From: Eleginops maclovinus
Taxonomy: Eukaryota; Chordata; Actinopteri; Perciformes; Eleginopidae
DNA: 64,000 nucleotides
Assembly: GCF_036324505.1 (NCBI RefSeq)
Contig: NC_086368.1
Coordinates: forward strand, 310,001-374,000
Reading direction: 5' to 3'
Shown here: positions 1 to 64,000 of the stretch, piece after piece
How the letters are laid out: the number at the start of each line of letters is the position of its first letter
How positions within the stretch are numbered: position 1 is the stretch's first letter
Notes under the pieces: model-generated
Database searches by the model: none
The model's input: only the letters and a program-made list of their open reading frames with translations
Told to the model about the DNA's origin: nothing
Translations under genes and position numbers: made by a program

Positions 1-2
1 CC

Positions 3-2392
3 AGTGCTCTGGTAAGCCTAAATCAGGAGGCAACTACCTGTGAAGGGGCTGGAGATAAGTGTGTTCTTGCTATTCTTCCGGTCTTCATCAAAGCAAAGAA
101 AGGCAACAAAATTGTGGAAACTTACGCCTTCGTGGACCCCGGGAGCTCAGCAACATTTTGCACAGACTCTTTAGCAAGGCAGCTGAATCTTCAGGGGAAA
201 GGAACTGAACTTGTCTTGACTACAATGAGCTCAACTAAACAAGTGAAAAGTTGCCTTCTCAGAGACTTGGAGGTCAGTGGACTTGAGGAAGATAACTTCA
301 TCAGCCTGCAAAAAGTTTTCACCCAAAAGAGCATCCCAGTAACAAAGGAGCACATTCCCCTTCAGAAGGACATTGAAAAATGGCCGCACCTTCAGGAAGT
401 GAAACTGCCATACATTGCTGCTGAAATAGGGCTCCTTATTGGTAACGATGTGCATGAGGCATTGGAGCCATGGAAAGTCATACACAGCCAAAACAACGGC
501 CCATATGCTGTGAAGACAGTTCTTGGCTGGACTGTTAATGGCCCACTTAAAGAACACATACACAGTGGGTTTGAGGACAATGAACAGTATCAAGTCGCAG
601 TCAATCGGATAGCAATGGAACCAGTGGAAAAACTGCTCATACAGCAGTACAATGCCGACTTTCCTGAGCATGGCTGCAGTGACAAACTGGAAATGTCACA
701 AGAAGACAAAAGGTTTATCAGCTCTGTGTCCAGCTCAGTCCATCATGCTGAAGGACATTATTATGTCAACCTCCCCACGAAAAAGGCAGTGGTCAGTTTG
801 CCAAACAACAGAAGTGCTGCTGTGCAGCGGGCGTTACATCTGAAGAAGAGGCTCAGCAAGAACCATGAATTCCACCGGGAATACACAGACTGTGTCAGTG
901 AGCTGTTAAAAAAGGAATATGCAGTCAAGGTGCCAGAAACACAGCTGACCCGACAGGATGGGAGAGTGTGGTACATCCCACACCACGGTGTGTACCACCT
1001 ACAAAAGAAGAAACTCCGTGTGGTCTTTGACTGCGCTGCCAGTTTTCAGGGAACTTCACTTAACAAAGAGCTGCTTCAGGGTCCAGACCTCACAAGCTCC
1101 CTCATCGGCGTGCTGACACGTTTTAGACAGGCGCGTGTTGCAATGATGGCAGATGTCGAAGCCATGTACCATCAAGTGAGAGTTCCAGAAGAGGACACAG
1201 ACCTCCTTCGCTTCTTGTGGTGGCCAGAAGGAGATCTGACACAGGAAATGGTGGAGTACAAAATGGTTGTTCATCTTTTCGGCGCCACCTCATCTGCAAG
1301 CTGCGCCAACTTTGCTTTAAGGAGGACAGCAGAAGAGAACAGATCTGCAGCATCACCTGAACTTGTAGACACACTTCTCAGGAATTTTTACGTTGACGAC
1401 TGTTTGAGGTCAGTCAGCAGCAACTCTGAAGCCATTGCCCTGAGCAAAGACATCATGTCCTTGTGTGCTTTAGGAGGCTTTCATCTCACTAAATGGACAA
1501 GCAATAGCCGTGCACTCTTAACCGCTATTCCAGAAAGTGAGAGAGCCAAGGAGGTTAAGGTCTTAGATCTGACTAAAGACGCTCTTCCTGTTGAAAGGGC
1601 GCTAGGTGTGCTCTGGTGTATAGAGTCAGACTGTTTCAAGTTCAGAGTCAATGTCAGCAAGAAAGAAGTCACAAGAAGAGGAGTCTTATCGGTTGTAAGC
1701 TCTATATGACCCTCTAGGTTTCCTTGCTCCAATTGTGCTCCCAGCTAAATTCTTTCTGCAACAACTATGCAAGGAAAAACTTACATGGGATGAGGAAATT
1801 CCTGACAGGCTTGCACAATATTGGAGCACTTGGATGGGCCAACTGCCACAGCTTTCCAACTTCCAAGTTAGGAGATGCATTAAGCCTGAAGGATTTGGAT
1901 CTATTTTGACTGCGCAGCTACACCATTTCTCTGATGCCAGCGAGAGTGGCTATGGATCGGTGTCATTCCTGAAGCTGACGAACAGTGAAGGCCGTGTGCA
2001 TTGCGCCTTCATGATGGGAAAGACACGGGTGGCCCCATTAAAGCAAACCACGATACCTCGCATGGAGCTAACCGCTGCTGTGGTGGCCGTCAGCATGGAC
2101 AAACTGTTGAGAAAGGAGCTCCAGCTAGAGCTACAAGACTCAGTACATTGCAGACCTGTTTTGGAAGAGGTGGGTGCGTGAGTACTTGCCTAGCCTACAG
2201 GAACGCCAAAAATTGACTAAAGTCAAGCAAAATCTAGCACCAGGAAATATTGTAATGATTCTGGATGACAACGCCCCCCGGAGCTCTTGGCTTCTGGGAA
2301 GAGTCATGCAAACCATATCGGACACAAAGGGACTGGTTCGCCGAGTACTGGTCAAAGACCAAGTCCAGTACTTTGGAAAGGCCCGTGGATAA
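3..2392 (+). pseudogene. BEL/Pao pol polyprotein, broken
   Basis: The frame is open from the left edge of the window. It begins with a protease-like stretch whose active-site region reads FVDPGSS (about 130-155). Reverse transcriptase follows, with the catalytic YVDD box at 1390-1401. Three lesions are visible. A one-base deletion near 1706 ends the first frame at 1709. The following RNase H segment runs in another frame to about 2139. There a large deletion joins the middle of RNase H to the C-terminal domain that follows integrase (DUF5641-like, 2141-2392), removing the whole integrase zinc-binding and catalytic region. The copy cannot make a working pol. Family assignment is secure from the RT and the domain order. 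Confidence 0.88.
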
Positions 2393-2620
2393 GCTTTGCC
2401 TCATTTGTGGAATAGACACTTAAGTGTTGTATTATGGTATAGTACATTACATGATTTTATGCCCATATGCATATACAAATTGTACATGGAAAAAAGTCTA
2501 ATCACATGTAAATGAGCTTGTTTTGTTATTAGCTTGTTTCTGTTTGAAAAATGGCTCTTGTTATGCATGATATATTTTGAGTAATTATAAGTTCTCCTAC
2601 CTTATAATTAGGGTAGGAAA
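2393..2620 (+). other. Untranslated 3' region of BEL-1
   Basis: This AT-rich stretch lies between the pol stop codon and the LTR. I see no open frame. It ends in the polypurine tract at 2610-2620. Confidence 0.6.
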
Positions 2621-3082
2621 TGTAAGAGCCAATTAAGCACACAGTCATATTTAGGGAAAATGTTTATGTTGGCTTGACATATTACATGGTGCTAAATTTC
2701 ATTTATACTATTATTTTTGTATAGTTTCGTATATAGTGATATAGGTGGATTATGCTACGGTTATGTTTCTGTTTACTACTTTTTGATGTAAAATGCTAGG
2801 TTTCCTATTTCCAACATGGTATTAGGGCCTTGAACGCAGCTTTCAGGACACATGGGGAAAAAAAGTTTTAGGAGCTATGCTAGGCTAGTTGGATGCTGGA
2901 AGTCTGCAAGATAGGTTGCAACAAGTTTTTGACCGTGTTTACTGTTACGTGTCGGTAAGTCGGTATTGGACCGAACGAGATGTATTTGTGGATGAAAATC
3001 ACCTGCGGTGATGCTGTATTTTATTTTGAATAAACCCTCGTTCAAGTTTACCTGCCTCCCGTGACTACATTGGGTCTTCACA
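2621..3082 (+). repeat. 3' LTR of BEL-1
   Basis: The repeat begins TGTAAGAGCC directly after a polypurine tract and ends TTCACA, giving the usual TG...CA ends over 462 bp. A polyadenylation signal AATAAA lies at 3029-3034, about 50 bp before the end, as in many LTR 3' parts. No second copy is inside the window, so the limits rest on these signals alone. Confidence 0.7.
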
Positions 3083-3582
3083 AAAGGTTTGGAACAGAGG
3101 CGGCTGGCCCATAGGGGGCGCTGGGGCTCTGCCCCACCAGCTGTTGAGGGGAAAAAATATTTTTTGCATATTTTTTTTTAAATCAATGTCAGTTTTACTT
3201 AATAGTGTGTGTGCCTATATGCAATTTAAATAATTTAAACAACATCTCCACCAACTAACACTCATTAAACAGTGAATTTCCACTGACAGACAGTGTATCA
3301 TTCTCTCATGGGGTGATCGGCAAAGTGCCCCTGACCGGCAGCTAAACAGCCAATCCGGTTATGGTTGCTAGGGGGAAATTATGAATAATTGGCCTATCAA
3401 CGTCGCCAAATTTAACGCCGGTGGGGCGCTGGAAATTTAGCCCCAACTGCTACGTAAAATGCGTGAAGGTTTAGGATTGCTGTAGCTACATAAGGAGCCA
3501 GCGATAGTTTTTTTTCGTAGTGCGACTCCCAGACTCTGTCCTACGCTACGTGGGGAAAAAATACGCGCGACGACGAAGAGAG

Positions 3583-6500
3583 ATGATGGCGATGGCGGTG
3601 ACAACTGGAGTTCAAGAGCAGCTTCCACCAAATTCGGTGAAATCGTTAATAATATACCCTTTTGCGAGACGGACGACGGAGGAAAAACTTCTCGTTAAGG
3701 AGCTGGGACCCGACAAGCCTGAAATCAGCATTTCCCAGCAAATCAAGCTGAAAGATAAATCTTACAAACGGAGTTTTTGTCGGAGCTGGTTCAACCGTAA
3801 GACGTGGCTGGCAGGTTGTGGAGCAGCCAATGCACTTTTCTGTTTCCCCTGTATCCTCTTCAGAAGTGACAAATGTGATTCGACTTGGACAAAGACTGGA
3901 CTAACTGACTTAAAACACCTCTCTGAACGGATCAAGAAGCATGATCGATCCAAAGTTCACATGGAAAACTGCGTAAAGCTAGCTGTGTTCGGAAAGATTA
4001 GCATAGCAACGCAGCTCGATGATGGGCACCGCATCGCTGTAAGAAGGCACAATGAAGAGGTAGATAAAAACCGCAATATTTTATCTAAGATCATCGATTG
4101 TGTACATTTTTGTGGTGCTTTTGAATTAGCAATGCGGGGACATGATGAAAGGGATTCCTCAGACAACGCCGGAATATTCAGAGGTTTAGTCAACCTAATG
4201 GCATCCATTGATCGGGACTTGAGGGAGCACCTTGAAAATGCGTCCGTAAAGGCACCTCGAAGACCGTTCAGAACGAGCTCTTGGACTGTATGCTGGCAGT
4301 TCTAAGAGAAAAGATCGTGGATGAAGTGAAGACAGCTGAGTTTTTAGCTATCCAAGCGGATGAAACTACCGACATTTCCACACACTGTCAGCTAGTCCTG
4401 GTCCTAAGATACATCGATGGACGCAACAACATACAGGAGCGCTTCTATGAATTCATCAAGCTACCCAACAGCTGTGCGGATTCAATAGCCGGTGCCTTAT
4501 TGGAGAGCCTGCACAGCATCCTTCCTGAGGGACAAAAAAATAAGTTGATCGCCCAGGCATATGATGGGGCAGCGGTAATGAGGGGTGCCACTGGAGGAGT
4601 GCAGCGAAAGGTACAGGGCATCTATGCAAACGCTCACTACATTCACTGTTATGCCCATCAGTTAAACCTGGTAATGCAGCAGGTGACCTCCCACATCCCT
4701 CAGATCAGTCACTTTTTCACCGACATGGGGGGATTTGCTTCTTTTTTCTCAAAATCGAGCAAGAGAACGGCAGTACTAGATGAGCTGGTGGCGCACCGAC
4801 TTCCAAGTGCATCCTCAACACGTTGGAACTTCAACAGTCGTGCAGTCAACACAGTCTATTAGCACAAGAATGATCTGGTGAAGTGTTTTCAGACCATCCG
4901 GAACAGTGAAGCATTTGATGGCCAAACGAAGAGAGAGGCTGGAGGCTATGTGAGAATGCTGGAAGATGAAGCTTTCTGTTTTTTCCTAGCCTTGTTCCAC
5001 AAGATCATGCCACATGTAGACATGCTGTATAATCAGCTCCAGAAGAGAAACATCGATGCTGTCTACATCGCAGGAATCACCCAGGCATTCATGAACCGCA
5101 TGCAGGCTATCAGGTATGTTAAATGCATTATTATGTAGCATAGCCTAATTGTTCATTCTCTGCATATATTATGTGTAGCCTTAAATGCTTATATGTCATC
5201 TTATTCAAATAATTAATTTATTTGTGAAGTTTAGATGAAATATAATTGCCAGTAATTATAACAACCTTGGGTTTGGTTAATATATCCCTAACCAGTTTTC
5301 TTATGCATTGGATCAGGGAGGCTGTTCCTAATCTGGCTGAGGATGAGGAGTACAGGGGACCTGTTCAGGATCCACCCACAAAGAAACGGAGAACATTGGG
5401 AGAAGACACACAGCACCATTTGGCACTAGAGGTAAGCACTTGCTTACACACACACACACACACACACAGAGGAACAGACACAGAGAGGAACAGACACACA
5501 GACACACAGAGAGGAACAGACACACAGACACACAGAGAGGAACAGACACACAGACACACAGAGCAACAGACACACAGACACACAGAGAGGAACAGACACA
5601 CAGACACACAGAGAGGAACATACACACAGAGAGGAACAGACACAAAGAGACACACAGACACACAGAGAGGAACAGAGACACACAGACACACAGAGAGGAA
5701 CAGACACACAGAGACACACAGAGACACAGAGACACACAGAGAGGAACAGACACACAGAGAGGAACAGACACACAGAGAGGAACAGAGACACACAGACACA
5801 CAGAGAGGAACAGAGACACACAGAGAGACACACAGAGAGGAACAGACACACAGAGAGACACAGAGAGGAACAGAGACACAGAGAGACACACAGACACACA
5901 GACACACAGAGAGGAACAGACACACAGACACACAGAGAGGAACAGACACACAGACACACAGAGAGGAACAGACACACAGACACACAGAGAGGAACAGACA
6001 CACAGACACACAGAGAGGAACAGACACACAGACACACAGAGAGGAACAGACACACAGAGAGGAACAGAGACATTATCAAATCTAATGAATGCTCGCCACT
6101 TGATATAGTAGTCCAGACTCAAATGTATCTTGTCATTTGACGATATCTATGAATAATTACAGTTAACCATTTTGGTTTATTACACAATATAGGCTAGCTA
6201 TTCAGAACATTGATTGTAGTGAGACATGTGAAGACCTAATTCTTTCCCTTTTTTAAAATTGTATATTATCGCATAGGTATGTGACACCATCATGAGCCAA
6301 GCACCTCATCAGCGCCACACTCTTGCAAGGAGACTTGTTCCAACAACACAGCAGAAAGTTCCCAGATTCAGCACTGGAAACCACGGTGGAAGCCTATCCC
6401 TCATTGGACAAGGCCAGACTTAAAACAGAACTGTCCCTGATCTACGAGAATGAGGAGTTCCAGAGTTGCAAAGGTGCACTGGCTCTCTATCAGGTTTTGA

Positions 6501-6778
6501 TGGAAAACAACCTTGGAGAAACATTCACTGAAACTGTAAGACTTCTCAACATCATCATCACAACACCAATGACAACATCAGAGTCTGAGAGGTGCTTCTC
6601 TACCTTAAAGAGGATAAAAACTTTCCTAAGGAACACTATGTCACAAGATCGGCTCAACGCTCTGGCTATGCTCTCCATAGAAAAGAAAATGACAAAAGAC
6701 ATTCCTGATTTCAACACCAGGGTCATTGAAAAATTTGCCTCCCAAAAACAAAGACGAGCGAAATTCTTGTACAAATAA
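3583..6778 (+). pseudogene. hAT transposase (ZMYM1-like, TTF zinc finger), broken
   Basis: Three exons are inferred: 3583-5113, 5317-5431 and 6277-6778. The donors (CAG|GTATGT, GAG|GTAAGC) and acceptors keep phase. Domains in order are a TTF-type zinc finger (FCFPCILF, about 3838-3861), a DUF4371-like region, the RNase H-like core with ADETTD (about 4357-4374), YDGAAVMRG and HCYAHQLNLV, and the C-terminal hAT dimerisation segment (TTSESERCFSTLKRIKTF, about 6574-6627). Lesions are a frameshift near 4250, a TAG at 4860-4862 in an otherwise continuous frame, and a frameshift near 6300 at the start of exon 3. The relation to ZMYM1-type proteins is recalled family knowledge. The product is not functional. 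Confidence 0.85.
5441..6068. repeat. Minisatellite in an intron of hAT-A
   Basis: The array is built from variants of a unit like GACACACAGAGAGGAACA, with stretches of plain CA. It fills the second intron of the hAT-A transposase. Both strands give long open frames of HTQRNR or CVSVPL type residues, which are repeat artefacts. Confidence 0.95.
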
Positions 6779-6781
6779 AAC

Positions 6782-8015
6782 CTAGAAAGAGAGAGACAAA
6801 CACGCACACAAAGAGAGGAACAGACACACAGAGGAACAGAGACACAGATGAACAGAGACACACAGAGGAACAGAGACACACAGAGGAACAGAGAGGAACA
6901 GAGACACAGAGGAACAGACACACAGAGGAACAGACACACAGAGGAACAGAGACACAGAGAGGAACAGACACACTCAGAGGAACAGAGACACACAGGAACA
7001 GAGAGGAACAGACACACAGAGGAACAGAGAGGAACAGAGACACAGAGGAACAGACACACAGAGGAACAGACACACAGAGGAACAGAGACACAGAGAGGAA
7101 CAGACACACTCAGAGGAACAGAGACACACAGGAACAGAGAGGAACAGACACACAGAGGAACAGAGACACACAGGAACAGAGAGGAACAGACACACAGAGG
7201 AACAGAGAGGAACAGAGACACAGAGGAACAGACACACAGAGGAACAGACACACAGAGAAACAGAGACACAGAGAGGAACAGACACACTCAGAGGAACAGA
7301 GACACACAGGAACAGAGAGGAACAGACACACAGAGGAACAGAGACACACAGGAACAGAGAGGAACAGACACACAGAGGAACAGACACACAGAGGAACAGA
7401 GACACACAGGAACAGAGAGGAACAGACACACAGAGGAACAGAGACACACAGGAACAGAGAGGAACAGACACACAGAGGAACAGAGAGGAACAGAGACACA
7501 GAGGAACAGAGACACAGAGGAACAGACACACAGAGGAACAGACACACACAGAGGAACAGAGACACACAGAGGAACAGAGACACACAGAGGAACATACACA
7601 CAGAGGAACAGACACACACAGAGGAACAGACACACTCAGAGGAACAGACACACACAGGAACAGAGACACAGAGAGGAACAGACACACAGAGGAACAGACA
7701 CACAGAGGAACAGACACACAGAGGAACAGAGGAACAGAGACACAGAGGAACAGACACACAGAGGAACAGACACACAGAGGAACAGAGAGGAACAGAGACA
7801 CAGAGGAACAGACACACAGAGGAACAGAGACACAGAGAGGAACAGAGAGGAACAGAGACACAGAGGAACAGAGACACAGAGAGGAACAGACACACAGAGG
7901 AACAGACACACTCAGAGGAACAGACAGGAACAAACACACAGAGGAACAGACAGAGAGGAACAGACACACAGAGGAACAGAGAGGAACATACACACAGAGA
8001 GGAACAGGCACAGAG
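6782..8015. repeat. Minisatellite after the hAT-A transposase stop
   Basis: About 1.2 kb of units like GACACACAGAGGAACA with higher-order blocks (GAGGAACAGAGAGGAACAGA) starts a few bases after the transposase stop codon. The motif is nearly the same as that of the array at 5441-6068, on the other side of the last exon. The long open frames within it carry no coding signal beyond the repeat. Confidence 0.95.
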
Positions 8016-8588
8016 AGTGTCTTTTATGTTTATTTTACATTCAATGGGCAATATGTAATAATATTATAGTATGTAATTGTAATATAGTTGTGGAGAATGC
8101 TTTGTTGTTTCTCTCAGGCTGTGACATGCAATGACAACTGTATGGCACTGATGCTGTTTTCTCCAAGTAAATGCACTTTTCCTTGAGAGAGGGTATTAAA
8201 ATAATCTGTTTATGTAAAAAAAATTGAAAATAACTTGGTTCTAAATTCTTTGTATATGTTACATTTTAATAGGAAAGTTCTGTTTCATTCTCTCTTCTCA
8301 ACCCACACTCATTCACTCACTCACTGTTGATTTGTATAGATTCAGCTGAAATCATACCCTTGTTGTTAATTTATCCCTTGATTGTATTGTATAGTATTTG
8401 ATAGCATAAAGTCTAATATAGCTGTAAATTGTTACTTTTTCTGTGAAGCTGGAAACTGTGAAATTAAATTATTATTGTGGAACCGTAGTCATTTTCCGAC
8501 TGTTCATTTGAATGCTTATGCTAGATTAGGCAGGGAAATCTGTTGGCACACTAGCCCCACCAAGATTTTTTTTCACCAGCCGCCACTG
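8016..8588 (+). other. 3' untranslated and terminal part of hAT-A
   Basis: AT-rich sequence with no supported gene, ending in the right terminal inverted repeat at 8576-8588. Confidence 0.6.
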
Positions 8589-9002
8589 GGTAACGTCGTT
8601 ACCTCTCATTGACTTACATACATTTCTGGACTTTCCTTAACTTATTAAACAAACCTCGGGAAATTTCCATAACATTTGTGAGTAATTTATACACTTTGGT
8701 CCACCATCTGCATAATACCTCCAAACCATTATGATCTGATGAGGCTTTTGAGATTTTAACATCTCAAAAGTTGCACTGAATATTTTTCCTGCTGATAGGT
8801 AGCCTCTCAAAACTAGCTGTTTTGGGGTCAATGACGTGACGCTCATTTTTTTGTGTACATATGGGTTAGATACATTTAAAATTGTTAAAATTTGAAAATA
8901 AATTGACAAATTATTTTCCAACACCATTTTCATCAAACCCTAATCTTAAAGTTTTGGATTTATTCAATTTTTAGAGAGTATTAAGAGAATTTGGGTAAAA
9001 AT

Positions 9003-9591
9003 GTCAATACGGTGTAACCACAAAAACATGAACCAAATAATTACACTTGCTGAAAAAAATGTGAAATTCTCTCTGAAATCCCTTCTAAAATAATCTGGCA
9101 TGATCTTGCATAAGAACTTTACTATATGAAATAAAAGTAATGAAATCCCATTGTTCTGAATATTTTAATGAATATGGGGAATTATGTCTGTCACATCAAC
9201 CACTTGAAATGTCAAGTGGTGTAACCGCCATTTAAGGAGCCATTTTGTAAGTATTTTGTCATACGATCATGTGACAGGAAATGATGTCACAGAGAAGGAC
9301 CCCTGAAGACCCCAACTGCTATGAGTCAAGGTTAGTAACTCTCTTTAAAATTGTTAATAATTAAGTGTTTATAGGCCATGGTCAGGCAAGCTTAGTTTAC
9401 ATGTCAAATGGTATGACCTCCTTAAAATGTTGATAAACCATAATAATCATAAAATATTGAATTGAATGTAAAAACTGTGTTTGAATATTCACATAAAGGT
9501 CAGGTGTGTACATAGTTGTCCATAATAATGCCTACAAATTTTGATTTTAAATAGAAATGTCAAATGGTGTAACCGGTTACACCATTTGACA
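9003..9591 (+). promoter_or_regulatory. Left cluster of GTGTAACC motifs of TE-X
   Basis: Copies of a motif close to GTCAAATGGTGTAACC lie near 9003-9018, 9213-9229 (GTCAAGTGGTGTAACCG), 9405-9420 (degenerate) and twice head to head at 9558-9591. They lie only outside the coding region. Subterminal repeats of this kind often bind transposases; that role is my inference here. Confidence 0.5.
9558..9591. repeat. Perfect 34-bp palindrome upstream of the TE-X gene
   Basis: The left half TGTCAAATGGTGTAACC is followed directly by its exact reverse complement, with no spacer and no mismatch. The half site is the same motif found singly elsewhere in TE-X. Confidence 0.97.
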
Positions 9592-9900
9592 CCTTTCTGT
9601 TTGAGGCCAATTTGATCAGATTCAGGCCAAAGAGTATGTAATTTAAGGTGGCAATTATATTATTTTTCTTATTTAAATAGTGACTAACTGTAGCATGAAC
9701 AGTAGCTTTAATAGGGTTTCATTTAGATTGTATTTTACGCGATTTTGGAAATGTCAATATTGTTTATTTAAAATGTAAACTTCCACAATATATTTTTAAT
9801 ATTTCATTATGTTGTATGTAAACATGTTTAAATTATGAATAAATAATACAAACAATAATACATTTATTATAAATAAAGTGTACTTCTTGTCCCCCAATAG

Positions 9901-12389
9901 ATGCCACTTACAAGCAAGGAAAAAGTGGCTCGCCACAGAGCGCAAGTGAACGCAGATCCTGCTGCTAAAGCAATTTACCTGGCAAAAAGACGGGCAAGGT
10001 AGTGCACACGCAACAGCATGCACACACACACATTCGGACACAGGCATGCACGCACACACACGCACACACACATACAGGCACGCACACACACAAATACACA
10101 CACGCACATTTTTCATGTGAAGAATAAAGTCAGTGATGTAGATAGGCTGTGGAAATGAGAGGAGTGAGAGGATGATTTATTATTCTAGATATAAAAGGCT
10201 AATTGTTTTATTTTTACATTGTATTTATAGCTATCAAAGGAGGAAGGGAGAGGGAAAGATTGCGAACACCCCAGTAGCTGAGCTCTCCAAACAGAATCAG
10301 GAGAAGGTGAGAAAAAGGTGGAAGCAGTACCAGAGACAGTATAGGGAGAACAAAAGGGTACTTATTGATGTTCTAAACCTAACTCCCCCATCGATGAACA
10401 CATCAGGAGATGACCAGCATGTTGGCCCTCTGGAACCCATAGTTAACCTTCCAGATCATGACTATGTGCAGCCAAATGTAGAGATACCACAGGCATCCTC
10501 AACCCCTTTAAAGGCAGTACAGAGAAGAAGCAGACAAGAAAGTGAGGCGCTTAAGAATAGTGAAAAGCTCAGGTCTGAACTCCGCCGAATTAAGAGAGAA
10601 CTTAAGACAGCAAATTCAAAGACACAAAGGCTACGAAGGAAACTGGACAAGCAAAAGAAAGCAAAAGATCAGGAAGTCAGAGAGAGGAAAAAACAGAGGG
10701 ACAGAAAGAAAAGTTCAGAGGAGAAAAGGGAGCAAGTGGTGAGCTTTCTTCGCAGAGAGGAGAATAGCCGCATGTTGTCTGGCAAAAAGGACACTGTGTC
10801 AAAAAACAACCTCAAACAACAAAGGAGAGTACTACTTCACTCCCTTAAAGACATCCATGCCAGCTACAATGGAACGGTCTTGAAACACTACAGACTGTCG
10901 TACAGACAGTTTGTGAGATACTGTCCGTTTTACATCACTCCAGCCAAAGATTCGGACAGGAATTCATGTGCATGCATTGATCATGAAAATTTCAAGCTCA
11001 TTGTGGAAAAATTGTACCAGAGAGGCATTCTTCAGACACACAGCATTTCAGATCTGCTGGCTGGTATTGCATGTGATACATCCAGCAAACAGTGTATGTA
11101 TCGTTTGTGTGTAAAATGCTGCTTCAATGAGGTGGAATTTGAGGGCCCTCTGGAAGAAGACACTCTAACTTGGCAGCAGTGGTCGAGGATCACCAAAAAA
11201 GAGGAGGGAAAAACATACACCAACTTTGCCAAGGTGACACAGACTGGGAAGACTGCTGACCTTCTTGCTCTTCTCAACGAGAAGCTTGACTCTCTGGCCA
11301 AACACCAGTTCAACTGGATCCACCAAGTCAAAGCCCTCAGAGAAAAGAAAGAAGCACTACCAGATGATGAAATCTGCATCCATGTAGATTTCTCAGAAAA
11401 CTACGGCTGCAAATTGAATACTGAGATTCAGGCTTTCCATTTTGGTGGCAGCCGCAAGCAGGCCACCATCCATACCTGTGTGGTATACACAGCACAAACA
11501 TCTTACTCATATGCCACCATCTCTGCCTCGCTCCGCCACGATGAGCGTGCTGTGTGGGCACACCTGGAGCCTGTGCTGAAGGATGCCATCATGAAGTGCA
11601 AATCACCACCTTCTGCACTTCATATAATAAGTGATGGGCCTGTCAACCAGTACAGGAACAGGAAAAACTTTTATTTATTGAGTACAGTGCCTTTTCTTTT
11701 TGGTTTTAAGAACGTGTCCTGGAATTTCAGTGAAAAGGCCCATGGAAAGGGCGCCCCTGAAGGCGTTGGCGGGGCCGTAAAGCGGCTTGCTGATGCAGCA
11801 GTCCTGAGGGGGAAGGATTTGCAGACTCCAGAGCATGTCTTCAACTTCCTGAAGGATGAGTCCAGTGTTCGCTGCTACTGGATATCAGAAGAAGAAATCC
11901 ATATATGATGAAAAAGTCCCGGCCTTCATTCCAGCTGTAAAAGGCACACTCAAGATACATCAAGTGACCTGTGAAGAGCCAGCTGTCATTCAGTACCGGG
12001 ACATTTCTTGCTTTTGCGAAAGACCCAATGTCTGCAAGTGTCATGGGCCAACTACAGTCGACTTCCGGGATCCACCAGCCACCACTTCAACACCTGACAG
12101 CGTGGAGGATCAGGAAAGTAGGCAAGGAAAGTTTGCTCTAGTTAGATACGAGGGCAAACCATTTGTGGGGCAAATCATTCAGGTGGTTGGGGATGAAGTT
12201 GAGGTAAGCTGCATGCAACAGCTAGCCGAGAAAAATGTCTTCACCTGGCCTCATCCACCTGACATCTTGTTTTATTACGAGTCTGATGTTCTCCACATTA
12301 TTTCTGAGCCAGAACCTGTGAACTCACGTCATTCCAAACTAACAGAAGATGCCTGGAAACAATTCCAAGCAAACAACTTGAAAGGTTAA
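9901..12389 (+). pseudogene. TE-X protein, likely transposase, one frameshift
   Basis: Exon 1 is 9901-9998 (starts MPLTSKEKVARHRAQV). It is joined by a GT-AG intron in phase to exon 2 from 10231. The N-terminal third is very basic and probably coiled coil (about 10500-10750). The core carries HVDFSENYGC, LHIISDGPVNQYRNRKNF and HGKGAPEGVGGAVKRL, with 81 residues between the aspartates of the first two motifs. A C-terminal segment has a cysteine cluster (CFCERPNVCKC). A single-base shift near 11885-11905 ends the main frame at 11908; the rest continues in another frame to 12389. I recall similar proteins as uncharacterised transposon products in animals. Conserved D, D and E/D suggest a DDE-type nuclease; this is inference and I do not name a superfamily. 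Confidence 0.65.
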
Positions 12390-13570
12390 TGTCTTTCTTC
12401 CACAGACTCAACTTTTCTGGGCAGAAATATTTCAAGTCTTACGTTTCTGAGACGCTGTTTCATTTATATTGTTATGTTAATGTTAAATAATTTGTTCAGA
12501 TATCATCAGATGGCATGAATTTACACTGATGGTTCTGGGGGTTTTAAAAGTGTAATCAAAACAGTTTAGTGATGAAAGAAATTAATGATGATACTCTCTC
12601 ACAATGAATGATGATACTCTCTCTTTCTTTCGTTCTCTCTCTTTTTCTCACTCACACACACTCTCTCTCACTCACTCTATTTGAAAAAAAAAGGCTGTTA
12701 TTTTACAAACTGAAATTGTATGAGAATAGATCACAAGTTAATCCTGTTTCTTCATGGTTGTTAAGATATGATCTTACTCACTCTTTCACTCACTCTTATT
12801 CTCTCTCTCACACACACTTTCTCTTACTCTCTTTGAAAACAAAGGGTATGAAATTGTATGAGAACTGAACTGAAATAGAACACAAATTAATCCAGAATAG
12901 ATCACAAATTAATCCTGTTTCTTGTTGTTATGAAATCATTTTTGATATGGAGTATTAAAATATCCAAATCAGTTTACCTTGATGACTATTTTCTGTGTCA
13001 ATTTCTTGTCCTTTTGCTGTAGATGTTTTATGGTCAGTTGGTGTAACCGATTTGTCAATTGGCGTAACCAGTGTTTTTCCCAAAAATCTCATATTATACA
13101 AAAAAGTTATTATGGATGAGATTCAAGTATTTAACTACACTGTAGTAATGTGGTTTAAAACCATTTTTACCCAACTGGTCAAGGAATATGCAGAAAACTT
13201 AAATGTTAACAACACACTGTCTTGCTCAGCTCGATAAAAAATCCATGTAATCTAAATTTAAAAATAGATATAACAAAATATTTTTCATGTGATATTTGAA
13301 AATCAATTACTTGTTTTCATGGCTACACTTACATAAAATCTCAGAGGGTGAAATATTAAATGAATATGAATTGTTTTGTGGTTACACCATTTGACAAAAT
13401 AATGGGCCATTAGCTCTTGATTAAAAATGGTAGAAATGTCATATCAAATACTATGAAACCAACAGAAATGAAAAATATACATTCTAACGGTCTTTGGGCA
13501 TGTTGTTTTAACAGGTTGAAAATATATTTTTAAATTGGTCATCATGCCAACCCTTATATGTCATTGACCC
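12390..13570 (+). other. Non-coding 3' part of TE-X
   Basis: No supported gene. CT/CA-rich tracts at about 12590-12680 and 12775-12835 are each followed by a similar block (AAATTGTATGAGAA, then ATCACAA.TTAATCCTGTTTCTT), indicating a diverged local duplication of roughly 160 bp. The right-hand GTGTAACC motifs follow. Confidence 0.5.
13030..13395 (+). promoter_or_regulatory. Right cluster of GTGTAACC motifs of TE-X
   Basis: Forward copies occur at about 13033-13049 (TCAGTTGGTGTAACCGAT) and 13053-13069 (GTCAATTGGCGTAACCAG). An inverted copy, GGTTACACCATTTGACA, lies near 13380. The inverted copy pairs with the leftmost motif at 9003-9027 as an outer inverted repeat. Confidence 0.5.
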
Positions 13571-13997
13571 TTTGTCATTAATATGGTAGGCTACTTCCAA
13601 GTCTAACAAACGTATTGAAAGCCTGTAGTCTTAGATAAGACATAAGACAGAATATTAATGTTTCGTTTTAATTCTTTGCTGTCGCAATAACAACTAGTGC
13701 TAGTGGCTAAACTGACGTGAGTTAGCTGACAACAAGCTAGGCTAACTTTTCTGCTAGCCTGTTGACGTGGTTGCCGTCTAAAAGACACATTATCTAGACA
13801 TAATTTTAAATAAATCCAGGGCACACGTAATTATAATTGGGAATAGGCAACATTTAATATACATTCAGTAGATCATGTCAAAATCATCAAATGGAAGTTT
13901 ACCCCATGACCATTCATTAAAAGATGCTGTTGACGGAATTAGCATGAACTTTACTGACTGAATGCGTAGCTAAACATCAGTGGTCAATAACAAGAAG
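13571..13997. other. Unassigned sequence left of the two-gene transposon
   Basis: AT-rich, no supported gene. By position it should be the intron or 3' half of hAT-B, which reads leftward from 18612, but I recognise no hAT exon here. It ends with the left target duplication AAGAAG at 13992-13997. Confidence 0.4.
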
Positions 13998-14234
13998 AAT
14001 CCGTGTATCATTCGTTCATTTGTTTTTCCGATTTCAAAACCAAAACCAGAAATCGGATAACGGTTCGTTTTCTCGTTTTTCCGATTTCAATACCAAAACC
14101 AGAAATCGGATAACGGTTCGTTTTCTCGTTTTTCCGATTTCAAAACCAAAACCAGAAATCGGATTACGGTTCGTTTTCTCGTTTTTCGTTTTCTCGTTTT
14201 CTCGTTTTTTCGATTATGCACCCCCAAACGGAAA
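13998..14234 (+). repeat. Left terminal inverted repeat of the two-gene transposon
   Basis: Begins AATCCGTGTATCATTCG and contains about three tandem units of roughly 53 bp. Each unit holds a small hairpin (CCGATTTC ... GAAATCGG). It matches 18363-18599 in inverted orientation over all 237 bp by eye, and both arms give the same translation. Confidence 0.93.
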
Positions 14235-14249
14235 ATGGAAAATGAAACA

Positions 14250-14280
14250 ATCGGATAACAAATGAACGAATGATACACGG
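14250..14280 (-). repeat. Extra inverted copy of the transposon terminus
   Basis: CAAATGAACGAATGATACAC followed by GGATT, the inverse of the terminal sequence at 13998, lies inside the left arm only. Together with the true end it makes a 283-bp unit with its own inverted ends, resembling a MITE. The right arm lacks the corresponding block (about 14235-14311). Confidence 0.85.
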
Positions 14281-14311
14281 ATTCTTGCGCAGGGCTGGCA
14301 GGGCTCGTTTG

Positions 14312-14342
14312 GTTGTCAGGGAAACCAAACAATCGCGAGCCA
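14312..14342 (+). repeat. Inner inverted repeat block, left
   Basis: GTTGTCAGGGAAACC followed after a short spacer by TCGCGAGCCA. Its inverse lies at 18331-18357. This second shared block lies inside the terminal repeats and could be a further transposase-binding site. Confidence 0.75.
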
Positions 14343-14613
14343 CAGGGTAAAAGATCATCGGTGCCTACTGTATGAAGCAGCTTGTAACATGGGGGTTTTG
14401 AGCATTGGATCTAAATAAATACGTCATATGTTTAATCCTTACTTTAGCAATCTCCATCGTAGCCTATTCGCGTAGGTCTGTCATTGTTATGTGCATTGTT
14501 GTTGTTGGCTGATATCAGGCTAGCTTACTATGAAAAACCCATGAAAGTCCATATAGGCATACAAGAGTAGACCTAGGAAATCACCTTATCACCACTGTTG
14601 GGCAAGTTACTCA
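14343..14613 (+). other. Internal non-coding part of the two-gene transposon
   Basis: I see no supported gene. It should contain the promoter and perhaps a first exon of the plus-strand gene, which I cannot place. Confidence 0.4.
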
Positions 14614-16153
14614 AAAACTACAACAGTGAGACCAGAGGACCTCAAGACCGAAAAAATAGCTGTCATCTTTCAAGTAAGTAGCCTATATCACACAATCCTG
14701 TCTAATTTCACTATTTAATTTTTATTTCACTATTTTATTCATGCATGGGGTAAGATTAGCCACCTGAAAAACATATTTAAAAAGAGAATATTATTTTAAC
14801 CATGAAAGTTTATCAATTAGTTTTTGCATTAATAGTAACATGACACTTTGAAATTTGGTATGATGTGAAGATTTGAAACAAATTACGCCTTTATCACTCA
14901 AATTACGCCTTTATGTAAAAAGTGGCTCAACTTACCCCGGTCTCCCCTATATGTAACAAATCATAATCTCATCTCTTATCACACAGGTGCAGAAGGACAC
15001 TATTTATTTAACAGATGACCACAACATCGCCATCTTCCCAGAGGAGAACGGGCACTTCATCTCTGTGGATCTGGTGGACCGGGGCCACTACGAGGTGCAT
15101 GGGGATGCCTCGGCATCAGCAGCAGCAGCACCACCACCACCACCTGCAACAGCAACAGCAGCAGCAGCGGACCAACGTCCACGATATTTGTATTCTTGTG
15201 CTGTCACTGTAGGATCCAACTTCTGGAAGCAGAATTCTAGGAAGACTTTTGCTGTTCCTGAGATTCAGCTGGGACAGCTTGGCAAAAGGAGGCGGCTAAG
15301 GTAGTCTTTTGTCATAACATCTAAATAGTTAAATGCTGTATTTCAATTTAATTTAGTCTTTTAAGGCGAGAGGGCACACCTAGATTCGGATTAATAGGCA
15401 GGACTTTGAAACTTCTCCAGTTATTAGGGGCATAAAAACCTAATTTTTTTTGTATGGCAAGTTTTCTATTTTGAAAGAAGACATGTAAATGGATCAAATT
15501 CTGAAACAATCTCAAAATCACCCACATTTGAGATAAATGGCATTCGGGGGTGTGCCCTCTCGCCTTAAAGGGGACTGTAAATTCCCAGTCATTTGTTTAT
15601 ATTTTCCATTATTCAATAATAAATAATACATTGTAAATTCAAAATGTTTTTTCAGTCGTAGAGAAGACACTGGTCTTCAAGACGTGGTGGCCGAGATAGA
15701 GGAGGTGATCGAGGCAGCCCAGGGCCTGAAGGAGGTCACCAAGAGCATCAAGGAGGTAACAGAAGGGACTGGCAAAGCAACTCTACTGTGCCTACAAGAG
15801 GGAGAAGTGAATGCCCTGAAGACTGTCTTTGGCTGCCTTGTGTGCCCAGGTTAGTACAGTTTTACTTGTAGTTGATTATCAAGTTGACTTCCAAGTCAAG
15901 AAGGTAAACTAAACACGTAGGCCTAAGGAAAAACAATTAAGGTCTACCAAAATGTTATGTTTTTTAATCTACAGGTCCTGTGGAAAAACCCATTTTTTCA
16001 TCTTGCTGCAGAAGCATCATCGGATGCAGGTCGTGCATTCAACAGTGGGAACACAGCCACGACTACTGCCCGAAGTGTCGGTGTCAAGACAGGGAGACAA
16101 ATGAAGTGGATGGGTTGGACGAGGCCCTGGCAGTGCTGAGGAAGCTTTTTTAA
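14614..16153 (+). CDS. Transposon-encoded protein with C-terminal RING-like zinc finger
   Basis: Exons inferred: about 14614-14673 (start uncertain), 14987-15300, 15656-15849 and 15975-16153. GT-AG borders keep one frame through to a TAA. The N-terminal part is not recognised (VIFQ at the first junction, then QKDTIYLTDDHNIAIFPEENG). An Ala/Pro-rich low-complexity stretch lies at about 15110-15165. A charged helix follows (DVVAEIEEVIEAAQGLKEV). The C-terminus holds CLVC, SCC, CRSC, a histidine and CPKC in RING/U-box spacing. RING fingers usually recruit E2 ubiquitin-conjugating enzymes, so a ubiquitin ligase role is possible but inferred. It is tail to tail with the transposase. Nothing in the coding exons looks broken. 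The first exon and start codon are not established. Confidence 0.7.
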
Positions 16154-16212
16154 AATAAATAAATAATTCAAAACGATGTTGATTTTAACACGATTCATAT
16201 GTATTTATTTAT
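16154..16212. terminator. Shared 3' region with polyadenylation signals on both strands
   Basis: Only 59 bp separate the stop codons of the two transposon genes. AATAAA occurs on the plus strand at 16154-16163, directly after the RING gene stop. On the minus strand it occurs at 16204-16213, directly after the transposase stop. Cleavage the usual 10-30 bases downstream would make the two transcripts meet or overlap. Confidence 0.75.
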
Positions 16213-18293
16213 TTACAATGTTGCATGCATGTCAGAGACATTAATTAGATGGAGCAGTGCCTCCTGAAACATGGTGTAGTCCTGGTTAACGACCGTATCG
16301 AAGAGATGAGACATGTCCGGGTACCTCTCCCCAAACGCTTGCTCTGCTAGACCTCTCTGTTCATCGGATGAAAACGGGTCAGAGCCAAAGGCTGAAACCC
16401 AAGTCAGAGATGATCCCATCTCCTCCTCGTACATATGTGCTGCCTCAGCAGCATTGGGCAGCAGCTCTACAGGACAGCTGGCTGGACACCTAGCAGCCGC
16501 AAGTTGGTTTGGTATCCCTCTGCCTAAAATGAGTAAAAAAAAGTTTTACATTTTATACAATTTTTTCCCTTTTTTTTGGTCAGTGAAAAACTGCTATTAC
16601 ACTTGTAAGCTATTACACTTTACCTGGTATCCTATGTGCATTCCAGGACTGCACAACTCGAGCAAGTCCTATTGCACTGACTTGACAGGCCAAGTTTGAC
16701 ACACAGAATTTAGTTGTGTTGTCCTGCATGTCCACTAGTTCCTGGTCCTGTAGGTGGATGAGGGCCTGTTTGATGGGATAGTTGACCCGGTTGTTGACCT
16801 CTGGCCAAATTCTTTCCACTCGAAGATTCTGTTTAAATCACACACACAAAAAAACGTTTTGTATATGACATTTCAGACATTTTTTAACCACCCAAAAGTA
16901 ATAAAAGGCTGAAGACAGATCCCAGTAGTAGTAGGCTAGTAGTAGTAGTAGTAGCCTAGTACTACTAGAAAAAAATACCTTTGAAGAGGTTGTCTGCAGG
17001 TAAGGGAGTCTATTGGTGTTGTGTCGATGTTCAGCCAACTTCTCCTGCATGTATAACGTCAAATAAAACTCCTTGCCGTGATCAACTCTAATCTGGTCCC
17101 ACATTCCGTTGTTGACAACTGCTTTCCTGTATTTAAAAAAGGAAGGAAAGAAAGAAAGAAATGAAAAAGAGCAGTGTAAATTGGCATTAATTAATTAATG
17201 ACATTAATGAATGGATTAATGAATCATTTGTAGGCTATTACTTGTGTAGTACATTTGCTTTTGAGCACACATGTAACACTGATGTAGACATAGAGGATTT
17301 CCAACTTGCCTGTAAACTTCCTCATAGATGATCAGATTGTTCTTCACGGGCATCGTGAATTGAGCCATAATTTTACTGCTGTACCCATCTACAGCCAACA
17401 CATGGGTCACTCCGAACATACCCAACTTTTCGTTTTGGTCCATGTGTAATTTATGGCCCGTGTAGTCTGCGTGATAAGGGACTGGGTTCAGGTTTCTTGC
17501 TCCCTAAAAGAAGTACAATCCAATCAATGAAAAATAGGCCTACAATAACATCAACAGAAACATTCACGTTATTTGCAAATATGATTACTATGTAGGCCTA
17601 GTAAACACACAACATTAAGTTAACATTCATGATGTCAGCAATTTTAGAGCTTATTTTTTGCGCACTCGTTAGGCCTACCTCACGACGTAGCTCATTGTAG
17701 GGCTGATGGACGTTTCGTAGGATCCTTCCCACTCGCGGTTCACCCACTTTCACCCCCACAGATGACAGGTACCCTGTCATAAATTTCCGTCCGTACGTTG
17801 GACCGGTCTATGGACAGTAAATAAACACACAACTAAACAAACAAACAAATACCCTAATAATAAAGTCATAAAGGATTACAAGTGTGTAGCCTAGCCTACA
17901 TTCAATTATTAGGCCGAGGCTAGGCTATTTCGGCTACGGTTTAGCCCAGACGGCAAAATATGTTTGGCCCGATCTATTTCCTATCTGGGGCTCATCTGGC
18001 CCTGAATCGTTTTCGGTATTCATAAGGCTATGGCAATAATATTCAAACAAATGCCTAGTTCTAGATCTAGGCTTACTCACCTTTTGAATAGATGTCAGGA
18101 CAGCTTCTTCCAGCTCTTGGTCTGTGATGTGCCCCTTCCGTCTCAGCCCAACGTCGCCACAGAATCTCCTCACCGACATCTCCGAGGACCCCTTAATTCC
18201 CATACTCTTCAATGTCTCAGACATTTCGGCGTGAGTTTTCCCCGACAGAAAGAGTTGATTTATCATCTCGTAGTGAGACTCCAAATTAGCCAT
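16213..18293 (-). CDS. Integrase-like DDE transposase, six exons, intact
   Basis: Exons on the minus strand: 18293-18081, 17807-17679, 17503-17310, 17126-16979, 16828-16624 and 16523-16213. They splice in phase into 399 residues with no stop. The third intron has a GC donor (CAG|GCAAGT); the others are GT-AG. The start is [20 protein letters not shown], a helix-turn-helix-like N-terminus. The catalytic core resembles a retroviral integrase: D136 in HMDQNEK, D194 in RVDHGKEF and E233 in [15 protein letters not shown], spaced 57 and 38 residues. It should cut and join the element ends in the nucleus. The superfamily is not certain; IS3EU is my best guess. Confidence 0.85.
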
Positions 18294-18330
18294 GTTTCCT
18301 TACAGATCAGTTGTGGCATGAGTCAGTTGT

Positions 18331-18357
18331 TGGCTCGCGATCGGTTTCCCTGACAAC
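18331..18357 (-). repeat. Inner inverted repeat block, right
   Basis: TGGCTCGCGATCGGTTTCCC then TGACAAC, the inverse of 14312-14342 with a shorter spacer. It lies about 35 bp upstream of the transposase start codon, so it could overlap its promoter. Confidence 0.75.
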
Positions 18358-18362
18358 TAACA

Positions 18363-18599
18363 TTTCCGTTTGGGGGTGCATAATCGAAAAAACGAGAAAA
18401 CGAGAAAACGAAAAACGAGAAAACGAACCGTAATCCGATTTCTGGTTTTGGTTTTGAAATCGGAAAAACGAGAAAACGAACCGTTATCCGATTTCTGGTT
18501 TTGGTATTGAAATCGGAAAAACGAGAAAACGAACCGTTATCCGATTTCTGGTTTTGGTTTTGAAATCGGAAAAACAAATGAACGAATGATACACGGATT
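18363..18599 (-). repeat. Right terminal inverted repeat of the two-gene transposon
   Basis: Exact inverse of 13998-14234 by eye, ending CACGGATT before the target duplication AAGAAG at 18600-18605. Confidence 0.93.
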
Positions 18600-18611
18600 A
18601 AGAAGGCTTAC

Positions 18612-18984
18612 CTTCTTCATGTTGGCGGCGTTGTCCCTCATAACAACATGCACCTTGTCATTATCGATGTCCCACTTGGCGAGCATCTCTTCTATAGCAT
18701 TCCGGATACGCGTTGAAGTGTGAGAGCCACGCAGCTCACTTGCATGTAGCACTACGTTGTGCAAAGTAAAACTGGAGTCTATCCAGTGGGCGGTTAGACT
18801 GAGGAGCGACATCGGGGCTACATCTGAACTCCACAGGTCTGTGGTGAGGGCGATTGAGGTAGCCTCCTTTAGGTGCTGCTGCACTTGTTCACGCGCCTTG
18901 GTGTGCAGGGCTGGGATGCCTTTTTCAGCAATGTAATGGCGGGATGGCATCCCATAGCGCGGCTCCAAATAATTTATTAGACGA
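18612..18984 (-). pseudogene. hAT-B transposase, second half of split exon
   Basis: Reads ALTTDLWSSD, SLLSLTAHWID and VVMRDNAANMKK, the core of a BED-finger hAT transposase with its first catalytic aspartate region. It ends at a splice donor (AAG|GTAAGC). Six bases past the exon end the two-gene transposon begins its duplication. On the right it is cut at 18984 by the LTR of BEL-2. The missing upstream coding sequence resumes in the same frame at 35851. The downstream exons are not found, so the gene is dead. Confidence 0.88.
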
Positions 18985-19376
18985 TGTAAATAACCCCATG
19001 AAGGTATAATTCATTTTTAGTTTAATTTGTACTTATTTGCATAATTGTGAACACGGAATTAGTTTAAGAATTTTATACAGGCCTTATGCCATTCATTTTC
19101 CTATAGACTTTTATTTTGAAAGGTAAAATGTTAATCATACGTCACTTTGTTAGCGTGTAACTTTTTAGTACAGTGTATGATCTGGTCACGAACGGATGTA
19201 CGTGTGTAAAATAGAAGGATTTTATAGTTTTAATGGACCCGTATGAGGCCAAACAGTTCTTACGGTGGTGATAGTTTGAAAGTATAAGGAATGTAGTATT
19301 GAACAAGAGAAAATAAAACAGTAAATTTGAACCAGCAGTAAAGACTCAAACCAGTTATATACGGGGATCCGTTACA
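18985..19376 (+). repeat. 5' LTR of BEL-2
   Basis: 392 bp from TGTAAATAACC to GATCCGTTACA. By eye it matches the 3' LTR at 35459-35850 in length and sequence. TG...CA ends are present. Confidence 0.95.
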
Positions 19377-19601
19377 GTAAGAACTTATCCTCCACGGAAA
19401 AAGTAAGAACTTATCCTCCACGGAAAAAGTAAGAACTTTATCCTCCCCTGCAAAAGCTTCACCTCTTCAGTAAACCTGCTGCATCGACGACTTCTACGGA
19501 CGGAAAGGAACACTTTTATGGATGAAAGGGATACGTGCAGCGGTGAATTGAAGACGGTTTGGCGGTAAAGGCAGCAAGAAGACGAACAAAGGATAACAAA
19601 A
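19377..19601 (+). other. Leader of BEL-2 with short tandem repeat
   Basis: About three copies of GTAAGAACTTATCCTCCACG (unit near 26 bp) follow the LTR directly at 19377-19450, where a primer-binding site is expected. I cannot name a matching tRNA. No gene before the gag start at 19602. Confidence 0.65.
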
Positions 19602-20201
19602 ATGGAGGGAAACGATGCTACTCTGCACGGCAAGGATAAAGAGGAGCAGATTGATATCCTTCAAAAGGTAATTCAGGAATACAAGGAAACCATAGAAAGG
19701 GAAGCAGAACAAGGTGCTGTTAGTAACGAACTAAAAGATTCATTGCAAATCAAGCAGAAAATTCTCGACGAACTGTTAAGCAATGAAGATGTTGATACAG
19801 ATTTAGCCAGACGTTCTGACAGAGCGCGAGTTCCCACTGAAAATATGCTAGCATACCGTGAAGATGAACAGTGCAAACGAGCAAAGAAACTTGTTAGCTT
19901 GTATGAACAGTGGAAAGCCCAAGCTCGTCAAACACGCAATGAACTCAAATCTGAGCTAGCTGAAAAATGCCTAACATCCCTTATAGACAACTTGGAAATA
20001 AGGAAAATGGATATCATGAATGTGTATGAAGAATTGAGAAAGCACGGCACGCCCGATACTGAGCTAAGGTGTAAAGTTGATGCTTGTGCAGCGGTGACGA
20101 TTGACATTGTCAAAATCTTGAACGAAAGACTGACTGAAGTAAATGGAGAATATGATGCAGAATATGAAGGGCAGCGTTTGCATGAGCTGCTTAAGCATGA
20201 C
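19602..20201 (+). pseudogene. BEL-2 gag, N-terminal part, split by BEL-3
   Basis: Starts MEGNDATLHGKDKEEQ and runs 200 codons to the insertion point of BEL-3. It is charged and helical with no zinc knuckle. The same frame resumes at 27150 after the second copy of the ATGAC target duplication, so this half was intact when BEL-3 arrived. Gag proteins of this family coat the RNA in cytoplasmic particles; that role is family knowledge. Confidence 0.85.
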
Positions 20202-20723
20202 TGTGTTGTCTTCACTGCAGTGTAACAACTGAAGCTATCCAACAAGTTAAACTCTGATGCAATAACCAGGAGTCTGTGTCGTAGTTAACATTTCACTGTT
20301 GTTTACTGAAGATTCCAGCATTACATGGCAGAGTGAAAACTGCAACAAAACAAAGTTTGACATTTTTTAACATAAAGTTCAGCTTCACATGAAGTCTTAT
20401 GAAATATCCTTGTAAATACATGTAAATAAAAACGATCTTTTAAGACTATTATTACCTTCTCTTTCAACTTTAAACTTAACTTAATCTATCAATTATTTAA
20501 CTTAACAATGAGTTTTACTTACGACTTTGCTTCTAGCATCTTTCACGGTCAGGAATTCTTAAGTATTAACTGTTTTCAACAGATAGGAACTGAGTGGGAA
20601 GTAACTGATGACAAGGCAGGAAGTGGTAAGGAAGTTACAGGAAATTGTATCAAAGTAAAAGTTTGTATTCTTTCTCAATGTGTCAAAATAAAAGTCAAAA
20701 TATATCGCCCTAATGGCGACACA
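20202..20723 (-). repeat. 3' LTR of BEL-3
   Basis: On the minus strand it runs from TGTGTCGCCATTAGGGCG to GACAACACA. A polypurine tract (GCGGGGAG) lies directly before it at 20724-20731, minus strand. The short open frame on the plus strand recurs identically in the other LTR and is not a gene. Confidence 0.95.
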
Positions 20724-20798
20724 CTCCCCGCTGTGACCACTGTGAGGTCACTATACTAGCATGAACATTACATTCAACTAAGATCTACAACTGAAACA

Positions 20799-23700
20799 TC
20801 AGTTCTTATGAAGAAGCAAAACCGTTTCCGTCACTGGTCTAAGGTAAGTCTTTGGTTGGCCTTGGTTTGCTGTCTTTAGTTCCACCTTACGGACTCTTCC
20901 ATCTGTTCCTGGAATAGCCTTTGTGACCACTGCCAAAGGCCAGTTGTTGCGGGCAGCTTGGTTGTCTTTGAGGAGGACGATGTCACCGTCTTGCAGGTTC
21001 TGGTGGGACCTTGTCCATTTCTTGCGGCTTTGTAAGGTTGACAGGTACACTTGTCTCCAACGGTTCCAGAACAAGTTGGATAATGCTTGTACTTGTCTCC
21101 ACTGCTTCGTGAGGAGGTCTCTGCCTGTGAAGTCACCTGGAGGTGGTGGGACGCCCACTTTCTGCGTTAACAGCATCGATGGTGTGAGGATGAATGGATT
21201 CTCGGGATCATTCGATACTGGAACTAGTGGTCTTGCGTTCAGAATTGCTGTCACTTCTGCCATTAGTGTGCACAGAACATCATGAGTTAGGCGAGTGCTG
21301 TGTTCGCGGAGCGTCGAATCCAGGATTCTTCGGGCTAACCCAATGAGGCGCTCCCATGAACCCCCCATGTGTGAGGCATGAGGCGGGTTAAACACCCAGG
21401 AGCATCCTTGATGTTGCAGATACCTCTGCACTGTGCTGTCTGGTTGATCTGCACTCAGCCCAAGTTCTTTGCAAGCCCCAATGAAATTTGTGCCGCAGTC
21501 TGACCTCAGTTGTTTGGCTGGTCCTCTTATGGCAAAGAAACGCCTCAATGCGTTTATGCAGCTTGAGGTGTCCATTGAGGTAATCACCTCGATGTGAACT
21601 GCCCTGGAGCTCATGCAGCAGAATAGTATGGCCCAGCACTTGCTCTGAGGTTGTGTCCCTCTGGTGCGTCTGGTGGAGACGTGCCAGGGTCCGAAGACAT
21701 CCAGTCCCACATACGTGAAGGGAGGGCAGGTTGTAAGGCGTTCTGTGGGCAAATCTGCCATTTTTTGTTCCTGCATCCGTCCTCTAAGTCTGCGACAGGT
21801 GATGCACTTGTGAATAGTTGAGTTAACGAGCCGCTTGCCTCCCAGGATCCAGAGCCCAGCAGCTCGTACAGCACCTTCTGTTAACTGGCGACCCTGATGC
21901 TTTACTTGGGCATGGTGGTATCTGGTGAGAAGCAAGGACACATGGTGTTCTTTTGGGAGAATGACAGGGTTCTTTTGTTCAATGGACACATCTGCATTCT
22001 TCAGTCTGCCTCCAAGGCAGAGGAGGTCATCCTGTAAGACTGGGTTGAGAGAGCGTAGGCAGCTGCTTAACGGAACTTGCTTTCCTCTCTCCAGAGCTTC
22101 AAATTCCTTCACAAAGGTATTCCTCTGAACAGCTCTGATGATGACTTCTCTTGCTTGGGAAAGCTCATCCACTGAACGAGGTAAGTCACAGTGATGCCAT
22201 CCCTTGCACTTGCCTATCGGAGTGCTGAAGGATCTCCCTATATGAATAAGGAGTGCGATGGCTCGTTGGAGAGTGTCGAATGTGGAGAACCTTTCAAAGC
22301 GCTCTGTGCTGAGAACTTTCCCTTGTAGATCAGTAATGTAGCTCTTCACCGCTGGACGGACCTCTGCATCTGACTCTGGTGAGACTATGCTGAATGACTG
22401 AGGTATGACTGAGGCAGGGTCTGGCTGAACAGAGGGCTTGCGCAGGAAGGTTGGTCCGTTGAACCACATTGTCTTTGTGAGGTGTGCTGCTGGGACCGAC
22501 CGCGACGCCAGGTCAGCCGGATTGTCTTCGGTGTTCACGTAGTGCCATTGTTCAGGGATGGTAGACTGGCGTATACGCTGGACCCGATTATGGACGTACA
22601 CATAGAACCGTCTGGACTGGTTGTAAATGTATCCAAGGACAACTTTGCTATCAGTGTAGAACTTTGTGGCATCCAGCTTTAGATCCAGTTCATCCTGAAT
22701 CAGCTCAGCTATTTCCACTGCTAAGACTGCTGCACACAGTTCAAGTCTGGGAATGGTCGGGTCTGATTGAGGGGCAAGTTTGGCTTTTGCCATGACAAAT
22801 CCCACGTCTACTGTGTCTTCTTGGATGGCTTTCAGGTAGGCTACGGCACCAATGGCCTTCACAGATGCATCGCTAAAGACGTGGAGTTCTACTCGCTCAG
22901 CCTTGGCTGGGCAGATGCCTGTGTACATCCTAGGTATATGAAAGTGCCTCAAGTCTTGAAGCGAGTTTCTCCAAGCTTCCCACTTGCCTAACTTATCTTC
23001 AGGCAATGGGGTGTCCCACTCCGATGTCTCAGAATTCAACTCTCTGAGAAGGCCCCTGCCTTGGATCGTAACTGGAGCCAGAAACCCTAAAGGGTCGAAG
23101 ACACTGTTCACCATTGAAAGAACCCCTCGACGGGTGAATGGTTTGGTGTCGGTTGACACAGAGAAGGTGAATGTGTCACTTGCTATTTCCCACAGGAGCC
23201 CCAAGCTGCGTTGGGTGGGTGACTCATCTCCACTGAGGTCTACATCCCTTTTGGCTTGTACGCAGTCCTCACTTGGGAAGGCTTCCAAGACAGCCTGACT
23301 GTTTGAGACAAATTTGTGGAGCCTCAAGTTAGACTCAGCAAGTGAGGCTTGAGTCCTATGAAGCAGCCCAATAGCCTCTGCATCAGTTGGGACAGAACAG
23401 AGGCCGTCATCAACATAAAAGTGCCGTTCGACGAAGTTGACTGTGTCTGTTCCATATTTTTCTGCGCCATCTCTGATGGCTCTTCTGAGCCCATAGATCG
23501 ACACTGCAGGAGATGGGCTGTTCCCGAAAACATGAACTTTCATTCTGTAGTCAATGACCTCGTTGGCTACGTTGTTGTCCTTGAACCATAAGAATCGCAG
23601 GTAGTTTCTGTGCTTTTCGTCCACAAGGAAGCAGTAAAACATTTGTTGAATGTCTGCCATCACAGCGACCTTGTCCTTTCGGAACCGCATGAGCACTCCT

Positions 23701-26582
23701 AGAAGGGTGTTGTTCAGATCCGGTCCAGTCAAGAGCACGTTATTCAAGGAGATCCCAGACTGTTGGGCACTTGAATCAAACACTACCCTGATTTGATCGG
23801 GTTTCTGTGGGTGATACACGGCAAAGCTTGGTAAATACCAGCACTCTTCTTCTCTTAGCTCTGGTGCCACCTCAGCATGGTTGTTTTTCAGCAGTTTACC
23901 CATAAATTCCACGTATTGCTGTTGCATTTCTGGCTTTCTTTTGAATTGGCGTTGGAGTGAGCCAAACCGCTTGAGTGCTTGCTCGCGGTTGTTGGGAAGC
24001 TGTTGCCTAGGTAGTCTGAACGGCAATGGAGCAACCCAGCTGTGTGAATCGTTTCTGTAGACGTCTTTGTCCATCATTTTGAGGAAAGTTTCATCTTCGA
24101 TTGAAGGTGCTAGCTTATTGTCCTGTTCCGTGCAGTCAAACACATTTTGACCCAGACTGTGTTCCTTAGCTCTGGGTGGTAAGGCACTGTTTCCTGGCAG
24201 TCTGTCGTGAAGTTCCTCTTTAATGTGCAAAAGGCTTGTGCATGGCTGGAAGAGTGAGGGCCGATGACAGTCGACCATGGCCGTCCGGAAGGAACTGACG
24301 TTCGGCTTGTGTGTGCTCCCTAGACAGACTTCTCCGACCAGCACCCAGCCTAAGTCAAGGCGTTGTGCGAAGGGTGCATTGGCGGGGCCATTTATTTGTT
24401 CCCTTACTTTGTGTGCTCTGATTGCGTCTCTCCCTAGCAGCAGGAGGATTTCAGCAGTGGGGTCCAGCTTTGGGATGTGTTCTGCTACCTTTGACAGGTG
24501 AGGCTGATGCAGAGCGGCATTTGGTGTGGGAATTTCAGACCGATTATCAGGTAAGTCATTACACTCAGTGAGTGGTGGTAAGGGAATCCTAACTTTTCCA
24601 TTGAGGGACTCCACGATAAAATCTGATGCCCTTCTGCCGAAAGTGTCTACTATACCAGAACATGTTTTCAGTTGGTAAGGATATGGCTTAGTGTGGATGT
24701 CAAACTTGTCAAAGAAACTGGACTTGGCCAACGATCGGTTGCTTTGGTCGTCTAACACGACGTAGGCCTTGATGGCTTCCTCTGGGTGGTCTTTCTGGTA
24801 CACTCTTGCCAGGCATACCTTGGAGCATGACCGTCCGACTTGTCCTGTACCACATACTGCTGTGCAGCTTGCGCTAACCTCACTGGTGTCGTTTACCTCT
24901 TCTCCCTCCCCGCCATGCTGTGGCGAGGTCAGAGGAGTCGTGAGGTGCGGTGCTGGTCCTGGGTGCATAGCTGAGATATGTCGGGTGCTGTCACACTCAA
25001 AACACTTAACAATTGTAGTGCAGTCCTTTGCCATATGGTTGGTTGAGCTACAGCACTTAAAGCAGATTCCGTTTTCTTTCAGAAATACCTTTCTGTCATC
25101 AAGAGTTTCGGCTCTGAAGGCTTTGCACTTCTTCAGTGGGTGGGGTTTTGCATGTATTGGGCAGATCTTACTCGGATCACTAGAGACATTTGACTCTGTG
25201 GGAGTGACATTGATCTTGTGAACTGCAATGGGTTTCTTGAAGGTTTTAGGAAAGGCACCTTCAGCTCTGACAGATGACATTGTGGTGGTATTTAAAAAGG
25301 CAAAGCTAGGGTCATTTCTCTTCTTGGCCTCATAGCATATGAGTTTCGTGAAGTAATCAAACGGTGGGAACCGTCCTCCATTTGCTTCTTTATACTTAGA
25401 ACCGGCCGAGATCCATTTTTCCTGGAGTCCATAAGGCAGCTTGGTCACTATGGGTTCAATTCCGCGTGTCGTGTCCAGGTAGGACAGGCCTGGTAAGTAG
25501 CCATCTTCTTTAGCACACTGCACTTCCATAAGCAGGTCAGCTAGCTCTCGTAGCTTCAGATTTTCCTTGGCTGAGACTCTGGGAAATGCATCCAGTCGGG
25601 TAAAGAGGGCCTTTTCAATCACCTCTGGGGCTGCATAACACTCCTGAAGACGTTCCCAAGCTTTCCCCAGTGCTATTTGTGGACTTGCTATGTGCACTGC
25701 ACGGAGACGTTTCACCTGGTTGCTGGACTCTTTTCCAAGCCATCGCGTCATCAAGTCCAATTCCTCAGTGGCTGTGAGACCAAGTCCTTGAGTGGCATTT
25801 TTGTATGATGACAGCCAAGCACGATAATTTTCAGGTTTATCATCAAACTCGTACAAACTTGTATTCACTAGGTCACGCCGAGCTAAATATTGTGCCAGGT
25901 GTTCAGTTGCAGGCATACTTTGAGTATTTGTTGGCTGGGGGTTGAAGGATGGAGCTCCAATATTCAAGTCACTGATCTGCGAGGTAAGAGTCTTGGGAAT
26001 AACCCGCGGACCTTCTCGGGTAAATGGATTCTGGCTGACTGACTCTTTGGCTGCTGGTGGCGCATAGTCTAAGTCATAGTCTGTAAAATCCACATTGTTT
26101 GTGCTGTCGTATGAAAAAACAGGCGGCTGATGGCGTGAAACAAAGGGGTTGTTCGGGCTATAACTGAGAGTGGCATAGGTAATTGGTTGAGTTGGTGGCG
26201 AACTAGCCTTCATGGCTGTTTGTTGGACGGAGTTAGTGGAATGGAAGTGAGTTTGGATGTATTCACTTGTCCGTTCAAGTTTGCTTTGTTCTGTTGAATT
26301 TGTTTCATCCAGCACAATATAATTGTTGCTTCCTGAAACTGCTGATTCCCAGACAGCTGCTACGGCTTCAGCTTCTGCTGCTTCACGGCAGATGGCTAGT
26401 GTTTCAGCCTCAGTCTCTTTTTTCACTTTTTCTATCCTAGCTTTGGCTTCTTGCTCAGCATATTCGGCACGCACTTTAGTAGCTGCTGCTTTTGCTCGTG
26501 CACGAAGTAAAGCATTGGTTGATGAGGCAGATGAATGAAAGCTGCTTCCACTTTTTCCTGATTTATTAGATGTAGTTTCCAT
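20799..26582 (-). CDS. BEL/Pao gag-pol polyprotein, 1927 residues
   Basis: One uninterrupted frame. A coiled-coil-rich start (to about residue 75) is followed by a DUF1759-type gag region (about 235-400) and a zinc knuckle (CFKCCSSTNHMAKDC, about 505). The Pao protease has VVLDDQSN near residue 610. Reverse transcriptase has YVDD near 1057. RNase H includes FSDAS and FYTDSKVVLG. The integrase zinc-binding part lies near 1560. The integrase core shows aspartates near 1629 and 1696 and a glutamate near 1742, followed by a DUF5641-type tail. All catalytic residues I can identify are present. It should make the proteins for reverse transcription and integration. Gag and pol are fused in one frame with no visible shift site. 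Confidence 0.95.
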   Translation of the reverse strand: METTSNKSGKSGSSFHSSASSTNALLRARAKAAATKVRAEYAEQEAKARIEKVKKETEAETLAICREAAEAEAVAAVWESAVSGSNNYIVLDETNSTEQSKLERTSEYIQTHFHSTNSVQQTAMKASSPPTQPITYATLSYSPNNPFVSRHQPPVFSYDSTNNVDFTDYDLDYAPPAAKESVSQNPFTREGPRVIPKTLTSQISDLNIGAPSFNPQPTNTQSMPATEHLAQYLARRDLVNTSLYEFDDKPENYRAWLSSYKNATQGLGLTATEELDLMTRWLGKESSNQVKRLRAVHIASPQIALGKAWERLQECYAAPEVIEKALFTRLDAFPRVSAKENLKLRELADLLMEVQCAKEDGYLPGLSYLDTTRGIEPIVTKLPYGLQEKWISAGSKYKEANGGRFPPFDYFTKLICYEAKKRNDPSFAFLNTTTMSSVRAEGAFPKTFKKPIAVHKINVTPTESNVSSDPSKICPIHAKPHPLKKCKAFRAETLDDRKVFLKENGICFKCCSSTNHMAKDCTTIVKCFECDSTRHISAMHPGPAPHLTTPLTSPQHGGEGEEVNDTSEVSASCTAVCGTGQVGRSCSKVCLARVYQKDHPEEAIKAYVVLDDQSNRSLAKSSFFDKFDIHTKPYPYQLKTCSGIVDTFGRRASDFIVESLNGKVRIPLPPLTECNDLPDNRSEIPTPNAALHQPHLSKVAEHIPKLDPTAEILLLLGRDAIRAHKVREQINGPANAPFAQRLDLGWVLVGEVCLGSTHKPNVSSFRTAMVDCHRPSLFQPCTSLLHIKEELHDRLPGNSALPPRAKEHSLGQNVFDCTEQDNKLAPSIEDETFLKMMDKDVYRNDSHSWVAPLPFRLPRQQLPNNREQALKRFGSLQRQFKRKPEMQQQYVEFMGKLLKNNHAEVAPELREEECWYLPSFAVYHPQKPDQIRVVFDSSAQQSGISLNNVLLTGPDLNNTLLGVLMRFRKDKVAVMADIQQMFYCFLVDEKHRNYLRFLWFKDNNVANEVIDYRMKVHVFGNSPSPAVSIYGLRRAIRDGAEKYGTDTVNFVERHFYVDDGLCSVPTDAEAIGLLHRTQASLAESNLRLHKFVSNSQAVLEAFPSEDCVQAKRDVDLSGDESPTQRSLGLLWEIASDTFTFSVSTDTKPFTRRGVLSMVNSVFDPLGFLAPVTIQGRGLLRELNSETSEWDTPLPEDKLGKWEAWRNSLQDLRHFHIPRMYTGICPAKAERVELHVFSDASVKAIGAVAYLKAIQEDTVDVGFVMAKAKLAPQSDPTIPRLELCAAVLAVEIAELIQDELDLKLDATKFYTDSKVVLGYIYNQSRRFYVYVHNRVQRIRQSTIPEQWHYVNTEDNPADLASRSVPAAHLTKTMWFNGPTFLRKPSVQPDPASVIPQSFSIVSPESDAEVRPAVKSYITDLQGKVLSTERFERFSTFDTLQRAIALLIHIGRSFSTPIGKCKGWHHCDLPRSVDELSQAREVIIRAVQRNTFVKEFEALERGKQVPLSSCLRSLNPVLQDDLLCLGGRLKNADVSIEQKNPVILPKEHHVSLLLTRYHHAQVKHQGRQLTEGAVRAAGLWILGGKRLVNSTIHKCITCRRLRGRMQEQKMADLPTERLTTCPPFTYVGLDVFGPWHVSTRRTRGTQPQSKCWAILFCCMSSRAVHIEVITSMDTSSCINALRRFFAIRGPAKQLRSDCGTNFIGACKELGLSADQPDSTVQRYLQHQGCSWVFNPPHASHMGGSWERLIGLARRILDSTLREHSTRLTHDVLCTLMAEVTAILNARPLVPVSNDPENPFILTPSMLLTQKVGVPPPPGDFTGRDLLTKQWRQVQALSNLFWNRWRQVYLSTLQSRKKWTRSHQNLQDGDIVLLKDNQAARNNWPLAVVTKAIPGTDGRVRKVELKTANQGQPKTYLRPVTETVLLLHKN

Positions 26583-26622
26583 CTTGACTCGTTATTCAAT
26601 GCTAACTTCTCAGTCTTTTCAC

Positions 26623-27144
26623 TGTGTTGTCTTCACTGCAGTGTAACAACTGAAGCTATCCAACAAGTTAAACTCTGATGCAATAACCAGGAGTCTGTGT
26701 CGTAGTTAACATTTCACTGTTGTTTACTGAAGATTCCAGCATTACATGGCAGAGTGAAAACTGCAACAAAACAAAGTTTGACATTTTTTAACATAAAGTT
26801 CAGCTTCACATGAAGTCTTATGAAATATCCTTGTAAATACATGTAAATAAAAACGATCTTTTAAGACTATTATTACCTTCTCTTTCAACTTTAAACTTAA
26901 CTTAATCTATCAATTATTTAACTTAACAATGAGTTTTACTTACGACTTTGCTTCTAGCATCTTTCACGGTCAGGAATTCTTAAGTATTAACTGTTTTCAA
27001 CAGATAGGAACTGAGTGGGAAGTAACTGATGACAAGGCAGGAAGTGGTAAGGAAGTTACAGGAAATTGTATCAAAGTAAAAGTTTGTATTCTTTCTCAAT
27101 GTGTCAAAATAAAAGTCAAAATATATCGCCCTAATGGCGACACA
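26623..27144 (-). repeat. 5' LTR of BEL-3
   Basis: Same 522-bp sequence as 20202-20723. The gag-pol start codon lies 40 bp beyond its inner end, so the leader is very short. I cannot identify the tRNA for the primer-binding site. Confidence 0.95.
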
Positions 27145-27149
27145 ATGAC

Positions 27150-28724
27150 TATGCGCGGTCCATTTATGGCTCCACTGCTTCAATACTGACTGGCAGTCAT
27201 CGTTCCACGCACTCAAGTGTTGCAGCCAAGCGAGCAGAAGCAGCGGCGGAGTTAGCTGCTAAGGAGGCTGAATATAAGGTGCTAATGGAAGAAAGGAAAC
27301 AGAAGGAAAAAATTTGTGTTTTAGAAGAAGAACACAGAAGGGAATTAGAAAAGCACAAGGCCGAATTAGAACAATTACGAGCTGAAAAAGACTTGAAAGC
27401 TGCCCACGCCAGACTTGAAGCATACAACAGAGAAGTGAAAGAGGAGTCTGATGCCCAGTCTTTTCAGTCATGTCATGATCCTATGCCACACAACTCTATT
27501 CCCCCTGCCATAACGCACCCTTACACGGCTGTCACTCCATCTCCTGCCATCGATGTATCCTGCCTAGCCCAAGCCGTTCAGGACAGCATTGCTATTAACA
27601 GACTTCCAATGCCAGAGCCCACAGTGTTTAATGGCAATCCAATTGACTTTGTTGAGTGGAAGGCTTCATTCACACCACTTATAGATAGAAAGAACATCCC
27701 CACTACCGATAAGCTGCACTACCTCAAGAGATATGTAGGTGGCTCAGCTCACAAATGCATAAAAGGGACTTTCTATCGTAGCGACAGTGAAGCTTACAGT
27801 GACGCATGGAACAAGCTCAATCAGAGGTACGGCCAGCCGTTTATCATTCAAAAGGCCTTTAGGGAAAAGTTATCCAACTGGTCAAAAATACAGTCTAAAG
27901 ATGCTGAAGGACTGAGAGATTTCTCAGATTTCTTAAATGCTTGTCTGCAGGCCATGCCCCATGTAAAAGGCTTAAACATCTTAAACGACTGTGAGGAAAA
28001 TCAGAAGTTGATGCGGAAACTGCCAGAGTGGATAGCCTCACGATGGAACCGGCAAGTGACAGCACGTCTCACGGAGGGAAAGGATTTCCCTAGCTTCAAG
28101 GACTTTGCCAAGTTCATGTCAGTGGAGGCCGAAACTGCCTGCAATCCAGTCACCTCTTTCCTCGCTCTCCATCCAGCAGAATCCTGTCAAGACAAGTGGA
28201 GCACAAGGGAAGGCAAAAGAAACAAAGCCAGTGCCTTCAACACACATACAGTGGTGGAAAATAATAAGCATACATCAACAAACGAAAAGGTCAAGCCCCC
28301 CTGCATGCTATGTCAGAATGTCAGTCACCAGCTTTGCAAATGTCCAGACTTCATGAAAAGAAAACTGGAATATAGAAGAGCGTACATCAAAGACAACAGA
28401 CTGTGTTATGGATGTCTAAAACCTGGTCACAGCGCAAAGGAGTGCAGGCACCGCCACACATGTGACTCATGCAAAAGACGACATCCCACATGTCTTCATG
28501 ATGACAACTACGGAAAAGGTCAAGACAAAGATTCAGCACAACGCAGTACAACGAACCCAACACCTGCTCTGTCCCTCAACGTCACCAGCCAAGGTCAGTC
28601 AGAAAACACCTCCATGATAGTGCCGGTGTGGGTGTCTAACGAAAAGAATCCATCCAGAGAAAAACTTGTGTACGCCTTGCTGGATACACAAAGTGACACA
28701 ACATTTAAGTTGTGTCACTTTGTG
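27150..28724 (+). pseudogene. BEL-2 gag, C-terminal part, and start of protease
   Basis: Continues the frame interrupted at 20201. It has a long charged coiled coil (about 27210-27440), a DUF1759-type gag region (about 27600-28130) and zinc knuckles (CMLCQNVSHQLCKC, CYGCLKPGHSAKEC, about 28303-28440). The aspartic protease starts with LLDTQSD near 28678. The frame ends in a stop at 28725-28727, inside a double fold-back rearrangement that replaced the sequence after the protease active site. Confidence 0.88.
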
Positions 28725-28756
28725 TAGTGAGTTTCAGTTAAACTGAAACTCACTAC
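28685..28756. repeat. Two abutting perfect snap-back palindromes
   Basis: Arms 28685-28702 and 28709-28726 are exact reverse complements (18 bp, loop ATTTAA). Arms 28724-28739 and 28741-28756 are also exact (16 bp, one-base loop). The two hairpins share three bases at 28724-28726. They sit where normal protease coding sequence should be and create the stop at 28725. Confidence 0.97.
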
Positions 28757-28757
28757 C

Positions 28758-30976
28758 ATGATGGGTGAAAATATGGTCTTTAAAAGTGAACGCACATCTG
28801 GTCTGCGAGTGAGAGGATTCAATTCCACTGTGCACATCAAACTGCCTCCCGCATACACCAAAGACTGCATACCTGTGAACAAACAACACATACCAACACA
28901 CGAAACGGCAAAAAGATGGCTACATCTCACGGCAATAGCAGACCAAATACCGCCCCTCCTTAGTTGCGAGGTGGGGCTACTGATAGGCTACAATTGTCCA
29001 AGGAGTCTTGTACCGAGACGGCTCATAACAGGAAAGGATGATGAACCCTTCGCCATTCTTACCGACTTAGGGTGGAGTATTGTTGGCTTTTCTGCACCTC
29101 ACTCTGATTCGCACATGTCAAACAGTCACTGTCACCGAGTAACTGTGAAGGAGCTGCCTGCAGTGACTCCAATGGATGCAATCAGAATTCTGGAGACTGA
29201 TTTCAGAGACATTCAAAGTGATGACAAAACAGTCTCGCAAGAGGATTTGATGTTTCTTGACAAATTAAAGGAAAACATAAAGACAAACGAACATGGACAT
29301 TATGAAATGCCCCTCCCCTTCAGAGAGAGACCGTGCTTACCTGACAACAAGCAGCTTGCTGCCGTGAGGCTCAGTCACCTGAAAAGGAAGTTCATTGCAA
29401 ATGAAAGTTACAAGAACGACTACATTAACTACATGAAAGACATCATTGAAAGGGGTGACGCAGAAGAGGTAAGCGCAGAAGGCACGTCTGGAGAAAAATG
29501 GTACATACCTCACCATGGTGTTTATCACCCCAAAAAGCCTGAAAAGCTGAGAGTAGTTTACGACTGCTCGGCAAAGTACAAGGGAAGTAGCCTCAATGAA
29601 CACCTTCTCCCAGGCCCAGACATGATTAACAGTCTCACAGGTGTTCTCATTCGTTTCCGCCAGCATTACATTGCTATGATGTGTGACATTGAAAAGATGT
29701 TCCACCAGTTCCATGTCTCAGAGAAGGACCGTGACTACCTACGCTTCTTATGGTGGAAGAACGGCGATGTAAGCACACCTCCCGAAGAATTCAGGATGAA
29801 GGTCCATCTGTTTGGAGCCGTGTCTTCACCAGGATGTGCGAATTATGGACTAAAGCAGCTCGCCAAAGAACACAGTCACACACACCCATTAGGATCACAG
29901 TTCATTGCCAGAGACTTTTATGTTGACGATGGCATCACTAGTGTTGAGTCTGTTGAAAGGGCCATTCAGATAGCAAAGGAGGCACGTGAGCTGTGTGCAA
30001 AGAGAGGCTTACGCCTTCACAAATTCGTGTCCAATAGCTGTGCTGTTCTCCAGAGCATCCCCTCAACAGAGCACGCTATAGACATTAAAGCAAAGGATCT
30101 CAGATTCAATGACGCAGCCTTAGAGAGAGCATTAGGAATATACTGGAGCATTGAGAGTGACTGTTTCACCTTCAAAGTCGCACCAAAGAACCAGCCCGCA
30201 ACACGGCGCGGCATCCTGTCATCTGTTGCCTCCATATATGACCCGCTAGGCTTCGTAGCTCCGTACCTTCTTAACGGAAAGAAAATTCTCCAGGACATGT
30301 GCCATCAAGGAACAGGATGGGATGACCTAATTCCAGAGCAGTTGAAGCCACGGTGGGAGAAATGGCAAGATGACCTTGTTAAGATGGAAAAGATACGCGT
30401 AGCTCGCTGCTACCAGCCAGCTGGCTTTGGAAAAGTGATCAAAACAGAGCTACATCACTTCTCAGATGCAAGCACCACAGGCTACGGCCAATGCACATAC
30501 CTAAGACTGAAGAACGAAAGAGAAGACATTCACTGTGTTCTTCTCATGGGAAAGGCACGCGTCTCGCCACAGAAGGTCACAACTATACCCAGGTTAGAGC
30601 TTACCGCAGCAGTTGTCTCAGTCACAGTGAGCAATATGCTCAAAGAAGAATTAGGCTACTGTAATGTAGAAGAGTTCTTTTGGACAGATTCAAAAGTTGT
30701 CTTAGGCTACATAAATAATGATGCTCGCCGCTTTCACACCTTTGTAGCAAATAGGGTGCAGAAAATTTGTCATGCCTCAGACCCCAAGCAATGGTTCTAA
30801 GTACCAACTGACGAAAACCCAGCAGACTATGCATCTCGAGGGAAAACAGTAGATGAGCTACTTTCTTCTGATTGGTTCACTGGCCCTAGTTTTCTGTGGA
30901 AAAGGGAGATCGAAATGCCAACAGAGGTGCCTTCAGAGCTGCCTGTCGGTGACCCAGAGGTTAGAAAGGCTCAGAC
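28758..30976 (+). pseudogene. BEL-2 pol: reverse transcriptase and RNase H, one nonsense codon
   Basis: Same frame as gag. Protease remainder, then reverse transcriptase with YVDD near 29920 and RNase H with FSDAS near 30460 and TDSKVVLG near 30690. A TAA at 30798-30800 breaks an otherwise continuous frame, which runs on to the hAT-C insertion at 30976. The truncated product would lack the end of RNase H and all of integrase. Confidence 0.9.
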
Positions 30977-31239
30977 TAGTGCTGGGCGGTATACCGGTTC
31001 GCACCGAATACCGGTTTATATTTTCGTTATGATATGAATTTGTAATAAACCGCCATACCGGTGCATTTGATTACACAACGTTCGGAACGCTGTGCCGATC
31101 GACACTGTTTCAGTCAGGACCCTTTTCACTGTTGCGCATCTAATCACGCATGGTGCGACTGCGAGGGGAGGTAAACAGTGACTGGAGTGGTGTAACGTGG
31201 AGTGGAGTAACGTAACTGTGAATGGATAGGATAACCATG

Positions 31240-33395
31240 GAAAGTTCGGAAATCAACGCTGCAGAACATGCTGACACAGAAGAACTTGTGCCAAAAAAAG
31301 GAGCCGTGTCTGTTGTTTGGAAGTTTTTTGGTTTTAAAAAATCCGACGTCGACCAAACATCCATTTTATGCAAGTGTTGTCGGGCTAAAGTTGTCGCCGG
31401 AGGCGGCAACACGAGCAATTTGCTCCACCACCTAAGCCGCAAGCATGTCGTGGAATATCAAGAATGCATGAAGCTAAGGTCAGCACCCTCCACATCAGCA
31501 GGTAACACGGGGAAAGCTAAAGAAAAGTCGAGCCAAATGACACTTCGAGACGCGTTTGCTAGAGGGACTGCCTACGATAAAAAGAGCAAACGGTGGGTCG
31601 AGATCACAAATTCGATCACTATCCACATAGCCAAAGACATGGTTCCGCTGAGTACTGTCGAAAAGGAGGGCTTCACGAAGATGATCCACACGCTGGATCC
31701 TAGGTATGAAATACCGAGCAGAAAATATTTTAGCCAAGTAGCTATCCCCAACTTATACCAAAAGCACAGAGCTAAGCTGGAAACAGACCTAGCGACCGTC
31801 AAGCACTTTGCAGCAACGACAGATATGTGGTCCAGTCGGACTATGGATCCATACCTTAGTCTTACAGTACACTTCATAAGTGACGAGTGGGTGTTGGAAA
31901 GCCATTGCTTGCAAACCAGTTACTTTCCTGATGACCATACTGGAGAGTTACTTGCAGCAGGCCTACAAGAGGCACTTGATTCCTGGGGGCTTTCAGAACA
32001 GAAGCTAGTGGCCATCACAACAGACAATGGAGCCAACATCAAGAAGGCCATCGAGCTGAACCATTGGACAAGACTCCAGTGCTTTGGTCACAGGCTTCAC
32101 CTAGCCATAGGTAAGCAATAATTATGATATTAATAGTGAACTATAATTGATAGCTTTAAAATTATATTAAAAAGGAGTTTTCTGTTATCCCTTATAATCA
32201 TCATCATCATTATTATTATTGTTATTAACTTGATTATTTTCAACTTGTTATATGTGGGTTGAATGTAATAAATTGGTTAGGGGCTAAAGTAAAATCAATG
32301 TTTTAATTAACATCAGGATAAGTGAACTCATATAATTATTTGTTGTTTTTACAGAGAGAGGTGTGAAAGACGACCGCATTCAACGAGCAGTAGGTGTCTG
32401 CAAAAAAATTGTGTCAGCCTTCTCATACTCGTGGAAGAAAAGGAGGGACCTGGCCATGGTTCAGAATGATCTGGGCCTTCCAAAGCATGTGCTCACAACT
32501 GAGACGCCTACCAGGTGGGGATCACGTCAAATGATGATTCAAAGAGTACTTGAACAAGAGAGGGCCATTAGTCAGGTTCTAAAAGATGACAAAAAATCAA
32601 GGCACTTGGTCCTTCACTGGCAAGATGTGGATGTCCTAGAGGCTGTCAACAAGGTGTTGAGCCCACTCCAGGACTTTGCAGATGCCTTATCAGGAGAGAA
32701 ATATGTCAGTGTCTCCTACCTCAAGCCAGTGCTCAGTCTCTTCAACACATCCATTCTGGCAGAGGAAGAGAGTGATAATCAGCTGACGAAGGATGTGAAG
32801 AGAAACATTCTTGCCTACTTGAATGAAAAGTATGCTGATGAGGACACAGATGACCTGCTTGACATTGCGTCTCTTCTCGATCCACGGTTTAGAACCAAGT
32901 ATATGGACAAAGAAAAGGTGGAGCAGGTTCTACGCAGAGCAACCAGAGAAATAGTGTCACTAGTACAGGCTCAACAGGACACTCTCTCAGGGGCTGCTGG
33001 GGCAGCAGCAGCAGCAGCAGAGGCAGAGCCTGTTCCTGCTCCTGAGGAAAAAAGAAAAAAGACTTTGGCCAGCTTTTTCAAAAGGCAGAGCACCAGCACC
33101 AGCCAGCAGCAGCAGCAGCACTGTGTCAGAAGAGGAAAGCGTTAAAATGGAGCTGACCGTCTACTTACAGACCACAGAGGTTGACAGTGATGCAGACCCG
33201 CTGGACTGGTGGAGATGCCATCAGACAAATTTCCCTCGGATTGCCAAGCTTGCTCGGCAGTATTTATGCATCCCTGCCACCAGTGCTCCATCTGAGAGAG
33301 TGTTTAGCACTGGTGGCAATATTGTCACTTGCCACAGGGCTGCACTCAAACCAGATGCTGTGGACCGTCTGGTTTTCCTGGCTCAAAATGTGTAA
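31240..33395 (+). pseudogene. hAT transposase with BED finger, single frameshift
   Basis: Exon 1 runs from ATG 31240 (MESSEINAAEH; an in-frame ATG at 31222 is possible) to 32110. It joins in phase to exon 2 from 32355 through a GT-AG intron. It has a BED zinc finger (CKCC ... HHLSRKH, about 31370-31446), a first catalytic aspartate in TTDMWSS, a second in ITTDNGANIKK, and a C-terminal dimerisation segment with SAPSERVFSTGG. A one-base shift at the CAG repeat near 33100-33120 ends the frame at 33145; the remaining residues continue in the next frame to 33395. The lesion lies in a slippage-prone repeat, so sibling copies may be intact. Confidence 0.9.
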
Positions 33396-34129
33396 ATGCT
33401 GAAATGTGTGATTATTGTTTGCATTATACAGGATAATCCTGTGAGCTAAGTTGCACTATATATTTATTTTATATGTTCAATACTGGTTTTGAAGCAATAC
33501 TTTTGAAGGAAGTTATAACTTATGCAAGTTGCATCATTTTATTTGACTATTTTATTTGTTTGACGTCCTCAAAGCAATTCAAGTCAATTCTTTTCTAATT
33601 TACTTGAATACAGTACCTGGGAACCAATGCAAGTTGCACACCTTTTTGTATTTATTATGCCAGTTACCTTTGCACGCTGTTCAGTTCACTTTGTTTTACT
33701 ATTTATTTGAATGTGAATATACCTCAAACATAATACAGAAGTATAATTATTTTAAGTTGCACAATTGTTTTGTATTGATTTATAAAGATGTTTGAAATTT
33801 GCACAGTAAAAGTTCTCTATTTTGACTGCAATTGTCTTTGCATTCCAATTCCTTACTTCAATAGAATCATGAGTAGCTCTTCTTTGTAAACAGCATCATT
33901 TTCTGGGGCCATGCGAACCTTTACTAGTGTGGAGTTATTCTACAGTATTCATGACAGAACATAAGACCATCCTAAGTCTATCTACTGCAGTAATTCCGTT
34001 CTCAACCAGTAGAAAATGCTGTGAACAGCTGATTATGCATGAAAAAAAAAATACCGCCATATACCGTGAAACCGTTAAAATTTTGAAAAATACCGTGATA
34101 TACATTTTTGGCCATACCGCCCAGCACTA
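33396..34129 (+). other. 3' untranslated part of hAT-C
   Basis: AT-rich, no supported gene, ending in the right inverted repeat at 34114-34129. Confidence 0.6.
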
Positions 34130-34137
34130 GCTCAGAC

Positions 34138-35323
34138 ATTTCAGACAAAGACCTCAGAACAAGTTGACCTTGTAGACAGACTGAATAAGTTCTCATGCTG
34201 GTCTCGGGCAGTCAAAGCAGTGGCGCGGCTCATACGGCGTGCAAGAAAGGTAAAATCATGTGACCTCTCATCAGTTAGTGAAAGACAGAGTGCAGAGCAG
34301 CTCATCATCAAAGACATGCAAAGTCAAACATACGGAGAAGAGATAAAGCTACTAAGCAAAGGACATCAGCTACCAAAACAAAACAAGCTGTATCACCTCG
34401 ATGTTTTCCTAGATGCAGAGGGTGTGCTCAAGGTGGGAGGTAGGCTCAGCCGCTCATCTTTCCCTAACACATTCAAGCACCCAACAGTCATTCCTCAGGG
34501 ACATCACGTGACGAGTCTGATCATCGCCCACCATCATGAAAGAGTGAAACATCAGGGCAAAGGCTTCACCATCAATGAAATCAGGTCCAATGGCTATTGG
34601 ATCTGTGGACTGAGCAGAGCAGTGGCAACCTACATCCGTCACTGTGTGACATGTCGAAGGCTGAGAAGGCCTGTTGAAAGCCAAAAGATGAGTGACCTGC
34701 CTGTCGAACGAACAGAACCCACCCCACCATTCACATACTGTGGGATGGACTGTTTTGGTCCTTTTTGGACTAAGCAAGGGCGAAAAGAAGAAAAAAGGCT
34801 TAATGATTCTTCACTGCGCACCTTTTTTTATGAGACCATGGCTATTGTGAACAGCCGTCCACTCACAGTTGACGCTCTGAACAGCCCCAACAGTTTAGAG
34901 CCACTTACTCCTAACCACCTCATCACTATGAAATCCACCACAGCCTTGCCTCCACCTGGCAAATTTGAAAGAGAGGATCTTTATGGACGAAAGAGGTGGC
35001 GCCAGGTGCAGTACCTGACCGAACAGTTTTGGAGTAGATGGAAAAAGGAGTACCTCCACAGCATCACAGCAAGACAGTGCTGGCATGGCACTAAAAGGAA
35101 CCTACAGGTCGGTGATGTAGTGATGGACGCTGAGGACACTTTACCACGAAGCAAATGGAGACTTGGGACAGTGACTGAAGTCATTCAAGGCAAAGATGGA
35201 CTTGTGAGACGGGCCAAAATCTTGTTTGGAGAGAAGGAGCTGAACCACAAAGGAGAGCGCACCATCAGGACCTCTTTGGAGCGCCCTGTCCAGAAATTAG
35301 TTCTATTGCTAGAAGCTGTTTAG
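34138..35323 (+). pseudogene. BEL-2 pol: integrase region lacking its catalytic core
   Basis: Resumes the pol frame after the hAT-C target duplication. It contains the integrase zinc-binding region (HHHERVKHQGKG and HCVTCRRLRR, about 34530-34670) and the first catalytic aspartate in GMDCFGPFW. It then jumps at about 34797 directly to the end of the core (MAIVNSRPLTVD), in frame. The second aspartate and the glutamate are missing. The DUF5641-type tail follows to a normal stop. The loss is larger than 100 residues compared with BEL-3. Confidence 0.88.
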
Positions 35324-35458
35324 GCACTATGCAGTTATGAAATGCGATATAGTTTTCTGTGTGGTGTAGCCATATATATTTGAAGGGTTATCCCTATAAG
35401 TTGAAATTGTGTGTTTTAAATGTTTCCATTTTGGAAAAACACTAGAATTTGGTGGGAG

Positions 35459-35850
35459 TGTAAATAACCCCATGAAGGTATAATTCATTTTTAGTTTAAT
35501 TTGTACTTATTTGCATAATTGTGAACACGGAATTAGTTTAAGAATTTTATACAGGCCTTATGCCATTCATTTTCCTATAGACTTTTATTTTGAAAGGTAA
35601 AATGTTAATCATACGTCACTTTGTTAGCGTGTAACTTTTTAGTACAGTGTATGATCTGGTCACGAACGGATGTACGTGTGTAAAATAGAAGGATTTTATA
35701 GTTTTAATGGACCCGTATGAGGCCAAACAGTTCTTACGGTGGTGATAGTTTGAAAGTATAAGGAATGTAGTATTGAACAAGAGAAAATAAAACAGTAAAT
35801 TTGAACCAGCAGTAAAGACTCAAACCAGTTATATACGGGGATCCGTTACA
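35459..35850 (+). repeat. 3' LTR of BEL-2
   Basis: 392 bp, matching 18985-19376. A polypurine tract (GGTGGGAG) sits directly before it, and GACGA follows as the second target-duplication copy. Confidence 0.95.
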
Positions 35851-36166
35851 GACGACAAAAACCGGAGTTTTCCACAAGTGAAATTGGCTGGTCGTCCTCT
35901 GCTATGCACTCCACAATCAGCTCAGTAATCTTGCCAAATCTCTCGGAGTCTCGAGGAAGTAAATCCTTTCGTTTCAAGCTGTCCCGCAGTGTTTGTTGAT
36001 GGAGTCCATCAGTCGCAGAAGCTGTCGTTTTACAGTAGGCGGCGTGTTCGTCGGGGTGGTGCTTTTTAAGATGTTTTATTAGGTTTGTGGTGTTGTAGGA
36101 GACCCTGTTAGGACCACCTCGTGAGACTTCCACACCACAGACTGCATGTCGCAGTCGGCGACTCAC
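35851..36166 (-). pseudogene. hAT-B transposase, first half of split exon
   Basis: Encodes a partial BED-type finger (NTTNLIKHLKKHHPDEH) and the linker up to VENSGF, where BEL-2 inserted. Removing BEL-2 and one GACGA brings it into the same frame as 18984-18612. The usual paired cysteines before the finger are incomplete and no in-frame ATG is evident, so the 5' end is damaged or spliced. Confidence 0.85.
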
Positions 36167-36421
36167 TTGTAGTTATTTTAAAATGATGCCAAACTGCAGA
36201 CATTTTAACTAGCTAACAATGTGTCCGTTCCACTTTTCCAACTCGATAATGGCGGGTGATGCAATAAAACAACAACGACAAACAAACGTAACAATGGAAT
36301 CATGGGAAATATTAAATATGGATCGGCCATGAAATTTAATTGGATCTGCCGATCCCGATCCACCTTAAAACCCAGTATCGGGGGCCGATCCGATCCGGGG
36401 ATCGGGATCGGGACATCCCTA
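36167..36421 (-). mobile_element. 5' end of hAT-B with terminal repeat
   Basis: Ends on the plus strand in GGGATCGGGACATCCCTA. Read outward in, this is TAGGGATGTCCCGATCC, a terminus typical of fish hAT elements as I recall them. No partner terminus is visible left of 13998, so the other end of hAT-B seems lost. Confidence 0.65.
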
Positions 36422-36841
36422 TTAATAACTGGAAAGGTGGAGGATGTGGATGTGGTCAGTTCTTACCCAGAACTACACCAGCATTCTTTGGAGGTACAGC
36501 TGGCAATGTTCAAACTTCAGTATCCCTGCAGCACGGTCAGTGAAGTGGTGGATACCCTGAGAGCTATGCTGCCAGAGGTTTGAGGTTTGTTCACTCAAGT
36601 AGAAGTGTTGGTCAAGCTTCTTCTTGTTGTGCCTTGCTCCTCAGCCGAAGCTGAGAGACGTTTTAGTGCCTTGAGAAGGCTTAAGACATGGCTGCTCTTC
36701 AATGTCTCAAAAGCTTTGAACAATGTGGCTGTTTCCCACATCCACCAGGAGCATCGTGACAAACTTGACTTAGGGGAGATTTGCCAGTCATTTGTGTCTG
36801 CAAATGACAAAAGAGGTCACACTTTTGGAGCCTTTGTATGA
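36422..36841 (+). pseudogene. hAT-D transposase C-terminus
   Basis: The coding trace YPELHQHSLEVQLAMFKLQY continues, across a TGA at 36581-36583, into VVPCSSAEAERRFSALRRLK, the hAT dimerisation segment. It is closely similar to the C-terminus of hAT-E. The catalytic part is absent. Confidence 0.8.
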
Positions 36842-37479
36842 CCTCTTACTTTTGTTCTAACTGTAAAAATCCTGCTGTAGGCATGATACAGATAATAGGG
36901 GAGAAATATGATTGTAGGAGAAGATATAGAACATTTAATGAAAGGACAAAAAAAAGGGAAATCAACAATTTTGGGGAAAGGATGGAGAAAGTAAAAGCAA
37001 GTCTTTAACAGGTTGTAAGGTTGTATTGAGTTATAGTTTTATAAGTTTGATTGTAATAGGCTCTGAGTAGCCTAGGTACGCATTTTATGTTTCCTCATAA
37101 CTTTTTTTTCAAGAGATTTTTTGTTGCATGACATTAAAATAGGGCTATATGTTGCCTCAAATTTACCTCATTCTTTTCTAATTCACTCTTTGATTTTTTA
37201 AATCCTCATATTTTGCTCTCATTAAAAGAAAAATAAAGTGCCAAAAAAGTTGTCAGTGTCAGTCCTCTGTGTATTACACCAAAACATAATAGTAGTCAGT
37301 AATTGCAGACCACGCCGGCTCCAAGGAAAAACAATGAAAGAGGGAGATCATTTTGAATGTAAAATGCACCAGAATGCGGGAAATTGAATCTACTTCTTTC
37401 AACATTTTATGGGGGAGGACCCCCAGACCCCACGCAAAAATGTGTCCCCCCCACATTCAAAAAACTGCTGACGCCCTTG
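36422..37479 (+). mobile_element. 3' fragment of an older hAT element (hAT-D)
   Basis: Holds the end of a ZMYM1-like transposase and its 3' region. It ends in CTGCTGACGCCCTTG, a plausible hAT right terminus (inverse CAAGGGCGTCAG). Its 5' part is missing. It directly abuts the hAT-B end, so hAT-B may have inserted into it. Confidence 0.7.
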
Positions 37480-38186
37480 GTTGTAACTGCTTTACTGAGA
37501 ATTGTAACGGGTATTATATTACCCAAAAAGCGATTTCTGAAAAGATAAGACAGTCAGTATTCTTCACTCACCAATAGCTGCAGTACTGCTTTAATCTAAC
37601 TCAAATCCTGAATTTCGGGTCTTGATTTGAAACACTGACTTGGAACCTTATTTTCATGTAAATGTATGAAAAAGGAAACAAGCACAGATGGGCAAGTGGC
37701 TGGCTGAGGATGGGAGGTAGAAGCTGAGGGGGGCCTGACCTCGGATGAATAATGGATGGCAGCACACTGTGGATTCTTATTGACGACTATAGACTAATAA
37801 TGATTGTTTAATTAATCTCAGAGCATAGAGCACAGAGATGCTAAAGCAACAGTGGCCAAATTGTTTCCCCTCCCTCCTGTCTAAAAAACTAAAACCTATT
37901 TCATATGGGTCAGCGCTATCTCTTTAGGTACATTTTGAAAAACCTAACCAGTTTGAAACACTTGTCACTGAGCCGGTTATGAATGAATGTCAACATTTGG
38001 TAATTGTCCTTATATTCCCTAAAATACAAGTACTTTTTATATCATATCTACCTCAACCTGGGGAACAACCCGAAATGTGCCGGGTAACAGTTGAGGCTGG
38101 GAGAGTGGTTGACTTTGAGGTGGAGCAGCACCCTGTAAGAGAAGGGGGCTTACTTTAGATAAATAGAATTAAACAGTGTTCAATGT
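37480..38186. other. No gene seen
   Basis: Low-complexity to AT-rich sequence without a supported frame or recognisable repeat. It may be original host sequence between insertions. Confidence 0.4.
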
Positions 38187-40512
38187 AGGCGCCGAGCGGG
38201 TGTGGGAATACTCACAAGCCCCCGGTGTGCCGCTTTGTTGGAGTTTACCCCAGTGGACGAGAGGGTCGCCCCCCTATACCTGCGGGTTATGGGGGGGGAA
38301 AACTCTGCTGACTGTTGTGTGTGCTTATGCAGCAAACAGCAGTTCAAAGTATTCGGCCTTCTTGGAGACCCTCAAAAGAGTCCTGTATGGGGCTCCTGAA
38401 GAGGACTCCTTAGTCTTGCTGGGAGAATTCAACGCACACGTTGGCAATGATGGAGACACTTGGAGGGGCGTGATTGGGAGGAACGGTCCCCCCGATCTGA
38501 ACCGGAGTGGTGCTTTGTTACTGGACTGTTCGAACATAAGGATGCTCATAAGTGTACGTGGTACCAGAGCACCCTAGGCAGAAGGTCCATGATTGATTTT
38601 GTTATCGTATCATCGGACCTGAGGCCGCATGTTTTGGACACTCGGGTGAAGAGAGGAGAGGAGTTGTCAACTGATCACCATTTGGTAGTGAGTTGGGTCG
38701 AGTGGCAGGAGAAGCCTCTGGACAGACCTGGTAAGCCCAAACGTGTAGTGCGGGTAAACTGGGAACGTCTGGAGGAATCCCAAGTCCAGGAGGCCTTCAA
38801 CTCACACCTCCGGCTGAGCTTTTCAGGCATCCCTGTGGAGGCTGGGGACATTGAACCTGAGTGGGCAGTGTTCAAAGCTTCAATTGCTGAAGCTGCGGCG
38901 GGGAGCTGCGCTCTCAAGGTCTTAGGTGCCTCAAGGGGCGGTAAACCTCGAACCTCCTGGTGGACACCGGTGGTCAGGGAAGCCGTCCGACTGAAGAAGG
39001 TGGCCTTCCAGGATATGTTATCCCTGGGTACTGCTGGCGCAGTTGCAACGTATCGACGGGCCCGAAAGGCAGCAGCCTCAGCCGTGGCCGAGCCAAAGCA
39101 GCGGGTGTGGGAGAAGTTCGGAGAAGCCATGGAGAAGGACTTTCGGTCGGCACCAAAGTTGTTCTGGAAAACAGTCTGACACCTCAGGAGGTTGGAAGCA
39201 GGGAACCACCCATTCTGTGAACAGTAAGGATGGGACGCTGTTGACCTCAACTGATAGAGTGTTAGGGCGGTGGAAGGAACACTTACAAGAACTCCTGAAC
39301 CCGACAACTCCGCCCTCTATGTTAGAGGCGAAGCTAGAGTATGAAGGGGGATCAACTCCAATCTCATGGGGGGAAGGATCCTGGAGGGGGCCTGGAGTAC
39401 ACTCATCTGTCTACATGTGGTTCGTGGATTTGAAGAAGGCATTTGACCGGGTTCCCAGGGAGATACTGTGGGAGGTGCTGCGGGAGTATTGGGTGAGGGG
39501 GTCTCTACTCAGGGCCATCCAATCTCTGTACTCCCAAAGCGAGAGCTGTGTCCGGGTCCTCGGTAGCATGTTGGACCGATTTCCGGTGAGGGTTGGCCTC
39601 CGCCAGGGCTGCGCTTTGTCACCAATCCTGTTTGTGATATTCATGGACAGGATTTCGAGGCGTAGTCGTGGGGAGGGGGTCTGCAGTTCGGTGGGCTATG
39701 ATTTGCACTACTGCTTTTTGCAGATGATGTGGTCCTAATGGCTTCATCGGTCTGTGACCTTCAGCACTCACTGAATCGGCTCGCGGCTGGGATGAAGATC
39801 AGCACCTCCAAATCTGAGGCCATGGTTCTCAGCAGGAAACCGATGGACTGTCCACTCCAAGTAGGGAATGAGGCCTTACCCCAAGTGAAAGAGTTCAAAT
39901 ATCTCGGGGTCTTGTTCTCGAGTGAGAGAACAATGGAGCGGCCGGAGAATCGGAGCAGCGGGAGCGGTACTGCAGTCGCTTTACCGCACCGTTGTGAAGA
40001 AAAGAGAGCTGAGCAAGAAGGCAAAGCTCTCTGTCTACCGGGCCATTTTCGTTTCTACCCTCACCTGTGGTCATGAAGGATGGGTCAGGACCAAAAGAAC
40101 GAGATCGCGGATACAAGCGGCCGAAATGGGATTTCTCCGCAGGGTGGCTGGCATCTCCCTTAGGGATAAGGTGAGAAGTTCAGTCATCTGGGAGGGACTC
40201 GGAGTAGCACCGCTGCTCCTTAGCATTGAAAGGAGCCAGTTGAGGTGGTTCGGGCACCTAGTAAGGATGCCACCTGGGCGCCTCCCTAGGGAGGTGTTCC
40301 AGGCACGTCAAGCTGAGAAGAGACCGAGGGGTAGACCTAGGACCAGGTGGAGGGACTATATCTCTGTGCTGGCCTGGGAGCGCCTTGGAATCCCCCAGTC
40401 AGAGCTGGCTGATGTAGCCAGGGAAAGAGAAGTTTGGGGCTCTCTGCTGGAGCTGTTACCTCCGCGACCCTGACGGAAAAGCGGGAGAAGATGGATGGAT
40501 GGATGGATGTCT
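38187..40512 (+). mobile_element. RTE-clade (Rex3-like) LINE, truncated and deleted (copy A)
   Basis: Starts inside the endonuclease domain, as usual for 5'-truncated LINEs, and ends with GATGGATGGATGGATG, a short-repeat tail typical of RTE elements. The order endonuclease, linker, reverse transcriptase, C-terminal domain is preserved. A deletion near 39370-39385 removes the early RT region. No clear target duplication found. Confidence 0.85.
38200..40473 (+). pseudogene. RTE LINE polyprotein, several frameshifts
   Basis: Endonuclease traces include [28 protein letters not shown] and [22 protein letters not shown] traces include FVDLKKAFDRVPREILW and VGLRQGCALSPILFVIFMD. The RT active-site box (around 39715-39735, LQMMWS / DDVV) spans a frame change. 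The C-terminal domain (RWFGHLVRMPPGRLPREVFQ ... GRPRTRWRDYI, 40225-40370) ends at LLPPRP. Pieces lie in at least four frames, so the copy is dead. Rex3 similarity is recalled family knowledge. Confidence 0.85.
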
Positions 40513-41167
40513 CATTTATTTTATTTGACCTGTTGTTTTTAAATGTAAACATTCATCTACCTTTGGCTGAATATAAAGGTTTGATCAGCCTAACGCATGA
40601 TCTAATAACCCTTGGACAGTGCATTGAGGACAAAAAAATCTCTGTTGTCCAACCAGCTGGCGGAGGTCGAATTTCGCTGGAATGCTCTGGACTTTCTCCC
40701 TTAGGGCCTGTTTAAATTGTGCCGGGTTCAGGTGGAATGGCACATACAAACATGATGATATAACATAACCTTTATATTAACTCAGTGGCCAGTATCAAAA
40801 TCCCGAAGTATTTTGATATAAAATGATGTGGCTTACAGTTTTCAGAATTTCGTAATAAGGCATTTTCAGGTATATGTAAATGAGTAGTTAATTAAAAATC
40901 CACTTACCCATGTGAGAACCATATCCTCCTGGGAACCGAGGAAAATAAGTATTTTCCAACTTTCTTTTTTGTTTGATTTGGGGTCAAAAAAACATCTTGC
41001 AATTCAGACTTTTAGAAATATATTTAACTCTTTAATTTTAAAGAATGTCCACTGTAGAGGACTTCAAGACCATTTTAGTGTGAAAAGACAGCTAATATTA
41101 ACAGATTACCTATGTAACATAATATGCTTATAGAGTGATATTAATGCAAGAATACATTCAACTTTAT
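40513..41167. other. No gene seen
   Basis: AT-rich sequence without a supported frame. AATGTCCACTGTAGAGGAC at 41043-41061 resembles a near-palindrome at 42039-42060, so the two may bound a decayed element. Confidence 0.35.
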
Positions 41168-41640
41168 TTAAGAAGAAATTGATCTATACATTGCTGTATA
41201 ATTGGCCACTAAAAAACTAGTTAGGTTTTTGGTAAATGCTGCCAAATCTTCAAAGAATTTGCAGTCAATGTACTGGGGAAAGTACTGAACTGGACTCAAG
41301 TCTGCACTGGTTGTAGTCATCTTGACTAGGGTTATGGATGGTCTCCATATTGGTTTCCAATTGACCATACTCAAAAGGAACAAACTTAGAATTCCTGAGG
41401 CAATTTGCATTTTTCATGGCACCACTTAAAATAAAAAAATAACAATCGAACATCTGTGCTCCCCCTGGTCCGCAGAGGGCCACGTCTTTCCTGCTCGTCC
41501 CTTTCTGTGTCCGTATCCGTCTGCTACTCCTGCATCTTTTCCTCTCGTTCTTCACCCTCTTCTATCCCAGGAGTAAAATATCTCTCATCATCTGAGAGCT
41601 CCAAATCTGAATCTCCCTTTTTTATCTGGTACAAAATATA
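41168..41640 (-). pseudogene. Possible piggyBac-like transposase N-terminus, decayed
   Basis: The minus strand gives an acidic start (DLELSDDERYFTPGIEEGEE, about 41640-41560). In other frames it reads LSPVQYFPQYIDCKFFEDLA (about 41300-41240). The second resembles the conserved N-terminal segment of piggyBac transposases as I know it. Stops and frame changes separate the parts and no catalytic region is visible. A tentative call. Confidence 0.35.
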
Positions 41641-42172
41641 GTAGCTTTAGTTGTGTCTCCTGGAACAACGTTGAGTCATTAAGTCTATGAAGATGGTCCT
41701 GATGTCCACGAGAATGGTTTATAAAAGAGCTGTTATTTTAAAAAACGAATTATTTAACTGCTTTTAAAACTACTTATATAATTCCTAACATGTTAATAAA
41801 CAAGAAATAAATGATTTTCAGTGAAAATAACAATAAATCATTATCTGAAATACACGTCCTCCTCCTATCAAATGTTGTTGTTGGCATGCTGGCCATTTTG
41901 GTTGAAAAGAAAGAGGAACTTCCCAGCATGCAATTTTAACCAATGACATATCAATGGAAAGCCCAGGCTGTCCTTTGTACAGTGCAGCAGGGATTGATAG
42001 AGTAGTCCAAAAGAGTAAAAGGAGATGCAGGTGAACAAAATGTCCACTACAGTGGACATTAGTCAATGGGCAGGTTCTCAGGAATATTTGTCTTTGTTCT
42101 GCTTCAGGACGGACGCTTTCAGTGTGACATGTTGCCTCGAAATGGTTCTTCCTGCTCTCCTTCTTCTGACAG
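41641..42172. other. No gene seen
   Basis: Contains AATGTCCACTACAGTGGACATT-type inverted halves of 10 bp at 42039-42060 and AT-rich sequence. It ends at the target duplication GTCCTACC of hAT-E. Confidence 0.35.
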
Positions 42173-44032
42173 GTCCTACCCAGGGGCGCAGATAGGTTTT
42201 TGAAACTGTGGGGGACAAAGCTGTCAGCAACGCCCCCCCTCCCCCCAACCCTGTGTTGTGCGAAGAATATACTCTGATGCCCTCAGGGCGGCGCTATTAC
42301 TCAGCCATGACATAACCCATCAAACTTATTTGCCCATCATTGCAAGAAATAAAGCATATTGGTACTGCTTCCAATCACTCACCAAGCATGCCACATGCAG
42401 TATGCAAAAACTGTTTTATTTAAACATTAACTGACTTTAAGCACACTGATTCACACCAAAAGAGCAGGCTGTAAAAAACATAAATGTAATTAAAACACTT
42501 CTTACTGTGCCTTACAAACACAAACAGCAAAGCCTACATATATACAAAAATAAGTTTGTAAAAAAGTACTCTACATGAGTTTTCAATAAGTGGCCTCAAA
42601 TGCAAAAACAGATTAAGTGAAAGATCCAAAAATCTCTCTCCTCCGATCCTTGCCCTGAATATACTGTTGGGCAATGTCTTTGCTATTAAGTTTGTCCAGC
42701 CTCTCTTGGTGGATATGGCACACTGCCATTCCATTCACCCTTTTTTGGGTGGTGGTAGACCGCAACCATGTTTTAAGCCTGCGCAAGCCACTGAAACTCC
42801 TCTCTGCCTCAGCAGACGATGCAGGCACAACCATTAACAATCGGACCACTGTCTCAACTTGCGCAAAAAGGGCACGAACTTCAACAGGCATTGCTTTTAG
42901 GAGCTGTGCAGCATCTGCAGTGGTTTTGTAATTGTACTTGTTCTTAAACATAGCTAATTGGATTTTCAAATCTTCCCACTGGAGCTCAGGGTATTTCTCT
43001 GCATTTCTCTGGGCATCTCTCTCTACATTGCTTGCAGTGGGGGTCAGCAGCAAGGCCTCCAATTCCTTAAGTGCATCTATTCCAGGCTGCATAAACCTGT
43101 CGGTAAGTTGTGTGTCTACTTTGTCCAGGACTCGGTAGAACTCCACTCTGTGGAACTCCACAGCAGATGCAGGCCTGTGTGCAGGTGCTGGCCCAGAATA
43201 CCTCTTAGGGGGCCTTTGTGTGCGAGGTAGAGCAATGGGCTCTAGAGACAGCTTCTCAACCATGTCCTCTGCTTCCTTAAAGACTGCCTCAAAGTGGTCT
43301 GACTTTCTTTTGGATCTTAAACTCTCTTGGACAACAGAGACTGCAGAGACCATGCCCTCCACTGTCTGGGTTCTTTTCTGGAGAGATGTATTCAGCAATT
43401 CCAGTTCCCTAATCACATCTAAGGCCAGCATGAGCCCCAGTACAACATTGCCTTGTTGCAGCCTAACATGTAGGCCCTCTGCCCGACTTGCAGATTCCGA
43501 ATTGCTTGCAGACATCTGATCGAGTGATTGCAGCACTGTGCCATATTGCCCGAGAACAGCACGGATAGCAGGTGTGCGTACTGTCCACCTTGTGGGACAT
43601 AAAGGCCTGATAGACTGCACTGGCCCTTCTCCTTCAGATGCGGCAATGGCTTTGAATTTGTCTTTCAGTTTGCCAGACTGACCACAAAATGTGCCAAGGT
43701 CATGGATCCAGTCAAGGGCATTTCTGATGAAAGGGGAGGTTGTGCAAGCTTGCTGTGTGACTAAATTTACACAGTGTGCACCACAATGGATATATGGTGC
43801 TAATGGCTGGCTTCTTTGGATGACTGCTTGGGCGCCTGCATATTTGCCAGACATATTTGAAGCACCATCGTATGCCTGACCTCTAAGGCTCGATATTGGC
43901 AGATTTAATCTCAACAGCACATCCAAAATGATTTTGGCAAGATTTTCGCCTGTTGTTGAAGTTGTCTCATACAACCCAATGAACTCTTCATGCACCATCA
44001 AATCTTTGTCAACATAACGTAGACACACTATT

Positions 44033-44163
44033 TTATTAATCTTATTTGCACCATGTATGTTGAGTTGTTGGAGGAGCACGCGACATAAGATTTTCATTGC
44101 CAACATATACGCTGTATCTGCTGTGCATATGACAAATAAAACCTTGAAACCTTGAAACCTTGA
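44033..44163 (-). repeat. Short insertion in hAT-E with TTTCAAGG repeats
   Basis: On the minus strand it starts with three TTTCAAGG units, then TTTTATTTGTCATATGCACA, and ends near AATAAGATTAATAAAATAG. It separates two parts of the transposase core. It looks like the 3' end of a short dispersed element, which I cannot name. No clear target duplication. Confidence 0.55.
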
Positions 44164-44906
44164 AACAGGGCCTCCTGCTCCACGCCTGAGATATCCCTTG
44201 TCCCATCCATTATGATGGCATACTGTAAAACTGGGAGGGACTGTATCTCATGTGCAATTTCCCTGATGATTGATGTACTCATCAAATCTAACATCTCATT
44301 TTGGCAATCCCAAGATGTGTGCACTCCCCTCTTTCCAGACAACCATCTTGTAAAAGCTGGATCCCCCTCAGCTTTGTATTTCAGGAGCTGGTTAAAGTTG
44401 CCTTCATGATGTTCATGCCCCCTAAAGGCCATCCCCTGCCTTGCCAGGTGCATAACACCCCCTATTATTTTTAACAGGCTTTCTCTGCTTTCTGCCTGTT
44501 GCGCACTGACTGCACTGCTCAATTGTGTGGTTATAGGTTTACTTTCATATGCAGCTGTTGTGACAGCCACTTTGTGACCAGCTGATTTTTCGTGGATGGA
44601 GAATCTTTCCAGGGCTTTTCTCCAGTTTCTAAAGCCGGAGTTTACAAAAGCTGGGTCTATGCTCTTGGCTTGAGCTGGTTTTGCACTTCTGTAATATTTA
44701 GAGCACTGAAAACACAGAACACCATCGATGCCAGGATTGACATGCAGCCAGGGATGCTTTTCATACCATGCTTTCTGGAATGACAGAGTACGGTCCTTCA
44801 TCACTTGTTTTTTCACAAATTTAGGGTCAGGTTGATTTGGTTTCGTATATGTACTAATCATGTCAACCTCCTCTCCCTTTCCTACATCTGCCTCTGGCCT
44901 TGCCAT

Positions 44907-46046
44907 CTCGTCTCCTGTCCATCCTTCTTCTGACCCTCCTCCTCTCTCTCCTTCTTCTGTCCCTCCCTCTTCTCCCTCTCTTCCTTCTGCCTCTTCCAGC
45001 TGTAGGCCTAATGCACTAGGCCTACTACTGCTGCTACCCTCCAGTGGTGGATCACTTTCAGTTTCACCTCTCTCACTGCCATCTTCAGGAACTACCTGCA
45101 GGCCAGGACCATGATAACATTTTAATATACTATAAACATTATAACTGCTTTAAGGCATTAGCACCATTAACAGTAACTTAACGTGGACATACAAGCTACC
45201 ACAGAGGCTACCGGTCCCAGACGGCATATCTCTACAAGAGATTGTAAGATTCTATAAGTATGCCAACATAATGTGTTGCTATGGGAGGCAAACTTCCTGT
45301 CTGTATAAATGAGTGTGTCAACCAGCATCATAGTAGCCTACAAGCATTTTATTTTCATAAGCTTCAAAATAATAAAATATATGTAATTTTGTGTAGTGCA
45401 CTTTTGTCTATAATGGTTAGTAATGCCTACAAAGTTCGATTCTGGACAAAAAATAATGTACTGTGTCTGGTAAGATAGCAAGCTAACAGGCTCAGTCATT
45501 CAAGTTCAATGGAGGTTCAATGGGGATCTGCTAAACGCCAACACTGATTCACCTTAAATTGAACACATTGCGTCAGTCTAAATGATTGAATATTACCATG
45601 TCCATTTCAGTTAATATCTGTCATGATATCTGACTGAGTGTTAGTAATTAAAATTACTGTTTATAGTTTAAAATGATCACGTTAGCGCCACTACAGTGGC
45701 ATTTGTCTAGCTCTAAAGTTCGTTTTTCTCATGATTCAACCTGTAACAACTTAGGCTAAGCCTACACCATTAGATACACCATCACAGATTCAAGTACACA
45801 TTTCCAAAAGACCCCCAACAACTCCAGAAAGTTGCAATGGCCGATTAAACTGATAATAAATAAATAAATAAATGCATAAAGGTTGATTCCCTCCCCTTGT
45901 GAAATTGGCACTTCTCTTCCTCTACGTTCTCACTGTCTGTCTCTAGGCCTACTCCATACAGTTTTTCTTAAACGGCGACATTACTCTGAACAGACAACCA
46001 AAAAAATGCAAGGTGATATGATACCGTAATGCACAGTTTACTTACA
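44907..46046 (-). other. 5' part of exon 2 and intron 1 of hAT-E
   Basis: 45095-44907 codes for a low-complexity Glu/Gly/Ser-rich segment in frame with the transposase. 46045-45096 is the intron, AT-rich with no other gene. Confidence 0.6.
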
Positions 46047-46590
46047 GTTGATGCTTTTAAAAAAAACGATGCAATAGTTTTCTGCTTCTTAGGTTTGGCT
46101 GGCCTCATCCTGCATGTGTTATGGGGTCCTGAATTAGGAGGTGTCTCACTGATGCCTGTCATACTCGTTCTGGGTAACCATGGAAACCAGGCGTGAGACA
46201 ACGCCAGAAAGATAACTTTTAGAATCTCTGAAAACGAAGATCCGTCTTTGATCTGACTGTTTAATGTGAGTTGTTGCAAAGCAGTAAATTAGTCTTTTGA
46301 TTGTCTGAGAGGTTCGCCTTATGCAAAGACAGAAAGCTGATTTTTTTTTCCAAATAAAAGTGAGGGGGACGGATTGAAGGTCGTTCGAATCTGTGTACGT
46401 CAGAACCCCCACGACGTACACGCTATCTGCGCCCCTGGTCCTACCTCCTCCTCCCGTCGAAACATGTCAAACCTTTTGTACATTTCTTTTTTTTATTTGA
46501 CTTGCTGATTGTGCTTCTCCCTGCAAAACTTATTTCTGAAATATATTTTTTGTAAGTTTATCTGCAACTACTTTTCCCTCTGTCCAGTGA

Positions 46591-46647
46591 CGTGCGGTGA
46601 GGGGAGGCAGGTGAGGCCGTGCCTCACCTGCCTCCCCTCACCGCACG
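46591..46647. repeat. 27-bp perfect hairpin at the left end of the outer element
   Basis: CGTGCGGTGAGGGGAGGCAG and seven more bases are followed, after the loop CGT, by their exact reverse complement (46621-46647). The stem reuses the terminal repeat sequence itself. Confidence 0.96.
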
Positions 46648-47076
46648 AAAAGTAACGCACGAAAAGTAAAATGAAGAAATACATTTAATGATCATATTTA
46701 TCCAGTGCTTAATTTGTAAATCATAAGGTGCCGGAACGCAAAGTACATGACAGCTCAGGGATGACGAGACGCGTACAGGTCCCGGAACGTATACATAAAA
46801 GGTGCTGAAAACAACATGAAAATGTCCACTTGCAACGCTGTGGGACATACAAGCCTCGATTTCAAATAGTATCCATGGTATAACTGTTATGACGATAATT
46901 TACAATTATTTTAGGATAGTACGCACAACGCACAACAACAACACATCACCACAGGTGGGACTTCAGTATACAGCCAGCAATCAATTTCTCAACAGGTTTA
47001 ACGTGTAAAAAAAATATTGATTATTCAAAGATTGGCACGGCGGCCTATTAATAGACAGTATGTTTGCTCACCATAT

Positions 47077-50000
47077 TTAGTTGTTTAAAACACCCCACAT
47101 CACGAGCATGTCCGGATTGTCCTCCATCTCTTTTTTTCTACTTTTACTGCGTGTGTCTGTGGCAGTTCTGTGTCCTTTGGCCACCCAGGACCTCACGTAC
47201 GGGACTGGATTGAATTTAGCCAGGGGGGGTCCAACAAGATTTAGGAAGAGTAAAGATGACATGGTGGATGTGAGCAAAGAGCTACGGTTGGGAGTGCAAA
47301 TCAAGTTCATTTGTGAAAATCCGCGCTCACATTCAGCACTTGCAATTGGAATGCTGTTGACAGCAACAAGTAACTCCATCAGCTCATCGGGGGGGTCTTT
47401 GCCATCTGAGTCTCTGTACCTTCTGTAGGCCCGTATGACTGCGCGCGGGTTGGCAATGTTGAAGCGCTGACACAGTGACTCGACCTCAGTCTCTCCATAC
47501 AGCGCACCTGCGTCCTCGGGCCAGTATTGTGCGTAAAGCACCTTCAACTCCTCAATGAACTTGTTATATCCAGTTTTATCTGGCATCCGGCCTCCTTGAG
47601 ATAACATACGGTCCTCCAAGTTCTTGGCCACAGTTAGAAAAAACTGCTTGGGGTCGAGTGATCTGTCGCTTGATTTTCCTCCATTCAGCGTGATGCCATG
47701 GAAAGAGTTTTCCTCAATTCCCCTTTGGCTCAGTTCAGTGTAGCGACCTGGCCGATCCGACATGGCCTCAAGTACCCTGATTTCCCGACAAATTGACTTG
47801 TGTGCTGAAATGATGGTAATGTCTCGTTTTTGAAGCTCGACTGAGAGCTCAGATAATTCTTGCAATGCATCGCACATTATGCCTAAATTGTTCACAAACG
47901 CATGCGAAGATAAGCGCATAGCAAGCCCACTGTATGTTTGCTTTGTGACACTGTTACGGGAGGGATCTTCTGATGCAGTTTTGAAATGCTTGTAAAGTGC
48001 TGGGTAGTTCTTCCACACTGCTTCAACGGTTCTAAAACTTGATGCCACCCATCTAGTGTCTAAAATACGACCTATTTTGCATAGCTGGACATCCAAGCTC
48101 TCAGCTGACTCTCTCAGCTCCATTCGATTTTTGTTAGATGTGCTATACAGTGCATATATCTTGTCCATCAATATTTTAAAGTGATTTATAGCACCCATCT
48201 CTTTCACTACGTCTGCGACTGCAAGCTCAAGCCTGTGGGCTGAGCAGTGCCACACAGTAATGTTGGGAAACATGGCCTGGAGCCGACTCGCCACTCCGCT
48301 TTTTTTTTCCACATGCAACATTGGAATGTAAAATTCTCCAATTTGCGCCCACAGATCTAAGTTTCATCCCCCAATGAAAAGCTATCCTTGCTAAAATGAC
48401 TGAGAAAAGTATAAGCTCTCCTATAGACTCCCATGTTATCGGCGCCCACGGACGGTAGCCGACCTGCCTATTCTCAGAAAAGGCGAATGGCAATATATTA
48501 TGTCCGGACACATTTTAGCGGTTCTTGACAGTGGTCTCCCATACACATTTAACCCATAAACACGGTACATTTCTTATTTCAATTATGTTGTATATATAAC
48601 GTTTTTTAACTCAAAAAGTCAGGGTGGGCGGCGCCAAGCGCCCACTATTGACGCACCGCCACTGGTCCTAAAGTGTCCACTTTTGCCTTTTCGAGAATGT
48701 TTGCTGCTGCTAGGTGAGCCTTGGTACAGGCATGTTCAAATACCTTTTTTCTAAGTGCGCGTTGCTGTTTTATAATATCTGAAGCAGATGAGGTTACTGT
48801 GCATAAAACCCACTCTTTTGCCAGTTTCATCCCCGACGTCTTCTCTGCCCCCAAAGTCCCCACCGCCTTACACGTTGTGCAACCCAAACCTGATTTTCCC
48901 CTAAAAAGCCAGGGATAGTAAGTCTGCTTCACTTTTAGCTGAGCTTCTGTCCAAGCAGTTGTGCATCCCATCCCTGACCTGTCGCTGGACGTCCCACACT
49001 CCTCTACGCTCTCCTCTCCTACTGACTCTTCCTGCTGTAAGCCTGATGTCGCGGTTCCACTTGCCTGCTCCAGCTGTTGTACCGGGCTAGTTGATGCCAG
49101 GGTACCCACCGGTTGCTGTTGGTGGTCCACCTGGCCGACGGTAGCTGGCTCCTGCTCCGGCTGGCGGTGAACCTGACCCGCTGCTGACACGGTGCCAGTA
49201 CCCATCTAGTGTCTAAAATACGACCTATTTTGCATAGCTGGACATCCAAGCTCTCAGCTGACTCTCTCAGCTCCATTCGATTTTTGTTAGATGTGCTATA
49301 CAGTGCATATATCTTGTCCATCAATATTTTAAAGTGATTTATAGCACCCATCTCTTTCACTACGTCTGCGACTGCAAGCTCAAGCCTGTGGGCTGAGCAG
49401 TGCCACACAGTAATGTTGGGAAACATGGCCTGGAGCCGACTCGCCACTCCGCTTTTACGCCCTAACATAACCGAAGCGCCATCACAAGTTACTCCAATGA
49501 GGGTCTTAGAGAGAAAATCCTGTGTCAAATGCAGGCGCTCCAGAGCAGACAACAGTTTGTGGACAATACCTTGAGCAGTTAGATCATCTAGCTCTACGAG
49601 TTCAGTAAAAATGTTTGTAGGCTTGTCCATATCGGGCAACTGAGTCCTAATGTATATTATCAAGCAGCTCTTTTTGCTTAAACTGGTTGACTCATCCAGC
49701 ATTACACTGATTTTGGGAGTGCACTGTACTATTTTTTCAAACAGTTTTCTTTTCATTTCTTCAGAAATATGTTTCTGTATGTTTCCACATGCAACATTGG
49801 AATGTAAAATTCTCCAATTTGCGCCCACAGATCTAAGTTTCATCCCCCAATGAAAAGCTATCCTTGCTAAAATGACTGAGAAAAGTATAAGCTCTCCTAT
49901 AGACTCCCATGTTATCGGCGCCCACGGACGGTAGCCGACCTGCCTATTCTCAGAAAAGGCGAATGGCAATATATTATGTCCGGACACATTTTAGCGGTTC

Positions 50001-50879
50001 TTGACAGTGGTCTCCCATACACATTTAACCCATAAACACGGTACATTTCTTATTTCAATTATGTTGTATATATAACGTTTTTTAACTCAAAAAGTCAGGG
50101 TGGGCGGCGCCAAGCGCCCACTATTGACGCACCGCCACTGGTCCTAAAGTGTCCACTTTTGCCTTTTCGAGAATGTTTGCTGCTGCTAGGTGAGCCTTGG
50201 TACAGGCATGTTCAAATACCTTTTTTCTAAGTGCGCGTTGCTGTTTTATAATATCTGAAGCAGATGAGGTTACTGTGCATAAAACCCACTCTTTTGCCAG
50301 TTTCATCCCCGACGTCTTCTCTGCCCCCAAAGTCCCCACCGCCTTACACGTTGTGCAACCCAAACCTGATTTTCCCCTAAAAAGCCAGGGATAGTAAGTC
50401 TGCTTCACTTTTAGCTGAGCTTCTGTCCAAGCAGTTGTGCATCCCATCCCTGACCTGTCGCTGGACGTCCCACACTCCTCTACGCTCTCCTCTCCTACTG
50501 ACTCTTCCTGCTGTAAGCCTGATGTCGCGGTTCCACTTGCCTGCTCCAGCTGTTGTACCGGGCTAGTTGATGCCAGGGTACCCACCGGTTGCTGTTGGTG
50601 GTCCACCTGGCCGACGGTAGCTGGCTCCTGCTCCGGCTGGCGGTGAACCTGACCCGCTGCTGACACGGTGCCAGCCTCCTGCCCGGGCTTGGCTAGCTGT
50701 CGGTTAGCTAGCTGGCTAGCTGTTGCGGCGCTAACCTCCTCCTGGTTTTGACCATCAACATGACCGCTGCAGCTGCCCTCGTCGCTGCTTGTGGAGGCTT
50801 TTCTGACTCGTTTTGAAGTGTCTATTACCTCTTCCTTCTTTTTGAAGAAAGACAGTAAATTTAACTGTCTTTTTGACAT
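47077..50879 (-). pseudogene. hAT-F transposase, duplicated and broken
   Basis: Starts at 50879 with MSKRQLNLLSFFKKKEEV, an SFF-type N-terminus, then a TTF-like finger (YYPWLFRGKSGLGCTTCKAV). The core shows MLDESTSLSKK, VTCDGASVMLGRKSG and CSAHRLELAV (49760-49390). The C-terminus has SIPIASAECERGFSQMNL near 47300. The frame is lost between about 50140 and 49830, where a roughly 300-bp stretch has no hAT coding and may be a small insertion. After 49201 the gene jumps back into a second copy of its own 5' part before continuing at 48047. Similarity to KIAA1586-type proteins is recalled knowledge. Confidence 0.85.
48048..50674. repeat. Tandem duplication inside hAT-F
   Basis: The right copy is 49201-50674 and the left copy 48048-49200. 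Matching positions are offset by 1153 bp in the first 256 bp and by 1476 bp in the last 890 bp. The left copy has therefore lost about 323 bp, at a poly-T junction (48301-48308). The joint at 49198-49201 shares TGCCA with both parents. Confidence 0.92.
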
Positions 50880-51922
50880 GCTTGCATTTAATTAGTTTCT
50901 TCCTCTCTGCGAAGTGCTCCTCATGTGGCGAATTTCAAAAGTGAACGCGTTTGTCCGTTGGTCCAGCTTTTCAGTGCGTCAACACAGATCTCCGACTCTT
51001 TCAAATCTTAATCTTAATAAACGACATGAAATTCTTGGGATTTTTTTCTGTAAATTAATATCTGTATATTTTATTTCATTTTAATCATTTTTTTATTTTT
51101 ATTTTTTGTGAGAGGTACCGGATCTGCCCAAATAGGTGCCGGAACACAGGGTGGCCAAAATGAAGAGGTGCCGGATCCTGTTCCGGCAGGATCCGGCTCA
51201 AATTAACCACTGTATTTATCCAGTTGTTTGTATTATAAAGTTATTTTCCTTTTAATTTCACCAGTTTTACATTATTTTGATCCAAAATCGCTGAATTTTC
51301 ATATTCACGTTCAAACACTGAGAACGGCTGCTCGGTGAGGCACCAACCTGCTGACATGCTATACAGTGAGAAGACTGTAACTGCTGTCTGTCTGTATGTC
51401 GCTATTAAAATGTTCAAACACTCTGGCTATATTAACTAATTTCCATACTTTAGCTGGTGTATATAATATACAGTGTTTTTGTCAACTGTATGTCTGTAAC
51501 GTGTCTCTTGTGCTGAGCAAAACCGCTGCGAAGAGAGACTAGGTGAGGCACGCAGTTCTCCTGCCTCATGGCAGTGGGTGCTAGTGAGTCCAGTGATTCT
51601 TCGTGCGCTGCAGAATAGGTGACAGCGAGCTAAAATTTACAGTTAAGTCAGGTGCAGTCGTTTGCTTATTTTTTCGTCTCGCCTGACCCTACTTTTAGAA
51701 TGCTTCATTTATAAATAAAGGTAATATCGCAATAACGTTTTTAATTACATGTGCTTTATTGAGTGATACAGTTTTTTATATGTGAAGACTGCTGATTTGG
51801 GATTTTAAACATAACACCATTAACTGCTGCCATTCAAATAATGAATAAGATGCTCTAAGGTTCAAATCTGATTGTGATGACGTCAGTGCCTCACCAGCCA
51901 TGAACTTCACCGCACGTCACTG

Positions 51923-52620
51923 CTCTGTACCAGTGTAAGCTGGAAAACAACATCCATACTTGCTGCAGACAGAGAGGGCATATCCACTTCAATTAAAATC
52001 TTTCCATTTTGATTGGATTTTATACTTATTATTGCAGTTGCCGAATCTGAAACACATTACTAGCTTTGGTTTTAATAACCTAATTTGATATCATCGTAGG
52101 AGTAGACTCATTTATATTTCAATAATTAAAGTAACTTGAGTAACTGTATATTAAATCATTTGTATTGTTTCACGTTGTTATTAATGTCCAAACCAAAACC
52201 TTTACCATAAAACGCTGTCTATTCCCAACCGTTCTGCAGTGCAGTACAGATGATGGTACATTTACATTTTCTCCTCCCTGAAAAATACCCAGTGAAACCT
52301 TATTTCTCCTCAAACACATACAGAGTTCACTCGATTCAACAAGCAATGGGTGTGAAAAATGTAAACGCATCATCATAATCTAAAACAGAGTTCTGTGGCT
52401 GAAGGGCAGAGGATGAACAGGGTGGGGGGTTCTGATTCACATACACAACACATCTACTTGCAGTAAGTTCTGTTTAATTCTGTAACAAGTTGGAACAATA
52501 AAAAAATATTGTCAGTCGAAAATTCCACACAGTAAAACGTCTCATGTCCTATATTATTATTAAAATGATCTTTATTATTCTGTTGCCATTCAAGGTGACT
52601 GGTTTTAACAGCTCCTTACA
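51923..52620. other. No gene seen
   Basis: AT-rich sequence between the outer hAT-like element and the minisatellite. It may be original host DNA beyond the 3' end of ptpdc1. Confidence 0.4.
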
Positions 52621-53095
52621 GCAGCATGAGCCAGAGAGCCGAAGCTTCATTAGAGAGCTGAAGCAGAAGCAGAAAGCTAAAGCTTCATTAGAGAGCTGAA
52701 GCTGAAGCAGAGAGCTGACGCTTCATTATAGAGAGCTTCATTAGAGAGCTGAAGCTTCATTAGAGAGCAGAAGCTTCATTAGCGAGCTGGAGCTGAAGCA
52801 GAGAGCAGAAGCTGAAGCTGAAGTAGAGCAGAGAGCTGAAGTAGAAAGCTGGAGCAGAGAGCTGAAGCTTCATTAGACAGCTTAAGCTTCATTAGCAAGC
52901 TGAAGCTGTAGCAGATAGCTGAAAGAGAGCTGAAGCTTCGTTAGAGAGCTGAAGCAGAGAGCTGAAGATTCATTCGCGAGCTGAAGCTTCATTAGAGGTG
53001 AAGCTTTATTAGAGAGCTGAGAGCTGAAGCAGAGAGCTGGAGCAGAGAGCTGAAATAAAAAACTGAATTAGAGAGCTGAAGCTGAAGCAGAGACC
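52621..53095. repeat. Minisatellite, unit near AGAGAGCTGAAGCTTCATT
   Basis: About 475 bp of degenerate units of roughly 19-20 bp built from GAGAGCTGAAG, CTTCATTAG and GAAGCAGA blocks, with variable order. It lies downstream of the ptpdc1 stop and may be in its 3' untranslated region. Confidence 0.92.
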
Positions 53096-53664
53096 AACTG
53101 TGGAGGCAGATTGATGCTGGACAACAACAGAACCGGTAGCTACAGCTGTGGGTGCACACAGTTTTAGGATGTACCATTTGATTGAAAGGCAGTCACTGTA
53201 GAACAAGAAGTTGCATTAACCTAACAGCAGGCACAGTTTACGTTCTACATGAACATCAGGTTATATTTGTTAAACTTACATTTCAAATTAATAATCTTAT
53301 AATAATATATAATGAGCAAGACACATTGTAGCATTTAAGCGTCTAAAACATATTGTGGTTTAAATAGGAATTAAAACAGCTGAGTTGAACACATAAATAA
53401 CATTACACTAACAGCATAAGAATGTTTCTCACTCTTTTTCCTACAAACTAACACTTGCTCAATCAAAGAAACATCTAGCCTTTCAGATATTAAAGTAGAC
53501 AAACAGTTTAAAACCAAGCACAGTGGCACATTAACATAGAGAATGAGAGTATCCAAAATCAATGAAATGCTAAACCTTTAAATCATATAGTCTTCAAATA
53601 CCTTGAAAGACTACATATTGGCAGAGCTGTGTTTAAATACAAAGGTGATGGTGCTGAGGCTGGA
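53096..53664 (-). other. Probable 3' untranslated region of ptpdc1
   Basis: No reading frame. By position it follows the ptpdc1 stop at 53665 on the minus strand. I cannot place the polyadenylation site. Confidence 0.45.
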
Positions 53665-59164
<5,500 letters not shown>

Positions 59165-60716
59165 CTGAAATAGACAAAATCAGAATAATACAAGATCAAG
59201 GTGTACCTGAGCCCTGTCAGACATGCCAACCTATTCTCAGAGATACGTATCTGAGATTATTATTGAGGTTTTAAGCACTCATTACCACAAGGTGAACATA
59301 TCGTTTGTAATTGACTCATGTGAGAAGAATGGCTAATGTCTAAAATGTATACACTAATTAAAAGGATGTCTTTCGCATTGTTGTTCCATTGTTGTCTTAG
59401 TCAGTCACTTTTGATCTTTTGTAGACCAGAATTTTATGTTACATATTTAACTGACACTTTGATCCAAAGCGACTTAATGCAACTTCAATGCCGTAGACGT
59501 GCCAGGGGAGCAGTGCGTGGGTCAGCATCTTGCCCAAGGATACTTCCACATGTTGACTGCCGCGGCTGGGATCCAACCACTGACACTCTGACTGGGAGAG
59601 TGACTTCATCACATTATCATTTATCTCTGTTTTTTATTAACTCAAAGAAATTGCTTTGAGACATTAATGTTAATGATTATTTAGACATGTCTGCTGGTTG
59701 ATCGAACAGTATTTTTCTTTACCCTGTTGAACATCTTACTACATAAAGCATAAAGGCATCCATTCATTACATAAGTCATTACATGCCAAAGAGTTTAAAC
59801 GTATATTTATATTTAGTGTTCTTATACAGTAAAGGCTGCTGAGGAATGGAAGGGAGGCATGCTCAGTTCTGTTTAAAGGGCTTTCCTTTGTTTACAGTTC
59901 TATTTATTTACTTATTTCATTATGCTATACAGAGCAAAACATTTTTTATGTACCACAATGACATCGCCTGAGCGTAAAGCGTAAATATGTATCCTGTCCC
60001 ACATACAGTAACATCCCTATTTTGTCAAACTACAATAGGGGGATTCCAAATCCTTTAAGATGATCTGTGGAGATTCATCAATCTGTTAAACTTTAAGAGG
60101 AAAACAGTCTGAAAAAACGAAAACCTCTCCCAAATTCAAATTGAACATATAAAGTTGACCAAAGTAATTGAAACCTACAGAAAATTATAATAAAAGGTAA
60201 ACTATGGCATTAGTGCGATCATAATAGCCAGCTTTAATGATATGTATTGCTCTTTTTTGTAATAACACTATAGAAACTATAGTTATAAATTGACTACAAG
60301 TCAAAATGTAAAGGACAATCTTTCTTAACACCGATCATTCAAAATTCATAGTGCTATATGAATAATCCACTGCTTTACTTCTGCTGCTGCTACTACTGCT
60401 ACTAATTATAATAATAATCATAATAATATGTTTTATTTATAAAGCATATTTCACATTATAGGCCTATAAATGAACAACATAAAAATTGTAATACATTCAT
60501 CAAATAATAATCCTAAAGCAATGTCAGTGTGGAAAATATTTAACAGCAAAAGAGGTCTATGTGGGGGGCGACACCCACGGCGGACATATTGAGCACAGAG
60601 TACAGGTAATTAACAACTTGTTGTTTTAGATATATTGATATACTTGTAGCGTGTCGCTATAGGAATACAAAGAGGCGCCGTATCTCTTTTGTCCGTGAGT
60701 TTATTAACTCTTAACA
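59165..60716. other. ptpdc1 intron or upstream sequence
   Basis: No exon recognised. 59460-59590 (CAAAGCGACTTAATGCAACT ... CTTGCCCAAGGATAC) resembles a dispersed repeat common in fish genomes, which I cannot name with certainty. Confidence 0.45.
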
Positions 60717-62248
60717 CGGAGCCCAGCCGGGCACAGCCCGAAAAGGCAACGTGGGCAACACCTCCGCTTCTCCGTCCCGCAGGCCCAACACCTACGGGAA
60801 ACAGCGTTGGGGTCGACTGCGCTGCCAGAAGGGTGGCAGTGAAAGCAGAGGGTCTCGACAGACCAGACCCGGGTGGCAGAAGCTGGCTTTGGGGACGTGG
60901 AACGTCACCTCTCTGGAGGGGAATGAGTCGGAGCTTGTGCGAGAGGTGGAGCGTTACCAGTGGGACCTGGTAGGGCTCACCTCTACGCACAGCGTCGGCT
61001 CTGGAACCTTACTTCTTGATAGGGGTTGGATTCTATTCTTCTCTGGAGTTGCCCAAGGTGTGAGGCGCTGAGTGGGGGTGGGGATACTCATAAACCCCCG
61101 GTTGAGTGCCACTTTGTTGGAGTTTACCCCAGTGGACGAGAGGGTCGCCTCCCTACGCCTGCGGGTTATGGGGGGGAAAACTCTGACTGTTGTGTGTGCT
61201 TATGCACCAAACAGCAGTTCAGAGTACTCGGCCTTCTTGGAGACCCTGAAAAGAGTCCTGTATGGGGTCCCTGAAGGGGACTCCTTCGTCTTGCTGGGAG
61301 ACTTCGACGCACATGTGGGCAATGATGGAGACACTTGGAGGTCCATGATCGATTTTGTTATCGTATCATCGGACTTGAGGCCGCATGTTTTGGACACTCG
61401 GGTGAAGATAGGGGCGGAGTTGTCAACTGATCACCATCTGGTGGTGAGTTGGGTCGAGTGGCAGGGGAAGCCTCTGGACAGACTTGGTAAGCCCAAACGT
61501 GTAGTGTGGGTGAACTGGGAACGTCTGGAGGAATCCCAAGTCCAGGAGTCCTTCAACTCACACCTCCAGAGGAGCTTTTCAGGCATCCCTGTGGAGACTG
61601 GGGACACTGAACCTGAGTGGGCGGTGTTCAAAGCCTCCATTGCTGAAGCTGCGGCGGGGAGCTGTGGTCTCAAGGTCTTAAGTGCCTTAAGGGGCGGTAA
61701 CCCTCGAACCTCCTGGTGGACACCGGTGGTCAGGGAAGCCGTCCGACTGAAGAAGGAGGCCTTCCGGGATATGTTATCCCTGGGTACTCCTGACGCAGTT
61801 GCAAGGTATCGACAGGCCCGAAGGGCAGCAGCCTAAGCCGTGGCCGAATCAAAGCAGCATGGAGAAGGACTTTCAGGTCGGCACCAAAGTTGTTCTGGAA
61901 AACCGTCCGACACATCAGGAGGGGGAAGCAGGGAACAACCAAGCTGTGTACAGTAAGGATGGGACGCTGTTGACCTCAACTGATAGGGTGTTAGGGCGGT
62001 GGAAGGAACACTTTGAGGAACTCCTGAAGCCGACAACTCCACCCTCCATGTTAGAGGCGGAGCTGGAGTATGACGGCGGATCAATTCCAATCTCACGGGG
62101 GGAAGTCACTGAGGTAGTTAAACAACTCCACAGTGGCAAAGCCCCAGGGGTGGATGAGATCCGCCCAGAAATGCTGAAGGCCCTGGTATTGAGGACTATC
62201 ATGGTTGACACGTCTCATCAACATTGCGTGGAAGTCGGAAACAGTACC
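60717..62248 (+). mobile_element. RTE-clade (Rex3-like) LINE, 5' part (copy B)
   Basis: Includes a 5' untranslated part and the endonuclease start (LGTWNVTSLEGNESELVREV, about 60893-60952), then the endonuclease, linker and first RT residues, breaking off near ACAGTACC at 62241-62248. It overlaps copy A in content and is about as diverged. Deletions at about 61341 and 61857 are seen against copy A. Confidence 0.85.
60893..62214 (+). pseudogene. RTE LINE endonuclease and linker, broken
   Basis: Traces in order: [84 protein letters not shown] and HSGKAPGVDEIRPEMLKAL, which is the beginning of RT. A frame change near 61070 and small deletions break it. No RT catalytic box is present. Confidence 0.83.
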
Positions 62249-62334
62249 GGTCAGTTTAAACGTAATTCTGTCTTTCTGTTTACCGCATCATTTATGAGAA
62301 TACATTTCATAACCACCATGGTTCACCTCTGATC
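62249..62334. other. Junction between two LINEs
   Basis: Short sequence assigned to neither LINE. Confidence 0.3.
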
Positions 62335-64000
62335 TTCGCTCAAAGAAGAAAACTGGTCGTCGGCTGGAGCGGCTCTCCAGACGAACTGGCCTCACCGTCT
62401 ACCGTCTGGCTTTCGTGGACCATGTGAGGTCCTACAAGGAAGCTCTCTCCAAGACCAAGACCGCCTACTACTCCTCCCTCATCACCGCATAACAAAATCA
62501 CCCCAGATCCTTGTTCTCCACCATCAACCGACTGCTCCGCCCCCTCCCTGCCACGCAAACTGCTGAAGCTCCTGACCTCTGCTCCAAATTCGTCGACTTT
62601 TTTCAGGCTAAGGTGATCTCCATTCATCAACAACTCCTGGTGCCCGCCCCCTCCCCTCTGCACTTGCCCCTGACACAGGAATGCACACTCCCAGCTCAAC
62701 CCCTCAATCCCCAATGCTCTCTCTCCTCCTTCTCCCAGTGGATGTTCCAATGGTCTCGAAGCTGGTGAGCAACGCTAAGGCCTCCACCTGCTCCCTTGAC
62801 CCCATGGCCCACGGTGCTGGTCAAGGCCTGCCTTCCCACCCTCTCCCCCATCATAACGGACATCATCAACTCCTTTGTCATCTGGAATAATTCCCTCCTG
62901 CTTCAAAACCGCCTCCATCACTCCCATCCTCAAGAAGCCTGGTCTGGACCCTGAGGAGCTGAACAACTACCGACCGATCTCCAACCTTCCTTTCCTTAGT
63001 AAAACCTTGGAAAGAGCAGTCGCCGCCCAGCTTCATCAACATCTGTCCAACCATGAGCTCTACGAACCCCTACAGTCAGCCTAAAGAGCACAGCACATCA
63101 CAGAGACCGCCCTCCTCAAGATCACTAACGACCTCCTTCTCTCTGCTGACTCCGGACAAATCAGTATTCTCATCCTCTTCAACCTCTCTGTGGCCTTTGA
63201 CTCCGTTTCTCACACAGTCCTCCTGAAATGCCTCTCCAACAACCTGGTTGGACAGCTCTGTCATGGTTTCAGTCCTATCTTTCAACCAGGTCTCAGTTTG
63301 TCAGCATCAGCGGCTCATCCTCCCGCCCGGCCCCAGTCAACCATGGTGTCCCCCAAGGCTCAGTGCTTTGTCCCCTACTTTTCACCATTTACATGCTCCC
63401 CCTTGGCCAGATCATACGTCCCTTCGTTCTCAATTTCCACTGCTACGCTGATGACACTTTGCTCTATCTCAGCAACTCATCATCTGCCCAGCTCCCCCAA
63501 AAGTCTCTGGTCAATTGTCTCACTGCCATAAAAACCTGGATGACAGCAAAACTACTCAAACTCAACAGTAAGAAGACTGAGCTCATGGTTGTGGCCCCCA
63601 AGGCACTGCTCCGGAAGGTTGGAGATCTCCTCCTCCACGTGGACGGCTGTTCCATCTCCCCGTCTCCCGAAATCCGTAACCTGGTTGTCATCCTTGATTC
63701 CACTCTCTCATTTCAGTCACATATCAAATCCGACACCAAGTCCGCCTTCCATCACCTCAGGAACATCTCCCGTCTCCGACCATCACTCTCTGATTCCGTG
63801 GCCGAGACCATCATCCATGCATTCGTCCTTCCCCAGGTTGGACTACTGCAACGGAGTCCTGTTCGGGGTTCCAAGTAAAGCCCTGGACAGGCTCCAGTAT
63901 GTGCACAACTCGGCTGCAAGGGTGCTCACTCACACCAAGCCCTGGCAGTACATCACCCCCACCCTCATCCACCTCCACTGGCTCCCAGTCAAGCACTGCA
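62335..64000 (+). mobile_element. L2-type LINE, runs off the window
   Basis: Coding traces of a CR1/L2-group LINE, from the linker before RT through RT to its C-terminal part, continue to the right edge. The 5' end is truncated. I cannot see the 3' end. Confidence 0.82.
62335..64000 (+). pseudogene. L2-type reverse transcriptase, frameshifted
   Basis: Traces: [55 protein letters not shown] with [16 protein letters not shown] (62905-63020), GVPQGSVLCPLLFTIYM, the catalytic YADDTLLYLS (about 63442-63471), then KTWMTAKLLKLNSKKTELMV and LDYCNGVLFGVP. At least three frame changes and a stop near 62490 make it inactive. L2 assignment is from family knowledge of these blocks. Confidence 0.82.

Follow-up and report, generated by a model that had tools for sequence, protein, structure and literature searches.

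Does the 4.6-kb element at positions 13998-18599 of the window (64,000 nucleotides of an Eleginops maclovinus contig, NC_086368.1, positions 310,001 to 374,000, forward strand) represent an intact DNA transposon that encodes, besides an integrase-like transposase, a RING-finger protein as a partner, as was proposed in the initial annotation? The limits of the element are exact, and its ends comprise the following features.

13992-13997, no strand: left copy of the target-site duplication AAGAAG
13998-14234, plus strand: left terminal inverted repeat of 237 bp, in which three units are spaced 53 bp, beginning AATCCGTGTATC
14257-14283, minus strand: second, internal copy of the terminal 27 bp, inverted, at the left end only
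18363-18599, minus strand: right terminal inverted repeat, fully complementary (100%) to its left counterpart
18600-18605, no strand: right copy of the target-site duplication AAGAAG

The AAGAAG duplication directly flanks the element on both sides (the chance of such a 6-bp match, calculated from the base composition, is ~2.7e-4), and the right repeat is the exact reverse complement of the left one over all 237 bp, as originally described. An inner inverted copy of the 27-bp sequence is also found inside one end in most of the other family copies scanned.

The transposase gene lies on the minus strand and consists of six exons, which by predicted splicing give an open frame of 399 residues with no stop inside. 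Four of the introns are of the GT-AG type, and the intron after exon 3 is GC-AG, with one GC donor.

18081-18293, minus strand: exon 1, with the ATG at 18293
17679-17807, minus strand: exon 2, part of the HTH_21-like region
17310-17503, minus strand: exon 3, D136, GC donor
16979-17126, minus strand: exon 4, D194
16624-16828, minus strand: exon 5, E233
16213-16523, minus strand: exon 6 and the stop codon

The catalytic residues D136, D194, and E233 are all present (DD38E type), which agrees with the first description of this gene, and the triad is aligned in all four of the other rva_4 loci sampled. The protein matches the Pfam profile PF24764 (rva_4) with an E-value of 1.7e-15 and 57.7 bits, above the gathering score of 26, while the match to HTH_21 (E 9e-4) is under the cut-off. 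PF24764 and PF13276 are the only Pfam matches at E-values up to 1, and no match to a retroviral HHCC domain was obtained in the Pfam profile search. With PF24764 above its gathering score and the D-D-E residues kept, the transposase is of the integrase-core (rva_4) DDE type.

The second gene, on the plus strand, does not have the integrity that was attributed to it. In comparison with a 7.24-kb copy of the same genome (at C19), 2653 bp are absent from the window copy at 14619/14623, and the deletion takes codons 1-13 of the RING gene, the start codon among them, together with upstream DNA. The remaining frame, of 245 residues, is open from 14623 and contains no methionine. The second gene is thus truncated at its 5' end and lacks a start codon, so that neither the statement that both genes are undamaged nor the view of the window copy as an intact two-gene element can be kept.

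14619-14623, no strand: deletion junction relative to the C19 copy, with a 3-nt filler at 14620-14622
14623-14673, plus strand: first coding exon of the RING gene, truncated, codons 14-30
14987-15300, plus strand: RING gene exon
15656-15849, plus strand: RING gene exon, ending just past CLVC
15975-16153, plus strand: last RING exon, with CC..GCRSC..CPKC and the stop codon

The start exon, beginning MDTYVLFLREKRV (checked letter by letter in four of the loci), is kept at 7 of the 11 loci with other RING exons in the family to which the window copy belongs (family A), and is missing from the window copy, which shares the deletion removing the RING start with three others. Since the frame is open from 14623 and the exons hardly differ from those seen in other copies, RING protein might still be made by way of an unrecognised upstream start exon, and the window would then hold a working two-gene copy; we consider this very unlikely, because the remaining frame lacks a methionine, and the start exon common to family A and a second family, B, was lost along with the upstream DNA. 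Less credible still is the opposite direction of change, in which the 4.6-kb form is ancestral and an insertion of 2.65 kb produced the 7.24-kb form. The 4.6-kb copies are indeed compact and nearly identical to each other, but the extra stretch contains the start exon, which is found in family B too, and the short derivatives share part of it (C19 copy, positions 623-1900). The 4.6-kb form as the ancestor was rejected, as it is contradicted by the start exon in family B. The window element is probably a young copy, shortened by an internal deletion, of an integrase-type DNA transposon with two genes, one of them for a putative RING helper.

The fullest uninterrupted family member that was read is the 7.24-kb copy, in which the predicted spliced gene of the DD38E transposase is arranged tail to tail with the predicted spliced gene of a 258-residue RING-like protein. 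The termini AATCCG..CGGATT are present in 18 of 18 tabulated family-A copies. The initial annotation had named as support further copies that share the ends and carry 6-bp duplications, and exact duplications were found at 20 of the 23 copies examined (two more are offset by ATT and one has none; loci L043-L045, where the stretch examined did not show both ends, are left out of this count). Over ~3.7 kb, the interior of the window copy and each of six further copies with genes show between 1 and 4 mismatches (99.8-99.95% identity). The duplications and the near-identical copies are signs of recent movement and indicate a recently mobile family.

The RING exons and transposase exons occur together, in convergent order, at 11/11 family-A loci and at 3/3 loci of family B, counts that start from RING matches, so that RING-less transposases of this lineage could be missed. 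This convergent pair in both families supports the first suggestion, a family of DNA transposons with two genes, one of them for a RING-like partner; the pair is not confined to the window copy in this genome. Both genes are open in C19 and C16, out of eight loci read exon by exon, and with two such copies in the genome a helper role is directly testable. Some of the 11 family-A loci are damaged or incomplete. No match to the transposase was obtained in the 13.3-kb stretch C20:1522300-1535600, which holds one RING remnant. Most numerous among the copies examined is a class with 16 members of ~2.5-2.9 kb (one enlarged by an insert), in which the RING gene is absent and the transposase gene is reduced to its initial part.

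In respect to family A, the transposase of family B shows 54-56% identity and its RING protein 44-50%. The termini of family B are GGTCYG (GGTGCG at one end of one copy), and the duplications GTGGGG and CTTTTC are observed at those two of its three copies that have both ends in view. Between A and the longest B copy, pS and pN are 0.84 and 0.29 for the transposase and 0.88 and 0.33 for the RING gene, where pS above 0.75 denotes saturation and the comparison is limited to alignable codons. For the RING gene against the other two B copies, a shorter and looser comparison, the bootstrap range of pN/pS is 0.33-0.58 (85 codons) and 0.35-0.75 (54 codons). Joint constraint on both genes since families A and B diverged in this genome is indicated by these values. 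As the synonymous sites are saturated and the protein sites constrained, the RING gene looks like a long-standing gene of the transposon, and a single capture is disfavoured.

A single capture from the host, one of the outcomes named in the initial annotation as contrary to its proposal, would make the RING gene a mere passenger without any part in transposition. Copies that lack the RING start have still spread, and the 16 copies of the commonest class do without the gene, as would be expected of a passenger. We nevertheless regard it as improbable, because two families ~50% identical keep the RING gene in the same order and orientation, its synonymous sites are saturated and its replacement sites constrained between them, and beyond the 15 transposon-type loci of this genome the best match has only 36% identity (E 0.003).

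The RING-like zinc finger is located near the end of the 258-residue predicted protein. By reading, the seven Cys positions of a C3HC4-type pattern are occupied in both families; the His ligand is missing, and an adjacent CC stands in its place in three lineages. The Pfam RING models score under their cut-offs. A profile of the protein matched 20 PDB sequences at E-values up to 0.05, with PCGF5 as the best (1.5e-6); we take all 20 to be RING proteins, by their molecule names or by what is generally known of them, one of them being labelled just COMMD3. Copies without the RING start have multiplied, four of them with the same deletion, which means that the RING protein may be dispensable or act in trans. 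In the two-gene transposon that we favour, the transposase would bind the units repeated within the long ends and join these ends to staggered cuts 6 bp apart, giving the 6-bp duplication, and deleted copies would be mobilised by the proteins of complete ones. The RING protein could serve as a helper with the transposase or a host repressor as its target, and an E3-like or scaffold role would be the most likely one. It is conceivable, though we would sooner doubt than assert it, that this integrase-type lineage evolved a separate RING E3-type helper needed for transposition or for escape from host control, the 4.6-kb form without the RING start being a parasite of the complete form.

Among the known systems, the nearest named group is IS3EU, going by described features. 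In the portions of PMC10045372 and PMC12730594 that deal with them, IS3EU/GingerRoot elements have 6-bp duplications and an integrase-like DDE transposase, IS3/IS481-related and without the HHCC domain, and all three features are shared by the present element. The termini differ: according to the same part of PMC10045372 complete IS3EU always has TA..TA ends, whereas AATCCG..CGGATT or GGTCYG is found here. In GingerRoot, TG..CA ends occur occasionally. TET-positive fungal IS3EU families are described there as carrying TET/JBP and alpha-kinase genes, with the kinase opposite to the transposase in orientation (PMC10045372, PMC12730594), and those portions of the two accounts do not mention a RING gene. 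With bacterial IS481 and IS3 the transposase shares an HTH_21-like region followed by the integrase core, with weak profile matches, but the NCBIfam scores are far under the family cut-offs (IS481: E 4.5e-6, 26.4 bits against 224; IS3: E 0.0057, 15.9 bits against 160), and the present element has introns, long ends, and a second gene. RING domains are reported in the LTR elements Isis-like and Pao_Cv1 (in part of PMC3630058) and in a Phytophthora MULE (in part of PMC6446971). A transposon with a separate RING gene was not seen among the literature matches listed, Repbase lying outside the search, and no relatives of either protein were confirmed in a scan of viral contigs with both. In the relevant passages of PMC4411706, RING fingers of DNA transposons are discussed as domains fused to Chapaev/RAG1 transposases, and the RING finger of RAG1 is given E3 activity. 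The tie between a RING finger and a DDE transposase is common to both systems, but there the RING lies within a Transib/Chapaev-group transposase, and in the present element it is encoded by a gene of its own, convergent with that of an integrase-type transposase. Kinship with Chapaev/RAG was rejected on account of the separate genes on opposite strands and the Pfam matches of the transposase. If a separate RING-like gene was indeed kept for long with an integrase-type transposase, ubiquitin-type proteins would be connected with transposition in a second and independent way.

The element at 13998-18599 of the window is flanked by AAGAAG on both sides and ends in perfect 237-bp inverted repeats, exactly as the initial annotation had placed it. 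The repeats contain three units at 53-bp spacing, and on the inner side of the left end the outermost 27 bp recur once more in inverted form. The predicted six-exon, 399-residue transposase was likewise borne out, on the minus strand, with four GT-AG introns and one with a GC donor. It matches the integrase core model PF24764 (rva_4) with E of 1.7e-15, and the HTH_21, IS481 and IS3 models below cut-off. Residues D136, D194 and E233 (DD38E spacing) align at all four other rva_4 loci sampled in the same genome, without regard to kinship among the four. Scoring 150 of 305 candidates gave at least 158 PF24764 matches in the genome, many of them within long frames of one exon.

At the insertion site, a reading frame (18606-19010, minus strand) is interrupted at ...NMKK, followed by a GTAAGC donor-like site. 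It is 35% identical over ~120 residues to the window ORF 31222-32121, and we take both to be hAT-like. Further features of the window are as follows.

5246-8134, both strands: several frames open through long tandem repeats of the THTQRNR/THREEQ type
10142-12389, plus strand: two ORFs that overlap, 588 aa and 178 aa long, with a basic sequence rich in lysine and arginine close to the start
20799-26591, minus strand: one uninterrupted frame of 1930 aa resembling a retroelement polyprotein, presumably BEL/Pao-type
27135-30800, plus strand: second similar polyprotein-like frame, also assumed to be BEL/Pao-type, which seems to resume at 34079-35323 beyond a stretch taken to be hAT-like

The end of this element (family A) has at least 60 matches in the 606 Mb searched (27 contigs), with 40 of 111 first-look candidates scored, and the copy number is a lower bound. 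The window itself corresponds to C20:310001-374000. All 23 copies with full-length end matches were examined, a tandem pair on contig C12 being counted once. An exact 6-bp duplication is found in 20 of them, as anticipated for copies with matching ends; in two (C23 and the C12 pair) it is displaced by an extra ATT, and in one (C3, left end damaged) it is absent. Same-end copies group by size at 4.6 kb, 7.24 kb and ~2.5–2.9 kb, others being enlarged by insertions. Over its 3740-bp interior, the window copy shows 1–4 mismatches and 0–4 gap bases against six other copies; this near-identity, with the open genes described below, points to recent movement of the family.

The C12 pair (C12:10673300-10683100) consists of two elements separated by 3 bp. 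A single GCGCTG duplication encloses both, with the extra ATT at the right end as at C23; the two may have moved jointly as a composite.

The second gene, initially annotated as undamaged, is not intact in the window copy. In comparison with the 7.24-kb copy (C19:2049225-2056468), 2653 bp are absent between window positions 14619 and 14623, including the RING start exon (MDTYVLFLREKRV then TVRPEDL..., directly after a CAG acceptor), and the remaining frame has no Met. Upstream of the start exon, the same 2653 bp include a possible 5' exon, judged by eye, with a GAG|GTGAGT donor. The deletion junction is common to four gene-bearing copies (window, C9, C10 and C12:10676782-10682542), and the start exon is present at the other 7 of 11 family-A loci. 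Eight gene-bearing copies, the window copy among them, were read exon by exon: both genes are open in the C19 and C16 copies; the transposase is open and the RING start absent in the window, C10 and C12 copies; the C9 copy lacks the RING start and its transposase frame is broken; both genes show breaks in C4 and damage in C6.

The C16 copy (C16:5385843-5396795), otherwise two-gene and open, carries, inside the putative RING 5' exon, a 3.7-kb insert that starts CAGTGGCGGC, ends GCCGCCACTG and has a short flanking repeat, TTCTGAG.

The predicted 258-residue second protein contains, in family A, the pattern CLVC-x11-CC-x4-GCxxC-x10-CxxC. The pattern is identical in a second, diverged family (B), with exons joined by reading, and in a decayed third lineage it is found from CC onward. 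At E up to 1 the single sequence matched 27 PDB sequences, led by PCGF5 (2.3e-4); most are RING proteins, but two USP15 entries, a thiazole synthase and a designed coiled coil also appear. A three-lineage profile gave 20 matches at E up to 0.05 (best PCGF5, 1.5e-6), all of which we take, in part by name, to be RING proteins. Since the histidine ligand is absent and Pfam models stay below cut-off, "RING-like" is the safe label, and the protein is only a putative ubiquitin ligase. Residues 1–73 match nothing in Pfam, and their PDB matches do not go below E 0.65.

Searched against the genome (65 of 65 first-look candidates scored), this protein gave 51 exon-level matches, at 11 family-A loci, three family-B loci, one decayed locus and one weak C2 match (36%, E 0.003). 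At all 11 family-A and all three family-B loci the RING exons have transposase exons as convergent neighbours, so the expectation that the two genes occur together was upheld. Transposase exon 1 was not found at C11, the last exon is broken at C6, and the stretch fetched at C7 starts past exon 1. The 13.3 kb surrounding the decayed locus yielded no transposase match, and the 7.4–8 kb fetched at each of the four sampled rva_4 loci (L033-L036) no convincing RING match. The family-B elements delimited by their ends are both on C10.

C10:21616183-21631031: longest element, 14.85 kb, inverted repeats with 96% identity across 264 bp, duplication GTGGGG
C10: shorter, deleted copy, duplication CTTTTC

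Only the longest of the three B copies has the RING start, second and last exons together. The B copies look older, because their aligned transposase codons contain 2, 1 and 1 stops.

Between family A and the longest B copy, 168 of 310 transposase codons (54%; pS 0.84, pN 0.29) and 76 of 153 RING codons (50%; pS 0.88, pN 0.33) are identical, with bootstrap pN/pS of 0.29–0.40 and 0.29–0.46, respectively; the comparison covers tblastn-alignable codons only and so leans towards conserved stretches. For the transposase, the two remaining B copies show 55–56% identity and similar ratios; for RING they show 44%, on 85 and 54 codons only, with wider ranges (0.33–0.58 and 0.35–0.75). No dN/dS is quoted between the families because synonymous sites are saturated. 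Among B copies dN/dS is 0.38–0.62 (transposase) and 0.17–0.55 (RING), values based on few changes, as decay of the copies once inserted would predict. Within the limits of the alignable codons, these sequence comparisons show long constraint on both genes.

The sequences establish the anatomy, the 6-bp duplications, the gene pairing and the constraint. Insertion would proceed by strand transfer of the integrase type at cuts staggered by 6 bp; deleted copies could be mobilised in trans, and the RING-like protein may serve as a helper. No element of this kind with a RING gene of its own was found in the literature searched, which is weak evidence, Repbase and most subscription journals lying outside the search. 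A 2015 paper on RING fingers fused to Chapaev/RAG1 transposases (PMC4411706) stated that no further transposable elements were known to encode RING and Chapa domains; RING domains are reported elsewhere in two LTR elements, Isis-like and Pao_Cv1 (PMC3630058), and in one Phytophthora MULE (PMC6446971). In duplication length and transposase type the element resembles IS3EU/GingerRoot. However, the terminal TA..TA, given as invariant in complete IS3EU (PMC10045372), is absent here, and the element is therefore not filed as IS3EU. TET-positive fungal IS3EU carry partner genes (PMC12730594), and such elements are thus able to carry other genes.
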